From contig NZ_QWEZ01000001.1 of assembly GCF_003864255.1 (NCBI RefSeq), forward strand, positions 1,984,001 to 2,048,000: 64,000 nt of DNA. Reading direction: 5' to 3'. The notes under the pieces were generated by a model. That model searched no databases. It saw nothing but the letters and a program-made list of their open reading frames with translations, and was not told the DNA's origin. This stretch comes from Aestuariirhabdus litorea. GTDB taxonomy: Bacteria > Pseudomonadota > Gammaproteobacteria > Pseudomonadales > Aestuariirhabdaceae. Position numbers and translations under genes: made by a program. Below, piece by piece: positions 1-64,000 of the stretch; within the stretch, counting starts at the first letter, position 1; each line of letters begins with the position of its first letter.

Positions 1-525
1 GGTGATGCGGTGTTCCGGGAGTATTACCGCAACCCCGAGGCGACGGCAGAAGCCTTTGTCGACGGCTGGTTCCGCACCGGTGATCGCGGCGCCATCCGCG
101 AGGATGGCAGCTGGGAGATCGTGGGCCGGGTCAAGGAGCAGTTCAAGACCGGCAAGGGCAAGTACGTCGCGCCGGTGCCGATCGAGAGCATGCTGGGCCG
201 CAACCACGATATCGAGCAGGTTTGCGTAATGGGCTCCGGTCGCAAGCAGCCACTGGCGGTGATCGTGCTCAACGCCCAGCTCCAGGACTACAGCCCCGAC
301 ACCGAGGCCGCTCTGCAGAGGACCCTGGACGAGGTCAACGCCGAACTGGAGAGTCACCAGCGCCTCGATCACCTGATCGTATCGGAGGAAGCCTGGGACA
401 TCGAAAACGGCCTCCTCACCCCCACCCTGAAGCTCAAACGGGACCAGCTGGAAAAACGCTATGGCCACCTGCTGAGCCAAAAACTGGACAAGCCGGTGGT
501 GTGGGAGAACCGCATCGGCAACTGA
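1..525 (+). CDS. Long-chain acyl-CoA synthetase / AMP-binding ligase, C-terminal part (5' end outside window)
   Basis: The reading frame is open from the first base and ends at 525, so only about the last 174 residues are present. The protein should activate a fatty acid to its acyl-CoA using ATP. The visible part starts inside the adenylation domain: GWFRTGD with its conserved Asp, then GRVKEQFKTGKGKYVAP, the hinge and phosphopantetheine-binding loop of eukaryotic-type long-chain acyl-CoA synthetases. It ends with TPTLKLKRDQLEKRY, carrying the catalytic Lys region of the mobile C-terminal domain. The KTGKGKYVAP form is closer to FAA1/ACSL-like enzymes than to FadD. The substrate cannot be told. 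The HDOD gene follows after 61 bases on the same strand. Confidence 0.85.
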   Translation, partial: GDAVFREYYRNPEATAEAFVDGWFRTGDRGAIREDGSWEIVGRVKEQFKTGKGKYVAPVPIESMLGRNHDIEQVCVMGSGRKQPLAVIVLNAQLQDYSPDTEAALQRTLDEVNAELESHQRLDHLIVSEEAWDIENGLLTPTLKLKRDQLEKRYGHLLSQKLDKPVVWENRIGN

Positions 526-586
526 TTCAGGGGCCCGACCAGCAGGCTACAATGGCGGGCAACGGCAATGGCGCAAAAGGCGGAAG

Positions 587-1504
587 ATGGTAGCGAGCAG
601 AGGTTTTCACCTGACCCTGTACAAACGGATTCTGAACGGTGAGGTCGAGTTGCCCTGCCTGCCCGACGTTTCCCTGAGAATTCGCCAAACCATCGCCCGC
701 CACAACTACCACCTCCAGGACCTGGTGCAACTGCTGCAGGGCGACCCGGCCCTGGCGGGCCATCTGCTGAAGATGGCCGATTCGCCCCTATACCACCAGC
801 CGACCCCGGCGCGGGACCTGCGCACCGCCATCCAGCGCATGGGGGCCAGCGCCACCAGCAACATCGCCACCACCTACAGCATCAAGAACCTGTTCTTCTC
901 CCGCAACCCGCGACTTATGCAGTACATGCGCCTGCTCTGGCACCGCAGCCTCAAATGCGCGGCGGTCTGCTCGGTGCTGGCCAAGCACAGCACCTTTATC
1001 GAGCCCGACCAGGCGATGCTGGCGGGGCTGATGCAGGAGATCGGTTGCCTGTTACTGCTGGTGCAGTTGGAGGAGCGGCCGGAGCTGCTGGAGGAGCCCG
1101 CTGAGGTCTATCGCATGTTCGATGAGGTGGGGGGCGATATCGGGGTGGTACTGCTTAAATTCTGGGGGCTGGATGCCCCCTTCGTGGAGGCGATTCGCGA
1201 ACGCAACCACTGGCTGCGGGACAGCCGCCTGCCCTACGACCTGGTGGACCTGTCAATTCTGGGCAGGCGGCTGGCGCTGGGGCAGGGTCCGACCGGCGGT
1301 GCACTGCCCGAGCTGGAGTCGATGCCCGCCTACAACAAATCGGTGTTCGCCTTGATGCGTATCCCCCGCGGGTTGGGATTGTTCGACCAGCTGCGCCCCG
1401 AGATCGAGGCGGTGCTGACCCTGCTGGGGGGCAGTCTCACCCCGCCACCCCAACCCACACCGCGGCGCCCGCTGATCCCGACCCTCAGAAATCGCAGCGT
1501 ATAG
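587..1504 (+). CDS. HDOD domain protein (signal transduction)
   Basis: The 305-residue protein has an HDOD domain over roughly residues 10-215: the LPDVSLRIRQ entry helix, GDPALAGHLLKMADSPLY, and AIQRMGASATSNIATTYSIK. HDOD proteins are catalytically dead relatives of HD phosphohydrolases, used as output or adaptor modules in bacterial signalling and motility control. No GGDEF, EAL or receiver domain is attached. The last 90 residues are Pro/Arg-rich and probably disordered. The 3' end overlaps the convergent small gene ending at 1485 by 20 bases. The molecular partner is unknown. Confidence 0.85.
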   Translation: MVASRGFHLTLYKRILNGEVELPCLPDVSLRIRQTIARHNYHLQDLVQLLQGDPALAGHLLKMADSPLYHQPTPARDLRTAIQRMGASATSNIATTYSIKNLFFSRNPRLMQYMRLLWHRSLKCAAVCSVLAKHSTFIEPDQAMLAGLMQEIGCLLLLVQLEERPELLEEPAEVYRMFDEVGGDIGVVLLKFWGLDAPFVEAIRERNHWLRDSRLPYDLVDLSILGRRLALGQGPTGGALPELESMPAYNKSVFALMRIPRGLGLFDQLRPEIEAVLTLLGGSLTPPPQPTPRRPLIPTLRNRSV

Positions 1505-1787
1505 CGCGACGCTGGCCATCCACCAGCAGCCCCACCTTGGCCGGCCCCTCGACCGACTCCAGCATCAAGAAGCCCTGGGCGCAAACCGCTTTCTGCTTGG
1601 CGGCCCTGGCGGAGACGTACTGCTCCATGTCGGGCACGTTGAGGATCATGCTGAAGCCCTCGTAGACGACAGCATCCTCGGCGGAGGAGTGATTCAGGTA
1701 GCCCTTGAAGTGCAACGCCGACACCGTCACCAGGATCGAGGCAACGGCGGTGAGAATGACCAGCTGGGGACGATCAAGATTCATCAT
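1485..1787 (-). CDS. Small membrane-anchored hypothetical protein
   Basis: The 100-residue protein has one N-terminal hydrophobic segment (about residues 8-27, QLVILTAVASILVTVSAL) and a soluble remainder that should lie in the periplasm. The C-terminal part has two Cys (VCAQGF and IRCDF) that could form a disulfide. I do not recognise the family. Its ATG overlaps the stop codon of the upstream small gene as ATGA, so the two are probably translated together. The 3' end overlaps the convergent HDOD gene. Confidence 0.6.
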   Translation of the reverse strand: MMNLDRPQLVILTAVASILVTVSALHFKGYLNHSSAEDAVVYEGFSMILNVPDMEQYVSARAAKQKAVCAQGFLMLESVEGPAKVGLLVDGQRRAIRCDF

Positions 1788-1981
1788 TTGACCGAATCCT
1801 TGAGGGCGTCAGCCCCCTCCTTGAGCGCATCACTGATGTTACGGCCACTCTCCTCCAGGCGCCCCTTGAGGGAGTTATCCCGGAAGGGGTTGTCCCAGAT
1901 ATCCTGCCCTTTGCCCAGATTGGCTCCCATCCAGAGTCCGGCCACCAGGCCGAGCACCACCCCCAACAACAGTTTCTTCAT
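1784..1981 (-). CDS. Small membrane-anchored protein with amphipathic C-terminus
   Basis: The 65-residue protein begins MKKLLLGVVLGLVAGLWMG, a signal anchor or transmembrane helix with a Gly-zipper-like pattern, followed by a charged helix with an ESGRNISDALKEGADALKDS repeat. This looks like YtxH-type or small envelope proteins that bind membranes through an amphipathic helix. I chose the ATG at 1981 because a longer reading to 2164 would overlap the next gene and lacks sensible sequence. It overlaps the next gene by 4 bases (ATGA). No function can be assigned. Confidence 0.6.
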   Translation of the reverse strand: MKKLLLGVVLGLVAGLWMGANLGKGQDIWDNPFRDNSLKGRLEESGRNISDALKEGADALKDSVK

Positions 1982-2073
1982 ATGGATTCCCCGATAGCAG
2001 CGAACCCGCCAATGCGGGTTCGTCATGGTAGCGATTATGTGGTGGCCTGCCCCCGCCCGGGGCCCGGCCGGGT

Positions 2074-2823
2074 TTAGCTTTCGCCCTTGCTCGAGCCACC
2101 CGCCTTGGGAGCATGGGCCAGGATACGATCCGCCAGGCGCGAGAAGGGGAGGCTCTGTATCCACACGGTGCCGGTGCCACTGAGGGTGGCGAGCACCAGA
2201 CCTTCGCCGCCAAACAGCATGCTTTTCAGGCCGCCACTGAGGGCGATATCGTAGTCAATCCCCTGGGAAAAGGCCACCAGGCAACCGGTATCCAGGCGCA
2301 GGGTTTCGTTGTTGAGCTGCTTGCGCACCACCGTCCCTCCGGCGTGGACAAACACCATGCCGTCACCCTCCAGTTTCTGCAGGATAAAGCCCTCGCCACC
2401 GAAAAAGCCGGAGCCGATGCGCTTGTTGAGGGCGATCCCCACCTTGGTACCCCGCGCGGCACAGAGAAAGGCATCCTTCTGACAGATGAGCTGGCCCTCA
2501 ACCTCCGTGAGGTTAACGGGGATAACCGAGCCCGGATAGGGAGCAGCGAAGGCAACCCGCTGCTTGGCCTGCCCTTGGTTGCTGAAGTGGGTCATAAAGA
2601 GGGATTCGCCGGTGATCATCCGTTTGCCGGCGCTGAACAGCTTGCCCATCACCCCCTGGTCCGCATCGGAGCCATCCCCCATGCGGGTCTCAAAGGCGAT
2701 ACCCTGTTCCATGTAGGTCATGGCGCCGGCTTCAGCGATCACGGTTTCACCCGGGTCCAGTTCCACCTCCACCATCTGCATATCATGCCCGATGATGCGG
2801 TAATCGACTTCGTGACTCTGCAT
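2074..2823 (-). CDS. AIM24 / TIGR00266 family protein
   Basis: The 249-residue protein matches the AIM24 family of stacked beta-helix proteins: an N-terminal [20 protein letters not shown], a central [19 protein letters not shown], and a Gly-rich [19 protein letters not shown] segment followed by GTVVRKQL. Family members form a trimeric double-psi or helix scaffold. Their role in bacteria is not established; the yeast homologue acts in mitochondrial membrane organisation. The start at 2823 has a good GGGAGAG ribosome-binding site. There is no signal peptide, so it is cytoplasmic. It stands alone between the small membrane genes and the TetR gene. Confidence 0.85.
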
Positions 2824-2894
2824 AGGACTCTCCCTGTTAGCCTGGTGTTGTAAAGGGTAACGCCCCGGCAGCCACCGGAAAGCGCTACATTAGA

Positions 2895-3602
2895 TTAGTC
2901 GACCAGCCCCAGGGTCTGCAGGAAATGACGGTGCAATATGGCCCGTACCGGTACCTGCTGCTCCCAGTCATCGCCATGCAACAGGCACTGGTATTCGCAA
3001 TCGATCAGCACCGCGTTGGTCAGGCTCGCATCCAGCTCAGGATCGGAAGTGCCCAGCCGCTGGTAAAAACCCACCAGTTCCGCCAGCAGGTCATGGCGGT
3101 ATCCCAACACCAGGTCACGCAGGCTGGCGGAGCGCAGCGCCTCCTGATGCAGGGCCTGCTCGGCCAGCAGGCGCTCGCGCTGGCTATTGACCTGCAGGGC
3201 GACAAAGGCCTGGGCCAGGTCGGTCATGTTGGCGGCGAAGATACGGCGGCTGTCGAGGGCGTCGTCGAGCTGGCTGTAGAGCTGCTCGATCTGCTCGCCG
3301 CTCTCAACCCAAAAGCGGTTAACCTCGCTAATGGTCTGCTCGACAAAGAGGGTAAAGGTATCGATGATCAGGTCATTGATATCCTTGAAGTAGTAGGTGG
3401 TTGCCGAGAGCGGTACGTTGGCCTCACGGGCCACCGCCCGGTGGCGGATACCCCGAACCCCCTCACGGATCGCCACCCTGAGGGCCGCCTCCAGAATGGT
3501 TCGGCGACGCTGTTCGCTGCCACTGCGGCGGGCCTTGCGTCCACGGTACTTGATCGGTTGACGGCCATCCGGCCGATTCAGGCTTTTCTTATCCTCGGGC
3601 AA
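2895..3602 (-). CDS. TetR family transcriptional regulator
   Basis: This 235-residue protein has a TetR helix-turn-helix at about residues 30-80: RRRTILEAALRVAIREGVRG, then HRAVAREANVPLSATTYYFKD, where the YYF motif marks the recognition helix. A basic N-terminal arm (KYRGRKARRSG) may add minor-groove contacts. The rest is the ligand-binding and dimerisation domain with no identifiable ligand. The likely start is TTG at 3602 behind a GGGGGGAC purine stretch. The target operon is unknown; the adjacent AIM24-like gene is transcribed in the same direction. Confidence 0.85.
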   Translation of the reverse strand: MPEDKKSLNRPDGRQPIKYRGRKARRSGSEQRRRTILEAALRVAIREGVRGIRHRAVAREANVPLSATTYYFKDINDLIIDTFTLFVEQTISEVNRFWVESGEQIEQLYSQLDDALDSRRIFAANMTDLAQAFVALQVNSQRERLLAEQALHQEALRSASLRDLVLGYRHDLLAELVGFYQRLGTSDPELDASLTNAVLIDCEYQCLLHGDDWEQQVPVRAILHRHFLQTLGLVD

Positions 3603-3678
3603 AGCAGGTCCCCCCTTGCTTCTTTGCAGCCCCGCTCTGGCGTCGGGATCTGCGGTAGGCCTTCCCGGCCTCCTCGCT

Positions 3679-3699
3679 GCCGCCCCTCCCTGGGGCGGC
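3679..3699 (-). terminator. GC-rich hairpin downstream of lysS
   Basis: An 8-bp perfect inverted repeat (GCCGCCCC / GGGGCGGC, loop TCCCT) lies just past the lysS stop codon. No U-tract follows on the minus strand, so termination activity is uncertain; it may instead protect the mRNA 3' end. Confidence 0.4.
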
Positions 3700-3718
3700 G
3701 ACTCACTAACCCCGTTTA

Positions 3719-5251
3719 TTATGCATGAGGACGCATATGGGGGAACAGCAGGACATCACGAATGGAAGGTGAATCGGTGAACAGCATCACCAGACGGTCG
3801 ATACCGATCCCCTCACCGGCGGTCGGCGGCAGGCCATACTCGAGGGCGCGCACGTAGTCGTCATCGTAGTGCATCGCCTCGTCGTCACCCGCCTCCTTCT
3901 CCTCCACCTGGCGGCGGAAACGCTCGGCCTGGTCCTCGGCATCGTTGAGCTCGGAGAAGCCGTTGGCGATCTCGCGGCCACCAATAAAGAACTCGAAGCG
4001 GTCGGTGATATCGGGGTTGTCATCGTTACGACGGGCCAGGGGCGACACCTCGGCCGGGTACTCGGTGATGAAGGTCGGCTGGATCAGCTTGTCCTCGGCG
4101 GTCTCCTCGAAGATCTCGGTCTGCAGTTTGCCCAGCCCCCAGATCGGCTGCACCTTGATCTTCAGGGACTCGGCTACCTGGCGCGCGGAGTCGTAGTCGA
4201 GCAGCTGCTCGCGCTTGAGCTCGGGGTTGTAGCGCAAAATGGCGTCGACCATGCTCAGCCGCTCAAAGGGCTTGCCGAAGTCGTACACCCGCTCCTCCAC
4301 CAAGTTGCCCTCGGCGTCCTTGATGGTGCAGGGCAGCTGGGTGGTTCCCAGTACCTGCTCGGCCACGTAGCGCAGCATCTCTTCGGTCATGTCCATCAGG
4401 TCACGGTAATCGGCGTAGGCCTGGTAGAACTCGATCATGGTGAACTCGGGGTTGTGACGCGATGACAGCCCCTCGTTACGGAAGTTACGGTTGATCTCGA
4501 ACACCCGCTCGAAGCCCCCCACCACCAGCCGCTTGAGGTAGAGTTCCGGCGCGATGCGCAGGTACATATCCAGGTCCAGGGCGTTGTGGTGGGTGACAAA
4601 GGGACGCGCGGCGGCGCCGCCGGGGATCACCTGCAGCATCGGGGTTTCCACCTCCATAAACTGCTTGGCCGCCATAAAGGTACGGATCGCCTCAATCACC
4701 CTGGAGCGGATCTGGAAGGTTTTGCGCGACTCCTCGTTCATGATCAGGTCGACGTAGCGCTGGCGGTAGCGAGTCTCGGTATCCTCCAGCCCCTTGAACT
4801 TGTCGGGCAGGGGACGCAGGGACTTGGTCAGCAGCTGCACGGCGTCCATATCGACGTAGAGATCCCCTTTGCCGGAACGGGCCAGGGTGCCCTCGGCACC
4901 GATGATGTCACCCAGGTCCCAGTGCTTGATCTCCTCCAGCAAGGTGGCGTCCAGCGCCTTGCGGTTGACGTAAACCTGGATGCGGCCGGAGACATCCTGC
5001 AGTTCCATAAAGGCACCGCGGTTGAGCATGATACGCCCGGCCACTTTGACGCGGATACCCGCCTCAGCCAGCGCCTCCTTGGAGTGCTCCTGATAGTCCT
5101 GCTGCAGGTCCCCGGCCAGGGCATCGCGGCGAAAATCGTTGGGGAAGGCCACCCGTTTCTGACGAATCTCCGCCAGCTTCTCGCGGCGCAGCGCGATCAG
5201 CTTATTCTCCTCGTGGATATCGGAATGGGCGGTTTGGTTTTCATCAGTCAT
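3719..5251 (-). CDS. lysS: Lysyl-tRNA synthetase, class II
   Basis: The enzyme charges tRNA-Lys with lysine. The 510-residue protein has the N-terminal OB-fold anticodon-binding domain (about residues 60-150, [21 protein letters not shown]). The class II catalytic core follows, with motif 1 around [16 protein letters not shown], motif 2 [20 protein letters not shown] and motif 3 [12 protein letters not shown] chose the ATG at 5251 because an AGGA sits 8 bases upstream; the ATG at 5257 would leave only 2 bases. It follows prfB on the same strand, the usual prfB-lysS arrangement of gammaproteobacteria. Confidence 0.97.
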
Positions 5252-5329
5252 GGTCATCTTCCTGTTAAACAAACTGCCGGACAACCGGTCCGGCCTCGGT
5301 GGTATGGTTTAGTTCGGAGTTGCCGGGGG

Positions 5330-6428
5330 CTAGAGCCCCATCTTCAGGCTCGCCTCGATAAAGGCGTCGATATCGCCATCGAGGACCGCCCCGCAGTTGC
5401 TGGTTTGCACCCCGGTGCGCAGATCCTTGATACGCTGGTCGTCGAGCACGTAGGAGCGGATCTGGCTGCCCCAGCCGATATCGGACTTGGTCTCCTCCAG
5501 CGCCTGGGCCTCGCTGTTGCGCTTTTGCATCTCCATCTCGTACAGCTTGGCCTTCAGCTGCTGCATCGCCTTGTCCTTGTTCTGGTGCTGCGAGCGCTGG
5601 TTCTGGCACTGCACCACGATACCGCTGGGCTCGTGGGTGATACGGATCGCCGAATCGGTGGTGTTAACGTGCTGGCCACCGGCCCCGCTTGAGCGGTAGG
5701 TATCGATGCGCAGGTCCGCCGGATTGATCTCGATCTCGATGTTGTCGTCGATCTCCGGAGAGACAAAGACCGCCGCGAAGGAGGTGTGGCGACGGTTGCC
5801 CGAGTCGAAAGGGGACTTACGCACCAGGCGATGCACGCCGATCTCCGTGCGCAGCCAGCCGAAGGCGTACTCGCCGCTGAACTGGACGGTGGCGCTCTTG
5901 ATGCCGGCCACGTCACCGGCGGAGACTTCGATCAGCTCCACCTTGAACCCCTTGCGCTCACCCCAGCGCAGGTACATGCGCAGCAGCATATTGGCCCAGT
6001 CCTGGGCTTCGGTGCCGCCGGAACCGGCCTGAATATCGAGAAAAGCGTTGTTGGGGTCCATCTCGCCGGAGAACATACGGCGGAACTCGAGCAGTTCCAG
6101 CTGCTCACTGAGAGCGGCCAGGTCCCGCTCGACGTCAGCCACGGTGTCGGCGTCCTCCTCCTCCACCGCCATATCCAGCAGGTCACGGGCGTCGCTCAGC
6201 CCTTCGTCCAGGTTCTCGATGGTGGAAACCACCGCTTCCAGTGCAGAGCGCTCGCGCCCCAGCGCCTGGGCATTGTCCGGATTATCCCAGACCGAGGGCT
6301 GCTCCAGCTCCCGATCTACTTCAACCAGCCGTTCTTTCTTGGTAGCGTAGTCAAAGATACCCCCTAAGCACGTCCGTACGCGCCTGCAGGTCCTTGATAG
6401 TCTGTACAATCGGATTTACTTCAAGCAT
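5330..6428 (-). CDS. prfB: Peptide chain release factor 2, with programmed +1 frameshift
   Basis: RF2 ends translation at UGA and UAA. The start ATG at 6428 opens a 25-codon leader (MLEVNPIVQ...) that runs into an in-frame UGA at 6353-6351. The context is AGG GGG TAT CTT TGA C: an internal Shine-Dalgarno-like AGGGGG at 6365-6360 and the slippery CTT. Shifting by +1 continues into the main frame ([16 protein letters not shown]...), giving 365 residues. The protein carries the GGQ peptidyl-transfer motif ([10 protein letters not shown]) and the decoding-tripeptide region. The frameshift is the known autoregulatory device of RF2: low RF2 favours slippage past the UGA. Confidence 0.97.
6351..6365 (-). 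promoter_or_regulatory. RF2 programmed frameshift site
   Basis: On the minus strand the sequence reads AGGGGGTATCTTTGA. The stop is the 26th codon from the start at 6428, and the AGGGGG element lies at the short distance that is known to provoke the +1 slip at CTT in RF2 mRNAs. Without the shift only a 25-residue peptide is made. Confidence 0.95.
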
Positions 6429-6517
6429 CGATATCCCTTAGCTGAAACCTGTTGTCGAAAAAGCGCGCCATTTTAACCGATCAAAGGCACGCTTTCACTG
6501 TGTTTTATACCTATCAC

Positions 6518-8251
6518 TCAGGCGGTTGGAAGCGCCTCCAGGTGGTCTACCAGCAGCTGCAGGCTCTGGCGTCCCCGAAAGCGGTTGATATCCAGTTTGT
6601 AGAGCAGCCGTACCTGGCTTGCCTGGGTATTGGGCCAACGTTCGAGGTCCACATTGAAGGCGATCGCATCGACGCAGACACCGCTGTCGGGTAAGGCCAG
6701 CACCAGCTTGAGGTGCTTGTCGGCCACCAGCCGCTGGCTGATCACCTCGAACTCGCCATCAAAGCGGGGCTCGGCGAACCCCTGCCCCCAGGGGCCGCCA
6801 TCGCGTAGCTCGGCGGCCACCTCAAGGCTGAATTCCTGTGGACTCAGTTCGCCATCGCTGAGCAGGCGCGCCTCCAGCTGCTCCACCCCCAGCCAGGCGT
6901 TGGCCACCGTCTGCAGGGCCTGGCTGAAGGCCTCGTAGTGGGTCATCGGCAAGGTGAGCCCTGCCGCCATGGCGTGGCCGCCAAAGCGGGTGATCATACC
7001 CGGGTGGCTGCTGGCAACCCGCTCCAGGGCATCGCGTATATGGAAACCCGGAATCGAGCGGGCCGAGCCCTTCAGGCACCCCTCCCCCCCGTCGGCAAAG
7101 GCGACCACGGGACGATGCACTCGCTCCTTGATGCGTGAGGCGAGTATACCGATCACCCCCTGGTGCCAGCCGGGGTCATACAGGCAGAGCGCATGGGGCA
7201 GGCTTCCCCCGGCGTCCAGCGGAGTGGAGGCCAGAATCTGCAACGCCTGCTCCTGCATACCCGCTTCGATATCGCGTCGCTCACGGTTGAGGGTGTCGAG
7301 CTGGACGGCCAGCTGATGCGCCTGCTGCGGGTCGTCACACAGCAGGCACTCGATTCCCAGGGACATATCGTCCAGACGCCCGGCGGCATTGAGGCGCGGC
7401 GCCACCACAAACCCCAGGTCGCTGGCACTGAGGCTGGGCAGCTCTCGTCGCGCCACCTCCAGCAGGGCACGGATGCCCGGGCGGCAGGCGCCGGCACGAA
7501 TCCGTTGCACCCCCTGATGTACCAGGATGCGGTTGTTGTGGTCCAGGGCCACCACATCCGCCACCGTGCCCAGCGCCACGATATCCAGGTATTCGGCCAG
7601 GTTGGGCTGGGGCCGCCCCGGGTGAAACCAGCCGCGCTTGGCCAGCTCCGCGCGCAGGGCACAGAGCACGTAGAACACCACCCCCACCCCGGCACTGTTC
7701 TTGGTGATGGAGTCGCAACCGGGCTGGTTGGGGTTGACGATGGCGGCGGCCTGCGGCAGCTGCTCCCCCGCCAGGTGATGGTCGGTGACCACCACCCGCA
7801 TGCCCCGGCGGTTGGCTTCGGCAACCCCCTCGATGCTGGAGATGCCGTTATCGACGGTGACGATCAGCGAGGGATCGCGCCTGGCCGCTTCCACCACAAT
7901 CTCCGGGCTCAGTCCGTAGCCGTACTCGAAGCGGTTGGGCACCAGGTAATCGACCGACTGCGCGCCCAGGGCGCGCAGCGCCAACACCGCCAGAGCGCTG
8001 CTGGTGGCGCCATCGGCGTCGAAATCCCCCACCACCAGAATCGACTCTCCTGCCTCGAGGGTATCGGCCAGCACACGGGCGGCGGCGGCGATCCCCTTCA
8101 GCTGTTCAAACCCCTGTAGCTGCTGCAAGCTGCGTTGCAACTGTTCGGGACTGCTGACCCCACGGGCGGCGTAGAGGCGCTGCAGCAAGGGGGAGACCCC
8201 GGGCAGTTCTGCCTCCACCTGCGGCTGCCTGCGTTGAATCTGCACCGCCAT
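6518..8251 (-). CDS. recJ: Single-stranded-DNA-specific exonuclease RecJ
   Basis: RecJ degrades single-stranded DNA 5' to 3' in recombination and mismatch repair. The 577-residue protein shows the DHH phosphoesterase motifs: GDFDADGATSS (about residue 76), VTVDNGISS and VVTDHHLAGEQLP. The DHHA1 motif FGGHAMAAGLTL lies near residue 415, and a C-terminal OB-like domain follows. The Asp/His residues of motifs I-IV that bind Mn are all visible. The start ATG at 8251 has AGGA 4 bases before it, overlapping the stop codon of yaeQ. That indicates a yaeQ-recJ transcription unit, with prfB and lysS downstream. Confidence 0.97.
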   Translation of the reverse strand: MAVQIQRRQPQVEAELPGVSPLLQRLYAARGVSSPEQLQRSLQQLQGFEQLKGIAAAARVLADTLEAGESILVVGDFDADGATSSALAVLALRALGAQSVDYLVPNRFEYGYGLSPEIVVEAARRDPSLIVTVDNGISSIEGVAEANRRGMRVVVTDHHLAGEQLPQAAAIVNPNQPGCDSITKNSAGVGVVFYVLCALRAELAKRGWFHPGRPQPNLAEYLDIVALGTVADVVALDHNNRILVHQGVQRIRAGACRPGIRALLEVARRELPSLSASDLGFVVAPRLNAAGRLDDMSLGIECLLCDDPQQAHQLAVQLDTLNRERRDIEAGMQEQALQILASTPLDAGGSLPHALCLYDPGWHQGVIGILASRIKERVHRPVVAFADGGEGCLKGSARSIPGFHIRDALERVASSHPGMITRFGGHAMAAGLTLPMTHYEAFSQALQTVANAWLGVEQLEARLLSDGELSPQEFSLEVAAELRDGGPWGQGFAEPRFDGEFEVISQRLVADKHLKLVLALPDSGVCVDAIAFNVDLERWPNTQASQVRLLYKLDINRFRGRQSLQLLVDHLEALPTA

Positions 8252-8257
8252 AACGTC

Positions 8258-8803
8258 CTAGCCCTCGCTCCGTTGCAGCCACTGTGGAGCCAGGCTCAGG
8301 CTGACCTCGCCCAGGGTGACCATCCACTCCCCATCACTGATCATCAGCGAACAGCTGCAGTTGCGCGACAGCCCCGGCAGCAAGGCCTGCAGGGCGTCGT
8401 AGGGCAGCACACAGAGGTCGAGATTGCGCACCCCTGCGAGCTTGGCCGCCTGCTTCTGCTGCCACACCCGGCAGGAGGAGCCGTAGGCATAGACCGCCAC
8501 TCGTTTGGCCTTGCGGGCCGAGCTGATCACCCGCTCGGCATCGGGCTGCCCCACCTCGATCCACTGTTCGATCTCACCACTGAGGGAGTGCTGCCAGACA
8601 TCGGGCTCGTCGGTCTGGGAGATACCGCGGGTAAACTCGATCCCCTCGGCGTAGCAATCGGCGAAGGCCAGCAGCCGCACCAGCAACCGCTCTTCGGTCT
8701 CAGAGGGGTGAAGCGCCAGGGTCAGGCGCAGCTGTGGGTAGCGATGCCGATCCATATCGGAGAGGGAGAGATCGACTTTGTAGATGGTCGGTTTGAGGGC
8801 CAT
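8258..8803 (-). CDS. yaeQ: YaeQ family protein
   Basis: The 181-residue protein matches YaeQ throughout: MALKPTIYKVDLSLSDMDRH at the start, then LALHPSETEERLLVRLLAF, and FTRGISQTDEPDVWQ in the middle. YaeQ has a PD-(D/E)XK-like nuclease fold. An early proposal that it suppresses RfaH loss was disputed, so its role is open. I chose the ATG at 8803; an upstream extension to 8878 does not look like the family. Only 6 bases separate it from recJ. Confidence 0.92.
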   Translation of the reverse strand: MALKPTIYKVDLSLSDMDRHRYPQLRLTLALHPSETEERLLVRLLAFADCYAEGIEFTRGISQTDEPDVWQHSLSGEIEQWIEVGQPDAERVISSARKAKRVAVYAYGSSCRVWQQKQAAKLAGVRNLDLCVLPYDALQALLPGLSRNCSCSLMISDGEWMVTLGEVSLSLAPQWLQRSEG

Positions 8804-8990
8804 GGGGGCAGCAGTCCGGAGATGATGAAGCCAGCGCGCAGTGTAACGGGTTCGGCACACTTTGGCTGCCTTCACCACCGCTAAAATACCTCCTTTGGTG
8901 GGCTCTCCCCTCCCCTCGCTGTATTAACATGGCAGACTTATCCCGGCTCCCCGCGCGGATAAGACAGCCCATACGGAGACAACAATAACA

Positions 8991-10304
8991 ATGAAACCCA
9001 CACTGATCGCAGTATCCGCCCTGCTGGCGGCCCTTGGTGCCGCCCCCCTCCCGGCCGCCGAACAACCCACCGGGAAAGCCCCCATGCAGGGCTTCCCCCC
9101 GAGCGTAGAGTCCCAGGTCACCCGGAAAAACTATCGCGACTACCCCAACGGCCGCTGGTCCTTCCGCAATGCCGGAGCCCCCTTCAATGTGCTGATGATC
9201 CCCCGGGAGGGGGAGATCCTGCCCCTCAACACGCCCCTCAACTCCGAACTGGGTAACCATCGGGTAGAGGATCTCGAGGGTAACCCCACCCCCCTCGACG
9301 CCCTGTTCGAGCGCAACGACGCCGATGGCCTGATCGTGCTGCAGGGGGGAAAGGTACTCCATGAGCGCTACTTTCACGCCTTTAACCCCCATGCCCAGCA
9401 CATCTGGTTTTCGATGACCAAGTCGCTGGTGAGCAGCGCCTTCGGTCTGCTGGTGGCGGAGGGCAAGGTGGATCTTGGCCGCAGCCCTGCCCACTACATC
9501 CCTGAGCTCAAGGGCAGTGGCTTTGAGCGGGTAAGCATCCAGCAGCTGCTGGACCATAGCACGGCCATCGACTTCAAGGAGAACTACACCGACCCCAATG
9601 CGGACTTTTTGCGCCACTATGCCCCCGCCCTCAATATGGCCTGGCTCCCCGGGGCCGCCGACGTGCAGCCGGGACAAACCGAGATCTACGGGATCTACGA
9701 CTTCCTCACCCATTTCGTGAAGGAGGACCCTGCCCTCAAGCCCGGCGAAGCTTTTGACTACAACTCCAGCAACGCCGATGTGCTGGGCTGGCTGGTAGCA
9801 CGGCTCAGCGGGCAGAGCCTGCACGAGTTCCTGCAGCAGCGGGTCTGGGCCAAACTCGGTGCCGAACATGACGCCTATATCGCCGTCGACCGGGCCTATA
9901 TGCCGGTGGCGACCGGGGGCATGAACACCACCTTGCGGGATGCGGCCCGTTTCGGGCAGATGATTCTCGATCGCGGCCGTTACAACGGCCAATCGGTGAT
10001 CCCCGCCACCTGGGTGGATGCCACCCTCGAGATCGATCCCCGCCTGGAGCGCAATATGCGCGCCAACGCCAAGTACCAGAGGGATCCCTGGCAGGCCTAC
10101 CACAACATGTGGTGGGTGCTGGACGCCAAGGCCGGGGAGTACTGCGCCGTTGGCATCTTCGGCCAGGTGATCTACCTCAACCGCGAGGCCGGCACCACCA
10201 TGGCCTGGTACTCCAGCCAGCCCACCGCCTCCTCCGCCAACAACCCCCAGTTCCAGGCAAAGCTGAAGGCCGCCCGCGAACTGGCCCGCAGCCTCACCCC
10301 CTGA
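8991..10304 (+). CDS. Secreted serine hydrolase, beta-lactamase (class C) fold
   Basis: This 437-residue protein has a Sec signal peptide (MKPTLIAVSALLAALGAAPLPAAE, cleavage near residue 23) and so works in the periplasm. The penicillin-binding-fold motifs are visible: SMTK with the nucleophile Ser141 and Lys144, and the YNS motif at Tyr257 (FDYNSSNAD). These enzymes include class C beta-lactamases, DD-peptidases, esterases and 6-aminohexanoate-dimer hydrolases. The HIWFSMTKS and DHSTAIDF contexts are most like the last group and related esterases. The substrate is unknown. It is a single-gene unit ending at the bidirectional terminator before thrC. Confidence 0.85.
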   Translation: MKPTLIAVSALLAALGAAPLPAAEQPTGKAPMQGFPPSVESQVTRKNYRDYPNGRWSFRNAGAPFNVLMIPREGEILPLNTPLNSELGNHRVEDLEGNPTPLDALFERNDADGLIVLQGGKVLHERYFHAFNPHAQHIWFSMTKSLVSSAFGLLVAEGKVDLGRSPAHYIPELKGSGFERVSIQQLLDHSTAIDFKENYTDPNADFLRHYAPALNMAWLPGAADVQPGQTEIYGIYDFLTHFVKEDPALKPGEAFDYNSSNADVLGWLVARLSGQSLHEFLQQRVWAKLGAEHDAYIAVDRAYMPVATGGMNTTLRDAARFGQMILDRGRYNGQSVIPATWVDATLEIDPRLERNMRANAKYQRDPWQAYHNMWWVLDAKAGEYCAVGIFGQVIYLNREAGTTMAWYSSQPTASSANNPQFQAKLKAARELARSLTP

Positions 10305-10319
10305 GCGCCCGCGGCGTCA

Positions 10320-10351
10320 CAAAAAAAGCCAGCAATTTGCTGGCTTTTTTT
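10320..10351. terminator. Bidirectional rho-independent terminator
   Basis: The stem AGCCAGCA / TGCTGGCT (8 bp, loop ATT) is flanked by seven A on one side and a run of T on the other, so it can stop both the serine hydrolase (plus) and thrC (minus) transcripts. Confidence 0.93.
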
Positions 10352-10380
10352 GGAGTACGTTTAGGGCGTCAGCGAGGCAT

Positions 10381-11781
10381 CTAGAGCGCCCGGCTCTTGC
10401 TGCGAATCAGGGCGTGCAGCTCCTTGATATCGCGCTTCATCACCGTCATCCGCTCCTCGCGATCGAACAGGTCCCGCAGGTGAAACGGCAGCTCGGGGGC
10501 CTCCAGCCCCGCCTTCACCACCGGCTCCGGGAACTTGACCGGGTGGGCTGTGGCCAGCGTCACCATTGGCACCGAGGCATCACGGCGGCACTGGCGCGCG
10601 GCCCGCACACCAATGGCGGTGTGGGGATCGAGCAGGTACTCGCTCTCGGCAAACACCTGCTTGATGGTTTCACAGGTCTCTTCGTCGTCGACCCGCGCGC
10701 TGTCGAACAGTTCGCGGGCAAAACTCCAGCGGTGCTCATCAATGGTGAGTTGGCCGCTGCGGTTGAAGTTGTCCATCAGCTCGGCGATGGCGGCCCCGTT
10801 ACGACCGTAGAGATCGAACAGCAGACGCTCGAAGTTGCTGGAGACCATGATATCCATGCTCGGCGACAGGGTGTGCTCAAGGCCCGACTTGTCGTAGTGG
10901 TTCTCGCTGATGAAGCGGTGCAGGATATCGTTGCTGTTGGTGGCGACCACCAGCTGGCTGATCGGTAGCCCCATGTTGCGAGCGATGTAGCCGGCAAAAA
11001 TATCGCCGAAGTTGCCCGTCGGTACCGAGAAGGCGACGCTGCGGTGCGGTGCGCCAAGGGCGATACCGGCGGCGAAGTAATAGACCACCTGGGCCATGAT
11101 GCGCGCCCAGTTGATGGAGTTGACCGCCACCAGCCGCGCCTTGCCTTCGAGGAAGGACTGGTCGGCAAAGCTCTCTTTGACCATCGCCTGGCAATCGTCG
11201 AAGTTACCCTCCACCGCCAGGTTGTGGATGTTGTCCCCCAGGATGGTGGTCATCTGCTTGCGCTGCACTTCGGAGACCCGGTTAAGGGGGTGCATGATAA
11301 AGATATCGACGTTATCGCAGCGCTTGCAGCCCTCGATCGCCGCCGAGCCGGTATCGCCGGAGGTGGCCCCTACGATGACGGCGCGCTCGTTGCGCTTCTC
11401 CAGGGTGTAGTCGAGCAGGCGACCCAGCAGCTGCAGGGCGAAATCCTTGAACGCCAGGGTGGGGCCGTGGAACAACTCCATCACCCACTCGTTGCTGTCG
11501 ATCTGGGTCAGGGGCGCCACCGCGTTGTGGCTGAAGACGGCGTAGGTGTCGTCGATGATGCGACCCAGCTCATCGGCGGGGATGCTGTCGGCCACAAAGG
11601 GGGTGATGATGCGCTTGGCCAGCTCAGCGTAGGAGAGCCCGGCCCAGCCGGCGATCTGCTCGGGGGTAAAGCGGGGCAGGCATTCGGGCACGTAGAGGCC
11701 GCCGTCGCTGGCCAGTCCGGCCAGCAGGACATCTTCAAAATTGAGTGCGGGCGCTTGCCCACGGGTACTGATGTATTTCAC
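10381..11781 (-). CDS. thrC: Threonine synthase
   Basis: ThrC converts O-phosphohomoserine to threonine with PLP. The 466-residue length and sequence fit the gammaproteobacterial type: MKYISTRGQAPALNFEDVLL start, GPTLAFKDFALQLLG with the PLP-binding Lys, and GATSGDTGSAAIEG as the phosphate-binding loop. The C-terminal part has the typical HPVKFPEPV segment. It follows hom by 70 bases on the same strand, forming the last two steps of threonine synthesis, and is closed by the strong terminator at 10320-10351. Confidence 0.97.
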   Translation of the reverse strand: MKYISTRGQAPALNFEDVLLAGLASDGGLYVPECLPRFTPEQIAGWAGLSYAELAKRIITPFVADSIPADELGRIIDDTYAVFSHNAVAPLTQIDSNEWVMELFHGPTLAFKDFALQLLGRLLDYTLEKRNERAVIVGATSGDTGSAAIEGCKRCDNVDIFIMHPLNRVSEVQRKQMTTILGDNIHNLAVEGNFDDCQAMVKESFADQSFLEGKARLVAVNSINWARIMAQVVYYFAAGIALGAPHRSVAFSVPTGNFGDIFAGYIARNMGLPISQLVVATNSNDILHRFISENHYDKSGLEHTLSPSMDIMVSSNFERLLFDLYGRNGAAIAELMDNFNRSGQLTIDEHRWSFARELFDSARVDDEETCETIKQVFAESEYLLDPHTAIGVRAARQCRRDASVPMVTLATAHPVKFPEPVVKAGLEAPELPFHLRDLFDREERMTVMKRDIKELHALIRSKSRAL

Positions 11782-11851
11782 TGTCGTATCGCTCGTTCTA
11801 TGGTGACCGACGCCCGTTTATGGATACGGGCTATGGGCACAAACGGATAAA

Positions 11852-13153
11852 TTAGTTGAGGTGGTCCATACGGATTCGAGTGACCTTGCCGGTCACCACC
11901 TCCAGCCCCTCAAGGCTGGTTATGGCGCTGTTCATCTGCGACTCCTGCACGCTGTGGGTGAGCATAATGATGTGGGCCACCTGTTCGTCGGAGCGGACCT
12001 CTTTCTGCAGGATCGCCTCGATGTTGATGCCCGCCTGGCTCAGCACCCCGGTGATGGTGGTCATAACGCCGGGCTTGTCGCTGGCATCGAGGCGCAGGTA
12101 GTAAGCGCTCTCGACCTGGTCCACCGCCAGTACGGGCAGCGGCTGCAGCTCGCCAGGGGCATAGCCCAGCGCGGCCACGGCGCAGGCGGGATGCTCAAAG
12201 CTGCGCGCCAGGTCCATGATGTCGGCCACCACCGCCGATGCGGTGGGGGCTGCGCCGGCACCGGCACCGTAGTACATGGTGGGCCCCACGGCGTCACCAG
12301 CAACCATCACCGCGTTCATCACCCCGTTGACGTTGGCGATCAGGCGACTCTCCGGAATCAGGGTCGGGTGCACCCGCAGCTCGACGCCGTTGGTGCGGCG
12401 ACGGGCAATCCCCAGGTGCTTGATGCGATATCCCAGCTCCTGGGCGTACTTGAGGTCCTCGGGGGTGACCTCGCTGATCCCCTCGGTGTAGGCCTTGTCG
12501 AACTGCAGCGGCATGCCGAAGGCGATGGAGGCGAGGATGGTGAGCTTATGGGCGGCATCGATCCCCTCCACGTCAAAGGTGGGATCGGCCTCGGCATAGC
12601 CCAGCGCCTGCGCCTCGGCCAGTACATCGGCAAAATCACGCCCCTTCTCACGCATCTCGCTGAGGATAAAGTTGCCGGTGCCGTTGATGATGCCCGCCAC
12701 GGTGTTGATGCGGTTGGCGGCCAGCCCCTCGCGAATCGCCTTGATCACGGGGATACCGCCGGCAACACCCGCCTCGTAGGCCACATTGACCCCCTTGGCG
12801 GCCGCGGCCTCGAAAATCTCGTTACCGTGCACGGCGATCAGTGCCTTGTTGGCGGTCACTACATGCTTGCCGTGATCGATCGCGGTCAGCACCAGCTCCC
12901 GCGCGGTATCGTAGCCACCGATCAGCTCCACCACCAGGTCCACCTCGGGATCCCGGGCCACATCAAAGATATCGGCGGTGGTACGAATGCCGCTGGTATC
13001 GCAGGCAGGGTTGGTGCGGCGGGCGGCGATCATCTCCACCCGAATCTCACGCCCCAGGCGCCGACGAATCTCTTCGGCGTTGCCGGTCAATAGGTTAAAG
13101 GTTCCACCACCGACGGTGCCCAATCCACAGATACCCACTCTGATAGGTTTCAA
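11852..13153 (-). CDS. hom: Homoserine dehydrogenase (monofunctional)
   Basis: Hom reduces aspartate semialdehyde to homoserine. The 433-residue protein has the N-terminal nucleotide-binding motif GICGLGTVGGGTFNLL. The catalytic domain follows with GGIPVIKAIREGLAANRI and the NGTGNFILSEM substrate loop. A C-terminal ACT domain (about residues 350-425, DKPGVMTTITGVLSQAGINIE) is the usual site of threonine feedback inhibition. It is not fused to an aspartate kinase, as is normal for Pseudomonas-like gammaproteobacteria. Order xerD-dsbC-(remnant)-hom-thrC. Confidence 0.97.
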   Translation of the reverse strand: MKPIRVGICGLGTVGGGTFNLLTGNAEEIRRRLGREIRVEMIAARRTNPACDTSGIRTTADIFDVARDPEVDLVVELIGGYDTARELVLTAIDHGKHVVTANKALIAVHGNEIFEAAAAKGVNVAYEAGVAGGIPVIKAIREGLAANRINTVAGIINGTGNFILSEMREKGRDFADVLAEAQALGYAEADPTFDVEGIDAAHKLTILASIAFGMPLQFDKAYTEGISEVTPEDLKYAQELGYRIKHLGIARRRTNGVELRVHPTLIPESRLIANVNGVMNAVMVAGDAVGPTMYYGAGAGAAPTASAVVADIMDLARSFEHPACAVAALGYAPGELQPLPVLAVDQVESAYYLRLDASDKPGVMTTITGVLSQAGINIEAILQKEVRSDEQVAHIIMLTHSVQESQMNSAITSLEGLEVVTGKVTRIRMDHLN

Positions 13154-13340
13154 AACCAGTTTTCCCCGATTCAGCTAACGGTCTTGGCCCAAGGCCATAA
13201 TGAGGCGAACATTATACAGAGATTCCGCGTCTCAGCGAGTCCTGATAGGGGGGTAAACTGCGGGGCGTGGCCGTGGCGGGGTTCTGTTGCCACGCCGGCC
13301 CGCAGGATATACTCGGGCAACCATTGGCCTCGACCTCCCC

Positions 13341-13660
13341 ATGACTCAAACCGCCCTCCTCCACCGCTTCAGCCGTGCCCTGTTGCACCCCTGGCTGCCA
13401 CCCCGGCAGGCGCTTCCCGCCGGGCTGACTGCCCCGCCGGGGACCGACAAAAAACCGGGGGCTGCGACGCCTTCGGGCGGCTGCACAACCAACCTGGCCT
13501 CTACCTGAGCGACGCCAGCCTGATTCCCGATACGCCCACGGTCAATCCCCAGGGGACCCTGATGGCCCTGGTACGTCGAAACGTCGAACAGTGGATACAA
13601 AGCGGAGAGCTGGGACCCGCTAAAGGGCGGGGCCGATCAGGGTCCCGGGCGGGACCCTGA
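13341..13660 (+). pseudogene. GMC oxidoreductase remnant (C-terminal fragment)
   Basis: The 519-base gap between hom and dsbC is unusually long. In frame 2 from about 13463 it encodes CDAFGRLHNQPGLYLSDASL followed by IPDTPTVNPQGTLMALVRRN. This is the C-terminal signature of glucose-methanol-choline oxidoreductases: the LYV.DASVFP.S.GVNP.LTIMA block that closes the FAD site. An ATG at 13341 opens a different frame (MTQTALLHRFSRALLHPWLP) that ends at 13508, so no frame joins the two. The FAD-binding N-terminus is absent. The stretch is best read as the end of a lost gene after internal deletion and frameshift. It is oriented opposite to its neighbours. Confidence 0.6.
13638..13659 (-). terminator. 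Hairpin downstream of dsbC
   Basis: A 9-bp perfect stem (CAGGGTCCC / GGGACCCTG, loop GGGC) sits 14 bases past the dsbC stop codon. There is no clear U-tract, so it may be a weak terminator or a 3'-end stabiliser. Confidence 0.45.
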
Positions 13661-13672
13661 GGGGGCGAAGGC

Positions 13673-14416
13673 TTAGAGAATACCCAGGTCCTGGGCCAGT
13701 GCCTCGGCGGGCTTGTAGCCCGGAATCATGGTGCCATCGTCAAGGAACAGCGCCGGCGTACCGCGAATACCCATCTGGATACCCAGCTCGTACTCCTCCT
13801 GTACCGGGTTGTCGCAGGCCTTCTCCGCAACCTGCTTACCGCTCTTGGCATCGGTCATCGCCTGGCGAGGGTCATCAGCGCACCAGACGTTCTGCATCAC
13901 CGCATAGGCCGGATTGTTACGTCCGCCACGCGGAAACGCCATGTAGCGCACCTCGATCCCCATGGCGTTAAGCTGCGGCACCTCGGTGTGCAGTTTGCGG
14001 CAGTAGGTGCAATCGACATCGGTAAAGACGGTGATGGAGGCTTTCCGGGCCCCGTCGGCGGGGAACACGATCTGCTTCTCCTGGGGGAAGCCCGCCAGCA
14101 GTTCGGCGTTGATCTGGCTGCGCACGGCATCGGTCAGGTTGACCACCTGGTTGTTGACGATACTCAGCAGGTCACCCTGGATCACATAGTTGCCATCGGC
14201 ACTCACGTAGAGAAGGTCGGATTTACCGATCTGCACCATATAGACCCCCTCAATCGGGGTGGGGATGACCTCGGTAACCTGCATGCTGTGGTCGAACTGC
14301 TGCATCCGCGCCCGGATCGTCTCCTCCGCACGGGCGTCGGCCGCAGCATCAGCAAAACCCTGCACACTGAACAGGCCCAGGAACAGGCCTGCCATCCATG
14401 AAATTGATCTCTTCAT
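13673..14416 (-). CDS. dsbC: Thiol:disulfide interchange protein DsbC
   Basis: DsbC is the periplasmic disulfide isomerase. The 247-residue protein has a signal peptide (cleavage after about residue 22, SVQGFADA). A small N-terminal dimerisation domain follows, then a thioredoxin domain with active site Cys136-TY-Cys139 and the cis-Pro segment GIRGTPALF. A second Cys pair (WCADD and KACDN) matches the structural disulfide of DsbC. In this genome it may matter for the many Cys-rich periplasmic cytochromes further along. The upstream gene is xerD. Confidence 0.96.
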   Translation of the reverse strand: MKRSISWMAGLFLGLFSVQGFADAAADARAEETIRARMQQFDHSMQVTEVIPTPIEGVYMVQIGKSDLLYVSADGNYVIQGDLLSIVNNQVVNLTDAVRSQINAELLAGFPQEKQIVFPADGARKASITVFTDVDCTYCRKLHTEVPQLNAMGIEVRYMAFPRGGRNNPAYAVMQNVWCADDPRQAMTDAKSGKQVAEKACDNPVQEEYELGIQMGIRGTPALFLDDGTMIPGYKPAEALAQDLGIL

Positions 14417-14546
14417 TGAAAACCTCTAGGTCGATATTCACTGCATGCCCGGCGCCTGCTACACAGTGCCTCAACGCCTTGGACCACAGAAAGGGGGAAA
14501 CTATTCTAACAGATTCCTTTTTTTTACCCAGAGCCTGATGCGTCGC

Positions 14547-15464
14547 CTAACCACGGGGGTGGTGGCTGGCGTGCAACTGCTGCAGGCGGTGCTGGGCAAC
14601 GTGGGTGTAGATCTGGGTGGTGGAGAGGTCGCTGTGGCCCAACAGCAGCTGCACCACCCGCAGGTCGGCACCATGGTTGAGCAGGTGGGTGGCGAAGGCG
14701 TGGCGCAGGGTGTGGGGGGACAACGGCTTGTTGACGCCACTCTCGATGGCGTAGCGCTTGAGACGGTGCCAGAAGGTCTGGCGAGTCATAAAGCGGCCTC
14801 GCTGGCTGGGAAAGAGTACCGACCCCTCCCCGCTGCCGATCAGTTGAGGACGCGCCTCCCTGAGGTAACTGGCGATCCACTCCAGCGCCTCCTCCCCCAT
14901 CGGCACCAGGCGCTCCTTGCCCCCCTTGCCGAGGATACGAACCACCCCGGCGCGCAGGTTGACCATTGACAACTCCAGCCCCACCAGCTCCGAGACCCTG
15001 AGGCCACAGGCGTAGATCAGCTCCAGCATGGCACGATCCCTGAGCCCCAGCACCGTGGTCGTATCCGGTGCCTCCAGCAGTGCCTCCACATCGGCTTCGG
15101 TGAGAGTCTTGGGAAGCGGCCGCCCCAGTTTCGGCAACTCGACATTGAGGGTGGGATCAAGCCGCATGTGTTTTTCCCGCAGCATATACTGGTAGAACCC
15201 CCGCAAGCAGGAGAGCAGACGCGCCGTAGAGCGAGCCTTGTAGCCCTTTGACAGGCGATAGCCCAGGTACTCCAGCAGCAGCGCCCGCTCCACCCGGCAC
15301 AGGTCGGGCGTCCCTTTTGCGCCACACCAACGGGCAAAACCGTACAGGTCGCGCCGGTAGGAGGCGAGGGAGTTGTCGCTCAAGCCCCGCTCCATCCAGG
15401 CACTGTCGAGGTAAAGGTCGATCCAGGGATCCGAATCCTCGGGCTGCTGTGATGCGGTAGTCAT
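14547..15464 (-). CDS. xerD: Site-specific tyrosine recombinase XerD
   Basis: XerD, with XerC, resolves chromosome dimers at dif. The 305-residue protein has the N-terminal SAM-like core-binding domain (WIDLYLDSAWMERGLSDNSL) and the C-terminal catalytic domain with the conserved residues in order: Arg in GLRVSELVGLE, Lys in GKGGKERLVPM, HTLRHAFATHLL (His and Arg), LLGHSDLSTTQIY (His and the nucleophile Tyr). The position next to dsbC, hom and thrC is the normal chromosomal site of xerD, so it is not an integrase of a mobile element. Confidence 0.96.
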   Translation of the reverse strand: MTTASQQPEDSDPWIDLYLDSAWMERGLSDNSLASYRRDLYGFARWCGAKGTPDLCRVERALLLEYLGYRLSKGYKARSTARLLSCLRGFYQYMLREKHMRLDPTLNVELPKLGRPLPKTLTEADVEALLEAPDTTTVLGLRDRAMLELIYACGLRVSELVGLELSMVNLRAGVVRILGKGGKERLVPMGEEALEWIASYLREARPQLIGSGEGSVLFPSQRGRFMTRQTFWHRLKRYAIESGVNKPLSPHTLRHAFATHLLNHGADLRVVQLLLGHSDLSTTQIYTHVAQHRLQQLHASHHPRG

Positions 15465-15600
15465 GGTGAGGAAATTCCACTTTCTATGGGGCCGGTGCTG
15501 TTTTAGAGTACACCGACTGCGTCCCGGCTAATAGAGGTTCCAAGCGGGAGCGCCCTCTTACCCGGTTTCACTACCAACACCCTTCAGGAGGTTTTGCCTA

Positions 15601-15891
15601 ATGTTGTCACGCACACGACTGTCGATCGGACTGGTTACCCTGCTACTGCTCAGCGGCTGCGCCGGCCACGGGAACCAGCAACTGTCCACACAGTGCGCTT
15701 CAGGGCTCGAAACCGCCTACCAGGAGCTGGATTTTGCCCAGAGCAAGGGATTTGATGGCTCGGTCGCCTGGGGCAAGGCGGCCGCCCTGCTCACCGCTGC
15801 CAAGGTACAGCAGCAGTTCGAAAAGTACCCCAACTGCATCGACAAGGTGCAGCGTGCTCGCGCCTATATCAAGCAGTCACTCCAGGGTTGA
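15601..15891 (+). CDS. Small lipoprotein, family not recognised
   Basis: The 96-residue precursor carries a lipoprotein signal peptide with lipobox LLSGC; Cys20 is the lipidation site. The mature part is helical (ETAYQELDFAQSKGF, AKVQQQFEKYPNCIDKVQRA) with two further Cys. The residue after Cys is Ala, so sorting to the outer membrane is expected. The ribosome site AGGAGG lies upstream. It overlaps the convergent glycosyltransferase gene by 15 bases. The function is unknown. Confidence 0.75.
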   Translation: MLSRTRLSIGLVTLLLLSGCAGHGNQQLSTQCASGLETAYQELDFAQSKGFDGSVAWGKAAALLTAAKVQQQFEKYPNCIDKVQRARAYIKQSLQG

Positions 15892-16683
15892 ACCCACGGC
15901 CGCAACCCGGGTCAGGCTGCGCCAGAGCCCCAGCGGCATCAACCCCCGCTGCAGCAGCTTAATGCTCACCATCAGGGTGATCAGGGTAATGTCCCACACC
16001 GGGCGGAAGTGGCTGGGGCGGGCGTCGGGCTGATAAAGGCTGTGGATGGGCAACGCCACCACACCGAAGCCGGCACGTACCGCCTCGATCAGGATTGCGC
16101 TTTCGAACACAAAGCCACTACCCAGCTCCTGCCCGCGCGCGAAGCGCTCCAGCAAAGGGCGGGGATAGAGGCGAAATCCGCACTGGGTATCCAGCAGAGG
16201 GGTACCGGCGGCCCAGGAGATCCAGAAGTCGGCCACCTGGTTGGCGCGTTTGCGGGCGCGGGGGGCCAGTTCACTGTCCTTTAGGCGGGCCCCCATCAGC
16301 AGGGCACCGGGGTAGTAACGGGTAAGGCGCAACAGGCGGGGAATCTCGTCGGGGTTGTGCTGGCCGTCGCCATCGAGGCTGATCACCGCCTCGGCCCCCA
16401 GCCCGAGGGCATAGCCAAACCCGCTTCGTAGAGCTGCCGCCTTGCCCATCCGTCGCTCGTGCAGCAACACCCGGGCACCCGCCTCGCGTGCCAGCTCAGC
16501 GGTCCGGTCACGGCTGCCATCGTCCACCACAATCACCAGATCCACATAGGCCAGGGCACGGGTTACCAGGGAGGCGATGGTTCGCGCTTCGTGGAAAGCG
16601 GGAATCACCACCGCCACCTCACCGGCAAAGGTGCGCTCCTGGCTCTCTGGCAGTGGGTCGGGGTAGGTCACTTGGGCATCCAT
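15877..16683 (-). CDS. Glycosyltransferase family 2
   Basis: The 268-residue protein starts its GT-A fold at VAVVIPAFHEARTIASLVTRA. The nucleotide-sugar Asp motif VIVVDDGSRDRT and the metal-binding VISLDGDGQHNPDEIPRLL (the DXD-like DGDGQ) follow. This is the dolichyl-phosphate-mannose-synthase-like branch, but without the C-terminal membrane helices. It is the last gene of the minus-strand aryl-polyene-like operon and starts 2 bases after the dehydratase stop codon. In such operons a glycosyltransferase is thought to link the polyene to a lipid anchor; here the role is inferred from position. Confidence 0.85.
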   Translation of the reverse strand: MDAQVTYPDPLPESQERTFAGEVAVVIPAFHEARTIASLVTRALAYVDLVIVVDDGSRDRTAELAREAGARVLLHERRMGKAAALRSGFGYALGLGAEAVISLDGDGQHNPDEIPRLLRLTRYYPGALLMGARLKDSELAPRARKRANQVADFWISWAAGTPLLDTQCGFRLYPRPLLERFARGQELGSGFVFESAILIEAVRAGFGVVALPIHSLYQPDARPSHFRPVWDITLITLMVSIKLLQRGLMPLGLWRSLTRVAAVGSTLE

Positions 16684-16685
16684 CG

Positions 16686-17168
16686 TTAATCGTCAGTCCC
16701 TGGGGAAGCGAGAATTACAGTAACACGCCCACAGGCCAACAGGCGACCCGCGGCCTTTACCTCGAAACCGTAGAGCTGCCCCTTGCTGTCAGCCATCAAC
16801 CGTTGGCACAGGATTTCAAGGGCCTCTTCTATTTGCGACAGATCCTCACAATAAAGCGTACACTGGTTAACACCCGCCAGATATCCCTGCGCCGGAGCAA
16901 AGGGTTCGGTCTCTGCCCCACCCTGCGCCTTCAACTGCAGTAGCGAACCATGGATCGCCATCGCCTGACCGGCGTACTCGATGGCAGTAAGGGCATCCAG
17001 CCGTCCCCCCTGCCGCAGCGGATTATCGGCAGACAGGTGTGAGCGGGCGATGCAGTGGATCTGCTGCTCATCCCAGGCGCTCACCGCATCGAGCAGGCAC
17101 ATGGTACCGGAGTGGGGCAAAAGCCCCGCCAGCCTCTCCCCTCGGATCGGTAACTCCAACCTCAGCAC
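16686..17168 (-). CDS. Hot-dog fold 3-hydroxyacyl-ACP dehydratase (ApeP-like)
   Basis: This 160-residue protein contains the FabZ/ApeP-type hot-dog fold: LLPHSGTMCLLDAVSAWDEQ near the start, with the catalytic His in the PH.G.M motif, then LTAIEYAGQAMAIHGSLL, carrying the acidic catalytic Glu. In aryl polyene pathways ApeP pairs with ApeI to dehydrate the growing 3-hydroxyacyl chain; the ApeI-like partner is encoded at 20147-20461. The start is GTG at 17168, overlapping the end of the chain-length-factor gene by 7 bases. Confidence 0.82.
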   Translation of the reverse strand: MLRLELPIRGERLAGLLPHSGTMCLLDAVSAWDEQQIHCIARSHLSADNPLRQGGRLDALTAIEYAGQAMAIHGSLLQLKAQGGAETEPFAPAQGYLAGVNQCTLYCEDLSQIEEALEILCQRLMADSKGQLYGFEVKAAGRLLACGRVTVILASPGTDD

Positions 17169-17956
17169 CGGGGGGAGACCCCGATGTTAAGTTGCAGGGC
17201 GGGGCCCAGCGACAACGCCAGCTCTCCCCCCTCTCCACGAGCCAGCTGCACCAGCAGGGGCAGCAGCTCGGCCGCCGGATTGTCCTCGCGCAGTCGCTGC
17301 AGGGCCTCATCTTCAAGCGGCGGAGCCCCGGCCCCGGCCTGGCGACTGAGTTCCAGGCTGGCGATGCTGTGGGGTGAAGGGGTAGAGCCCAGCACCAGCG
17401 CCGCCCCAAACAGGGACTCGATAGGCAGCGCCCGTTTGAGGGGCTCCGGGGCCGGTATATCGTAGGCGCACAGCAGCACCTGGGGCTCGCCGGCTGCTAG
17501 CTGCATAGCGGCGTCGAGCAGGCCTCCGGCGGCGCTGTAGCGCCCCATCGACAGGCAGTTGAGCGGTTTTGTACAGCCACGCCCTATGCTCCAGTAGCCG
17601 CCGGCAGCATTGTGTACCGAGTTGTGGAAGCGGGTCGGGGAGACGGTTTCAGGGGCCGAGACCAGGGTCTTGCACATGTAGTTGAGGATATCGCTGTCGC
17701 CGTTGGCGGTGGCAAATATGGACGCCAGGGACTGACCACCGAGTCCGGCCCGGTTCACCGCCTGCAGGGCCACTTCCAGGGCCAGGCGAACGGTAAGCCC
17801 GGTGCGCCGTTGCTCCCGGGCACTGAGCAGGGCCGGCCGGGGTGCGTGTGCCTCGGCCAGGGCTTCGCCGTCGCAGCGGTTGAGTCGCACAGTCCCCTCT
17901 GGCCAGCTCGCCATACCCGGGGCCCAGAGGCCGATCCCGTCAACAAAGAGCCGCAT
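17162..17956 (-). CDS. Beta-ketoacyl synthase-like chain length factor (ApeC-like)
   Basis: This 264-residue protein is a ketoacyl-synthase N-terminal-domain homologue (SIFATANGDSDILNYMCKTL, RFHNSVHNAAGGYWSIGRG) without the active-site Cys block or the C-terminal His motifs. That is what is expected of a chain length factor, the inactive partner of a KS heterodimer. It lies directly after the active KS (TGATG stop/start overlap), matching the ApeO-ApeC pair of aryl polyene systems. A GTG at 17959 is an alternative start. Confidence 0.82.
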   Translation of the reverse strand: MRLFVDGIGLWAPGMASWPEGTVRLNRCDGEALAEAHAPRPALLSAREQRRTGLTVRLALEVALQAVNRAGLGGQSLASIFATANGDSDILNYMCKTLVSAPETVSPTRFHNSVHNAAGGYWSIGRGCTKPLNCLSMGRYSAAGGLLDAAMQLAAGEPQVLLCAYDIPAPEPLKRALPIESLFGAALVLGSTPSPHSIASLELSRQAGAGAPPLEDEALQRLREDNPAAELLPLLVQLARGEGGELALSLGPALQLNIGVSPRC

Positions 17957-19131
17957 CACCCCCTCCCCAAAATCAGGCTGCAGTTGTTGCCGCCAAATCC
18001 AAAGGAGTTACTGAGCACCCGTTGCACCGTCCCCTCCCCTGAACGAGAGAGCACTTCGATGGCCAGTTCGGGGTCGGGGGACCCGCGATTCAGGCTACCC
18101 GGCAAGAGGTTGTTCTCGATCGCCAGGGCACAGATCACCGCCTCGGTGATCCCCGCCGCGCCAAGGGTGTGGCCGGTCCAGCCCTTGGTGGAACTGCAGG
18201 GGGGAGGCACCTCAAACAGGCGGCTGACCGCCAGCGCCTCAACCGCATCGTTGAGCGGCGTTGCGGTGCCGTGCAGGTTAATGTAGTCAATATCACCGGG
18301 TTGAAGCCCCGCGCTGGCCAAAGCCTGACCCATGGAGGCCACGGCCCCCTCCCCCTGCGGGTGGGGGCTGGAGATGTGGTGAGCATCACTGCTCTCTCCT
18401 ACCCCCAGCAAGCAGAGGGGGGCCGCCTGACCCGGCCGACGCCGTTCCAGCAGCATAAAGCCGCCACCTTCACCAATGTTGATACCATCCCGGCCCAACC
18501 CATAGGGGCGGCAAGGGTAGGCGGAGATCAGCGACAGCGCGTTGAAGCCGTAGAGGGTACTGTCGCAGAGGCTATCCACCCCGCCGACCAGGGCGCCGTC
18601 GATCCAGCCCGATGCCAGCATCCGCTGCGCCATGGCAAACACCTTGGCGCTGGAGGAGCAGGCGGTGGAAACACAGAAGCGCGGCCCCTCAAGATCCAGG
18701 CGGCGGGCCACAAAATCAACCAGTGAGTAGTTACTCACGCTCCCCATATAGGAGACCTCAGGCGTGCCCTCGCTATCACCAAGGCGAGAAAAATCCTGCT
18801 CAAAATCGTAGATCCCGGAGGTACTGGTCCCCAGAAAGAGGCCGATGCGATCGCTGCCGACTCTTTCCCGCAGCTCGGCCACCCGCTCCTCAAACCCGTC
18901 CTGGCGCAGGCAGAGGTCGGCGAGGCGGTTATTGCGGCAGTCGAGATCCCGGTAACCGGCCCCCAGCGCATAGCTGTCGAGTTCGCGGACCCGGCCAATG
19001 TAGGTGGGAAGGGCGTTGAAGTCATTGACCGCCAGCCCGCTGGCGTGGGTCCGTAATGCCTTCAGCAAGCGGCGCGAGCCAACTCCGGCACTGTTGCTGG
19101 CGGTAAAGGCGGTGATCTGTATGGACGGCAT
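17956..19131 (-). CDS. Beta-ketoacyl-ACP synthase (ApeO-like)
   Basis: The 391-residue condensing enzyme has the complete KAS II triad: Cys158 in CVSTACSSSAK, the first His in NLHGTATPLND, and the second His in GWTGHTLGAAGITEA, plus the C-terminal NSFGFGGNNCSLIL. It should elongate an ACP-bound starter with malonyl-ACP. I chose the ATG at 19131 (MPSIQITAFTASNSAG), because the reading to 19221 adds 30 residues with no KS homology. It is translationally coupled to its chain length factor. A palindrome (CACCGGCGCCGGTG, 19190-19203) lies in the 141-base gap upstream. Confidence 0.9.
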   Translation of the reverse strand: MPSIQITAFTASNSAGVGSRRLLKALRTHASGLAVNDFNALPTYIGRVRELDSYALGAGYRDLDCRNNRLADLCLRQDGFEERVAELRERVGSDRIGLFLGTSTSGIYDFEQDFSRLGDSEGTPEVSYMGSVSNYSLVDFVARRLDLEGPRFCVSTACSSSAKVFAMAQRMLASGWIDGALVGGVDSLCDSTLYGFNALSLISAYPCRPYGLGRDGINIGEGGGFMLLERRRPGQAAPLCLLGVGESSDAHHISSPHPQGEGAVASMGQALASAGLQPGDIDYINLHGTATPLNDAVEALAVSRLFEVPPPCSSTKGWTGHTLGAAGITEAVICALAIENNLLPGSLNRGSPDPELAIEVLSRSGEGTVQRVLSNSFGFGGNNCSLILGRG

Positions 19132-19272
19132 AGCGACACGGGGAGTGGAACAGGGGGCCAGTATAATCACCCCCAGTGCCCAGTGAAAGCACCGGCGCCG
19201 GTGAAGGAGCGGCGCCCCCATGCCCGCCGCGCCAAACAGCGGCGACCCTGGCCTGGGAGGAGTTAAAGGGGC

Positions 19273-20154
19273 TCAGCCCCAGAAGGGGTAAAAGTTGAAC
19301 CAGTTATCGGGCGCCTCGCGCACCCGCCGGGCCAGCCGGTTGGCGTAGTCCTGCACCGCGCCCTGCAGCCAGGCTTCCCGTTCGCAACGGGGCAGCGCGG
19401 AGGGTACCTCGAAGGGTTCGAAGCAGAGCCGGTAGCGCCCGCCCCCGAGGTTGATGCCAAAAAAGAGCACCACCGGAGCCCTCAGGGCCAGGGCCAGGGT
19501 CAATGGCCCACGGGGAAAGCGGGCCGGGGCTCCCAGAAACTCGCAAATCAGGGTGCGCTGGTCCGCCGGTGCGCGATCCGCCAGCACCCCGACGCTCAGC
19601 CCCTGCTCCAGTGCCTCCTTCACGGCCAGCAGACTGTGGGGGGGGCCCAGTTCGATCACCTGGCCCGTCAGGGTTGGGTCGAGTGTTTCCATCAACTGCT
19701 GCACCATGCGCGCATTGTGAGGGTACATCAGCATGCGAAAATCACTGCCCTTCGCCTTGCCGACCGCCCGTAACAGGTCAAAGCTGCCAAAATGGGCCCC
19801 CAGCAGCAGGCAGCCGCGCCCCTCGGCCAGCACCTGCCGAAGGTGCTCCTCTCCCTCCAGTGACCAGCTCAACTGCTGGCGCCGGTCATTCACCATCAGT
19901 ACACGGTCCAACAGGGTTTCGGCAAAGCGATGAAAGAGGCGGAAGCGGTCCGCAAGGCGGGCGGGGCGACCGAGCACGCGCAACAGGTAGTCACTGACGG
20001 CGGCGTTGGCCCTGGGGGCAAAGAGACAGAAGTAGAAGCTAATGGGGTGGAGCAACAATGCTGGGGGCCGTCGCCCCCAGCGGCGACAGATTCCGGCAAT
20101 GGTGCGCAGCGCCCAGGGGTTGGAGCGTTCGCGCTGGCGCAGCCATTCAGCCAT
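19273..20154 (-). CDS. LpxL/HtrB-like lipid acyltransferase
   Basis: This 293-residue protein belongs to the LPLAT/HtrB superfamily. The catalytic HX4D motif is H121-FGSF-D126 in LLLGAHFGSFDLL, followed by GVLADRAPADQRT and the FPRGPLTLALALRAPVV block typical of lipid A late acyltransferases. It contains an N-terminal hydrophobic stretch (ALLLHPISFYFCLFA) for membrane association. Position between ligase, dehydratase and KS suggests it transfers the polyketide/fatty product to a lipid or sugar acceptor, as proposed for ApeD. It overlaps the upstream dehydratase gene by 8 bases. Confidence 0.85.
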   Translation of the reverse strand: MAEWLRQRERSNPWALRTIAGICRRWGRRPPALLLHPISFYFCLFAPRANAAVSDYLLRVLGRPARLADRFRLFHRFAETLLDRVLMVNDRRQQLSWSLEGEEHLRQVLAEGRGCLLLGAHFGSFDLLRAVGKAKGSDFRMLMYPHNARMVQQLMETLDPTLTGQVIELGPPHSLLAVKEALEQGLSVGVLADRAPADQRTLICEFLGAPARFPRGPLTLALALRAPVVLFFGINLGGGRYRLCFEPFEVPSALPRCEREAWLQGAVQDYANRLARRVREAPDNWFNFYPFWG

Positions 20155-20461
20155 CGCGAGGCGTCACCCGCATCGACCCGCTGAGCAGGGGCTCACCGGC
20201 CTGGGTGCCGTAAAAGTTCACTTTCTCGCCACTGCATTGATAGCGCACCTCGAAGCCGCGCCCCGCACGCAGGGGGCGCAGGAACTTAACACGGGGAAAC
20301 GCCTCGAGCGCAACGCCTCCGCCCTGCTGCCGGGCGAAGGCCTCAAACAGGGTAGAGAGGATCACCACCGCAGGCACCACCGGGTTACCGGGAAAGTGCC
20401 CCGCCAGGCTAGGATGATCATGAGCAACACTCATTGAAAGGGTAAACTCAGCGTCAACCAT
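20147..20461 (-). CDS. Hot-dog fold dehydratase (ApeI-like)
   Basis: The 104-residue protein is a short FabA/FabZ-like hot-dog domain with the signature SVAHDHPSLAGHFPGNPVVP, holding the HFPG.P.VPA catalytic His motif. I chose the ATG at 20461, which overlaps the ligase stop by 8 bases; a longer reading to 20572 lies inside the ligase gene. In aryl polyene synthesis this type of subunit works with an ApeP-like partner. Confidence 0.82.
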   Translation of the reverse strand: MVDAEFTLSMSVAHDHPSLAGHFPGNPVVPAVVILSTLFEAFARQQGGGVALEAFPRVKFLRPLRAGRGFEVRYQCSGEKVNFYGTQAGEPLLSGSMRVTPRDG

Positions 20462-21809
20462 TGCTTTGCTCCTTGCGCCGACTCTCATCGAGACTGGCCC
20501 GGGCATCGGCCAGCGCCTCCAGCAGCGCGCTGCGAGGCAACTTGCCACTGGCATTACGGGGTAACCTGTCAACCTTCAGCAGCGGGCGGGGCAGAAATAC
20601 CGGATCGACCAGGGGGCGCAAGCGGACGCGGATCTCCTGCACGCTGAGCCGTGAAACCACCAGGGCCGACAAACGGGAGTATTCGTCATTTTCGGCAAAG
20701 ACCACGGCGTCTTCCACCCCCTCGATGGAAAGCATCAGCTGGGTAAGGCCGGCAAATGAGTGGCGCTTGCCTGCGATCTTGGCCAGGTCCTGGTTACGCC
20801 CGCTGAGCAGGAAGCGCCCGTCCGCTCCACACTGCAGACGGTCCGACAGCGGCTGGCGGCCGTTTTCATCCTCCAGCCAGCTGTGCTGCGCATCGCTGTA
20901 TACGCGCAGCCCCGGCAGCGGAGTCCAGAGGCTCTCGAGAGCAGTGCGGCGGGTCGCGACCACTCCCGTTTCCGTACTCCCGTAGACCTCAACCAGCTGG
21001 CAGTCAAAGCGCTCTTCAAGGCTCAGTGCCAGTTCGGACGCCAGGGGCGCGGTGGCGCTGAGCATGCCCCCCGCGGGGGGGCAGGGGGACGGCAGCTGGA
21101 AACAGTAACGCAGGTGCCCCGGGGTGCTGACCAGCAGAGTATCGGCGCTCAGGCTGGCAGCGATATCCGCCGGGTAGAAGGGGCGCCGGTCCAGCGCACA
21201 GAGGCCGGCCACCAAAGGCAGCAACAGGCCGTTTTCCAGCCCGTACATATGCTGCAGGGGAACCGTGGAGAGCACCCGGCGAATACCCGGTTCCAATACC
21301 ACCGCGGCGGTGGTGCGCGCCCGTTGCCACAGCTGGTGGAGGGATTTCGGCTGCGGCCGCGGGCAACCGGTCGAGCCGGAGGTATACAGCAGCAGGGCGT
21401 CGGGGCGCCGCCAGTAGTCCTCCTCCAGCGCGGGCGCATCCTCCACCAGCGGCTGATGGGGATCGAGGTCACCCAGCCTCAGCTGCAGGCGGGAAAAGCC
21501 GGCAACCGGAGCCACAGGCTCGCAGTCGTTGACAAGGCACAGGGGGGAGTCGAGTTGGCGCAGGGCATCCAGGGCCGTCCCGCTTTCATCGCTGGGCAGG
21601 ACCATCTGCTGGCGTCGCAGCAGGGTCGCCATCCAGGTCACCAGGAACGCCTGGTGACTGCGGCACAGGTTGACCACCGCTTGTCCCTCGGGAAGCTGGT
21701 TTGCGAACTGCTGCGCCTGGGCCAGCAACGCCCGGAAACCCACGCCCTCGCCCCGCTCATTCAAGAGCAGGGGAGCCCCGCTTGCGGCCGCCGCTAACAG
21801 CCGCTGCAT
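20454..21809 (-). CDS. AMP-dependent synthetase/ligase (ApeH-like acyl-ACP ligase)
   Basis: This 451-residue adenylating enzyme has the P-loop LLLYTSGSTGCPRP, the VEVYGSTETGVVATRR A5 motif, and a C-terminal SGRNQDLAKIAGKR hinge. The final Lys motif is RNASGKLPRSALLEAL. It should activate an acid and load it on the ACP encoded just upstream. The ATG at 21809 has GGAG 6 bases away; GTG at 21842 is less likely. In aryl polyene clusters the substrate is a hydroxybenzoate or cinnamate-like starter, but no ammonia lyase or chorismate lyase is seen here, so the substrate is open. Confidence 0.85.
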   Translation of the reverse strand: MQRLLAAAASGAPLLLNERGEGVGFRALLAQAQQFANQLPEGQAVVNLCRSHQAFLVTWMATLLRRQQMVLPSDESGTALDALRQLDSPLCLVNDCEPVAPVAGFSRLQLRLGDLDPHQPLVEDAPALEEDYWRRPDALLLYTSGSTGCPRPQPKSLHQLWQRARTTAAVVLEPGIRRVLSTVPLQHMYGLENGLLLPLVAGLCALDRRPFYPADIAASLSADTLLVSTPGHLRYCFQLPSPCPPAGGMLSATAPLASELALSLEERFDCQLVEVYGSTETGVVATRRTALESLWTPLPGLRVYSDAQHSWLEDENGRQPLSDRLQCGADGRFLLSGRNQDLAKIAGKRHSFAGLTQLMLSIEGVEDAVVFAENDEYSRLSALVVSRLSVQEIRVRLRPLVDPVFLPRPLLKVDRLPRNASGKLPRSALLEALADARASLDESRRKEQSNG

Positions 21810-21896
21810 ACTAGCTCCGGCCCTGCTTCCGGTGCCCGACACCTGGCCCCACAGGGTTGAGGTCGGCGGGGCGAACCGGACCGTCCGCCACGGGCA

Positions 21897-22166
21897 TCAC
21901 GCGCGATACTGCTCGATATGGGCACAGAGTGCGCGCAGTGAAGAAAAGATGCGGGCGTTATCGGGGTCATCGGACTTGAGTTGCAGGCCATAGTTTTGTG
22001 AGACCGCCAGGGCGATCTCCAATGCATCGATCGAGTCCAGCGCCAACCCCTCATCACCGAACAGGGGCTCCTCGGGATCGATCTCCTCGAGGCTGATATC
22101 CTCCAGGTTGAGCACCTCGATCATGAGCTCCGCCATCTCTCTTTCGATACCTTGAAACTGCGCCAT
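21897..22166 (-). CDS. Acyl carrier protein
   Basis: This 89-residue acidic protein contains the phosphopantetheine attachment site GLALDSIDALE, Ser45 being modified. The AELMIEVLNLEDISLEEIDP helix is typical of ACPs from aryl-polyene/resorcinol-type operons rather than housekeeping AcpP. It starts at ATG 22166 behind GAGG. It is the first intact gene of the minus-strand operon. A frameshifted copy of its first half lies at 22739-23073. Confidence 0.92.
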   Translation of the reverse strand: MAQFQGIEREMAELMIEVLNLEDISLEEIDPEEPLFGDEGLALDSIDALEIALAVSQNYGLQLKSDDPDNARIFSSLRALCAHIEQYRA

Positions 22167-22311
22167 GGGTTTTACTGCCTCCTGAGTCTGGTGCCCGTCG
22201 AATGGGCGGGCAATTATAACCAATAAGTGCCCCGCCCATCACCGGTTTAGGGCGGCAATTTGCTCCCCCCGGCCCTCAGCCGCGACTTTCTGTTTTACCG
22301 GGTGCGCTAGG

Positions 22312-22752
22312 CTAGCCCGGGTGGGTGCGACGAAACACCAGCCAGAGATTAAGCAGATAGGTCACCACCGACGCCCCCAGGGCACCCAGGATAAAGGCCA
22401 GGGTGTCGGCAAAGGGGGCCAGCAGTTCAACCCGCAGCAACAGGGCACGCACCCCCACCGACAGCAACGAGGTCACCGCTCCCCCCACCAGCGCCACCAC
22501 GACGTAGAGACTGAAGACACGACGTCGCCGGTCGGCAAGTTCATAGTTGAAGGTAAACTGGCGCTGCAGCAGATAACTGGCCACGATCGCGATCCCGTAG
22601 GTGACCACCACGGTCGTCAGGTAGGTGCCGGTGCCACCTCGCGGTAGCAGCCAGGCCAGCAACTCGCGGAACAGCACCGCCCCCAGGCCCACCACACTAC
22701 CCACGATGACGTAGCGCGCAAAACGGGGCAGCGGCACCCTAGCCATCCCCAT
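22312..22752 (-). CDS. GtrA family membrane protein
   Basis: The protein of about 146 residues has four predicted transmembrane helices in the GtrA pattern: RFARYVIVGSVVGLGAVLF, TVVVTYGIAIVASYLLQRQF with the conserved QRQFTF turn, SLYVVVALVGGAVTSLLSVG and FILGALGASVVTYLLNLW. GtrA proteins are thought to move polyprenyl-linked sugars across the inner membrane and usually accompany a family-2 glycosyltransferase. ATG at 22752 or 22746 may start it. Its 5' end overlaps the ACP-derived pseudogene upstream. Confidence 0.85.
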   Translation of the reverse strand: MGMARVPLPRFARYVIVGSVVGLGAVLFRELLAWLLPRGGTGTYLTTVVVTYGIAIVASYLLQRQFTFNYELADRRRRVFSLYVVVALVGGAVTSLLSVGVRALLLRVELLAPFADTLAFILGALGASVVTYLLNLWLVFRRTHPG

Positions 22753-23073
22753 TGCTGGAGGAGGGGCAGGGCTCAAGACAGGTCACAAAGTGCAGCTCCC
22801 GCTCGAACAGCCAGTTCGGGAGGCTTCTCAACAGGTACCCCCTTGAGTGCAGCCCCCACGTTTCGGCCAGCATCCCGTCACCACAGCGCACATCCAGCAC
22901 CTGTGCTCCCTCCGGGATCAAAGGCCCCAGCGCGTCGATCGAATCCAGCGCGAGCCCTTCATTACTAAACAGAGGCCGTTCGGGGCCGCTCTCATCGAAA
23001 CTCACACCCTCCAGATTGAGCATCTTGATCATGAGCACCACCATCTCTCTTTCAATACCTGAAACTGCTCCAT
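22739..23073 (-). pseudogene. Broken second acyl carrier protein joined to a methyltransferase-like fragment
   Basis: Starting from ATG at 23073, the DNA repeats the first half of the ACP gene at 21897-22166 almost base for base. One base is missing near 23060 (CAGTTTCAGG here versus CAGTTTCAAGG), which shifts the frame after five codons. From about 23044 the ACP frame resumes (MIKMLNLEGVSFDE, GLALDSIDALG). It then runs, without the rest of the ACP, into PEGAQVLDVRCGDGMLAE, a methyltransferase motif I with Arg replacing the usual Gly. It ends in LPNWLFERELHFVTCLEPCP. The reading frame from 23044 is open, so a fusion peptide could be made, but both parents look truncated. Confidence 0.7.
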
Positions 23074-23100
23074 GGGTTTTAGCAACTCAGATTGGTTAAT

Positions 23101-23403
23101 ACCCAAAATCGTGGCGATTATATATGAAGTTGGGGGTCACCACTAAGGCTTCCCCACCCGGTAAGCACTGCCTATACAAGCTGGGGCTTTTAGTGGAGCA
23201 CCGACAGGCCCACATCTGCCGACAAGCAGTAAAAATTCATTGAATACGATCCTAAAGGGATCTTCTGATAATAATCACTGAGCAAGGGCAATAAATCCTG
23301 CCCAACCCACCGCTAGAATGACAACCTTGTGCTATTGAACCCCGCAGTGGAAACAGGCCTACCGACTGGTATATGGTCTGGATAGAGGAAATCAGGATCC
23401 ACC
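23101..23403. other. Intergenic region between divergent operons
   Basis: About 300 bases separate the minus-strand ACP/GtrA operon from the plus-strand glycosyltransferase. Base composition turns clearly more AT-rich here and stays so to about 27.95 kb. No gene is seen. It should hold divergent promoters, but I cannot assign -35/-10 boxes with confidence. Confidence 0.5.
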
Positions 23404-24420
23404 ATGAAGACGACACTCAAAACAGAGTACGATACAGCCGCCCCCCCCAAGGTGGCTGTTGTAATCCCTTGCTACAAAGTAAGTCAGCACATTATGGGTG
23501 TCCTCGAAAAAATTGGCCCACAAATTGAGCGCATCTATGTGATCGATGACAACTGCCCTGAACACACTGGAGACACCGTTGAAGCTAACTGCAAGGATGG
23601 TCGCGTCAGAGTTATCAGGCACACCACAAACCAGGGTGTTGGTGGGGCGGTGATGACTGGCTACCGGCAAGCCATTACTGAGGGGATGGAGGTCATCGTG
23701 AAGGTTGATGGCGACGGGCAGATGGACCCCTCACTCATTCCCCGGTTTGTCACCCCCATCCTAGAGGGAAGGGCGGACTATACCAAGGGCAACCGCTTCT
23801 TCAATCCGGAAGAGGTCAGGTCCATGCCCAGAATCAGGCTGGTCGGCAACGCCATTCTCTCCTTCATGACAAAAATATCGTCGGGATACTGGAACCTGTT
23901 TGACCCGACCAATGGTTTTACTGCGATTCATGCCAACGTTGCCTACATGCTGCCATTCAACAAGATAAGCCGACGCTACTTTTTCGAGACTGATCTGCTC
24001 TTCAGGCTTAATATCCTGCGCGCTGTTGTGGTTGATGTTCCAATGGCTGCTCATTACGGTGATGAGTCAAGCAGCCTTAAAATCCCAAACATCATTGGTG
24101 AGTTCCTGTTGAAGCACCTGCGTAACTTTTCTAAACGGTTGCTTTACAACTACTACCTCAGGAATATGTCATTGGCATCGATTGAGTTTCCCCTAGGCAG
24201 CATACTGTTTATCTTCGGCTGTGTTTTTGGCGTTATTCAATGGTCAGTGTCAATCGCTACCGGCCTCCCCTCCTCGGCCGGCACCGTTATGCTGTCGGCT
24301 CTGCCTGTAATCATAGGCCTACAACTTTTGCTCTCCTTCATCGGGCATGATATCGGCTCAGTACCCACCCACCCGATCCACCGCTATACGCCCAACACAG
24401 GAACAAAATGTGAACACTAA
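23404..24420 (+). CDS. Glycosyltransferase family 2 with C-terminal membrane helices (polyprenyl-phosphate type)
   Basis: The 338-residue protein has a GT-A domain: PKVAVVIPCYKVSQHIMGVL, RIYVIDDNCPEHTGD, and the metal-binding EVIVKVDGDGQMDPSLIP. The SGYWNLFDPTNGFTAIHANV region matches dolichol-phosphate-mannose-synthase-like enzymes. Two transmembrane helices follow near residues 260-285 and 295-320. It should transfer a sugar from a nucleotide to a polyprenyl phosphate at the inner membrane. It has a typical GAGGAAAT purine stretch upstream and is followed by two overlapping genes, forming a three-gene operon. Confidence 0.88.
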   Translation: MKTTLKTEYDTAAPPKVAVVIPCYKVSQHIMGVLEKIGPQIERIYVIDDNCPEHTGDTVEANCKDGRVRVIRHTTNQGVGGAVMTGYRQAITEGMEVIVKVDGDGQMDPSLIPRFVTPILEGRADYTKGNRFFNPEEVRSMPRIRLVGNAILSFMTKISSGYWNLFDPTNGFTAIHANVAYMLPFNKISRRYFFETDLLFRLNILRAVVVDVPMAAHYGDESSSLKIPNIIGEFLLKHLRNFSKRLLYNYYLRNMSLASIEFPLGSILFIFGCVFGVIQWSVSIATGLPSSAGTVMLSALPVIIGLQLLLSFIGHDIGSVPTHPIHRYTPNTGTKCEH

Positions 24421-25135
24421 AAAAGCGTATAAGGAGGATCCGGCCTGGATCGCCTACCGCAACCAATTCGCATCCATCTATGACGAGGCAAACTACACCA
24501 GCCCATTGCAATCGTGGGTCATGCGCTCAAGCCATAAGCTGCTGGAGCGGCCCTTCGGTGCCGAAAAACACTTTAATAGCGTTTTGGAGGTGGGCGCCGG
24601 GACTGGAGAACACCTGGACTTCATTCAGCATGGCTATGATCGCTACCTGCTTTCAGATATGGATCATCACACTCTGGAGATTGCAAAGAAGCGGCACCCA
24701 ATAAGCACAAAAGGCCATATTGAGTTTAGTGTCCAAAGCGGTGACCAGCTCTCTTTCGAAGACAACTCGTTTGACCGGTTAATAGCCGCCCATGTTCTGG
24801 AGCATATCTATCAACCCCACAAGATGCTTCAGGAGTGGGCAAGAGTACTTAAAAATGGGGCCACCATGTCGATCCTGATACCAACGGACCCAGGTCTTGC
24901 CTGGCGCCTGGGCCGGCATCTGGGTCCGCGAAAAAACGCCCGCGCCAAAGGCATCCCCTATGACTACATCATGGCCAGAGAGCATGTAAACTCCTGCAAC
25001 AACCTAATTGCGATATTGCGCCATATGTTTCCTGGCGCCATAGAGTCATGGTGGCCACTCCCTATCGCTTCGATCGACCTCAACCTGTTTTTCACCTTCC
25101 ACGCCAAGATAACCAAAGAGCAACACGACCTATGA
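24410..25135 (+). CDS. Class I SAM-dependent methyltransferase
   Basis: This 241-residue protein has the Rossmann motifs of class I methyltransferases: motif I SVLEVGAGTGEHLDF, an acidic strand YLLSDMDHHTLEIA, and DNSFDRLIAAHVLEHIYQP, the post-II segment typical of UbiE/SmtA-like enzymes. I chose the GTG at 24410, 7 bases after AGGA, giving an 11-base overlap with the glycosyltransferase. The substrate is unknown; the neighbours suggest a lipid-linked sugar or a related glycan precursor. Confidence 0.85.
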   Translation: MNTKKAYKEDPAWIAYRNQFASIYDEANYTSPLQSWVMRSSHKLLERPFGAEKHFNSVLEVGAGTGEHLDFIQHGYDRYLLSDMDHHTLEIAKKRHPISTKGHIEFSVQSGDQLSFEDNSFDRLIAAHVLEHIYQPHKMLQEWARVLKNGATMSILIPTDPGLAWRLGRHLGPRKNARAKGIPYDYIMAREHVNSCNNLIAILRHMFPGAIESWWPLPIASIDLNLFFTFHAKITKEQHDL

Positions 25136-25473
25136 GTGCTTACCTATTTGCCACGCTTTGCGTTATCGCACTCGCCATCGGGCAGATTCTTTTTAAGGCC
25201 AGCGCAAACACCCTGGCCGAAACCGGTAGCTTTTTATCAAGCAAGGTCGCCATCCCTCTCTTAGCTGCCTTGCTGCTGTATGCGGCTGCCACAATAGCGT
25301 GGGTTTGGGTATTGCAAAGAATAGAGCTAGGGAGAGCTTACCCCTTGATGGCCTTGGCCTTTGTACTGGTTCCATTGGGCAGTCACTTCGCCTTCGGAGA
25401 GCAGTACCCCACTCAATACTATTTCGGCGTCGCCATCATCATTGCTGGTATCCTGCTCACCATCAAAGCATAG
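25132..25473 (+). CDS. Small EamA/SMR-like membrane transporter (ArnE-like)
   Basis: The 113-residue protein has four hydrophobic helices: YLFATLCVIALAIGQILF, AIPLLAALLLYAAATIAWVW, YPLMALAFVLVPLGSHFAF and YFGVAIIIAGILLTI. This is the size and layout of the small multidrug resistance/ArnE-F group, where family members flip polyprenyl-linked sugars. Together with the GtrA gene and two glycosyltransferases it points to envelope glycan modification. Its ATG overlaps the methyltransferase stop as ATGA. It converges with the next gene with only 4 bases between. Confidence 0.82.
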   Translation: MSAYLFATLCVIALAIGQILFKASANTLAETGSFLSSKVAIPLLAALLLYAAATIAWVWVLQRIELGRAYPLMALAFVLVPLGSHFAFGEQYPTQYYFGVAIIIAGILLTIKA

Positions 25474-25477
25474 GCGT

Positions 25478-27883
25478 TCAATTGGGAACCTCGTAGGCTT
25501 TTAATGCCGCTCTCGCCTCTCGGGACAAACGCCCTGCAGGTACTGCATCTACGTACTTTCTGTAAAACTCTATGGCCCTATCAGACGCACCCTCCTCCTG
25601 ATAGATCTGGGCAATAGAGAAATAGGCCCGCGTTAAATTAGTGTCAAATTGCACGGCCTTTGAATACAGATCGACAGCCCTGGCCGCCTCCCCCTTCTTA
25701 CGTGCAAGGATAGCCAGGTTGTAATAGGCCGGGCCTCGCTCGGGGTCTTCCGCCAATGCCTTTTGGTACAGATCTTCGGCAAGTTCCAACTCCCCTCGCC
25801 GATAAGCCGCAATACCGGACTCAACAAGACGATCCAAATTTTGTAGCATCTCTAATCTGGCTTCTAGCGCCTTAACTTCTTGATCCTCTTTTCCTGCTCG
25901 GCGCAATAGTACAACCTTGAGCGCATGGGCCTGAAGATTGTTCGGCTCGCGCTCCAACAACTGATCGACGTAGTCGATGCCGGTGGAGTAATCTCCCAAG
26001 GCCATGCTGAGCTCCGCCAGCTCAAGGTAGACCCCGGTAAACTTGGCCATGGAGAGCGCCTGGTGATAGTAGCGGCGCGCAGCCGCAAGGTCCCCCTTCA
26101 GCTTGCTCAGAGCACCCATCCAATAGGAGGCCAGGCTTTTACTCCGCTGTTCATTGTCAGCCACAAGCGGAGCCAGTATCGACTCGGCCCGATCAAAGCG
26201 CTGGCGAGAGATCCAAAAAACCGCTTTGGATATCTTCGCCTCCAACGATTCCGTCAGTTCCAGATTGCGCTCGATCTCCTCAAGTAGCTGCGAAGTTTGG
26301 GACAAATTGAATTTGCTCGTACCCAGCATCGCCACAAACTCCGGATGAAAAACCCGATATTCATCTCTCAGCGCCCGAGCGGCCTCGGGCCGGTCGCGCC
26401 GGGCCAGGACAACCGCTTTGTCATCCCAATAAACCAGTGCCCAGTCCGGATTAGGAAAGCCGCTCAGTGCCGCATCCGGGTAGCCAAATCCCATGGTTCC
26501 CCTGGCCAATACCGCAAAGCTGAATCCAAAGCGGTCAGACAGCTCGGTCAGCACATCGAAACTGTTGTGGCCGCTGGAATGCTCCTCCAGCAACGACTGC
26601 GGTATTTTCCCCCTGGGATCGACGAACACCCTCCTGGAAGGAAAATCACGCCATATGATATAGCCACCGAGTCGAAACGAATTGAATAAAGCACCCCTAT
26701 GACCAACCTGATCAAGATAGGTCATGGCCTCTTCAGGAATCTGAACCGGGCTCATCGACAGCCCAGGGGCGGGTAGTTCGTGGAGCGAGTAAATCATTAC
26801 CCCTCCAACCGCAATAAGCGCTATGGCTCTACACCAGACTCTCCGGCCATAGTCTTCCATATAGGAAGCAACCCCCAGCCACACCCTTGATAGCTGGTAA
26901 ACAACCACGGGGATGGACACCACAACAAAAGGGTAAAAAAAACGGCTGCTGGTTAAAAACAACCCAAAAAAAACCAGCACCATCGAGACATCCATCAACT
27001 TTGATAACCCGAGCTGCTTTTTAATAAGACTATAAATAACAAAAACTGCCTGAAACAGGGCAACACCCAGCCCAATCGAGAGATGGAGCGCGTTTTGCTC
27101 CCAGCTTGGCGGCAGCAACTCAATAATCATCTCTTTGAAAAAGGTCTGCCCCATCACTGAAAATCCATATAAAAACTGGTCCAAGCCGTTTGGATTAATC
27201 AGCGTTGCCAACAGAGAGATCACACCCAGACACGCGAAGATACTTAGCTGACGAAGATCCGGGCGGGAAAGACTCCATGACTCCCCGCGGGTTTCAAACA
27301 CCGCCTTCAGGGTGCCATAAACCAAGGGTACCAAAACCACAATGACGCTGGAGTGAACGTTACTCCAGAGCATGGCAAGCCAAGGAACCAGCAAAAGCCA
27401 ACGCCACTGTTGGCGCCCAAGAGCCATCAGATAAAAGATCGACACCAGAATCAAAAAGAAAAGAAGGTCGGGGCGTAGAACAAAGCGCGGCAATAGCAGT
27501 GGCATCGCTGCGACGATAATTAAAAAGGATATCCAGGGGCTGGACGAACGATAGAGTGCGTAACGATAAAGCACTACAAACAGCAGAGAGATAAAGCTCG
27601 CCTTTAAAACCACCAACCCCGCATAGCCCGAAAGCTGGAACAGGGCGTAAGTTGCAACCGCAAACAGCCAGGAACTAAAAAAAAACGGCTCTTGATCTAC
27701 CGAAAAAGCAAAGGGCTCATATTCCGGAAAACCAGAATCAGTGATATATCGACCCAGTGAGAGGTGCATCCAAACATCGGTATCGACTATAGGGGCCAAG
27801 CCATATAAGAAACCGAGCAAAGCGACGAACCAAGGCATTAGCCGAGCAAGCCTACCGCCTTCAAACCCTACAAAAACTTTCAC
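25478..27883 (-). CDS. Polytopic membrane protein with C-terminal TPR repeats
   Basis: The 801-residue protein has around ten transmembrane helices in the first 370 residues, with aromatic-rich loops such as DTDVWMHLSLGRYITDSGFP. A soluble domain follows, and then TPR repeats from about residue 560 to the end: AYYNLAILARKKGEAARAVD and AYFSIAQIYQEEGASDRAIE. The D.DVW.HL.LG motif near the start resembles membrane glycosyltransferases of the PMT/DUF2723 type, but I see no firm catalytic signature. A GTG start at 27883 follows AGGAGA. It may act on polyprenyl-linked sugars like its neighbours; this is inference only. Confidence 0.7.
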   Translation of the reverse strand: MKVFVGFEGGRLARLMPWFVALLGFLYGLAPIVDTDVWMHLSLGRYITDSGFPEYEPFAFSVDQEPFFFSSWLFAVATYALFQLSGYAGLVVLKASFISLLFVVLYRYALYRSSSPWISFLIIVAAMPLLLPRFVLRPDLLFFLILVSIFYLMALGRQQWRWLLLVPWLAMLWSNVHSSVIVVLVPLVYGTLKAVFETRGESWSLSRPDLRQLSIFACLGVISLLATLINPNGLDQFLYGFSVMGQTFFKEMIIELLPPSWEQNALHLSIGLGVALFQAVFVIYSLIKKQLGLSKLMDVSMVLVFFGLFLTSSRFFYPFVVVSIPVVVYQLSRVWLGVASYMEDYGRRVWCRAIALIAVGGVMIYSLHELPAPGLSMSPVQIPEEAMTYLDQVGHRGALFNSFRLGGYIIWRDFPSRRVFVDPRGKIPQSLLEEHSSGHNSFDVLTELSDRFGFSFAVLARGTMGFGYPDAALSGFPNPDWALVYWDDKAVVLARRDRPEAARALRDEYRVFHPEFVAMLGTSKFNLSQTSQLLEEIERNLELTESLEAKISKAVFWISRQRFDRAESILAPLVADNEQRSKSLASYWMGALSKLKGDLAAARRYYHQALSMAKFTGVYLELAELSMALGDYSTGIDYVDQLLEREPNNLQAHALKVVLLRRAGKEDQEVKALEARLEMLQNLDRLVESGIAAYRRGELELAEDLYQKALAEDPERGPAYYNLAILARKKGEAARAVDLYSKAVQFDTNLTRAYFSIAQIYQEEGASDRAIEFYRKYVDAVPAGRLSREARAALKAYEVPN

Positions 27884-27974
27884 CGATCATCTCCTATTGG
27901 CATCACAGCGATCCTATTAAAACCGATTATTCAAGCGTAACAGCAAATCTTATTCCACCCAGGCCTGCTTACCA

Positions 27975-28005
27975 TAAAAAAGGCAGCCACTGGCTGCCTT
28001 TTTTT
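27975..28005. terminator. Bidirectional terminator after rplS
   Basis: The stem GGCAGCC / GGCTGCC (loop ACT) is flanked by a run of six A and a run of seven T, a strong rho-independent terminator for the rpsP-rimM-trmD-rplS operon on the minus strand. Confidence 0.93.
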
Positions 28006-28025
28006 CATACGCTCGAGGCGCTGGA

Positions 28026-28379
28026 TCAGCCCAGCTTCTCCTTGATACGCGCCTTCTTACCGGTACGATCGCGCATGTAGTAGAGCTTGGCCTGACGCAC
28101 GTCACCGCGACGCTTGACAGTGATGCTCTCTACCAGGGGGCTGTAGGTCTGGAAAGTACGCTCAACACCCACACCGTTGGACATCTTGCGAACGGTGAAA
28201 GCAGAGTTCAGGCCGCGGTTACGCTTGCCCAGAACAAAACCTTCAAACGCCTGCAGACGCTCACGGGTACCCTCTTTTACCTTAACCTGTACGACAACGG
28301 TGTCACCGGGGCCGAATGCAGGGATCTCTTTTGACATCTGCTCCGCTTCGATCGCAGCGATGATCTTGTTCTTGCTCAT
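28026..28379 (-). CDS. rplS: 50S ribosomal protein L19
   Basis: This 117-residue basic protein starts [20 protein letters not shown] and contains [20 protein letters not shown] and the L19 signature [10 protein letters not shown]-like segment [19 protein letters not shown]19 sits at the 30S-50S interface of the ribosome. It is the last gene of the four-gene rpsP operon, with a GGAG ribosome site, and is followed by a strong terminator. Confidence 0.98.
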
Positions 28380-28437
28380 GGTCTACTCCATCTAAAAAAG
28401 CAATTAACCTACCCAGACCGTTCCGCGCTTCCGGGGC

Positions 28438-29187
28438 CTAAGCCTCGTTGTCGTGGTGGTCACGAATAACCTCATCCAACAACTGTTGCTGTTCAGCGTC
28501 CAACTCGAGACCCTGCAGCAGATCCGGGCGTCGCAACCAGGTGCGAAGCAGCGACTGTTTCAATCGCCAGCGCCGGATCATCTGATGATTGCCACTGAGC
28601 AACACATCAGGAACCTTTCTTTCTTCAATCTCTGGGGGACGAGTATAGTGTGGGCAGTCGAGCAGACCCGTAGAAAACGAGTCCTCCTGGGCGGAGTCCT
28701 CATGACCGAGGGTTCCCGGGACAAAGCGTGAGACCGCATCGATCAAGGTCATGGCTGCCAGTTCACCGCCGCTGAGGACAAAGTCACCAATGGACCACTC
28801 CTCATCGATCTCGGTTTCAACAACCCGCTCATCAATGCCTTCATATCGCCCTGCGACCAATACCAGCCGTTGGTGGCTGGCCAGCTCCATCACACCCGCC
28901 TGGTCGAGCTTACGACCCTGCGGCGAAAGATAGATTACCTTGGCCTCAGTTCCAGCAGCCGCTTTGGCCGCATGGATAGCGTCACGCAGAGGTTGAACTT
29001 TCATCAACATGCCGGGACCACCGCCATAAGGGCGATCATCCACCGTTTGGTGCCTATCGTGGGTAAAGTCCCTGGGATTCCAGATATTCACCTCGATCAG
29101 GCCCTGCTTCACCGCCCTACCCGTTATGCCCTGCTCCGTGACGGCCTTGAACATCTCCGGGAAGAGTGAAACAACCCCAAACCACAC
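28438..29187 (-). CDS. trmD: tRNA (guanine37-N1)-methyltransferase TrmD
   Basis: TrmD methylates G37 next to the anticodon and prevents frameshifting. The 249-residue protein begins [13 protein letters not shown], aligning exactly with the family N-terminus. Hence GTG at 29187 with GGAG upstream is preferred over TTG at 29208. The trefoil-knot SAM site is visible as [15 protein letters not shown] and [15 protein letters not shown]. The C-terminal domain carries the [10 protein letters not shown] tRNA-binding segment. It begins 2 bases after rimM ends. Confidence 0.97.
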
Positions 29188-29189
29188 AA

Positions 29190-29747
29190 CTAAAACTCCG
29201 GATCCCAATCGACCCGGATAAATCCCTCATCGAGATTTACTTCTTTGACCACCTGATCCTGCAAGTAGGGTACCAAGCGTTCCCGCTCATCGATACTGCC
29301 CTTGCATGCCCGCACCACCAATACATCGTTGGCGCCGGTTTCCATCAGCTGAGCCACTTTTCCCAACAGTAATGCGTCGGCTCTACCGCTTTCTGCCTCA
29401 CTGTCGACCAACACTTTCAGCCCCTGCAACTGGTGCCAGTAGTATTCCCCTGCCTCCAGTTCCGGTAGCTGTGACCGCTCGACCAGTATTTCGCTTCCCG
29501 TATAGGTCCGCGCGATCTCACGATCCTCACACCCCTTGAGGTGTACAACCAGGCCCTTGCCATGGCGGCGGGCTTGGTCAATTTCGACCGTCTGCAAACG
29601 GCCCTGCTGCTTCAGGGTCCACTGGGGGTAGTCGAGGATATTATCCATCGGCTCAGTGTAGGAATGCACCTTCACCCAGCCCTTAACCCCGTAAACCGTG
29701 GTTATACGCCCGAGAACGATCTGCTCTTTGTGCTGGGCGGACGCCAC
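29190..29747 (-). CDS. rimM: Ribosome maturation factor RimM
   Basis: RimM helps mature the 3' domain of 16S rRNA. The 185-residue protein has the N-terminal barrel with [21 protein letters not shown] and the C-terminal PRC-barrel ([18 protein letters not shown], and [10 protein letters not shown] at the end). It starts at GTG 29747 behind GAGGG. The gene order rpsP-rimM-trmD-rplS is complete and standard. Confidence 0.97.
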
Positions 29748-29772
29748 TATTCAACCCTCTGTGAGTAACAGA

Positions 29773-30018
29773 TCAGGCAGCAGCTGCGTCTTTCAGCAGT
29801 TTGGCAACGCGCTCAGACGGAGTGGCACCCTGGGCTACCCAGAAGTCCAAACGCTCCTGGTCTACGCGCAGACGCTCTTCCTGACCACGTGCTACCGGGT
29901 TAAAGAAGCCAACACGCTCGATGAAACGGCCATCGCGAGCGTTGCGGGAATCGGCCACGGTCAGGTGGTAGAACGGGCGCTTTTTGGAGCCGCCACGGGA
30001 CAAACGAATAGTTACCAT
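29773..30018 (-). CDS. rpsP: 30S ribosomal protein S16
   Basis: The 81-residue protein opens [20 protein letters not shown] and continues [21 protein letters not shown], the S16 signature. It is the first gene of the operon. The ffh gene lies upstream on the same strand and has its own terminator, so rpsP should be expressed from a separate promoter in the 164-base gap. Confidence 0.98.
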
Positions 30019-30126
30019 GAATCAGTATTTCCTAGAGTTGAACGGGAGGCACCATGCCTCTTTGACTTACAACAAACGAGCCGGAGCCCTAAAGGGCGCA
30101 CATTTTACGGGATCACCCTCACAATG

Positions 30127-30164
30127 AAAACCCCTATTTCACCTGTAAAAAGAAGAAATAGGGG
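30127..30164 (-). terminator. Terminator of ffh
   Basis: A 10-bp perfect stem (CCCCTATTTC / GAAATAGGGG) lies 19 bases past the ffh stop codon and is followed on the minus strand by TTTTC, consistent with a rho-independent terminator. Confidence 0.8.
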
Positions 30165-30182
30165 AAACCGGCCCAAAACCCT

Positions 30183-31595
30183 CTACATGCCGGGGAAGCG
30201 ACCGCCGGGGGGCATCATACCGCCCATGCCGCCCATGCCGCCCGGACCACCCTTCATCCCCCCCAGACCGCGCATCAGATTGGCCATTCCGCCTTTGCGG
30301 GAGACCTTTTTCATCATCTTCTGCATCTGCTTGTGCTGCTTGATCAGGCGGTTGATATCCTGGATCTGGGTACCCGATCCCGCCGCGATCCGCTTTTTGC
30401 GCGAACCGTTGATCACATCGGGAAAACGGCGCTCCTGGGGCGTCATGGAGTTGATGATCGCCTCCATCTGCACAAAGGGCTTTTCGTCGGCCATCTTCTG
30501 CTGCGCCATCGCCGCCATATTGCCCATGCCGGGCAACTTATCAAGCATGGAGGCCATCCCCCCCATGTTTTTCATCTGCTGCAGCTGGTCACGGAAGTCC
30601 TCGAGATCAAACCCCTTGCCCTTCTGGATCTTGCGGGCCAGGGTTTCGGCCTTCTGCTTATCGAGCTTCTGCTCCGCTTCCTCAATCAGCGAGAGCACAT
30701 CCCCCATACCCAGGATACGGGAGGCGATACGGTCGGGATGGAACGGCTCGAGGGCATCGGTCTTCTCCCCCATACCGAGGAACTTGATCGGCTTGCCGGT
30801 AATGTGTCGCACCGAAAGCGCCGCACCACCACGCGCGTCACCATCAGCCTTGGTGAGAATGACGCCAGTGAGCGGCAGCGCATCGTTGAACGCCTTGGCG
30901 GTATTGGCGGCATCCTGGCCGGTCATGGCATCCACCACAAACAGCGTCTCGACCGGGTCAATCGCCGCGTGCAGGTCGCGGATCTCCGTCATCATCTGCT
31001 CATCAACGTGCAGACGACCGGCGGTATCGACTATCACCACATCGTAGTGCTTGTTACGGGCCTCGGTGATTGCACCCTCAGCGATCGCGACCGGTTTCTG
31101 GTCGGCACTGCTGGGAAAAAAGTGCACCCCCACCTCGGAGGCCAGTGTCTCCAGCTGTTTGATCGCTGCCGGGCGGTACACATCGGCACTCACCACCAGC
31201 ACCGACTTCTTCTTGCGCTCGCTCAGCCACTTCGAGAGCTTGGCCACGGAGGTGGTTTTACCCGCCCCCTGCAGGCCCGCCATCATGATCACGGCGGGCG
31301 GACGCGCAGCCAGGTCGAGCTCCTCGTTGGCGTCGCCCATCACCTTGACCAGCTCGCCCTGGACAATCTTGACGAACATCTGGCCGGGGCTCAGGCTCTT
31401 TTGCACCTCCTGCCCCACCGCCCGCTCACGGATACGCTCCACAAAATCCTTGACCACCGGCAGCGCAACATCCGCTTCCAGCAACGCCATGCGAACTTCG
31501 CGCAGGGTATCCTTGATATTGTCTTCGGTGAGCTTCGCCTTACCGGTAACGTTTTTCAGCGTATGGGATAGGCGGTCTGTGAGATTCTCGAACAT
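30183..31595 (-). CDS. ffh: Signal recognition particle protein Ffh
   Basis: Ffh binds 4.5S RNA and signal sequences to direct proteins to the inner membrane. The 470-residue protein has the N domain, then the G domain with GLQGAGKTTSVAKL (G1), DTAGRLHVDEQ (G3) and TKADGDARGGAALS (G4). The Met-rich M domain follows with MTPQERRFPDVINGSRKKRI and GSGTQIQDINRLIKQ. The tail is an unusually long Gly/Met stretch (GGMGGMGGMMPPGG). The role is certain; the tail is a common variable feature. Confidence 0.98.
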   Translation of the reverse strand: MFENLTDRLSHTLKNVTGKAKLTEDNIKDTLREVRMALLEADVALPVVKDFVERIRERAVGQEVQKSLSPGQMFVKIVQGELVKVMGDANEELDLAARPPAVIMMAGLQGAGKTTSVAKLSKWLSERKKKSVLVVSADVYRPAAIKQLETLASEVGVHFFPSSADQKPVAIAEGAITEARNKHYDVVIVDTAGRLHVDEQMMTEIRDLHAAIDPVETLFVVDAMTGQDAANTAKAFNDALPLTGVILTKADGDARGGAALSVRHITGKPIKFLGMGEKTDALEPFHPDRIASRILGMGDVLSLIEEAEQKLDKQKAETLARKIQKGKGFDLEDFRDQLQQMKNMGGMASMLDKLPGMGNMAAMAQQKMADEKPFVQMEAIINSMTPQERRFPDVINGSRKKRIAAGSGTQIQDINRLIKQHKQMQKMMKKVSRKGGMANLMRGLGGMKGGPGGMGGMGGMMPPGGRFPGM

Positions 31596-31843
31596 CGATC
31601 TACCTTATTGCGGCCACCGGGACCGACCCGGAAGTGAAGAGATTAAAATAACGCACCATTATACCCGAAGCCGACGGCGAGACCAAAGGGCATCCGGGCA
31701 GAGCATCGCTCACCGGGGCGCAGCCACCCATAAACGCTAACCAGAACTCACTGCTGCGCCATTCACCCCTTTTTTCCGCGCTCCAGCTTCACCACCCGCC
31801 GCGGTTGTGCCACACTTGCGACCTGGAAAAAACAGTGGCCACC

Positions 31844-32641
31844 ATGAATATTATTATCACCAGCACCATCTCCATCCTTCTCTACGCGGTGGCCGCAGGC
31901 TACCAGATTCCGGCGCTGCTGCGCGCCCGCCCGGTTAACAAGCCCCTGCTTCAGCTGCTGGCCTTAGGTGGCGCACTGGCCCAGACCTTCAGCATCTACT
32001 TCACCCTGCATACCGCCCAAGGCATCAACCTGAGCTTCTTCAATGTCGGCTCATTGATCTCCTGGGCGATTATCCTGGTGGTACTGATCAGCAGCCTCAA
32101 AAAGCCGGTCGAGAGCCTGTTTGCCGGTCTGATCCCGGTGGCCGCTCTCTGCGTCCTGCTGGCCACCACGGGAGCCACTCCTGAAGCGATCCTGCAAAAC
32201 ACCCAGGCGCCCACCATCATCCATATCCTGCTGTCGATCACCGCCTATAGCCTGCTCACCATCGCCACTGTGCAGGCCCTGCTGCTGGCCTACCAGGAGC
32301 ACCGGATCAAGAGCAAACACCCCCGCGGGCTGGGACGAATCTTCCCCCCCCTGCAAACCATGGACATCCTGCTGTTCGAGTTCATCTGGGCCGGCATGAT
32401 CCTGCTAACCCTGTCACTGGCTACTGGCCTGATCTACATCCAGGATCTTTTTGCCCAGCACCTGGTACACAAAACCGTACTCTCCATCGTCGCCTGGCTG
32501 GTCTACGCCATCCTGCTGTGGGGCCGCCACCAGTGGGGCTGGCGAGGCTATACGGCGGCGCGCTGGACCCTGGCCGGCTTTGCCCTGTTGATGCTTTCCT
32601 ACTTCGGCAGCAAATTTGTTCTGGACCTGCTACTTCAATAA
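31844..32641 (+). CDS. CcsA-family cytochrome c assembly-like membrane protein (YpjD-like)
   Basis: The 265-residue protein has eight or so hydrophobic helices and belongs to the CcsA/CcmC-like superfamily (IHILLSITAYSLLTIATVQA, GLGRIFPPLQTMDILLFEFI). It is commonly encoded beside ffh in gammaproteobacteria (YpjD group) and is not, by context, part of the haem locus at 40 kb. I chose the ATG at 31844; the longer reading from 31805 has no hydrophobic start. The exact function of this group is not established. Confidence 0.85.
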   Translation: MNIIITSTISILLYAVAAGYQIPALLRARPVNKPLLQLLALGGALAQTFSIYFTLHTAQGINLSFFNVGSLISWAIILVVLISSLKKPVESLFAGLIPVAALCVLLATTGATPEAILQNTQAPTIIHILLSITAYSLLTIATVQALLLAYQEHRIKSKHPRGLGRIFPPLQTMDILLFEFIWAGMILLTLSLATGLIYIQDLFAQHLVHKTVLSIVAWLVYAILLWGRHQWGWRGYTAARWTLAGFALLMLSYFGSKFVLDLLLQ

Positions 32642-32695
32642 ACCCACCGTTTTCACTACACTGCGAGTCCTAAACACCGAAAGGGAACAACCCGC

Positions 32696-33952
32696 TTGAA
32701 CGACATACCCCTGGGCTACCTCTTTGCCACCCTGGGTCTGCTGATCCTATTCTCTGCCTTCTTTTCCAGTTCAGAGACGGGAATGATGGCGCTCAACCGC
32801 TATCGCCTTAAACACCTGACCCAGAACGGACACCCGGGAGCCCTGCGTGCCAGCCGCCTGCTTGAGCGCCCCGACCGGCTGATCGGCATCATCCTGATCG
32901 GCAACAATTTTGTGAACATCTTCGCTTCCGCCATCGCCACCGTGATTGCGGTACGGCTGTGGGGCGACGCCGGTATCGCCATCGCCACCGGTGCTCTGAC
33001 CCTTGTCATCCTGATTTTCGCCGAAGTCACCCCCAAAACCCTGGCCGCCCTGCACCCTGAAGGGATCGCCTTCCCGGCCAGCCTGTTACTGATCCCGCTG
33101 CTGTGGTTACTTTACCCCGCCGTGTGGGTCGTCAACGGCATTGCCAATGGCCTGCTGCACCTGTTCGGCGTCAACCCCAAGGCGCATACCGATCACCACC
33201 TCAACGCCGAGGAGCTGCGGACGGTGGTTCACGAATCCAAGCAGAAGTTACCCAAAAAGCGCCAGGGCATGCTGATCAACATCCTCGACCTGGAGAAGGT
33301 ATCGGTAGAGCACATCATGATCCCCCGCAACGAGATCATCGGTATCGACATCGAGGATGACCTCAAACCCATCATTGACCAGCTGCGGGCCTGCCAGCAC
33401 ACCCGTATGCCCATCTTCAAGGGCGACATCAACAACCTGATCGGGGTGTTGCACATGCGCAACTTTTCCCGCTTCCTGATGCGCGAGGAGCAAACCAAAG
33501 CTGCCCTGCTGCAGGAGGCCAGCGACCCCTATTTCGTGCCCGAAAACACCCCCCTGCACACCCAGATGTTCAACTTCCAGAAGGAGAAGCAGCGGCTAGG
33601 CTTTGTGGTTGACGAATACGGTGACGTGCAGGGAATGATCACCCTCGACGATATCCTTGAGGAGATCGTGGGCGAGTTCACCACCGATGTTGCCGACATC
33701 AACCAGGACATCACCCCCCGCAGCGATGGCAGCTTTTATATCGATGGCACCGCCACCATCCGCGAGATCAACAAAGCCCTGGACTGGGAGCTACCCAGCG
33801 ATGGACCCAAAACTTTGAACGGATTGATCGTTGAGCGACTGGAGTCTATTCCGGAAAACAACATCTGCCTGACCGTCAATGATTACCGTATCGAAACGGT
33901 TCTGATCAAGGACAACATGATCAAGACCGCCACGGTGAACAGGGTCAGTTAA
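32696..33952 (+). CDS. CNNM/CorB-type membrane protein with CBS pair and CorC/HlyC domain
   Basis: The 418-residue protein has an N-terminal DUF21 membrane domain (FSAFFSSSETGMMALNRYRL, NNFVNIFASAIATVIAV, FAEVTPKTLAALHPE). Two CBS motifs follow at about residues 205-330, around VEHIMIPRNEIIGIDIEDDL, and a CorC_HlyC C-terminal domain (LTVNDYRIETVLI). Homologues such as YfjD/CorB are linked to Mg2+/Co2+ export. The start is TTG at 32696 behind AAAGGGAA. The preceding gene ends 54 bases upstream. Confidence 0.92.
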   Translation: MNDIPLGYLFATLGLLILFSAFFSSSETGMMALNRYRLKHLTQNGHPGALRASRLLERPDRLIGIILIGNNFVNIFASAIATVIAVRLWGDAGIAIATGALTLVILIFAEVTPKTLAALHPEGIAFPASLLLIPLLWLLYPAVWVVNGIANGLLHLFGVNPKAHTDHHLNAEELRTVVHESKQKLPKKRQGMLINILDLEKVSVEHIMIPRNEIIGIDIEDDLKPIIDQLRACQHTRMPIFKGDINNLIGVLHMRNFSRFLMREEQTKAALLQEASDPYFVPENTPLHTQMFNFQKEKQRLGFVVDEYGDVQGMITLDDILEEIVGEFTTDVADINQDITPRSDGSFYIDGTATIREINKALDWELPSDGPKTLNGLIVERLESIPENNICLTVNDYRIETVLIKDNMIKTATVNRVS

Positions 33953-33963
33953 CCCCCCAACGC

Positions 33964-34509
33964 TCAGGTGAGCATGCGCCCGACCCGCTCCAGGCGTTCG
34001 GCGAGCGCCTTGCGCTCATCTCCGGACATGCCCGGAGCCTGCTCCAGGAGCGGCACCAGTGCCTTAAGCTCCAGGGCCACTCCGCGCTCGGTCTGCAACC
34101 AGCGGGCGAGCATGGCAATGCTCTCATGAAGCTCGGGGTCGAGCTGCCCCTCATCCCTGAAGTCCAGCCTTTTCATCCGCTCCAGCTGGCTACCAAACTG
34201 CAGCAGAACCCGCTCGACGTAACTCTGCCAGAGCAGATGGGCGACCAGCAGCGCGATCGCGTTGACCACACTCATCACCGCAACGGTGACCACCAGCTCA
34301 TACAGCATCTGCGACGCGAGCCACCCCGCGGGCGCCCGATGCACGCTGTAGAGCTGCCCCTCCAGCAGCGCATCAAAGCGACCGTAGAGATAGACAACCG
34401 CCAGCACCACCATGGCGACTTCCAACAGAATCAGGGCAGCCAGCAAGCGCCCCTGAATGCGGTAACTGACATAATGTCGACGACGCAGATTCTGCACCTC
34501 AAATCCCAC
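33964..34509 (-). CDS. Two-helix membrane protein, HAMP-like, function unknown
   Basis: This 181-residue protein has two transmembrane helices (RLLAALILLEVAMVVLAVVY and LVVTVAVMSVVNAIALLVAH) around a short periplasmic loop, then a cytoplasmic helix that resembles the linker of chemoreceptors but has no kinase or signalling domain. It is close in plan to the protein at 53250-53804. Start is GTG 34509 after AAGGAGGG. Both sit at edges of cytochrome gene groups, suggesting a common supporting role; no family is recognised. Confidence 0.6.
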   Translation of the reverse strand: MGFEVQNLRRRHYVSYRIQGRLLAALILLEVAMVVLAVVYLYGRFDALLEGQLYSVHRAPAGWLASQMLYELVVTVAVMSVVNAIALLVAHLLWQSYVERVLLQFGSQLERMKRLDFRDEGQLDPELHESIAMLARWLQTERGVALELKALVPLLEQAPGMSGDERKALAERLERVGRMLT

Positions 34510-34547
34510 TCACCCTCCTTGTGCCCCGCACGGGCCAGACGTCCACA

Positions 34548-35363
34548 CTAAATATCGTGACATAAGAAGCAAAGCTGGGAGCCCTCATTGGAGCGCACCA
34601 GATTGCCATGCTCATCACTATATACCTCGTGACAGGAGATACAACTGACCACCCCTCCCGGCAGTACAACGCTGGGGGACAGCCTATTACGGGAACGATA
34701 ACCGCCATAGGATTCCGCCACTTCATAGGAGCGCCCCACCGGATGACTGAAACGGCTGGCGTCGTGTTTTACAACCCCTGCGCCCGCCAGGGTAACGGGG
34801 TTTGCCCCCAGCTGGTCTGACTGTTTGCTATGACACTCGATGCAGGCGCGAGAATAGGGGTCAAGATCCCCTAATTGCATCTCATCGAGGCGGGTATCGA
34901 TATGACCGGAGTTGATCAGCGACTGACCCTGGTCTCTCATATTCAGGAAAAATTCCGAATTGTGGCAACGCTCACAAAAAACTTTCCCCTGATCGGTTAC
35001 CCTCAAGAGTCCTTTTTCGGTGCCGTGAACATCGTGACAGGTGCTGCAGGTCATCTCCCCTTTCCAGTCCAGGGGAAACGCATTGGCGAGCGGTGCCGAA
35101 GGCACAAACCCACTGGGGTGGCTGGCGACCGAGGCGCCGGCATGGCAACTGTCGCACATCTTCTCCTGGGCACTGATCAACAGGTTACCCATTTCGGGGT
35201 CGACACCACCATCGTCCCGGGTAAGGTGGCAGGTGCTGCACGCCATACCGTCCAGGTGCCCCTCAACGGCCGACCCTGCGCGCCAGAGCAACACCACAAC
35301 GGCCAGCAACGCCGCCAGAGCGAGTTGCGCGATCGCCACACGCAACACCCCTTGCCCAGTCAT
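34548..35363 (-). CDS. Heptahaem c-type cytochrome
   Basis: The 271-residue protein begins with an uncleaved anchor or signal segment (VLRVAIAQLALAALLAVVVL) and carries seven CXXCH haem sites: CSTCH, CDSCH, CSTCH, CERCH, CIECH, CISCH and CFLCH, with many distal His. Spacing and the CHDVHG and CHAG contexts fit doubled CXXCH/NrfB-like modules. It would be membrane-bound on the periplasmic side and relay electrons between the quinone pool or periplasmic carriers and the outer-membrane conduit. I chose the ATG at 35363; upstream codons lie in the divergent promoter region. It is transcribed away from the triheme operon. Confidence 0.85.
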   Translation of the reverse strand: MTGQGVLRVAIAQLALAALLAVVVLLWRAGSAVEGHLDGMACSTCHLTRDDGGVDPEMGNLLISAQEKMCDSCHAGASVASHPSGFVPSAPLANAFPLDWKGEMTCSTCHDVHGTEKGLLRVTDQGKVFCERCHNSEFFLNMRDQGQSLINSGHIDTRLDEMQLGDLDPYSRACIECHSKQSDQLGANPVTLAGAGVVKHDASRFSHPVGRSYEVAESYGGYRSRNRLSPSVVLPGGVVSCISCHEVYSDEHGNLVRSNEGSQLCFLCHDI

Positions 35364-35568
35364 TTTTTGACCATCCTTAGGCCTCCCATGCCTTGAACCA
35401 AACACCGTTAACAGTGCTGCACCCACCGGAAAAACGCTTTATAGTAGCGGGTGTACGAGTACCGCCCACCACCCCATTAAAGGCATAATCCTTGCTTAAG
35501 TTAATAGCCATCAGCACTCTGGCTGGCAATCCGTGATCACAACCAACAGGGCGATCCCACAACCCACC
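35364..35568. other. Divergent promoter region of the cytochrome plus-strand operon
   Basis: This 205-base gap separates the heptahaem gene (minus) from the triheme gene (plus). It contains the sigma-54-like site at 35481-35497 and the stretch CGCTTTATAGTAGCG (35434-35448), a small inverted repeat that could be an operator. Apparent reading frames here are antisense to flanking genes. Confidence 0.5.
35481..35497 (+). promoter_or_regulatory. Candidate sigma-54 promoter of the triheme/undecahaem operon
   Basis: AGGCAT, five bases (AATCC), then TTGCTT. The GG and GC doublets sit at the exact -24/-12 spacing; relative to consensus TGGCAC-N5-TTGCW there are two mismatches in the -24 block and none in -12. 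Transcription would start near 35507, about 60 bases before the chosen ATG at 35569. Confidence 0.6.
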
Positions 35569-36183
35569 ATGCCGACAAAAGCAATAACCAAGCCAAACGT
35601 GATCAGCATCACCCTTTTCTTGCTGCTCTGTTTCGTCAGTGTATCGGTTCTGGCGGCCGACCCCAGCAAATGGCAAAGGCTGGAAGATGATGGCCTCCAC
35701 GACCCTTCCAACGATGCACTGGATGAGCTGCAACAGCCAGGCGATGCCCTATCCGGTCTGCCTTACGACTATGCCGGCAACCGTGTTAACTGGATCAAGG
35801 CGCTGCAGGACGGCCTTATCGCTCCACGAACCAACCTTTTTCCCGATACCAGCATTCGGGTGATTGATCTCGACATCATCATGAATAACACCGGTGAAAT
35901 GCATCTGGTGCGGTTTCCTCACCGCCAACACACTGAATGGCTTGATTGCAACAACTGCCACAACAAGATTTTTATCGACAAGGTGGATGCCACGCCAGTC
36001 AATATGTTTTCCATTTTGCAAGGGGAGTACTGCGGCCGATGCCATGGTGCCGTATCCTTCCCCTTGACCGAATGCAACCGCTGTCACAGCGTGCCTCGCA
36101 ACAGTTTCAAAGGCCAATTTGGTGCCCAGTATAAAGAGGGTGAAAGCCGCGAAGATTTCAAGGTGGAGGCCCCTCTCGAATGA
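35569..36183 (+). CDS. Secreted triheme c7-type cytochrome, copy A
   Basis: The 204-residue protein has a signal peptide (VISITLFLLLCFVSVSVLAA). Next comes a roughly 100-residue haem-free region (HDPSNDALDELQQPGDALS, NRVNWIKALQDG), then a C-terminal c7 module with three haem sites: CNNCH, CGRCH and CNRCH, after the sequence FPHRQHTEWLDC. The same layout recurs in the C-terminal half of the protein at 47158-48117. GTG at 35533 is an alternative start; neither start has a clear ribosome site. It is the first gene of a plus-strand operon and overlaps the next by ATGA. Confidence 0.85.
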   Translation: MPTKAITKPNVISITLFLLLCFVSVSVLAADPSKWQRLEDDGLHDPSNDALDELQQPGDALSGLPYDYAGNRVNWIKALQDGLIAPRTNLFPDTSIRVIDLDIIMNNTGEMHLVRFPHRQHTEWLDCNNCHNKIFIDKVDATPVNMFSILQGEYCGRCHGAVSFPLTECNRCHSVPRNSFKGQFGAQYKEGESREDFKVEAPLE

Positions 36184-36566
36184 CATACCGGATCCCTGTA
36201 TTTCTTTGCGCCCTCTTGGCCTCGGTCACGGTGCTATCACCCCTGCCAGCCCAGGCCGAATACGCAGACGTGGTGCTCAACAAGTACGCCGAAGCGGCGG
36301 GCATGCGGCCTGTGATCTACCCCCACTGGTTCCACCGCATCCGCTTTCGCTGCAAAGTCTGTCACAACGAACTGGGCTTTGAGATGCGTGCCGGGGCAAA
36401 CGATGTCACCATGGCTGAGATTATCGAGGGCCAGTTCTGTGGCATGTGCCACAACGGGCAAATCGCCTGGTCTACCGAGCACTGTGACCGCTGCCACACT
36501 GGACTGCCGGGGCTCAAGAGCGGGATTCGCGGCTCAAATGAAACTTCCGGCCCCGGCCGCTGGTAG
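36180..36566 (+). CDS. Secreted triheme c7-type cytochrome, copy B
   Basis: The 128-residue protein has a cleaved signal peptide (cleavage after LPAQA, residue 26) and three haem sites (CKVCH, CGMCH, CDRCH) within a compact c7 domain starting YPHWFHRIRFRCKVCH. It is a clear paralogue of the protein at 48132-48551: both share the AGMRP...PHWFHRIRFRCKVCH and GQFC...IAW blocks. As a soluble periplasmic carrier it would shuttle electrons to or from the outer-membrane complex. The start ATG overlaps the previous stop codon. Confidence 0.9.
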   Translation: MTYRIPVFLCALLASVTVLSPLPAQAEYADVVLNKYAEAAGMRPVIYPHWFHRIRFRCKVCHNELGFEMRAGANDVTMAEIIEGQFCGMCHNGQIAWSTEHCDRCHTGLPGLKSGIRGSNETSGPGRW

Positions 36567-36597
36567 ACACATCAACGATTGGGGCCCAGGCACAGCG

Positions 36598-37695
36598 ATG
36601 ACAGCTTCCGCACAACCGACAAAAAGCGTTTTCTACCTGTTGGCGTTAATGGTCATCGCCCCCCTGATAGCTGCCTGCAGCTCCTCCCCCCGTACAATGA
36701 GTTTCGAGCTGCCCGAGGCCTCAGACCAAACTGGTCGCATGTGGCCCTCTCCCCCCGAACAACCCCGTTACGCCTACATTGGTGATCTGGTCGGCGAAAG
36801 CAACTTCCAGGATGAGATAAAAGAGACCAAACAAACCGCCCAACGCATTTGGGAATTCATCGCAGGGATCATCGGCAATAATTATGAACCGGTGGTGTTG
36901 GAGCGCCCCCAGTCGGTTGTCGCTGATAGCCAGGGTAACGTCTTCACAACCGATGTAGGCCGTCAGGCCGTCGTAGCGTTCAAGTATGCTCAAGGTGAGA
37001 TGGAGGTCTGGTACAACGCAGACCGGTCAAGCGGCTTTGCAACACCGGTAGGAATCACGCTCACCAACAGCGGCACCCTCTTGGTGACTGATGCGGAAAG
37101 AAAGGAAGTCTTTGAGCTGGACACCAACGGAAGCCCCCTCAGCCAATTTGGGAAAGGCGCCCTTGAGCGACCAACAGGTATTGCACAAGACCCCGCTACC
37201 GGCTTTATCTATGTAGCAGACACCCAAGCCGACAACATTAAAGTGTTCAATGCAGGGGGTGAGCTGATCGATACCATAGGCGCCAGCGGAGATGCCCCTG
37301 GCCTCTTCAATGCACCCACACACCTCAGCATAAGAGGTCAGCAGCTTTATGTGGCAGATACTCTCAATGCCAGAATCCAGATAGTTGGCCTGGATGGAAC
37401 CCCACAGATGACCGTAGGCCAAAGAGGGATTAATGTGGGCCAGTTTTCTCGACCCAAGGGGGTGGCCACCGACAGCGAAGGAAATATCTATGCCATGGAG
37501 TCTTACTTTGATCACCTGTTGGTCTTTAGCCCTAAAGGTGAGTTTCTCTTACCCATAGGTGGAACAGGCGTTGAAGCTGGCCATTTTTTCCTGCCAGCGG
37601 GCATTTGGGTAGACAGCACGGATAAAATATACATTGCTGATATGATGAATGGGCGTATTGCCATCTTTCAGTATTTGGGGAGCGGTAATGAGTAA
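36598..37695 (+). CDS. NHL-repeat beta-propeller lipoprotein
   Basis: This 365-residue protein has a lipoprotein signal peptide with lipobox LIAAC (Cys27). About six NHL-type repeats follow, such as LERPQSVVADSQGNVFTTD, LERPTGIAQDPATGFIYVAD, FNAPTHLSIRGQQLYVADT and FSRPKGVATDSEGNIYAME, forming a six-bladed propeller. NHL propellers bind proteins or redox partners and recur next to multihaem cytochrome genes in extracellular electron transfer clusters. Serine after the lipidated Cys is compatible with outer-membrane sorting. It overlaps the undecahaem gene by 8 bases. Confidence 0.88.
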   Translation: MTASAQPTKSVFYLLALMVIAPLIAACSSSPRTMSFELPEASDQTGRMWPSPPEQPRYAYIGDLVGESNFQDEIKETKQTAQRIWEFIAGIIGNNYEPVVLERPQSVVADSQGNVFTTDVGRQAVVAFKYAQGEMEVWYNADRSSGFATPVGITLTNSGTLLVTDAERKEVFELDTNGSPLSQFGKGALERPTGIAQDPATGFIYVADTQADNIKVFNAGGELIDTIGASGDAPGLFNAPTHLSIRGQQLYVADTLNARIQIVGLDGTPQMTVGQRGINVGQFSRPKGVATDSEGNIYAMESYFDHLLVFSPKGEFLLPIGGTGVEAGHFFLPAGIWVDSTDKIYIADMMNGRIAIFQYLGSGNE

Positions 37696-40384
37696 TCGAG
37701 GTATGAGTCATATCGTAAAAGCAGCAAGCCTACCGCTGCTTTTGCTCCTTTGGGGTGCCAACGCAGTCGCCGCCCCCTCTCCCAATATGCCTCGAAGTGC
37801 GGATATCAGCAGCACCAAGCATAACCTCTCCAACGCCTATCCAGAGGCAACGGACCCCAGAGAGGTCAAGGCCACCGGCGAAAGCCAGATCTGCGCTTTC
37901 TGCCACACGCCCCACGGCGCCAACCTCAACGCCGAAGGACCACTTTGGAACCGTAACCTCTCCAACGAGACCTATATCACATACGACTCCAGCTCCATGC
38001 AGGCCAATGTGGACGCCAACCCCGGTGGTGCGTCCAAGCTGTGCCTTTCCTGCCACGACGGCACCCTGGCGATCGGCAACGTCAATGTCCTCGAGGGCAA
38101 CACCAACGTCAGCATCAGCATGAGCGGCACCGGCGCAGGGGGTGTCATGCCCTCGGGTCTGGGGCTCAACACCGGTTTTACCCGCAACCTGGGCACCGAC
38201 CTGCGCAACGACCACCCGATCTCCTTCGACTTCGACAGCAGCAAGGTCGGTGGTCGACTGGCGGCGGCCGATGGTGAGCTGCGGGATCCACAAGACGCGG
38301 ATGGCACTCACATCAGGACCCCGGACCCCAAAAGCAGCGACCCGAGCGTGCGCCACCCCCTGACGCCACTGGACAAAAATGGCAAGGTGCAGTGCACCAG
38401 CTGCCACGACCCCCACGTATCGGGCCAAGACCTGCCCGCGGGTACCAGTATTGCGGCCACCGAAGACCCCAACAACATCAAGTTCCTGAGAACTCGCCGC
38501 TACCAGATGAATGCGCCCGTAGGGGGTGATTTTGATGAGGATAACGATATTGTCTGCCTGGCCTGCCACGACAAACTGGGGCAAACCTGGGCCAATTCAG
38601 TTCACGCAGCCAACACCGCTGATGACCAGTACCGTATCTGGTCTGCCGATATGCGCGATTTCCCACGCGACCTGAGGGTATGGCAAGCCGCCTGCCTAAA
38701 CTGCCACGACACGCACACGGTGGAGGGATCCCGTCGCCTGTTGCGCGAAGGGACCGACGATACCCCCGCCGCTCAGCAAGCCAAGCAGGGCGGGAACCCC
38801 GCCCTGGAGGAAACCTGCTACCAGTGCCACCGGGCCGATGACAACACCAACGCCCTGAAAGTGGGCACAACCGCCCCCAACATCAAGGATGAGTTTGAGC
38901 TTAGTAACCGCGCCATGCCCATTCGCAGCAGCCAACAGGCCGCCGGAGTGGAAACCCACGATATTACCAATGCGGACTTCTTTGAGGGGGATGTCGACCT
39001 GGACGCCAGTGGGGAGGACAGTAACGGCAACCTGGCACTGGGTTACGGCAACCTTAACAACCGCCACGTCGAGTGTACCGACTGCCACAACCCCCACCGC
39101 ATGCTTAGCAATAGCAAGTGGGATGGCGGTGGCACCCCGGGGCAAGGCACCCACGAGCACACCGACAGCACCAACCACACCAACGAGATCTCCGGGGTTC
39201 TCTACGGCACTTGGGGCGTAGAGCCGGTTTACAACAGCGGCCCCAACGGGCGCAAGTTCGGCACCCCGGATGCGATGCCGATTCGCTTCAAGATCAAGTA
39301 CGGCACCGGCAACGAGCGGGTCACCGCCGAATACCAGATCTGCCTCAAGTGTCACTCCAACTACGCCTACCAGGATGATGGCTACCCGGAAAGTCCGACC
39401 CGACCCGCGCTGGGCGCACCGGGGACACCCAGTACCGGCACACCAGGCACAAGAGCCGCCACTACGGACTTCCTGTACTACACCAACCAGGCGATGGAGT
39501 TCCAGGCGCCCAGCACCCACCAGGGGCAGGTCTCTAACGGTACCGATGCTGGCGCCACCTTCAACACCAACAACCACCGCAGCTGGCACCCGGTAATGGC
39601 ACCAACCGGCCGAACCCCTCTGACCCGGGGCGCCAACCGCCTCAACTGGCGCGCCCCCTGGGACAACAACGTCGGCAACCAGACCATGTACTGCACCGAC
39701 TGCCACGGGGCCAGTAACGGGACCACGGAAAATTCCACCCCGGGCACCAAACCCTGGGGCCCCCACGGCTCCAACAACGACTTTATCCTGCGCGGCGTGA
39801 TGAAGCGCGGGATCGGCCAGGACCTAACCACCGTCGGTGGCCGGGGGCTCTGTTTCAAATGCCACTACGAGGGCCAGTACCGGGGTAGTGGTACCGAAGG
39901 CCTTGGCGGCAGCAGTGGCTTCGGCTCCAGCCTGGGTTGCTCCAACGATGGGGTAGGCAGCGCTTGCGACAAAGACCCCGGCGGCAACGGCCACACCTTC
40001 CACGCCTCCGCCGTCGAGGTGGATATGGTCTGCACCTGGTGCCACGTGGCGGTGGTGCACGGCTGGAAAAACAAGGCGTTTCTGGTGAACCTGGAGGATA
40101 TCGGCCCGGAAGCGATCTGCCGTAGTATCGACCGTAACATCTACGGGGTCAGGGGCCCCAGCGGCCTGTGCACCATCGGCCAACCCATCGAGGCCGGCAG
40201 CCGCGTCAGCATCCGCCCCGGCGGGTTCAACAATAATGAAGGCTACAATAACCCCCCCTACTACGTGAACGCCCGATTAAGACTTCAGGGGTTTGCCCGC
40301 AGCGGCCGCTGGGGCGAGGGCCACTGCTACGATAAGCCCACCATGGAAGACACCATGTGTGCCCGCCGCAACGCCGGCTACTGA
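37688..40384 (+). CDS. Undecahaem c-type cytochrome (11 CXXCH), secreted
   Basis: The 898-residue protein has a signal peptide (VKAASLPLLLLLWGANAVAA) and eleven haem sites in order: CAFCH, CLSCH, CTSCH, CLACH, CLNCH, CYQCH, CTDCH, CLKCH, CTDCH, CFKCH, CTWCH. The first part (SSTKHNLSN, CAFCHTPHGANL, LWNRNLSN) matches the tetrahaem protein at 51970-52824. Long Gly/Asn/Thr-rich, haem-free segments between sites suggest a large extracellular fold. It is the likely surface-exposed electron terminus of the conduit. I chose the ATG at 37688; MSHIVKAAS at 37703 is an alternative. A long hairpin follows. Confidence 0.92.
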   Translation: MSNRGMSHIVKAASLPLLLLLWGANAVAAPSPNMPRSADISSTKHNLSNAYPEATDPREVKATGESQICAFCHTPHGANLNAEGPLWNRNLSNETYITYDSSSMQANVDANPGGASKLCLSCHDGTLAIGNVNVLEGNTNVSISMSGTGAGGVMPSGLGLNTGFTRNLGTDLRNDHPISFDFDSSKVGGRLAAADGELRDPQDADGTHIRTPDPKSSDPSVRHPLTPLDKNGKVQCTSCHDPHVSGQDLPAGTSIAATEDPNNIKFLRTRRYQMNAPVGGDFDEDNDIVCLACHDKLGQTWANSVHAANTADDQYRIWSADMRDFPRDLRVWQAACLNCHDTHTVEGSRRLLREGTDDTPAAQQAKQGGNPALEETCYQCHRADDNTNALKVGTTAPNIKDEFELSNRAMPIRSSQQAAGVETHDITNADFFEGDVDLDASGEDSNGNLALGYGNLNNRHVECTDCHNPHRMLSNSKWDGGGTPGQGTHEHTDSTNHTNEISGVLYGTWGVEPVYNSGPNGRKFGTPDAMPIRFKIKYGTGNERVTAEYQICLKCHSNYAYQDDGYPESPTRPALGAPGTPSTGTPGTRAATTDFLYYTNQAMEFQAPSTHQGQVSNGTDAGATFNTNNHRSWHPVMAPTGRTPLTRGANRLNWRAPWDNNVGNQTMYCTDCHGASNGTTENSTPGTKPWGPHGSNNDFILRGVMKRGIGQDLTTVGGRGLCFKCHYEGQYRGSGTEGLGGSSGFGSSLGCSNDGVGSACDKDPGGNGHTFHASAVEVDMVCTWCHVAVVHGWKNKAFLVNLEDIGPEAICRSIDRNIYGVRGPSGLCTIGQPIEAGSRVSIRPGGFNNNEGYNNPPYYVNARLRLQGFARSGRWGEGHCYDKPTMEDTMCARRNAGY

Positions 40385-40388
40385 GCAG

Positions 40389-40433
40389 AGCTCGGTATAG
40401 AGCCACGGGACCAGCGTGGCCCTATACCGAGCT
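40389..40433 (+). repeat. 19-bp imperfect inverted repeat between undecahaem and resB genes
   Basis: The arms AGCTCGGTATAG-A-GCCACG and the reverse complement with a single mismatch pair around a 7-base loop (GGACCAG). It starts 5 bases after the undecahaem stop codon and ends 6 bases before resB begins. There is no T-run, so it looks like an RNA-stabilising or processing hairpin, or a partial attenuator, that would favour cytochrome mRNA over downstream maturation genes. Confidence 0.75.
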
Positions 40434-40438
40434 GAGAT

Positions 40439-41455
40439 ATGAGAGCTAATGTGCTGACCCGTCCGCTTGATTTCCTCGCTTCCCTGCGGCTTACCCTGGT
40501 GGCCCTGGTACTGTTGGGAGGGGGCGTGGCGCTGGTTATCCAGTTTGAGGTGGATGCCACACCGGCGCTGGCACCGGCCATCGGCCTGCTGGGGCTGAAT
40601 CTGGTAAGCGCTATTTTGGTGAAGGAAAAGATACGCAGCAGCCTGCCCCTGCTGCTTTTTCACCTGGCGCTGCTGACGCTGCTGGTCCTGCTGGCCCTGA
40701 GCCGAGCCACCTACCTCAAGGGGTGGGCCACACTGATTGAGGGAGAGGCTTTTGAGCAGCTGGATGGCGTCCTGCACCAGGGCCCGCTGCACCCCTGGAT
40801 CAGCCCCTTGCCGCTGGCTGAGGGGCCGATTCAGGGGGGGTTCGAGGCGCGTTTTGATGAGGAAGGCCGCCGCGGTACCACCCGCAGCCTGCTCTACCAG
40901 CCCGGCACCGGTGCGCCCATCTACATCGATGATACAACCCCCTTAAATGTTGAGGGTTACCGTCTGGGTGTCTCCCTCAACCTCGGCTTTACCGCCCTCC
41001 TGAGATGGGTTCCGGATAACGGCAGTGCTGAGGTGCTTGGCGGCGTCGATTTTCCCGATATCATCAGCGAGCCGGATGGTCAGGGGCTGGAGTGGACACT
41101 GCCAAACGGCGAACCGATCTGGACCGGGCTGGAGATCCTCAGCCCCCGCAAAAGCTTTTTCTACCCGGAATTCAGGGTGCCGGAGCGTTACCAGCTGGTG
41201 GTTCGCCATCAACAGCAACGACACCCCCTACAGGAAGGAGAGGCGCTTTTGCTGCCCGGCGGCCAGCTCCGCTTTGAATCCCTGCACCGCTGGATCGGCT
41301 ATGAGGTGTTCTATGACTGGACCATCCCCTGGCTGCTGGCCACCTGCCTGCTTGCCATCGGGTTTCTGGGCTGGTACCTATGGGAGCGAGTAACCTCAAC
41401 CCCCTGGAACAGGGCGGATCAACCGGAATACACGAAGGAGCCCAACGATGCCTAA
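40439..41455 (+). CDS. resB: ResB-like cytochrome c biogenesis protein (System II)
   Basis: The 338-residue protein has transmembrane helices near residues 15-35, 45-60, 68-85 and a final one at about 300-320, with a large periplasmic domain between: LASLRLTLVALVLLGGGVAL starts the ResB pattern, and WIGYEVFYDWTIPWLLATC closes it. It is shorter than typical ResB. ResB and CcsA form the System II haem handling complex that attaches haem to apocytochromes. The eleven-haem gene lies directly upstream. It overlaps ccsA by 8 bases. Confidence 0.8.
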   Translation: MRANVLTRPLDFLASLRLTLVALVLLGGGVALVIQFEVDATPALAPAIGLLGLNLVSAILVKEKIRSSLPLLLFHLALLTLLVLLALSRATYLKGWATLIEGEAFEQLDGVLHQGPLHPWISPLPLAEGPIQGGFEARFDEEGRRGTTRSLLYQPGTGAPIYIDDTTPLNVEGYRLGVSLNLGFTALLRWVPDNGSAEVLGGVDFPDIISEPDGQGLEWTLPNGEPIWTGLEILSPRKSFFYPEFRVPERYQLVVRHQQQRHPLQEGEALLLPGGQLRFESLHRWIGYEVFYDWTIPWLLATCLLAIGFLGWYLWERVTSTPWNRADQPEYTKEPNDA

Positions 41456-42260
41456 TGAAACCCTGCTGCTATGGGCCAGCCTGATGGTGTATGTGGCCGG
41501 AGGCTGCACCGCCATCATCGCCACCGTATTCAAACGCCGCCCGGAGCGCACTGTTTTGGCTTTAATGCTGCTGGGCCTGCTGCTGCAGACGCTGGCCATT
41601 GGCCTGCGCTGGGAGCGGTTGGGGCATGGCCCCTTCAATACCATGTTCGAGATTCTCTCCAGCAATATCTGGAGCCTGACCCTCTTCTTTTCGATCGTCT
41701 ACTGGCGTATCCGTGCCATTCGCCCCATCGCCGTCTTTGTCCTACCGGTACTCTTTATGATGATGGGGTGGATGATGATGATGCCCGATCACGACAGCAT
41801 ACTGCCCACCACTTACCAGACCGTTTGGCTGTACGTCCACATCGGCTTCGGCAAGGTGTTTATGGGGGCGCTGCTGGTGAGTTTCGGGCTGGCTATGGTA
41901 GTGCTGCTGCGAGAAGGGGCCTTTATCAAGGAGAACTTTGCCCGCTTACCCGACAACCGTTCGCTGGATGAGCTGAGCTACCGCTTTATCCTGCTGGCAC
42001 TGATCTTCGACAGCCTGATGCTGGTGGCCGGCGCCATCTGGGCACAGGAGGCCTGGGGTCGATACTGGGCCTGGGATCCGCTCGAGACCTGGGCCTTTGC
42101 CAGCTGGCTGCTGCTGGCCTTTACGCTGCACTGCCGGGTCACCTTCCGGCCACAGCCACTCTACTCGGCCATGCTGGCGATCCTGGTGTTCGCCATCTCC
42201 TTCATGACCTTCTTCGGTATCCCCTTTATCAACCAGGTGCCCCATAAAGGGGCGGTGTAG
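41448..42260 (+). CDS. ccsA: CcsA/ResC-type haem handling protein (System II)
   Basis: This 270-residue protein has about eight transmembrane helices and the tryptophan-rich haem-binding motif WGRYWAWDPLETWAF typical of CcsA/CcmC/CcmF proteins. The flanking His in LYVHIGFGK and TLHCRV are candidate haem ligands. Together with ResB it should export haem and ligate it to the Cys pairs in periplasmic cytochromes. Finding a dedicated System II pair inside a multihaem locus suggests maturation devoted to these cytochromes. Confidence 0.88.
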   Translation: MPNETLLLWASLMVYVAGGCTAIIATVFKRRPERTVLALMLLGLLLQTLAIGLRWERLGHGPFNTMFEILSSNIWSLTLFFSIVYWRIRAIRPIAVFVLPVLFMMMGWMMMMPDHDSILPTTYQTVWLYVHIGFGKVFMGALLVSFGLAMVVLLREGAFIKENFARLPDNRSLDELSYRFILLALIFDSLMLVAGAIWAQEAWGRYWAWDPLETWAFASWLLLAFTLHCRVTFRPQPLYSAMLAILVFAISFMTFFGIPFINQVPHKGAV

Positions 42261-42273
42261 CGAGCGGGAAGAC

Positions 42274-44073
42274 CTAGTTGAGGTTATAGCGCCCGCTCAG
42301 CCGGCGCAGCCGCTCGCTGTTGAGGTAATCGAGTATTAACTGCCCCCGGGCTGGAGCCTTCCCCTCGAAGGCGGTATCGTCACCGTTGAGGCGCACCACC
42401 GCAGCGGGTGCCCCGCTGCACAGCACTGACACCCGCTCCTTCACCACCCCCGAGCCATGAAAGACACAATCCGCACTGCTGGCGGGGTCGAACAGGTCGC
42501 TCCCGAAAAACGATGGGCACAAGCGGCCCGATACGCGCCCCAGCAGGGATTCAACCAGATCGGTTTGTTGGCCGAGGGCGGTGTCGATCCCCTTGCTGGC
42601 CCGCTCCGGGTCGACCACCACCAGGGGAACCAGCGACTCGGCACGGTCACCAAACCGCTCCCGCTCCCCCGGTGAGATCGGGGTCATGGTGCGGTGGTCC
42701 GAGACAATCAGCATCACCCCTCCGCGGGTAAAGTAACCGCTGCGCACCATGCGGTCGTAAAATTCTCCCAGAGCCCTGTCGGCATACGCGAGGGCGGCGG
42801 CCTCGCTCCTTTCGCCGGTTTCGGGATTGATAAAAGGGAGATGGGTACTGACCGTCTCAATCACCGCCAGGAAGGGTCTATCCCTTTGCTCCAGGGCCTC
42901 TATCACCCGCTGGGAGCGCAGATAGAGGGCGCGGTCAGGGGCCGCCTGAAAGTGAAAGCGGGGCCAGTTGCGATAAAAGCGCTGCTGGTGACCTTCGGTG
43001 TGGTCGAAGCCGATGCTTTTCAGCCAGGCCTCCTTATCGAGAAACCCCAGGTCACCGCTGGTGAGAAAGGCGCTGTAGTAACCCTCCGACCTGAGCCGCT
43101 TGGGCAGGGTCTCCTCGAGGTTAAAGCCCCCCTGAAAACTGACCCCCGCTCCCAGGTTGTTCTCCTCAACGATGGGGAGGGAGATACGCCCGGTAAGTAG
43201 CGCTAAAAGGCCCGCCTCGGTGGTGAAACCGTTGGCGTGAAAGTTGGTGTGGGCCCGGTTTTCACGGGCGATGCGATCAAGCTGCGGGGTGAAATCGTTT
43301 AGCCCGGAGAAGAAGTTACTGTGGTGCATGGAGAAGGACTCCAGTATCACCAGGACGATGTTGGGGCGCGACGCGGGCGCAGGAGTATCCCGGCAGGCGA
43401 GGGCATCGCGGGACTCATTGCGCTCCTTAAGCTCGGCGATGAAAGGGTCACTGTAGGCAACCATGACGCCACTGGAGAGGTTCACCTGCACTACATTTTC
43501 ATACCCCCAGGAGTGAACGTAGGCCACACGGGGAACAAAAAGCCACAGCAGGGCCGCCAGGCCGCCACAGAGGCCGAGGGCACGCCAGCGCCAGCGGCCC
43601 GCGGTGACCGGCGCCAGCAGGAAAGCAACCACCAACACAACCCCGAGTGCCGCCGAGATCCACAACAGCGGACTCGCCTCAGCGATATACCCCCGCACAA
43701 TGTCGTAGGTCGGCCCAATGGCTGTTGCGTATTTCAGGGCCTCCGAAAAGTTGAGGCGGATCGCCATCATATCCAGCAATATCAGGTCCACCAGATAGAG
43801 CAGCAGCAGCCCCAACATCAGCAGTTTCAGGAGCAGTTGCAGAGCTCTCCCCGGCGTCACCAACAGCATGCCGTAGAGCAGCAAAAGCAATACAAACAGG
43901 CCGCTATCGCTGGCAATGGCCGCCCAGGCAAAGCAGGTACGGCAATCGGTCATGCCGCCAAAGTTGGCGTCCACCTGCAACGCACGGGTGAGCATCAGGA
44001 GGGGGAAGGTGGCAACCACCAGGTCGGCCAGCAAACCCCGCCGACCAATGCGGGTAATGGCGTTAAATATCAT
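42274..44073 (-). CDS. LTA synthase-like membrane sulfatase/phosphotransferase
   Basis: The 599-residue protein has five N-terminal transmembrane helices (within about residues 10-190). An alkaline-phosphatase-superfamily domain follows: NIVLVILESFSMHHSNFFSG (metal-binding Glu), ANGFTTEAGLLALLTGRISL (nucleophile Thr region), and GGVMLIVSDHRTMTPISPGE (the SDH metal site). Family enzymes transfer glycerol phosphate or phosphoethanolamine, or act as sulfatases, on envelope glycans. The gene converges with ccsA (13 bases apart) and sits at the end of the DGC unit. Its link to the cytochromes is unclear. Confidence 0.85.
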   Translation of the reverse strand: MIFNAITRIGRRGLLADLVVATFPLLMLTRALQVDANFGGMTDCRTCFAWAAIASDSGLFVLLLLLYGMLLVTPGRALQLLLKLLMLGLLLLYLVDLILLDMMAIRLNFSEALKYATAIGPTYDIVRGYIAEASPLLWISAALGVVLVVAFLLAPVTAGRWRWRALGLCGGLAALLWLFVPRVAYVHSWGYENVVQVNLSSGVMVAYSDPFIAELKERNESRDALACRDTPAPASRPNIVLVILESFSMHHSNFFSGLNDFTPQLDRIARENRAHTNFHANGFTTEAGLLALLTGRISLPIVEENNLGAGVSFQGGFNLEETLPKRLRSEGYYSAFLTSGDLGFLDKEAWLKSIGFDHTEGHQQRFYRNWPRFHFQAAPDRALYLRSQRVIEALEQRDRPFLAVIETVSTHLPFINPETGERSEAAALAYADRALGEFYDRMVRSGYFTRGGVMLIVSDHRTMTPISPGERERFGDRAESLVPLVVVDPERASKGIDTALGQQTDLVESLLGRVSGRLCPSFFGSDLFDPASSADCVFHGSGVVKERVSVLCSGAPAAVVRLNGDDTAFEGKAPARGQLILDYLNSERLRRLSGRYNLN

Positions 44074-44125
44074 AGGTGTGCTCCCGCTGCCGGGCTCCCA
44101 CGCAAGGACGTAGGAGACCCGAGGG

Positions 44126-45250
44126 TCAGGCAGCCATAGAGACGAAGGTTACCCGGTTACGGCCATTGTGCTTGGCGTCGTAAAGCAGGTCATCCACCTT
44201 CTCGAGCAGGCTCTGGATGCTATTGCCCGGCCCGCTCAGGGTGACCCCGATACTGGTGGTGAAGTTCAGCGTCTCGCCACCCGGGGTTTTGATCGGATGC
44301 AGCTCACAAGCCTGGCGAAGCCGTTCGGCCATCTTCTGGGCCTGCTGCTCATCCACGTCACGTAAAAGGGCAACAAACTCCTCCCCTCCATAGCGACCCA
44401 CCACATCGGTGGGGCGCAGGTGAGCTTTGACCAGCTTGGCAAACTCGCGCAGCACTTCATCACCGGTCATGTGACCGTAGGTGTCATTGATACGTTTGAA
44501 GTAGTCCAGGTCAAACATCAATATGGCAAAGTGCTCATCGGGCTGGGCTTCAGAGATGGCCAGCTCCATATTGCTCATCAGCATGGCACGGTTGAAAAGC
44601 CCCGTCAGGGGATCCGTGGTCGCCTGGCGGTAGAGTCGCAGAAGAAGGTTAAGGTAGCTTGCCTGGGCCCATAGCGCGATCATCATCAGCAGAGAGATCA
44701 ACCAGAAGTCGAGCAGGGCCGGAGTGGTCATTAAGCCGCCGCGCATCAGGTGCGCCAATACCAGCCAAACCAGGACCAGCACCCCGGCAACAAACCCCTC
44801 ACGCAGGCTAAGGGGGAAGATGGTCAGGGCAGCGATGTACACAAAAGGCAAAAACGAGTATCCCATCGCGAACCCTTGCCGACCCGCTTCTCCCAGAACC
44901 CACTGGGCATAAAAATAGAAGCCGCCCAACGCCAGCAGCAACAACCCGAGCAATACTCGATTTTGATTGAGTGACCGAAGCTTGAAGCTGGATAGTCCAA
45001 TCACCAACAGGGCACCGGCCAACACCACCCGGGCGATGGTAATCGAAAATGCATAGTCACCGCTGAGCGTTGCCAGGTCGACAGGAATCCAGAGGATACC
45101 GAGCAGGGCGAAGGAAAAGGTCAGTACCCGGACTCGACGGGCAATATAGCCGGCTCGGGTGTAGTTAAAGTCGTCGGAGTGGTTCTTTGCCGCAATCAGG
45201 TCGGCGAGATGGAAGTGCGTGTTTAACGAATGGACAAGCTGGGACAACAC
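44126..45250 (-). CDS. Membrane diguanylate cyclase (GGDEF domain)
   Basis: The 374-residue protein has around six transmembrane helices in the first 200 residues (FALLGILWIPVDLATL, ALLVIGLSSFKL, LLMMIALWAQASYLNLLL). Then comes a GGDEF domain with the active loop GRYGGEEFVALL. The inhibitory I-site RPTD lies five residues before GGEEF, so product inhibition by c-di-GMP is expected. It should make c-di-GMP, a signal often tied to biofilm growth on surfaces. I chose GTG at 45250 (GGAGAG upstream) over TTG 45271. Confidence 0.9.
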   Translation of the reverse strand: MLSQLVHSLNTHFHLADLIAAKNHSDDFNYTRAGYIARRVRVLTFSFALLGILWIPVDLATLSGDYAFSITIARVVLAGALLVIGLSSFKLRSLNQNRVLLGLLLLALGGFYFYAQWVLGEAGRQGFAMGYSFLPFVYIAALTIFPLSLREGFVAGVLVLVWLVLAHLMRGGLMTTPALLDFWLISLLMMIALWAQASYLNLLLRLYRQATTDPLTGLFNRAMLMSNMELAISEAQPDEHFAILMFDLDYFKRINDTYGHMTGDEVLREFAKLVKAHLRPTDVVGRYGGEEFVALLRDVDEQQAQKMAERLRQACELHPIKTPGGETLNFTTSIGVTLSGPGNSIQSLLEKVDDLLYDAKHNGRNRVTFVSMAA

Positions 45251-45336
45251 CAGATGCTCTCCTGAAATCAATCCTTGATGGATAGCACATTAAAACAGGG
45301 GGCTGCGCGGGTCAATCAGGCAGCCGGTAAAATGGC

Positions 45337-45360
45337 GAGGGCGCCTTACAGGCGCCCCTC
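45337..45360 (-). terminator. Hairpin terminator downstream of the unknown-protein gene pair
   Basis: The stem GGCGCC / GGCGCC (loop TTACA, with flanking GAGG...CCTC) sits 9 bases past the stop codon at 45369, with TTTTA on the far side in the minus-strand sense. Confidence 0.6.
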
Positions 45361-45368
45361 AGGCAGAC

Positions 45369-46259
45369 TTAACCGGGTATGTAAACACCGCCCCGTCGAA
45401 TCGCTTTTACCAACTCTTTGGTGGAAAGGTCGAGTTGGTCAATCGCCTCCTGATAGTTGCCATCAGCAGCCAGCGCCTCTGCTTTCTCTCTAAAGCCAAG
45501 GGCTGTTTCAAGTGCGGCGTCGACGGCCTGTGCAATCGAGGGTGATTTTTCGCGCTTTTCCTTGAGCAGTACGTTAACCAGCATCTGGTGAGTATCATTA
45601 CGATCCACCTCGTAGTGGTACTCCTCCTCCTTGCTCGCGAAGTTCAGGCTGCGCACCAGGGTATCCCCACCGCGAAGCCCTTCAATATTGGTCTTGATCG
45701 TATTCAACGCCCCTTCGAGCACCCCCTTGCCCTGGGTGAACAACTTACGATCATGCAGCTGCTGCGCACTGACAATGAGGTTGTCCACCTCGGCATGGGT
45801 CTGCTTGGCGATTTTATCCGCCTTTTTTTCAGCAGCGACGGCATCAAAAGCTTTCAACAGCGCCTGTACGCTTTCCAGCTTCTTGTCGTAGTCAGCTTTG
45901 TCTTTGGCTTCTCGAACCTCGGCAGGCTCGGCGGACTTAACGGCTTCGAACATCACCTTGAGGGCTTCGTCCAATGCCTTCTTGGAATCCTCCCCCTCAA
46001 GCTCCTGGGCTTGCTCATAGAGGCTTTTGGCGCGCTGGTGAAGCTCGGCAGCTTTGGGGTCGTTACTGGCTTCAATCTGTTGCGCTGCGGTGGAGCGATA
46101 GATCAGGTTGCTCGCGAAGCCCATGCGCGGATCGCTTCCCGCCTGGGCAATCATCAAGGGCTGGGCAGCCAGCCCGACACTCAGGGCAACCGAAAACAGT
46201 GTCGCTGAGGCAAGGGAAAGCGACTTGATCAATGATCTACAGGGTGTTGACTTGTTCAT
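45369..46259 (-). CDS. Secreted helical protein of unknown function, paralogue 1
   Basis: The 296-residue protein has a signal peptide (SLASATLFSVALSVGLAAQP) and is then almost wholly helical and charged (SLYEQAQELEGEDSKKALDE, AEKKADKIAKQTHAEVDNLI). It shares a stretch with the next upstream gene: VRSLNFASKEEEYHYEVDRN here and VHSLNFTSPSEEYEYELRRL there, as well as a short hydrophobic end (RRGGVYIPG versus RTAGVMVP). I chose the ATG at 46259; the longer reading to 46391 lies inside the neighbour. It has no haem motif. Family not recognised. Confidence 0.75.
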   Translation of the reverse strand: MNKSTPCRSLIKSLSLASATLFSVALSVGLAAQPLMIAQAGSDPRMGFASNLIYRSTAAQQIEASNDPKAAELHQRAKSLYEQAQELEGEDSKKALDEALKVMFEAVKSAEPAEVREAKDKADYDKKLESVQALLKAFDAVAAEKKADKIAKQTHAEVDNLIVSAQQLHDRKLFTQGKGVLEGALNTIKTNIEGLRGGDTLVRSLNFASKEEEYHYEVDRNDTHQMLVNVLLKEKREKSPSIAQAVDAALETALGFREKAEALAADGNYQEAIDQLDLSTKELVKAIRRGGVYIPG

Positions 46260-46290
46260 CAGTTGTCTCGAATTATCAAATAGCAAACGA

Positions 46291-47151
46291 TTAGGGAACC
46301 ATGACACCGGCCGTACGAAGCGCGCGCGACATCTCTTTCGCTGCACCCTCCAGGCTGTCAATAGCCTGTTCCATCTGGCCACTCTCGGCAAAGCTTAGTG
46401 CTTGTGCCCGCTTAGTCTCTGCCAGTTTGAGATACTCCGATATTTTATCATCACTGGCGGTACTCTTGCCGCTTGATCGTGTCATCTGTAGCAGCGCCTG
46501 GTAACTCTTCAAGCGCCGCAGCTCATACTCATACTCCTCGGAGGGTGAAGTAAAGTTCAGGCTATGCACCACCGTCTGCTTATCCCTTAACTCGGAGATA
46601 AAGTTAACCAAGGAGTTATAGGCCAGGTACAGGGTCTCCTGCGCTTTCAACCCCTCACCCGATGCTCGCTGCTGCTGGGCCAGGTCGAGCTGCTCCTGAA
46701 CCTGTGCCAGTCGCTCCTGAACACCGGGAGTAGATGGTTGATTTTCGAGCGAACCAATAAATGCCAGAATGCTTTCGCGCAGGGCCAGATACTCACCGCT
46801 CGTCACTTGCTGCGGCTTTTGAGTGATACGACCGGTCGCCCCAGACAGCAGCCGCAGCGTTTCATTGGCCAACTGGGCAGCCTGTTTGTAGGCCCCCAGT
46901 TCAAGCTGTATTTCGGCGGCATGCATGGTCTGGCGAGCCATTGAGAGCAGTGACTTGGCCCCGCCATTATCGCTCTGCTCAATGGCCTGGATTTTTTCAC
47001 TGCCCTGCATCATGCTCTGCACCAACTGCAGCTTCTGGCGCGCAGCCGCTTCATCGTTGTCCGTTGCTGCAATGTGTACAGCACTGACCGTCAATGCCCC
47101 CGCTAAAAGCGGAAGCAACAACCAACGAAGAGTGATAGAGCCTGAAAACAT
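46291..47151 (-). CDS. Secreted helical protein of unknown function, paralogue 2
   Basis: This 286-residue protein has a signal peptide (LRWLLLPLLAGALTVSAVHI) and a helical body with TPR-like pairs (MHAAEIQLELGAYKQAAQLA and LYLAYNSLVNFISELRDKQT). It is the homologue of the gene at 45369. Both follow the c-c7 fusion cytochrome in one operon starting at the sigma-54-like promoter near 48.71 kb. The stop of the cytochrome gene lies 6 bases upstream of this ATG. No Cys pairs and no haem motif. A scaffold or chaperone for the cytochromes is a guess. Confidence 0.75.
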   Translation of the reverse strand: MFSGSITLRWLLLPLLAGALTVSAVHIAATDNDEAAARQKLQLVQSMMQGSEKIQAIEQSDNGGAKSLLSMARQTMHAAEIQLELGAYKQAAQLANETLRLLSGATGRITQKPQQVTSGEYLALRESILAFIGSLENQPSTPGVQERLAQVQEQLDLAQQQRASGEGLKAQETLYLAYNSLVNFISELRDKQTVVHSLNFTSPSEEYEYELRRLKSYQALLQMTRSSGKSTASDDKISEYLKLAETKRAQALSFAESGQMEQAIDSLEGAAKEMSRALRTAGVMVP

Positions 47152-47157
47152 GGTTCA

Positions 47158-48117
47158 TTACTTCTTCTGTGAGTGACAACGACGGCACTCAGACACAGGG
47201 AACGCGACCTTACCGTGGCATACACCACACTTTTCACCCATCAGGATCGACGCCATGCTGATCTGGTTGGCGCCCTTCTTGGGGATGAAGATCGCAGGGT
47301 GGCAGTTGGAGCAATCCAACCACTCAGTGTGCTGCTTGTGAGGGTATACCACGTTGGGCATTGATCCCTTCACCTCACGCACAATATTCAGATCCATCAC
47401 GAACGGCTTCTTGTTAGGATCCATGCGGTCGAAACGCGGGTTGATATCGCCGTTTTCCAGCGCCTTTACCCAGTCAACATGGTTACCAAAGGCGTTAGAG
47501 GGCATGGAAGCGAAGGCCTCCTTGGGTTGCTGCAGAGCGTACACGTCCTCGTTTTCCGGATCGTGAATGCCATCTTCAAAAGGAGGTGGGTTCCACTCGG
47601 CGCGCGACTTCATCAGGCGGTTAAACGTGTTCACCGGCTTCTTCTTGGCAGCGCCAGCAGCGTTGGCGGCCGCCGTTGGCTGTGCATTAGCCTCGGCATT
47701 GGGGGCCGCTGCGGCCTCTTTTTTGGGCTTGGCTTCTGCCGCCTTGGCAACCGTTGGCTTGGTGTTTTGCTTATCGCTCAGTTTGACCTTGGCATCCTCA
47801 AGCAGGAAGGCAACCGCATTTTCAATATCCCCGGCGCTCAACGCGGGGTTGCCACCCTTGGCGGGCATATTGCCTTTACCATTGACGGCGTTATCGACCA
47901 AGGCACCAAAGCCCTGGGCCACTCGCTTGCTCCAGTCGGCATTGTCGCCAATTTTCGGGGCTCCCATAACACCAACACCGTGACAGCCGGCGCAGTTGGC
48001 ATTAACAATTTCTTTACCTTTAGCCGTATCAGCCGCTTGTGCACTGCCCATCAGCCCGAGGACCAGGACGGGAACCATTACCAGGGATTTACCCAGTTCA
48101 ATATTGAAATTTTTCAC
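47158..48117 (-). CDS. Fusion cytochrome: class I cytochrome c plus c7 triheme module
   Basis: The 319-residue protein has a signal peptide (LVMVPVLVLGLMGSAQAA). A monohaem class I (cytochrome c5-like) domain with CAGCH and the distal MPAKGG Met follows. Then comes an Ala/Lys/Pro-rich linker of about 50 residues (KPTVAKAAEAKPKKEAAAAP), and a triheme c7-like domain with CSNCH, CGVCH and CRRCH. The C-terminal part matches the protein at 35569-36183, including PHKQHTEWLDC. It probably links periplasmic carriers to the c7 pool. I chose GTG at 48117 (GGGG upstream). Confidence 0.88.
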   Translation of the reverse strand: MKNFNIELGKSLVMVPVLVLGLMGSAQAADTAKGKEIVNANCAGCHGVGVMGAPKIGDNADWSKRVAQGFGALVDNAVNGKGNMPAKGGNPALSAGDIENAVAFLLEDAKVKLSDKQNTKPTVAKAAEAKPKKEAAAAPNAEANAQPTAAANAAGAAKKKPVNTFNRLMKSRAEWNPPPFEDGIHDPENEDVYALQQPKEAFASMPSNAFGNHVDWVKALENGDINPRFDRMDPNKKPFVMDLNIVREVKGSMPNVVYPHKQHTEWLDCSNCHPAIFIPKKGANQISMASILMGEKCGVCHGKVAFPVSECRRCHSQKK

Positions 48118-48131
48118 GTCTACTACCCCTG

Positions 48132-48551
48132 TTACTTGGTCGCTTTTGGCTTGGGAGCAACCAACTGCTGCACAGTGCTCTGGTGAACCTGGGTCGGTGT
48201 ACCCGGCGTACCCGAGTGACACAGGTTGCAGTTTTCTACCGACCAGGCGATCTCACCGTTATGGCAGGCGCCACAGAACTGGCCGTCGATGATCTTGAGC
48301 ATGTTGATGTCGTTACCGCCCGCCTGGAACTTGAATCCAAGGTCGGCGTGGCACACTTTGCAACGAAAGCGAATACGGTGAAACCAGTGCGGAAAAACCG
48401 CGGGGCGCATACCCGCGCCATCGGAGTAGTTATTAATCACGATATCGCCGTACTCAGCATTGGCAGGCCCGATAAAGCCTCCCACTACGGTCGCCGTCAG
48501 CAACACCAGCAACAGGCGTCTAAAAATCCCCAAGGCGTTCTTCTGTGTCAT
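48132..48551 (-). CDS. Secreted triheme c7-type cytochrome, copy B'
   Basis: The 139-residue protein has a signal peptide (RLLLVLLTATVVGGFIGPANA) and three haem sites (CKVCH, CGACH, CNLCH). It matches the gene at 36180-36566 over the whole c7 domain, including PHWFHRIRFRCKVCH. The C-terminal tail is longer and positively charged (APKPKATK). It is the first gene of the minus-strand unit and lies about 140 bases after the sigma-54-like site. ATG at 48563 is an alternative start. Confidence 0.9.
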   Translation of the reverse strand: MTQKNALGIFRRLLLVLLTATVVGGFIGPANAEYGDIVINNYSDGAGMRPAVFPHWFHRIRFRCKVCHADLGFKFQAGGNDINMLKIIDGQFCGACHNGEIAWSVENCNLCHSGTPGTPTQVHQSTVQQLVAPKPKATK

Positions 48552-48879
48552 CTCTATGGTCACAAATCTATGGGCCAGCTTGGCCGGTTCCTGTTTCCTA
48601 CGCGCTCACACAACCGGTGATTGCGCATACCTCATCTAGTAAAAACAAACGCGTCCTTTCGCCCCAACTCGCCGGGCAGAATCCTAGATCACTTAATAAG
48701 CAATATGAGTGCCAGTTCACATAAAAAGCGGCGGCACGGATGGCTGCTTCGTCACAAACTTGCGCACAGACAATGAGTTGGGGGAGGTTAACGGGAGCAG
48801 AGGTGTCCAATCCAGCGCCTCTCTCGGAGGCTCAGTGACTCCCAAATTCGGGAAGCATCCCCAGAGAGTGGAATCGAGC
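48552..48879. other. Intergenic region with sigma-54-like promoter
   Basis: This gap of about 330 bases separates the triheme gene from the end of the beta-barrel gene. It holds the promoter at 48698-48715 and otherwise no gene. A GCCTCTCTCGGAGGCT repeat (48816-48831) is a possible weak terminator for the barrel gene. Confidence 0.5.
48698..48715 (-). promoter_or_regulatory. Candidate sigma-54 promoter before the triheme/fusion cytochrome operon
   Basis: On the minus strand the sequence reads CTGGCAC-TCATA-TTGCTT, an exact match to TGGCAC-N5-TTGCW with the GG and GC doublets at -24/-12. Transcription would start near 48688, about 137 bases before the ATG at 48551. It is the best of the three sites. 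Confidence 0.8.
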
Positions 48880-50730
48880 TTAGAAGTCCCCAAAGTAGCG
48901 GCGGGCGCGAACATTGAACCTGTAGTCCTCCCCTCCATCGCGCTTAAAGGCGGTTAAATCGCTATTGAGCTCCAACCGCCCGACTCGATAGGTGAGCCGA
49001 TTCTCCCAGCTGGCCTCGTACTCATCCTCGTCATCGAAAAGGTTTTGATCACGCCCGCCGGATCGAGTCTCATATTTTTTGTTGAGGCGCAACGAAGAGC
49101 GAAACGACAGACTTCGAACATTCAACAGGCGGTTATCCACATAAGAGACATAACCGCGGGCATAGCTACGGCTGATATTCTCTCCACTTTCACGCAACTC
49201 ATCCAGATATTCCAGGGTCATATCCGCCTCCCAGTTCCGGTAACGGCTGAGAGTGGAGGTGCGATTTACCTGAAGGTAGTAGCGCTGCGCCTCTTTGATA
49301 TCGGCCTCCAGCACATCGAAGGCGCGCTGATCCTCCACAGAGGTGCGCAAAAAGGAGGAGACCCCGGGCTCGACCCGGCGGAAGGTAAGACTCACGCGGT
49401 GTATCACCGACTTATCATCAGTACTGTCAGCTCTGCTGTCAAAGTTGGAGGCGAACTGCTGGTCGAACTGCATCCGCGTATCCTCAGCAAAACTGAAGTT
49501 AAACTCCCGGGTTAACGCATGACCCAGGCTGCCGGCAAGCTGCTGGGAGCTGCCATCCTCCTCTCTTGAGTTTCGCACCGATGCGCGGGCGAAGCGGTTA
49601 TAGTCGTAGGTACGCCAGCGAATCGCGACCGGGCGGTAGGAGACCCCCAACCGTTCGTTGTGGGTGGCATAGGTTTGCTCATTATCCCGCCTGCCCCCGA
49701 CACTCAGCTGGCCATCGAAACGCAGGGCGGTAGAGTAATCGTAACTGACCCCCGTCCCCAGATCGAGGGTATCGCGCTTCGCCCCCCCTCCATCCGAGGT
49801 ATCTACTTCACGGGTTGCCAGGCGGCCAAACCCGCTGAGGCGCCAACGCTTATACTTCAGGGGACGCCACAACAGGCTGTTGTTCTGCTGCCAATCACGT
49901 TCGGTTCTTGTGCGGTTAGCGTATCGCTGCTCCTCATCAAAGAGGGAGAGAAAAGACTCATTGGAAAAACTGGCTTGCGGATTAAAGCGGTAACGGGAGA
50001 AAAAACGGCTGGTGTCGGTTTGCTCGATCAGGCCCCTCCTATCAGCCACCTTGAGGCGAGAGCTGTCCCGACGCGTAAAGTTGTAACTACTCTTCAGCGC
50101 ATGGTGCTCAGACCAACTGTTGTCGGCAGACAGTGCCAGGCGATAGCGCTGCTCGATACCATCATTGCGACTATCGTTGGTCTCCGCATACAACTCCCCC
50201 TGGTAAATGTCATGACCCAGAGTTCGATATCGTTGCTCCAGACCAAGCGACAGCGTGGTAAGAGAGTCGTTTTCCCCAAAGGAACGGCGCCGCTCGCTGG
50301 ATTTCAACCCAAGAGTGGCGGTAAAAGGAAATCGGCTGGTGGGGTAGAGGGAAAAAAGGGTCTCACCGCTGCCGGTCAGTGAGGCAGAGGAGTTTTTATA
50401 GTCCCCCTGAGACTCAAGCAGACTGAGGGTAAAGTCACCGTTCATTAGCAACCTTGAATACCAGGGCCTCCACACATAGCCAGCGCTCTGGGCGACTGCC
50501 CGCAGATTCAGTTCCTCTTCCGTCCCGCTGTTGGTACGAGTCCCCGCTGAGTCGGAACGGCTGCGCTCCTCCCGATGACTGAGCCCCAGAGAGCCACCGA
50601 AACGAACCCCCGGATTGGACATATAAACGGCAGAGTGGGCCTCAAGGGAGACCCCGAGAAGCAAAAGACAGGGCAATATGGTGGCGACACACCGCTTCAA
50701 GCAACGCCTTCCCCTACCGGTCGATTCCAT
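48880..50730 (-). CDS. Outer-membrane beta-barrel protein (cytochrome conduit porin candidate)
   Basis: The 616-residue protein has a signal peptide (IPCLLLLGVSLEAHSA or nearby) and then a long series of alternating polar/aromatic strands (RFGGSLGLSHREERSRSDS, LAGSLGHALTREFNFSFAED), rich in Arg and Tyr, with a terminal Phe (RRYFGDF). This is a large barrel with about 20-26 strands, similar in plan to MtrB/PioB/OmbB porins that hold haem proteins in the outer membrane. No CXXC at the N-terminus is seen. It follows the prolyl isomerase gene in the same unit. Homology to MtrB cannot be shown by eye. Confidence 0.8.
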   Translation of the reverse strand: MESTGRGRRCLKRCVATILPCLLLLGVSLEAHSAVYMSNPGVRFGGSLGLSHREERSRSDSAGTRTNSGTEEELNLRAVAQSAGYVWRPWYSRLLMNGDFTLSLLESQGDYKNSSASLTGSGETLFSLYPTSRFPFTATLGLKSSERRRSFGENDSLTTLSLGLEQRYRTLGHDIYQGELYAETNDSRNDGIEQRYRLALSADNSWSEHHALKSSYNFTRRDSSRLKVADRRGLIEQTDTSRFFSRYRFNPQASFSNESFLSLFDEEQRYANRTRTERDWQQNNSLLWRPLKYKRWRLSGFGRLATREVDTSDGGGAKRDTLDLGTGVSYDYSTALRFDGQLSVGGRRDNEQTYATHNERLGVSYRPVAIRWRTYDYNRFARASVRNSREEDGSSQQLAGSLGHALTREFNFSFAEDTRMQFDQQFASNFDSRADSTDDKSVIHRVSLTFRRVEPGVSSFLRTSVEDQRAFDVLEADIKEAQRYYLQVNRTSTLSRYRNWEADMTLEYLDELRESGENISRSYARGYVSYVDNRLLNVRSLSFRSSLRLNKKYETRSGGRDQNLFDDEDEYEASWENRLTYRVGRLELNSDLTAFKRDGGEDYRFNVRARRYFGDF

Positions 50731-50769
50731 ATAATGCTCAAGAGCCTCAACTGCAGGCCTGAAAAGGCC

Positions 50770-51825
50770 TTAGGAGCCGGGCTCACCCCTGGTGGGCTCC
50801 GGCGGCTCCTCTGCACCAGCAGCAACACCTGCAGGCTGCCGATACTCTTCACTCAGTGAAATATCACTCTGGCTGCGCAACCGCTTTATCAGCTCCATCC
50901 AACGTTGTTCTCCCTGCTCCCTTTTCGCCAGAGCCTCCGCACGATCATAAACGTCGGCAAGCGCATTCAACTTCTGGGGATTCCGCTCATCGAGACGGAT
51001 GATCAGCCACCCCTCCAGCAACCGGATCGGCTTAAGCAGGTCACCGACCTCAGCCCCATCCAGTGCCTCTTCTACCGTTTCACCCAACATACCCTGGTGA
51101 ATAAAACCCATATCCCCACCCCGCTCGGCTGAGGGGTCGCCGGAATACTCCAGCGCCAAACTGGCGAAATCCCCCCCTTCCTCAAGGGCCATGTAAAGGG
51201 TTTGGGCAAGCTCACCCACCTCCTGCCAACGGGCAGAGGGGGCTGACGGGGCAACCGCTAGCAGAATCACCGATACCCGCTGCTGAACCGGCGAGGTAAA
51301 CTTGTCCGGATGCCTGAGGTAATAGGCCTTTACCTCCTCCGGGGTAACAGAAGCCGCTTCCTTTACTTGGGATTCAAGCTGTTTCACCAGCTGAATGCGC
51401 TCCTGCCGGCATTGGTGAAAGGCCAAAATGTTAGCGCGCTGCGCCTCCCAAGCAGGGTTATCTCCATATTGCCCATCGAGGTTAGCCAGATTCGCCTGGA
51501 TGGAAGGATCATCCACAGTCAGGCCTCGCTTTAGCGCTTCCTTTGCGAGCAGTCTTGAGTCTACCAACAGATCAAGCACCTCTCGCCTGAAGCCGCCCTC
51601 ATCCCCCTCTGGCACGGAGAAGTGATAATAGCGCTCCCTGGCGGTCAAACTTTCCGAGGCACGCAGCTCGATATCGCCGATCTCCATCCCGTTCACCGTC
51701 GCAGCGACTTTGACACCCTCGGGCGCATTATCCCCGTTCTGCTGCACGCACTGCTGCCCCCAAGCTGGAGCAGCCCCCAAACAGCAGAGAGCGCAAACTC
51801 GCCAGGCGGCCCTTTTTTTTGTCAC
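50770..51825 (-). CDS. Periplasmic parvulin-type peptidyl-prolyl isomerase
   Basis: The 351-residue protein has a signal peptide (VCALCCLGAAPAWGQQ), then a SurA-like chaperone region (GGFRREVLDLLVDSRLLAKE) and a parvulin domain at about residues 190-290. The latter has VSVILLAVAPSA, FASLALEYSGDPSAERGGDMGF and LKPIRLLEGWLIIRLDER. Such isomerases help fold outer-membrane barrels and accompany porin-cytochrome clusters in other bacteria. I chose GTG at 51825 (AAGG upstream) over GTG 51849. It lies directly before the beta-barrel gene. Confidence 0.88.
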   Translation of the reverse strand: MTKKRAAWRVCALCCLGAAPAWGQQCVQQNGDNAPEGVKVAATVNGMEIGDIELRASESLTARERYYHFSVPEGDEGGFRREVLDLLVDSRLLAKEALKRGLTVDDPSIQANLANLDGQYGDNPAWEAQRANILAFHQCRQERIQLVKQLESQVKEAASVTPEEVKAYYLRHPDKFTSPVQQRVSVILLAVAPSAPSARWQEVGELAQTLYMALEEGGDFASLALEYSGDPSAERGGDMGFIHQGMLGETVEEALDGAEVGDLLKPIRLLEGWLIIRLDERNPQKLNALADVYDRAEALAKREQGEQRWMELIKRLRSQSDISLSEEYRQPAGVAAGAEEPPEPTRGEPGS

Positions 51826-51920
51826 CCAGAACCTTAAACCTCTCAACACCGGATACCCCCCTTACACCTTAAAAGGAGCAGCATACTCCCGAAGCAAACG
51901 CAAGAAAACCAACACCGTTA

Positions 51921-51957
51921 AAGCAAGCAAACCGGCCATTAGCCGGTTTGCTTGCTT
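51921..51957 (-). terminator. Hairpin terminator downstream of the tetrahaem gene
   Basis: A 16-bp perfect stem whose arms contain AAGCAAGCAAACCGGC and its complement, with loop CATTA. It begins 13 bases past the tetrahaem stop codon. The following T-run is short, so leakage into the isomerase gene is possible. Confidence 0.75.
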
Positions 51958-51969
51958 CGTCAGAAGCGA

Positions 51970-52824
51970 CTACTTATCGTGGCAACTCAGACACACATTA
52001 CTTCCGGTATTCTCAATACGAAGGAAGGTTGTGTTGCTAGTGTGCGGATCGTGACAGCTGGCACACTCAACGAATGGCTGGGCATTACTGTCTCCAGACA
52101 GATCGGTACGAGTGTAGAGCTGAATATCCTCCTTGTTCCGAGCATTGTCCGTGCCAGCACCCTGTGCGTTATCCACCCACCAAACAGGATTACTGTTGGC
52201 GATAGCCATACGGGGCAGATTGAAACCGGACGTACTCAGCATAGTGTTAGAACAAAGCGCACCGTCACCGCCGGTACAAGAAGTCGTGAGAAATCCTCCA
52301 CCAGCGTACTGGATACTGATCGGGTGGTCATCTCGCAGATCGGTACCGATTTTGGTGATCCCATCGAGCAGGAGTCCATTCGCGCTCCCCACAGTGGTAC
52401 CATCCCAGGTTCCGGCCATTGGAGAGCCAGTTGCGTTATAACCACCAGAGCCTGGAGCGTTAATCACAGAATTCATTGCCTGGGTACCGTCGTGGCAGGA
52501 GAGACAGGCCAGGGAGACGGAACCAATGGCAGCTTCCTTGCCCTGCAAAGAGCTAGTCTGAAGGGTTGCGTAGGTTGTGTAGGTAGGTGAACTGTTGATA
52601 TTGCGGTTCCACAGCGGCACGGGAGCCGAGGTATCGGAGCCGTGCGGGGTGTGACAGAACACGCAGATCTCTGCAGTACCATCAAACAGGTTATTACCAA
52701 CAACACCACCACTACCTAAGTTATGCTTGGTCCCGGAGATTCCGGCAAAGGTTGCTGCACTGGCAACCAGCAGGGCGCCACCGAGAGCGGCCAACCCTAT
52801 ATTTTTGGTCATTGACTTGAACAT
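51970..52824 (-). CDS. Tetrahaem c-type cytochrome, relative of the undecahaem N-terminus
   Basis: The 284-residue protein has a signal peptide (IGLAALGGALLVASAATFA) and four haem sites (CVFCH, CLSCH, CASCH, CLSCH) separated by Gly/Asn/Thr-rich stretches. Its first 60 residues (ISGTKHNLG, CVFCHTPHGSD, PLWNRNINSS) align with the start of the 11-haem protein, and the CHDPH and CLSCHD contexts recur. It has its own sigma-54-like promoter and IHF site. I chose the ATG at 52824. It may be a smaller surface or periplasmic partner of the large cytochrome. Confidence 0.9.
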   Translation of the reverse strand: MFKSMTKNIGLAALGGALLVASAATFAGISGTKHNLGSGGVVGNNLFDGTAEICVFCHTPHGSDTSAPVPLWNRNINSSPTYTTYATLQTSSLQGKEAAIGSVSLACLSCHDGTQAMNSVINAPGSGGYNATGSPMAGTWDGTTVGSANGLLLDGITKIGTDLRDDHPISIQYAGGGFLTTSCTGGDGALCSNTMLSTSGFNLPRMAIANSNPVWWVDNAQGAGTDNARNKEDIQLYTRTDLSGDSNAQPFVECASCHDPHTSNTTFLRIENTGSNVCLSCHDK

Positions 52825-52906
52825 GACTTTCGTCCTCATTCTAATTCTTTCACGGCGTATCGATTTTGCTAACTACGCGAGATTTCTCTCGACTTCACCC
52901 CTAACA

Positions 52907-52924
52907 AAGCGAATGTTGTGCCAA
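52907..52924 (-). promoter_or_regulatory. Candidate sigma-54 promoter of the tetrahaem cytochrome gene
   Basis: On the minus strand it reads TTGGCAC-AACAT-TCGCTT. The -24 block is a full match and the -12 block has one mismatch (TCGC for TTGC) with correct GC spacing. Transcription would start near 52897, about 73 bases before the ATG. Confidence 0.7.
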
Positions 52925-52985
52925 CTTCGCAACCTGCTACCACCAAAAAACAAATTAGCCCATCAAAAAAAATAATCTTTTTAAA

Positions 52986-52998
52986 TATCAATAGTTTA
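52986..52998 (+). promoter_or_regulatory. IHF-like binding site
   Basis: TATCAATAGTTTA fits the IHF consensus WATCAANNNNTTR without mismatch. It lies 63 bases upstream of the -24 element, between the promoter and the likely enhancer, where IHF is known to bend DNA for sigma-54 activators. AT-rich DNA makes chance matches more likely. Confidence 0.55.
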
Positions 52999-53249
52999 AA
53001 AATAACAAAAAACACCTACGTGATTTTTTTGCCAATTCACCCTCCCCCCTTTCGGGACAAGAAACGTCCGGGAAGTCTATTTACTGGAAAAAAGGACCGG
53101 ATTGGGAATCTATTTTCTGTTTTTTGGGAAAACCCATTCCTAGGATAACGACCACTTCTTCCCAGCAGTGGGAAACCGAACAGGGCGGCAAAGCGGTAAA
53201 AGGGTGCGCGGGCGTTTGTACCAGCAGAGGAGAGAAAAAACGAGGCGGT

Positions 53250-53804
53250 TTAAACCTTGATGGGGTCAATCTGGCTAACGAATTGGTCAATGACGGGTTG
53301 CAACAGATCTTCACCCCCGGACTGACGCAGCTGTTTCTGCAGCTCACTGACATCATCCATCAGCGCATCCTGATGACGTTGCAGCCGCTCAATGGTCTCC
53401 ATCAGGGCATCGCTCTCATTCTGCAGGGCGTCCCCCCGTCGAATGCTCAGGATAGGCTCATTACTGTGCCGATACTTTATCTCCAGGTTGCGGGCAAAAC
53501 GATAAAGGGGACCGGCCACCCGAAAGCTGGAGTAGAGCCCGATCAGCCAGGTCGTCACTCCGGCTCCCAACACCAGGATCAGTGCGGTCAGCGACATCAG
53601 CCAGGGCAGGTTTCGTTGAGCCTCCAGCAGCTCAACCCCCAGGGCTTGATAGCCCTGGGGAAGATTGTAAAGCATCCATAGCAGCAACAGGGCAATTCCC
53701 AGCAATGCAAAACCACTGGTGAGCAGGCAGATCTTACCCACCTGCTTATGCATCGACAGCATTTTGGAATCACCGGAACTGAGCTGCTCTGTCTGCTGAA
53801 CCAT
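53250..53804 (-). CDS. Two-helix membrane protein with coiled coil, function unknown
   Basis: The 184-residue protein has two hydrophobic helices (KICLLTSGFALLGIALLLLW and LMSLTALILVLGAGVTTWLI) around a short periplasmic loop. Then comes a HAMP-like segment (SFRVAGPLYRFARNLE) and a coiled coil (DALMETIERLQRHQDALMDD). It lacks any kinase or methyl-accepting domain. It resembles the protein at 33964-34509 in plan, not clearly in sequence. The FRVAGPLYR segment is typical of membrane linkers found beside multihaem genes. Role unknown. Confidence 0.65.
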   Translation of the reverse strand: MVQQTEQLSSGDSKMLSMHKQVGKICLLTSGFALLGIALLLLWMLYNLPQGYQALGVELLEAQRNLPWLMSLTALILVLGAGVTTWLIGLYSSFRVAGPLYRFARNLEIKYRHSNEPILSIRRGDALQNESDALMETIERLQRHQDALMDDVSELQKQLRQSGGEDLLQPVIDQFVSQIDPIKV

Positions 53805-53908
53805 AAAGAAGGTATTTCCTGTCGGCTACCCACCCCCACCGTTAGGGCGGAGGGGGGTCCCTACATTAATAGCACAGACGGAAATAACGCACACGGGTAA
53901 CCTGCCGC

Positions 53909-55150
53909 TTAATCGAGCGAAGTGATGCGCGCCACCCCACCGAAACTACCGATCCAATACACCCCCTCACTCTCCTCACTCATTGAAAAGACCGCATCGG
54001 AGTAGAGGCCATCGGCTCGGGTAAAGACCCTGAAGCTGCCATCGGCCTCTCGCCGCGCAAGCCCCTTGCTGGTCCCCACCCACAGACGCTTCTTGCTGTC
54101 TATATAAAGAGCGAAGATGTGGTTGTTGGGCAGGCCATCGTCCATCGTCAGGGTGGTCCAGCGCTCGCCATCAAAGCGGCTCAGCCCCGCCCCCCAGGTT
54201 CCCGCCCATACCACGCCCTCATCATCCACCACCAGCGAGATAATATAGTTAGGGTTATAGGCCGTACTCACACCCTCCAGGCCCATCTCGATCTTCTGCC
54301 GGGCGTGATGCTCCGAAAACTGGGCAGGGTCGGTTCTAACCGGGTTCTGCTTCTCCATCAGCTCGTAGGGGGCACCCAGGCCATCGGCGTGGCGCCAGTT
54401 CTTCCACTGCCCATCGCGGTACAACGCCAGCCCACCTTCGGTCGCCATCCACAGATCGCCATTGAGTCCTTCGGCCAACCCGTACACCCAGTCGTTGGGG
54501 ACCCCACCATCGGTATTTTCAACCGTATACACTTCCCAGGCGGCAGGGTCATCCAGCTTCCCACCCTTGATGCGGTTGGCACCGGTCCAGGTGGCGATCC
54601 AGATATCACCGTTAGTCATCTGCAAGGTACCGTAAACAAAGGCATCACCCAACCCCTCCGGTACGTTGTAGATTTTCCAACGCCCCTTCTCCTCGTCTTC
54701 GAGAATCGACAAGCCACCGCCGTAGGTGCCCACGGCGATTTTCCCATTCACCTCGGCAATATTGAACACCCCGTTGGCCAGGAGCCCGTTCTGGGTGTTG
54801 TAGTGCTGATAATCGTTTTTACCCAGGTCGTAGCGCAGCGCTCCTCCCGATGACCCGATCCAGACCGACTCCCCGACTGGTAGAATCGATTTCACGTTGC
54901 GGTTCCCCATCTCAAACTGGGTGAACTTACCCTGTGGAATGGTCGGGTGGTCCACAGGGGTGGTGCTGGCAATGCCTAGCCCCTGCTCAATAGGCATATG
55001 CCCGGGGGGAAGGGTCGCCCCGGCCGGCAGTTTTGCGGCACTGACCGGGGTGTGCTCGGTCGACTCCTGCGGGCGATTGTTATTCACCAGTACCATGGCC
55101 ACCAAACCCGCCATTCCCAGGGCAACCCCGGCCTTAATTTTCCAGCTCAC
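53909..55150 (-). CDS. Stand-alone two-component-type beta-propeller (Reg_prop), membrane-anchored
   Basis: The 413-residue protein has an N-terminal membrane anchor or signal (IKAGVALGMAGLVAMVLV) and then Reg_prop-type repeats such as NGDIWIATWTGANRIKG, NGDLWMATEGGLALYRDG, EGVVWAGTWGAGLSRFDG and KRLWVGTSKGLARRE. The repeats form a seven- or eight-bladed propeller. Such propellers are usually the sensor part of hybrid kinases; here no kinase is fused. A strong AGGAG site precedes it. It follows a paralogue encoded at 55216-56334. Confidence 0.85.
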   Translation of the reverse strand: MSWKIKAGVALGMAGLVAMVLVNNNRPQESTEHTPVSAAKLPAGATLPPGHMPIEQGLGIASTTPVDHPTIPQGKFTQFEMGNRNVKSILPVGESVWIGSSGGALRYDLGKNDYQHYNTQNGLLANGVFNIAEVNGKIAVGTYGGGLSILEDEEKGRWKIYNVPEGLGDAFVYGTLQMTNGDIWIATWTGANRIKGGKLDDPAAWEVYTVENTDGGVPNDWVYGLAEGLNGDLWMATEGGLALYRDGQWKNWRHADGLGAPYELMEKQNPVRTDPAQFSEHHARQKIEMGLEGVSTAYNPNYIISLVVDDEGVVWAGTWGAGLSRFDGERWTTLTMDDGLPNNHIFALYIDSKKRLWVGTSKGLARREADGSFRVFTRADGLYSDAVFSMSEESEGVYWIGSFGGVARITSLD

Positions 55151-55215
55151 ATCTCAACTCCTGCATCTAGCGCCGACACCCCGTGCCGACAACATCTTAG
55201 GGTAGCCAACCGGGC

Positions 55216-56334
55216 TCAGGGCGCTTCTTTCGCTGTCTGCCCTATACGGACCACAGAACCCCGGGTCCCTGCCCAGATATCGCCTGACGGTGATTCTGCA
55301 AGGGCATACACATTGATATTGACCAGTCCCTGATGACGGCCAAAATTTTGCCAGTTTTTACCATCGAAGCGGGAGATCCCGCGATTGGTGCCAAACCAGA
55401 AGGCACCATCCTTTGCCTGGATAAGGCTGTAGACGATGTTACCCATCAGCCCATCATCGACGGTGTAGTTACTCCAACGTCCATCCACAAAGCGGCTGAC
55501 ACCACCGCCCCAGGTACCCACCCAGACGCTCTGGTCTTCGGCCACCTGGAGTGCAAACACATAGTTGGGGTTATAGGTTTCCTTACCCGCTGCCATTACC
55601 CCCAGGTCATGACGCTCACGGGTACCCAGCCCCGTGTTGGTGCTGAAGGGCAACGCATCCTTATTCTCCGCCCCCAGGCCATCCTGATGGGTCCAGGAGA
55701 CCCACTCACCGGAAACCTGGTCAAAGCGGGAAACTCCACCCTCAGTGCCAAACCACACACGGCCCTGGCTATCGACATCGAGGCCGTAAACCCACTCATT
55801 GACCAGCTCCTTGACGTAGGTATCCATCTTCAGCGTATTGCGGTCGAGGCGGTTCACCCCGGCCCAGGTGCCGATCCACAGGCCACCGTCGGGATGATTG
55901 GCAAAGGAGTAGATCCAGTAGTCTGCCAGTCCGTGCATGGGGAAGAAGGTACGCCAGGGCTCCTCCTCCTTGTAGCGGCTCATCCCCCCCGCATTGGTGC
56001 CAAACCACTTGTAACCATCGGGATCGATGCCGATGGCAAAGACATATTCATTAGCCAGGCCATCTTTACGGGTGAAGGAGTTGGTCAGGCTGAAATCAGT
56101 GAGGGATATCTGGTTAACCCCCACGGAGGTTCCCACCCAGAGACTGGAGCTCTCCTCCTCTACCGCCAGGGAACGCACAAAGACGTTTTCACCCACGTTA
56201 AAGGTCTCCTGCACTGCGTAACTGGCCGCCGCGGCCTTAACACGCCCGGCATCATCCTCGCTCCTGTCCTCAGAGCAGCCACTCACCAGCAGTGCTATTA
56301 CAACGGCCATCAGGCCCGACATAGCCCTATCCAT
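55216..56334 (-). CDS. Reg_prop beta-propeller lipoprotein, paralogue
   Basis: The 372-residue protein has a lipobox LVSGC (Cys20 from the ATG at 56334) and propeller repeats such as DGYKWFGTNAGGMSRYKEE, DGGLWIGTWAGVNRLDRN, QGRVWFGTEGGVSRFDQV, DQSVWVGTWGGGVSRFVDG and DGAFWFGTNRGISRFDGKN. They match the next gene closely, down to the YNPNYVFALQV and ETYNPN block. The start overlaps the monohaem cytochrome stop (TGATG). An outer-membrane or periplasmic binding role near the cytochrome complex is inferred. Confidence 0.86.
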   Translation of the reverse strand: MDRAMSGLMAVVIALLVSGCSEDRSEDDAGRVKAAAASYAVQETFNVGENVFVRSLAVEEESSSLWVGTSVGVNQISLTDFSLTNSFTRKDGLANEYVFAIGIDPDGYKWFGTNAGGMSRYKEEEPWRTFFPMHGLADYWIYSFANHPDGGLWIGTWAGVNRLDRNTLKMDTYVKELVNEWVYGLDVDSQGRVWFGTEGGVSRFDQVSGEWVSWTHQDGLGAENKDALPFSTNTGLGTRERHDLGVMAAGKETYNPNYVFALQVAEDQSVWVGTWGGGVSRFVDGRWSNYTVDDGLMGNIVYSLIQAKDGAFWFGTNRGISRFDGKNWQNFGRHQGLVNINVYALAESPSGDIWAGTRGSVVRIGQTAKEAP

Positions 56335-56675
56335 CAATACAGTGTCCTTAAATGTGCAATTACATCCTGAATCTGCTCTTCGTCCAGAATGCCGAAGAAG
56401 GAGGGGCAGCCCCCCTTACCGTTCTCAATGCGCCTGAAAAGCTGTTCATCGCTAACTCGCAGCCCGTCACCTAAAGAGAGATCGATGCCTCCGGCCATAT
56501 CCCCCCTCCCTTGGTTTCCATGGCAACGAGAGCACTCCATCAGATAGATTTCACTTCCTGAAAACACATCCGCCGCATAAAGTGACTGGGGCATACAGGA
56601 CCAAATCAACACCGCCGTGGCTCCAGCAAGCCCCCTGATACGAGCATAAATACCCAACCGACCCGAAAACATCAT
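56334..56675 (-). CDS. Monohaem c-type cytochrome
   Basis: The 113-residue protein has a signal peptide (AGATAVLIWSCMPQSLYA) and one class I haem site CSRCH, followed by HGNQGRGDMAGGIDLS. The distal-ligand region is GCPSFFGIL rather than the usual Met loop, so the sixth ligand is unclear. It should be a small periplasmic electron carrier. It overlaps both neighbours by 3-4 bases, so it belongs to the regulator/propeller operon. Confidence 0.9.
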   Translation of the reverse strand: MMFSGRLGIYARIRGLAGATAVLIWSCMPQSLYAADVFSGSEIYLMECSRCHGNQGRGDMAGGIDLSLGDGLRVSDEQLFRRIENGKGGCPSFFGILDEEQIQDVIAHLRTLY

Positions 56676-57415
56676 AGACTCTCCTTAATGGACTCCCACC
56701 GCTCTACCTCTTCCTGGCTGGGCAACTGACCAAGCAAGCCTTCGGTATATACAGCAATGAGGTAACGTATCGATTCAAGGTCCCCCTGTGAGGCTGCCCT
56801 TCGATACAGCTCCAGTGCTTGTTGATTATCAATATCCAGCCCAAGCTCACCATTTCGATAGGCCTCGGCAAGAATCCGAGTGTAGTAAGAACTTCCCTGT
56901 TCTATGGCCCTATTTAACCAAAACAGGGCTTTCTCATTATCCTGATCATACCCCATGGAGCCATTATGGTAGGCCTCATAAAGAGATCCTATCGCTTGAA
57001 AATTACCTAGTTCAGCCGATTTATTCAGCCACTCATCGGCCCTGCCGAAGCTCTTTTCCACCCCTTCGCCACTCATGTACTGCATCGCCAGCCTCAACAT
57101 GGCCAGAGCGTCACCTTGCTGGGCAGCTCGCTCGTACCAGCGAAACGACTCCTCAAAGTACCCCCCCTTGTGCAGCAGGTAGGCGTAGCCCACCTGCCCC
57201 CCCGGATGCCCCATTTTAGCAGCCCGTTGAAAGAGTCCAATGGACTCGGTCATTCGCCCGTTTCGGTCAGCCTCCATAGCTTGTAGATAGATCGCTTCCG
57301 CTGTGGGGTCTGGCTCCACAGCAGCTGTACCTGGAATCGGTTCAGGTTGCGCAAAACAAGCGGCACTTGATAGTAGTAGAACCAAAGCGGCACCACCCAC
57401 ACGACTTGGCTTCAT
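56672..57415 (-). CDS. Secreted Sel1-like repeat protein
   Basis: This 247-residue protein has a signal peptide (GGAALVLLLSSAACFA) and five or so Sel1-type repeats (GHPGGQVGYAYLLHKGGYFE, GDALAMLRLAMQYMSGEGVE, GNFQAIGSLYEAYHNGSMGY, YYTRILAEAYRNGELGLDID). Sel1 repeats mediate protein-protein contacts. The ATG at 57415 has an ideal AAGGAGA site. It begins 46 bases after the response regulator ends, so it is likely co-transcribed. Confidence 0.88.
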   Translation of the reverse strand: MKPSRVGGAALVLLLSSAACFAQPEPIPGTAAVEPDPTAEAIYLQAMEADRNGRMTESIGLFQRAAKMGHPGGQVGYAYLLHKGGYFEESFRWYERAAQQGDALAMLRLAMQYMSGEGVEKSFGRADEWLNKSAELGNFQAIGSLYEAYHNGSMGYDQDNEKALFWLNRAIEQGSSYYTRILAEAYRNGELGLDIDNQQALELYRRAASQGDLESIRYLIAVYTEGLLGQLPSQEEVERWESIKESL

Positions 57416-57460
57416 TACTTTCTCCTTCCTCCACACAAACAAGGGAACTTCTCATTATGC

Positions 57461-58813
57461 TTACTCATCAGCCCCCTCCAGCTTACGATAAAGGCTGGAC
57501 AACCCCAGACCCAGCTTTTTTGCCGCTATCCGCCTATCGCCACCGGCCTCATCGATCGCCTGCTTGATCACCCGAATCTCAAACTGGCGCACCTGGTCAC
57601 GCAGCAGCATCTCCCCATTGATCGGGGCCGTGCCGCCACTTTTTATCACCTGGGTCGGCAGGTCTGTCACCCGGATGAGGTTATCCTCGGCCAGGATGAG
57701 GGAGCGGGCAATGATGTTTTCGAGCTCCCTGACATTTCCCTGGTAGCTGTAATGTTTGAGCAACTCCAGCGCCTCGGGTTCAATATCGATCTGCTCACCG
57801 AGCCCCAGCTTCTTGGACTCACGCTTTATAAAGAACTCGGTCAGGATGGGGATATCGGCCAGCCGCTCCCGAAGGGGAGGAATCTCGATATTGAAGATAT
57901 TGAGACGAAAATAGAGGTCTTCGCGGAAGGTGCCCTCGGCGACCATCTTTTCAAGGTCACGGTTGGTCGCCGCGATGATTCGTACATCCACCTGTCGCGC
58001 CTGCTCGCTACCCACCGGGCGAACGCTGTTGTCCTCAATCACATGCAGCAGCTTAACCTGCAGGTTGAGGGGTAACTCACCGATCTCATCGAGAAAAATA
58101 GTGCCCTGGTCCGCTTCTACAAAAAGCCCTTTCTTGGCCTTGTGCGCTCCGGTAAAGGCCCCTTTGGCGTGACCAAAGAACTCACTTTCAAGCAGGTTTT
58201 CAGGGATAGCACCACAGTTGACCGGAATAAAGGGGGCGTTGGCACGCAGACTGTTCTCATGGATGCTGCGGGCGGTCACCCCCTTACCGGTCCCACTCTC
58301 GCCGGTAATAATGACGGTGCTGTCGGTCACCGCCACCTTTTTAACCAGGCGATCGGTCCGGGCCATGGCCTCAGACACCATACGGCACTGATTTTCATTG
58401 GTCGCCATGACCAGGTTACGCAACACCTTGTTTTCACTGCGCAACTCCAGGATATCCGCTATCTGCGACAGGCGGTTGATGACATCCTCGTTGCGCACCG
58501 GTTTGACCATATAGTCATAGGCGCCTGCCCGCATCGCCTCAATCGCGGTATTGACGGAAGCGAAAGCGGTCATCATCAGAAAACAGGTTTCAATCCCCTT
58601 CTCCCGTGCGCGGTCAACCACCTCGATACCGGTAATATCCGGCATGCGAATGTCCGATACCGCAACATCAAACTCCCCGGAAGAGAGCTTCTCCAGCGCT
58701 TCGGTACCACTACCTGCGGTATCGACGACGTGCCCGGCTTTCTCGATCGCTTTTGCCAAAATATGGCGAAGAGCCAGCTCATCATCGATCACCAGCACAT
58801 TCAGTGTTTTCAT
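57461..58813 (-). CDS. Sigma-54-dependent response regulator (NtrC/ZraR type)
   Basis: The 450-residue protein has three domains. The receiver (residues 1-120) has DD at 10-11, phospho-acceptor Asp54 in VAVSDIRMPD, and Lys in YDYMVKPV. The AAA+ domain has Walker A GESGTGKG, the sigma-54-contact loop GAFTGA in FFGHAKGAFTGAHKAKKG, and FLDEIGELPL. The Fis-type helix-turn-helix is at the end (DRRIAAKKLGLGLSSLYRKL). It must activate sigma-54 promoters. Two histidine kinase genes lie directly upstream in the same unit, and three sigma-54-like promoters stand before the cytochrome genes, so this is their likely activator. Confidence 0.95.
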   Translation of the reverse strand: MKTLNVLVIDDELALRHILAKAIEKAGHVVDTAGSGTEALEKLSSGEFDVAVSDIRMPDITGIEVVDRAREKGIETCFLMMTAFASVNTAIEAMRAGAYDYMVKPVRNEDVINRLSQIADILELRSENKVLRNLVMATNENQCRMVSEAMARTDRLVKKVAVTDSTVIITGESGTGKGVTARSIHENSLRANAPFIPVNCGAIPENLLESEFFGHAKGAFTGAHKAKKGLFVEADQGTIFLDEIGELPLNLQVKLLHVIEDNSVRPVGSEQARQVDVRIIAATNRDLEKMVAEGTFREDLYFRLNIFNIEIPPLRERLADIPILTEFFIKRESKKLGLGEQIDIEPEALELLKHYSYQGNVRELENIIARSLILAEDNLIRVTDLPTQVIKSGGTAPINGEMLLRDQVRQFEIRVIKQAIDEAGGDRRIAAKKLGLGLSSLYRKLEGADE

Positions 58814-58835
58814 CTAATCGGCTCCTTGGCCAGAC

Positions 58836-61055
58836 TCAATCAAGTGACGCCAATGGCAGATAAACCCGTACCCGGGTTCCTTCACCCAGACCGGATTCTA
58901 CCTCCATCCTTCCGCCATGGTCGTTGATGATACCCTCACACAGGGGCATTCCCAAGCCGGTACCCTGACCTTCTGCCTTGGTGGTATAAAAGGGCTCGAA
59001 TATCTGCTGCAGGGTTTCAGCCGACATCCCACTGCCGTTATCGCTGATTTCGAGGACCGCCATCCCCTCTTCGCTCAAGCTGCGGATGGTCACCCTGGAG
59101 TCACGATCCGGCTCCGAGCCGCAGGCATCGGCGGCATTAACCAGCAGATTCATAATAACCTGCACCAACTGGTCCGCTATTGCATTGACCGGTGGCAGCG
59201 ATGGGTCTAACTGTTCATCCAGCTGAATTTCTCGCCAGCGCTTATCAAAGCGAATCAGTCGCGTGGTGGTTTGAACGATTCCATTCAAGTCGGACAGCTC
59301 AAAACTGTAGCTGGCAGGGCGCAGGAAGCTCGACACCTCGCGGCTGATCCCTTTTACACGATCAACATGATCGATAATCAGCTGGATTCTGGCACGCCCG
59401 TCGGCGTTGAGCAGGGGATGTTCGCTCTCCTCATCGTCAGCCATCAACTCAAGCAGCAACCCCTGAATAGCCGCCATGGGGTTGGCCACCTCATGCAAAA
59501 TCCCCCCGACCAGCAAGCCGACCTCGGCCATTTTTTCGCGGTGGCAGTATTTGAGGTGCAGGCTTTCAACCTCCTTCTCCGCTTTTTTGCGCTCAGTGAT
59601 ATCGCGAAACATAAGCAGGAAGAACTCTTTCTGCCCCTGGGTAAAGGGGCGAACACTGACCTCCATCGGGATCTCGTCGGCGTAACGATTGCGGCAGATC
59701 AGCTCCCGCCCATCGGGGTAGTGCTCCATCAGGCGCTCCATCCATTGCAGAGGACTGCCCGCCTCCTCATCAATGGTTCTCCCGAGCAGCTTGGAAACGG
59801 GGTGCCCCATGAGCTCATCGGGAGCGTAGCAAAACATCTCCTCGAGTGAGTCATTACTTACCTGCATACTCCCGTAGGCATCGACAGCGACAACGCCATC
59901 GCTCATCGCATCCATCATGGTCTGCAGGTAAACGCGCTGGGACTCCATTTCGCCCACCATCAGGCGACGTTGCAAGGCCGAGCGCTTGACCTGATAGAGC
60001 ATTGGCAACAGGATCAGCAACAGCAGCGGAACAATGATCGCCATTTTAATGGCGTACTGCCTGACACCGAACTGAAGCTGCTCGCTGGGAACAAAGGAAA
60101 GCAGTTTCCAGACCATACGCGAGCTGTAGCCGCTGTCTTTTGCGAGGTCCTCCGGGTAGTCGGGGAGGTAGCTGTCCACCTGCTGCAACGGGCGGTAGGT
60201 GATAAAGTTCAACAACCCCTGACTGAGCGGCACCGTGCCCGACTCGGAAAGCTCGATCTGCTCCCACAGAGAAGGAAACTGTTTCGCAAGGCTATAGCCT
60301 CCACTCTGGAGGCGGGGGTAACCATCGGGCAGGCTGTTGAAGGTTACGCCGTTACTGTTCACCAGATAGAGGTACCCTCCCTGCGGAGAGCGTTTGAGGG
60401 GCTGGTCCACGCCCGCTTCCGCCGAGGTGAGCAGTTCGTCGGCCAGGTAGTTAATGACCAAAATACCGGTGCGCTCGCCATCTGGCGAGGTCAACGGGGT
60501 AGACAGGCGCAGAATGGGCCGCCCCGAGGCCGAGCTGGTTGAACTCTCCTGCTCGACAGAAAGGGGGGAAATGAACACCTCACCCTCCCCCAACACCAGC
60601 GCACTGCTGAAATAATCGCGTCGTGACTGGTCCTGCAGCTTGTCGCCACTCACCGCGACGGGAAAGCCATTGAGGCAGTCCACTCGAACCCGTTCCTGGC
60701 CCCGGTTATCAAGAATACGTAGCTGGTCGAACTGCTGTCGAATACGGCAGAGGGTCTCCATCTCAAACAGCATCATGGTTCGATAGTGGGGATCATCCCA
60801 GCTATCAAAACCGTGTTGGTACTGGTGCTCCTGCAACCCGGTCATATCCTCGGTAATTGAGGTCAGGGTTCGCGCGATGGAGTGACGCTGCAAGGCAAGA
60901 GAGGTGAGCTCCACCTGACTGAAATGCTCACGGCGCATTTGCACATCGAAATGGAAGAAGACCACCGCAAACAGCACCAACAACAGCAAGGCAACCACTA
61001 CCGAGCCCAGCATCGAGCGCAAGACCACCACAAAGGAGACGTCCCCCCCCCTCAT
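58836..61055 (-). CDS. Membrane histidine kinase with double-Cache-like sensor and PAS domain
   Basis: The 739-residue protein has a membrane helix near residues 10-32 (VVVLRSMLGSVVVALLLLVL) and a large periplasmic sensor of about 310 residues, probably dCache. A second helix follows (AIKMAIIVPLLLLILLPMLY), then a PAS domain (DGVVAVDAYGSMQVSNDSLE) with PAC, and the kinase core. The H-box is LLVGGILHEVANPMAAIQGL with the phospho-acceptor His. The ATP site shows NLLVNAADACG, DNGSGM and GTGLGMPLCEGIINDH. Its ATG overlaps the second kinase stop. It probably phosphorylates the sigma-54 regulator encoded next. Confidence 0.93.
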   Translation of the reverse strand: MRGGDVSFVVVLRSMLGSVVVALLLLVLFAVVFFHFDVQMRREHFSQVELTSLALQRHSIARTLTSITEDMTGLQEHQYQHGFDSWDDPHYRTMMLFEMETLCRIRQQFDQLRILDNRGQERVRVDCLNGFPVAVSGDKLQDQSRRDYFSSALVLGEGEVFISPLSVEQESSTSSASGRPILRLSTPLTSPDGERTGILVINYLADELLTSAEAGVDQPLKRSPQGGYLYLVNSNGVTFNSLPDGYPRLQSGGYSLAKQFPSLWEQIELSESGTVPLSQGLLNFITYRPLQQVDSYLPDYPEDLAKDSGYSSRMVWKLLSFVPSEQLQFGVRQYAIKMAIIVPLLLLILLPMLYQVKRSALQRRLMVGEMESQRVYLQTMMDAMSDGVVAVDAYGSMQVSNDSLEEMFCYAPDELMGHPVSKLLGRTIDEEAGSPLQWMERLMEHYPDGRELICRNRYADEIPMEVSVRPFTQGQKEFFLLMFRDITERKKAEKEVESLHLKYCHREKMAEVGLLVGGILHEVANPMAAIQGLLLELMADDEESEHPLLNADGRARIQLIIDHVDRVKGISREVSSFLRPASYSFELSDLNGIVQTTTRLIRFDKRWREIQLDEQLDPSLPPVNAIADQLVQVIMNLLVNAADACGSEPDRDSRVTIRSLSEEGMAVLEISDNGSGMSAETLQQIFEPFYTTKAEGQGTGLGMPLCEGIINDHGGRMEVESGLGEGTRVRVYLPLASLD

Positions 61056-62557
61056 TCGGCTGACACCCCTGCCGGTCGTTCATCCGCTCGCTGCAGGGGC
61101 AACCTGATCAGGATCCGGGTGCCCAGCCCCTTACCCGACTCTATAGAGATGGACCCGTGGTGGGCGTCTATCAGGGCTTTACACAGAGGCAAGCCGAGCC
61201 CCCGCCCCTCGCCTTCCCCCTTGGTGCTGTAACTGGTATCAAACACACGCTCAATTCGGTCCAGCGTTATACCACAACCATTATCCTCAACTTCGAACTG
61301 AACAGACTCCCCATCAGATTGCAGGGTGCGCACCTCTACCCGAGGGTCGGGAATTCCCTCGAGTGCATCGAAGGCGTTACTCAGGAGGTTGATCACTACC
61401 TGCTCTAGCTGTTCACTGCGCCCCGGGATCGGAGGAATGGTGGCATCCAGCTCATAACTCACATCGATACCCTGCCAGCGCTCGTCGTAGCGCAGCAATC
61501 CTGCGCTATGCTGGATCACCTGATTGAGGTCAACCATATGGTAGCTGCTGTGCATGGGTTGACCGATGCGGGTCAGGTCTTCCACCAGGCCAACCATGCG
61601 ACTCGCGTACTGGTTAATCTGGTCAAGGTAAAGCTGGCGCTCCTCCTCACTCTCCTCCTCGACCAGGGCCTGAGCCAAACCGGATACCGCAGCCACCGGA
61701 TTACCCAGCTCATGCACCAATCCGGCGATCAGCTGCTGCATATCACCCCGCTTTTCACGATTGAAGCGGTTACGGCGTTCCAGCTCCAGCTCCTGCTCGC
61801 GCTGCCTCAACTGGCCAGCCATCTTGTTGACACCCTCGACCAGCGCCCCCAGCTCATCCTGGCGGCGTATCGCCAGGGGCTCACCCCGGTAACCACGGGT
61901 GATCTGCTGAACCCGACGCTTGAGCAGGCCGATATCCCGCGCCATACGCCCAAAGAACAGCGATATGATTAATCCCGCACCCAACAATCCCAACAACCCC
62001 AGGCCCAGCGCCTCCCAGGCCACCCTGTTACTGTGCTGCTGAAACGAGCGCACCACCTCCACCCGCATCTGGCGATTGGCCTGCAGCAGGGTTTCGAGCT
62101 CCTGTTTGTTGGAAGCCAGCCGATCTTTCAAGGTCAGCAGGCGAGCGGCATCGGGCGAGACCACCGCATCGGCCAACAACTGCACCACCCCTTTAAAGCT
62201 CTCGGCCCGATCCGGAAAAAACATCTCCAGCTGCTGATACTTTTCCCTGAGGGCAACAAAGTGCTGATGCACATTATTCAAGACCTGCTGACGGCCAGGG
62301 TTTCCGACCATCAGGAAGAGATCCGTATAGGCCTCGAACACCACCAGATCGGCTTCGATCAGTATGGTTTCGGTCTGCTGTAACTCGGAGTAATGGGCGA
62401 ACTGGTTGAACAGTACGTTCTTCTGCTCGAGGACGTACTGCGCCACTATGCCAACATAGACCATCAGGAAACAGACAAACAGCCACCCTTTTCCCTTGAG
62501 GGTCCGCAAGCCGTTAAGCAGCCTGAGTAACCCCGGCTGTTCAGTTTCTTGGGTCAT
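61052..62557 (-). CDS. Membrane histidine kinase with HAMP domain
   Basis: The 501-residue protein has two membrane helices (WLFVCFLMVYVGIVAQYVL and LGLGLLGLLGAGLIISLFFG) around a roughly 145-residue helical periplasmic sensor. A HAMP domain (RDIGLLKRRVQQITRGYRG) and a coiled coil follow, then the kinase core: IAGLVHELGNPVAAVSGLAQ with the acceptor His, NLLSNAFDAL, DNGCGI and GRGLGLPLCKALIDAH. I chose the ATG at 62557 with GGAG 7 bases before; GTG at 62563 is an alternative. Two kinases with one regulator suggest that two inputs are integrated. Confidence 0.93.
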   Translation of the reverse strand: MTQETEQPGLLRLLNGLRTLKGKGWLFVCFLMVYVGIVAQYVLEQKNVLFNQFAHYSELQQTETILIEADLVVFEAYTDLFLMVGNPGRQQVLNNVHQHFVALREKYQQLEMFFPDRAESFKGVVQLLADAVVSPDAARLLTLKDRLASNKQELETLLQANRQMRVEVVRSFQQHSNRVAWEALGLGLLGLLGAGLIISLFFGRMARDIGLLKRRVQQITRGYRGEPLAIRRQDELGALVEGVNKMAGQLRQREQELELERRNRFNREKRGDMQQLIAGLVHELGNPVAAVSGLAQALVEEESEEERQLYLDQINQYASRMVGLVEDLTRIGQPMHSSYHMVDLNQVIQHSAGLLRYDERWQGIDVSYELDATIPPIPGRSEQLEQVVINLLSNAFDALEGIPDPRVEVRTLQSDGESVQFEVEDNGCGITLDRIERVFDTSYSTKGEGEGRGLGLPLCKALIDAHHGSISIESGKGLGTRILIRLPLQRADERPAGVSAE

Positions 62558-63096
62558 TGCCACACTCCGCCATTGAGTTCATTGATGTAGTCTATCATCT
62601 CCTCCGAGTCCCAGTGGCGTTCGCCCACTACCCGGTCCAGCCATATCCCCTCGGCGCTGACTAAAAGCGTGGTGGGATAGAGCTCGATGCCCAGTTGCTC
62701 CGCCAGTCGACTGTCGGGATCCCAGTAAGGGGCAAAATCGAGTTCATAACGCCGATTAAACTCATCGATGAGGTTAACATCCTGGTCAACAGAGATCGCA
62801 ATCACCCTCAGCCGACCCTCCATCCTGTTCTTGAGGCGTTGCAATGCCGGCATCTCTTCCCGGCAGGGCTCGCACCAGCTGGCCCAAAAATTGATCAGTA
62901 GCGGTTTACCATACAGCTCTGCCAGCTCTTCGCGCGTATCATCGATACGCACCAGCTCGACGTTGGGCAGAGGGCGGCGGCTAGCCTCGAGTTTCTCCCT
63001 GGAGTGCCAATAGGACAGGGCAACCACTGTAACCACCCCCAGCATAAAGGCACCCATCACCCGGCGTGCTTTGGCGGCAGAGGACAGTGTTTTCAC
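62554..63096 (-). CDS. TlpA/ResA-like membrane-anchored thioredoxin
   Basis: The 180-residue protein has an N-terminal anchor (VMGAFMLGVVTVVALSYW) and a thioredoxin fold with active site Cys75-EP-Cys78 in NFWASWCEPCREEMP, then VIAISVDQDVNLIDEF and a cis-Pro region (IELYPTTLLV). ResA/TlpA proteins reduce the Cys pairs of apocytochromes for haem attachment, working with System II. The GTG start overlaps the cytochrome stop codon as GTGA behind GGAGG. It therefore complements the ResB/CcsA pair at 40 kb. Confidence 0.92.
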   Translation of the reverse strand: MKTLSSAAKARRVMGAFMLGVVTVVALSYWHSREKLEASRRPLPNVELVRIDDTREELAELYGKPLLINFWASWCEPCREEMPALQRLKNRMEGRLRVIAISVDQDVNLIDEFNRRYELDFAPYWDPDSRLAEQLGIELYPTTLLVSAEGIWLDRVVGERHWDSEEMIDYINELNGGVWQ

Positions 63097-64000
63097 TTAG
63101 CCTCCTCCGACTGACCAGTGTGAAAAGCCCGGTAGATATAGTGCACGATGGCGTCGATCTGTTCACCCGTCAGTACCGAGCGCCAGGCCGGCATAGAGGT
63201 GCCTTCGACACCCGAGGCGATCACCTGGGCCAGCCGTTCCGGGCCCAGCGCATTGATAAAGTCGGGGTCAGTCAGATCGCGGGGTGCCGACTCAAGAAAG
63301 GCGCCAATCCAGTTTTTGCCGCTGCCATCGGCCGCATGACAAAACGCGCAGTTTTGCTGGAACAGCCTCTCCCCCTCCGCCTCTTTTGGGGTCGGGTTCA
63401 GCAGGGGGGCCATACGATCATGCTGCGCATAGACACTGGCCGAGGTGAGAGCGTCCGGGGCCGGCGGCTGGGTGAAAGAGAAGTTGTTACGCGGATAGGA
63501 GATACTTCGGGGGCGCCATATAACCCCCTCGTCCACCACCCGGGCACGGTCGTGGCAACTGACACAGCTGTTCATAAAGAGTCGGTAGCCGGCCCGCTCA
63601 GGGTCACTCATCTGTTCCGGTGGCATATCCAGCGCCAGCGTCCCTTCGGCAAAGGGGAAAGCCAGCTCATACCGATCATGTTCTGGCCAGCCGTTGGCCT
63701 CTGTGTGATAACGGGTATTGACCCGTTTGGCCTCAACAAACTCCCGGCGGATAAAATCCACCACGAGCTCAATCTGGCGGGCATCGAGATAATGGGTAAA
63801 ACTGACCATAGCCGTACCCGGGACACCCTGGGTGACCGTGCTGATCATCTGCTCGCGAGTCCGGTCCCCGGGATCGAGGGAGGTGAAATCCCTCGGGGGG
63901 GGGCTCATAAAGGTCGCTGCCAACGTTTTGGCATCGCCCGAGTAGCCGTGACAATAGTAACACCGGTAGTTGTATAGCTCCCTACCCTGCTCGTGAGCCT
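63093..64000 (-). CDS. Triple-domain c-type cytochrome, 5' end beyond window
   Basis: The reading frame is open to the window edge, so the signal peptide is not seen. At least 302 residues carry three haem sites, CYYCH (63948-63962), CVSCH and CAFCH, each in a class I cytochrome domain with a candidate Met ligand (TAMVSF, GTSMPAW). The layout is like cytochrome c-type subunits of membrane oxidoreductases or electron-accepting dehydrogenases. It heads the operon with tlpA and the two kinases. Further genes of the same unit probably lie beyond the window. Confidence 0.88.
   Translation of the reverse strand, partial: AHEQGRELYNYRCYYCHGYSGDAKTLAATFMSPPPRDFTSLDPGDRTREQMISTVTQGVPGTAMVSFTHYLDARQIELVVDFIRREFVEAKRVNTRYHTEANGWPEHDRYELAFPFAEGTLALDMPPEQMSDPERAGYRLFMNSCVSCHDRARVVDEGVIWRPRSISYPRNNFSFTQPPAPDALTSASVYAQHDRMAPLLNPTPKEAEGERLFQQNCAFCHAADGSGKNWIGAFLESAPRDLTDPDFINALGPERLAQVIASGVEGTSMPAWRSVLTGEQIDAIVHYIYRAFHTGQSEEAK

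Follow-up and report, generated by a model that had tools for sequence, protein, structure and literature searches.

P1 and P2, two adjacent proteins encoded in the window (the whole stretch of 64,000 nucleotides analyzed here), are homologous to each other, lack heme attachment sites, and close a cytochrome operon that is one half of a larger conserved conduit, Uet, which had gone unrecognized in the preliminary description of this DNA. Uet is a known but little-studied bacterial system that moves electrons across the outer membrane. Based on gene order, P1 and P2 appear to belong to the UetF (Tel_16525) family, as two paralogues that would fill the UetF slot of this porin-cytochrome conduit, and the reading we favor, with modest confidence, is that they are a periplasmic docking scaffold for triheme shuttles. 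The genes and sites concerned are as follows, in window coordinates.

35533..36183, plus strand: triheme c7 cytochrome, in the other half of the split cluster
36144..36566, plus strand: second triheme c7 cytochrome, in the other half of the split cluster
36379..37695, plus strand: NHL propeller, UetH/I-like; the actual start is probably more internal
37649..40384, plus strand: UetJ-like undecaheme cytochrome, 11 CxxCH
40439..41455, plus strand: ResB-like cytochrome c assembly protein, 21.2 bits, below the cut-off of 24.6
41448..42260, plus strand: CcsA-like cytochrome c assembly protein
45369..46259, minus strand: P1, 296 aa, UetF-slot protein of clade A; heme-free, ten predicted helices, ends YIPG
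46291..47151, minus strand: P2, 286 aa, UetF-slot protein of clade B; heme-free
47158..48222, minus strand: c-c7 fusion cytochrome, class I heme domain plus triheme c7, 4 CxxCH, TIGR04257 at 64 bits; UetD/E-like, gene start probably GTG at 48117
48132..48563, minus strand: triheme c7 cytochrome, TIGR04257, UetD/E-like; opens the P2/P1 operon
48699..48714, minus strand: perfect sigma-54-type site, TGGCACTCATATTGCT, upstream of the P2/P1 operon
48880..50730, minus strand: UetC-like protein, 616 aa, no Pfam/NCBIfam family; "barrel" from its slot only
50770..51849, minus strand: UetB-like parvulin PPIase
51970..52839, minus strand: UetA-like tetraheme cytochrome, doubled CXXCH
52909..52923, minus strand: sigma-54-like site 5' of the tetraheme gene, one mismatch; evidence weak

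The P1 gene starts at the ATG at 46259, while the listed 340-aa open reading frame begins further upstream, at a TTG. In a single BLASTP comparison P1 and P2 align at 35% over 112 aa (E 6e-16), and genome-wide each is the other's only second match, with E values of 1.5e-11 and 3.5e-12. Both N-termini carry a hydrophobic stretch that resembles an export signal when read by eye, the conserved block reads LVRSLNFASKEEEYHYE in P1 and VVHSLNFTSPSEEYEYE in P2, the C-terminal tails are GGVYIPG and AGVMVP, and the number of CxxCH heme attachment sites is 0 in each protein. The preliminary description, which had proposed two related secreted proteins with signal peptides, shared blocks, hydrophobic tails and no heme motifs, is thus borne out on each of these points.

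P2 and P1 end an apparent four-gene operon that runs from the triheme c7 gene (48132-48563) through the c-c7 fusion, with gaps of ~14, 6 and 31 nt on our reading that the GTG at 48117 is the start of the fusion gene. The four genes would be carried on one transcript, in an operon that is, as previously described, otherwise cytochrome, and both P1 and P2 are probably periplasmic. The sigma-54-like promoter that had been noted for this operon also proved exact: TGGCAC-N5-TTGCW has its sole exact match in the window at 48699-48714, on the coding strand and ~135 nt 5' of the operon-opening triheme gene, where 0.09 matches would be expected by chance. When two mismatches are allowed, 82 sites are found in the window versus 86 expected, so the sigma-54 evidence here is limited to the exact site. 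Among related loci, sigma-54-like sites lie in intergenic DNA within 600 nt 5' of a Uet-type cluster gene in 16/80, a tally of our own made with three related patterns and without a shuffled control. Further along, the window encodes a sigma-54 response regulator at 57461-58813 and, at 61052-62563, a histidine kinase. On the other side, 97 nt after P1 on the same strand, lies a GGDEF-type gene (44126-45271, minus strand; GGEEF motif by eye), with a GC-rich inverted repeat, also seen by eye, between the two; its cluster is found in 7 loci, the window counted.

All Uet gene types (A, B, C, D/E/G, H/I and J) are present in the window between 35533 and 52839, the "barrel" being taken from its slot only, and they are split into a minus-strand half from the tetraheme to P1 (52839 to 45369) and a plus-strand half of trihemes, NHL, undecaheme, ResB and CcsA (35533 to 42260). 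P2 and P1 come directly after the two c7-type genes; no triheme follows them, the other trihemes being on the opposite strand. A seven-heme cytochrome with a doubled CXXCH (34548-35426, minus strand) is divergent to the second Uet half, and two adjoining Reg_prop (two-component regulator propeller) proteins (53909-56337, minus strand) lie just outside the Uet genes; 9 loci, the window counted, have Reg_prop relatives close to the family.

Single-protein searches of 145 relative genomes, a set that includes the own genome and in which those listed share its genus or order, found the family in the own genome only, the 144 others being without it, and profiles of the family and of UetJ likewise returned the own genome alone. 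Horizontal gain of the Uet genes of the window is therefore possible, since neither a family member nor UetJ was found in these 144 relatives. To the left of 22 kb the G+C content is 0.61-0.66, and to the right it is 0.51-0.59 except at 38-44 kb, where the undecaheme, ResB and CcsA genes and the next gene have 0.61-0.63; the case for horizontal gain is tempered because part of the Uet genes has host-like G+C.

The system was reportedly named Uet (undecaheme electron transfer) in a 2022 paper. Its described components are the UetA tetraheme, the UetB PPIase, the UetC barrel, the UetDEG trihemes, the UetHI NHL proteins and the UetJ undecaheme (PMC10734462), and in the available portion of that source UetF is mentioned only among BLAST references; a literature search on "UetF" found no relevant paper. 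In Ca. Tenderia electrophaga, Tel_16515 and Tel_16520 are trihemes, Tel_16525 is a TPR protein, Tel_16530 is a triheme and Tel_16545 is the undecaheme (PMC5371394). Because these tags, counted in steps of five, fit the order UetD, E, F, G ... J in the portions of the sources at hand, we tentatively equate Tel_16525 with UetF. According to the excerpted text, the three trihemes Tel_16515/16520/16530 rank with the most strongly expressed genes and seem to share a transcript with Tel_16525 (PMC5371394), and a role for the "TPR" protein in aligning cytochromes was suggested there in 2017. Of the preliminary proposal that a scaffold, chaperone or spacer function would be new, the scaffold-type role is the best supported, but given this 2017 suggestion it would not be new. 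The Tenderia cluster resembles that of the window in having the TPR protein Tel_16525 in what we take to be the same slot; it differs in that this slot is filled by two paralogues in the window, where the cluster is also split into two divergent halves. PCC3 and the Mto/Mtr conduits share with Uet a porin and multiheme cytochromes (PCC3 comprises a porin, extracellular and periplasmic multiheme cytochromes and an inner membrane protein), but the excerpted descriptions mention no heme-free helical partner in them (PMC5566968, PMC10734462).

To place the family more widely, we searched the window's class with a two-row profile and found it in 42/369 genomes, the own genome included, so that the search for distant relatives succeeded and an orphan family is ruled out. 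Single-protein searches with P2 found nothing in plasmids and viral contigs. A scan of genome contigs gave 161 relatives, and the neighborhoods of the best 80 of these 161 loci were analyzed; the search patterns came from the P1-type clade, and conservation of EEYxYE and of the YIP tail in this set is therefore partly by construction. The record titles of these 80 name Rhodocyclaceae, Oxalobacteraceae, Ramlibacter, Rhodoferax, Dechloromonas, Aromatoleum, Gallionellaceae, Magnetococcales, uncultured Gammaproteobacteria and others. Counts "of 80 loci" refer to 79 relative loci plus the window, in each of which a family gene was called. Calls were made by a codon-usage script rather than a standard caller; it missed the family gene in L050, and L129, L135, L136 and L137, where no family gene was called either, were left out of all counts.

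The common gene order is NHL / tetraheme / PPIase / barrel (taken from its slot) / triheme / triheme or c-c7 fusion, followed by the family in 1-3 copies / triheme / NHL / undecaheme / ResB / CcsA / TPR protein. In 68/80 loci a c7 gene is found no more than 1.5 kb from the family, and the immediate neighbor is a c7-type cytochrome upstream in 63/80 and downstream in 47/80. Within 10 kb of the family, in counts lowered by many short contigs and some missed genes, there are NHL genes in 64 of the 80 loci, UetC-like homologues in 63 (window included), PPIase in 56, tetraheme-type in 53, undecaheme-type (8 or more hemes) in 53, ResB in 46, TPR protein in 36 and CcsA in 34; the A, B, C, c7, F, NHL and J types are all present in the available DNA of 45/81 loci. 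The slot next to triheme genes is repeated in records titled Beta-, Gammaproteobacteria and Magnetococcales, the last including eight complete or near-complete Uet-type clusters (L083, L084, L088, L089, L093, L105, L111 and L112).

In the remaining 12/80 loci the 1.5 kb on either side of the family contain no c7 gene. Two of these loci, L085 and L106, are Uet clusters without a called c7; the other ten have no Uet gene in their flanks. UetJ was sought in the genomes of seven of the ten (L037, L038, L040, L045, L049, L099 and L110) and was full or split elsewhere in 4, present as partial matches only in 2, and without any match in 1; the genome of L054 holds both a c7 neighbor of the family and UetJ. 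At L045 the family gene is followed by molybdopterin enzyme genes. In L072 (739-10870), the family gene comes after hydrogenase-maturation-like genes (by eye), with a [NiFe]-hydrogenase small subunit ~8 kb away, and L072, L098, L103 and L110 are single family genes in records of uncultured Gammaproteobacteria with no cytochrome called in their flanks.

An 18-row undecaheme profile (E<=1e-60) found UetJ in 40/369 class genomes, and 38 genomes have both the family and UetJ, 4 the family only, 2 UetJ only and 325 neither (Fisher p 9e-45, kinship ignored); counted by genus, the family is in 32/272 and UetJ in 31/272. In both UetJ-only cases the contig ends inside the NHL gene, so that the cluster is cut. 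Among the family-only genomes, G230 and G353 have no multiheme gene in the available DNA, G176 has two three-heme open reading frames beside the family gene, and in G237 the family adjoins a triheme in another multiheme cluster, with no UetJ in that genome at E<=1e-60. This last cluster (L128, 1-19501) encodes proteins of 8, 7, 3, 24, 3 and 2 hemes with an NHL protein, a triheme c7 and the family member, and is possibly another conduit with the same partner.

These distributions bear on the view that P1 and P2 are envelope spacers or other structural proteins that bind no cytochrome and are co-regulated with the conduit only because they are needed when it is made. The ten relative loci without a Uet gene nearby and the helical models without a significant fold match (below) would agree with such a role; the recurring slot beside triheme genes in Beta-, Gammaproteobacteria and Magnetococcales records, the near-perfect co-occurrence with UetJ and the fusion to an electron-carrier domain in some relatives all speak against it, and we give it only a slim chance.

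To characterize the fold, P1 and P2 were compared with family models and structures. Both proteins stay below the cut-offs of all Pfam and NCBIfam models, and a PDB sequence search gave no match at E below 0.28. The earlier label of "unknown family" accordingly stands for curated models, but not for the literature, which has the Uet slot protein. AlphaFold2 (AF2) predicts all-helical structures of ten helices each, with mean pLDDT 88.9 for P1 and 87.1 for P2, in agreement with the mostly helical bodies proposed before; residues 1-40 of P1 are of low confidence, and the overall shape of both is uncertain because the pTM values are modest (0.58 and 0.49). When the two models were compared with the PDB by Foldseek, neither had a match at E<=0.001. 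VIA-align, run on the P1 model only, gave Z up to 10.5 (EzrA, designed repeats, BB0323) with large rmsd, in rows of a kind that the tool itself describes as usual among helical models, and was rejected as showing a known fold. A PDB-sequence profile search returned 54 matches at E<=1, of which the ten best are all designed helical proteins (best 3.7e-6), and we read these as composition. Weak matches to cytochrome b562 (E 0.33) and designed chlorophyll proteins raised a heme-binding helical domain; since the family as a whole has no conserved His, Cys or Met, we reject this as a trait of the family. Conservation in the family peaks in one block (F207, E213, E217, R220 and L227) and at G291 and S56.

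Two weak similarities remain. The family resembles TPR proteins in its predicted helical hairpins and in an A..L..G....A...L..A spacing, and 23/72 members match Pfam TPR_2 at E<=0.1 (best 2.9e-5), which fits the "TPR" label given to the Tenderia protein in 2017. P1 itself falls under the cut-offs (12.9 bits vs 32.7 for TPR_16; 12.2 vs 27 for TPR_2) and P2 gives no TPR match; a TPR helix has ~15 residues, whereas 8/10 of the helices predicted for P1 span 19-32 residues (AF2, pTM 0.58). The second similarity is to YfdX (PF10938), over ~90 columns: 25/72 members match at E<=0.1 (best 3.2e-6), and hhalign gives E 1e-4 at a probability of 56%, with 37% in a second alignment, from 7 YfdX sequences only. 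P2 scores 11.4 bits against the YfdX cut-off of 26.6 and P1 has no match. To our knowledge, no cytochrome operon is associated with YfdX. In the accessible parts of the literature, YfdX is reported to be periplasmic with chaperone-like activity, and one YfdX protein reportedly keeps insulin from aggregating (PMC4941729).

This similarity is one ground for the main rival explanation, in which P1 and P2 are assembly chaperones that hold apo- or newly hemylated trihemes until they are folded and their hemes attached, acting with the PPIase and ResB/CcsA and outside the working conduit. The trihemes adjoining P1 and P2 in the same operon, and the PPIase, ResB and CcsA in the same cluster, are also what this explanation expects. 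The same assembly genes count against it, however: because the clusters already have ResB, CcsA, a PPIase and a TPR protein (36/80), the UetF slot probably does not hold a further one. Moreover, an electron-carrier-like fusion, found in 19 relatives, makes little sense in a chaperone, and the high expression of the trihemes cotranscribed with Tel_16525, in the part of the study available (PMC5371394), hints weakly at a stoichiometric part. We favor the docking scaffold because the family repeatedly sits among trihemes, co-occurs with the conduit, has no heme site, is accompanied by separate assembly genes and is in some relatives fused in this way; we regard the chaperone as rather unlikely.

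The fusion occurs in one of two branches of the family. A tree of 133 domains, which leaves out 3/122 family domains shorter than 200 aa, has one split of support 1.0, between clade A (80 domains, with P1) and clade B (53, with P2), and in two-copy loci the clade B copy comes first in 32/38, as P2 does in the window. An N-terminal H...C-x2-H-x2-M domain is present in 14/14 long members (442-546 aa as called), a proportion without frequency information since these loci were chosen for long open frames, and in 5/122 family genes of the best-80 loci and the window; all 19 of these cupredoxin-fused members fall in clade B. We take this pattern to be a type 1 copper site, from what is known of cupredoxins, and the domain is probably of that type, with a functional copper site predicted from its motif. 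The nearest Pfam model is PF25489, which 1/4 distinct genes passes (34.5 bits vs a cut-off of 27; the others 26.1, 19.4 and 18.8). A lipobox-like motif occurs in 7/14 long members by a loose pattern in a plausible place, with two more by eye. The loci of the long members are all Uet-type, with barrel-type, triheme, NHL, ResB and CcsA genes in 14/14, PPIase in 12 and UetJ in 13; at L125, UetJ is outside the stretch, elsewhere in the same genome. A profile search found no stand-alone cupredoxin gene in the best-80 loci and the window, where only the five family genes carry the domain. The Sideroxydans cupredoxins Slit_1816-1818 were considered as related and set aside: they are located in another gene cluster and, in the excerpt available, described without a link to the one studied here (PMC12016527).

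It could be argued from these fusions that the family itself carries electrons or delivers copper, clade B through its cupredoxin domain and clade A through ligands of its own, namely His224 (80/80 clade A sequences) and Met226 (79/80). Neither P1 nor P2 contains H...C-x2-H-x2-M, however, although P2 groups with the cupredoxin-fused relatives; His224 and Met226, separated by two positions on a single predicted helix, would point in different directions; and both are missing from clade B, whose helical domain has no conserved His, Cys or Met (best column 32%), leaving no family-wide ligand. A copper or redox relay is for these reasons quite improbable as the family's function. Under the docking scaffold, the P2-type protein of some relatives would carry its own cupredoxin-like electron relay, probably type 1 copper, whereas in the window this domain is missing and the operon has just one single-heme domain, namely the class I cytochrome c that is fused to the neighboring triheme.

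The c-c7 fusion is itself conserved, as 34/34 four-heme members of its cluster have one distant and three clustered heme sites. It is found in 0/14 cupredoxin loci with c7 genes versus 33/68 other c7 loci; the remaining five of the 19 cupredoxin loci lack c7 genes and are uninformative on exclusion. This non-overlap may be ancestry only, because cupredoxin loci and the others differ in origin and in how they were picked. A broader reading, which we advance as a doubtful extension, is that the family is a general heme-free scaffold for periplasmic triheme "wires", with two old paralogues that form a mixed scaffold where both occur, and that the conduit takes either of two one-electron modules that can replace each other: the scaffold may bear a copper domain, or the neighboring triheme a class I cytochrome c. 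If that were true, the non-overlap of cupredoxin and c-c7 would reflect function and not ancestry.

We propose that P1 and P2, as exported, heme-free, helical-hairpin proteins encoded with a triheme c7 and the c-c7 fusion, gather the small trihemes, presumably by binding them, and may align them between the inner membrane chain and the outer-membrane undecaheme/barrel complex. Counted against this proposal are the loci without a c7 gene (12/80) together with the two genomes without a multiheme gene, the weak similarity to YfdX, a family with reported chaperone-like activity, and the low pTM values. Within the literature that our search reached, which did not include the 2022 Uet-naming paper, the two paralogues, the cupredoxin fusions and the measured co-occurrence are new. 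The heme-free family is about as constant in the cluster as the undecaheme cytochrome and so offers a non-cytochrome marker for Uet-type clusters, and for extracellular electron transfer it provides a direct, testable handle on how small periplasmic cytochromes bridge the inner membrane to outer-membrane conduits.
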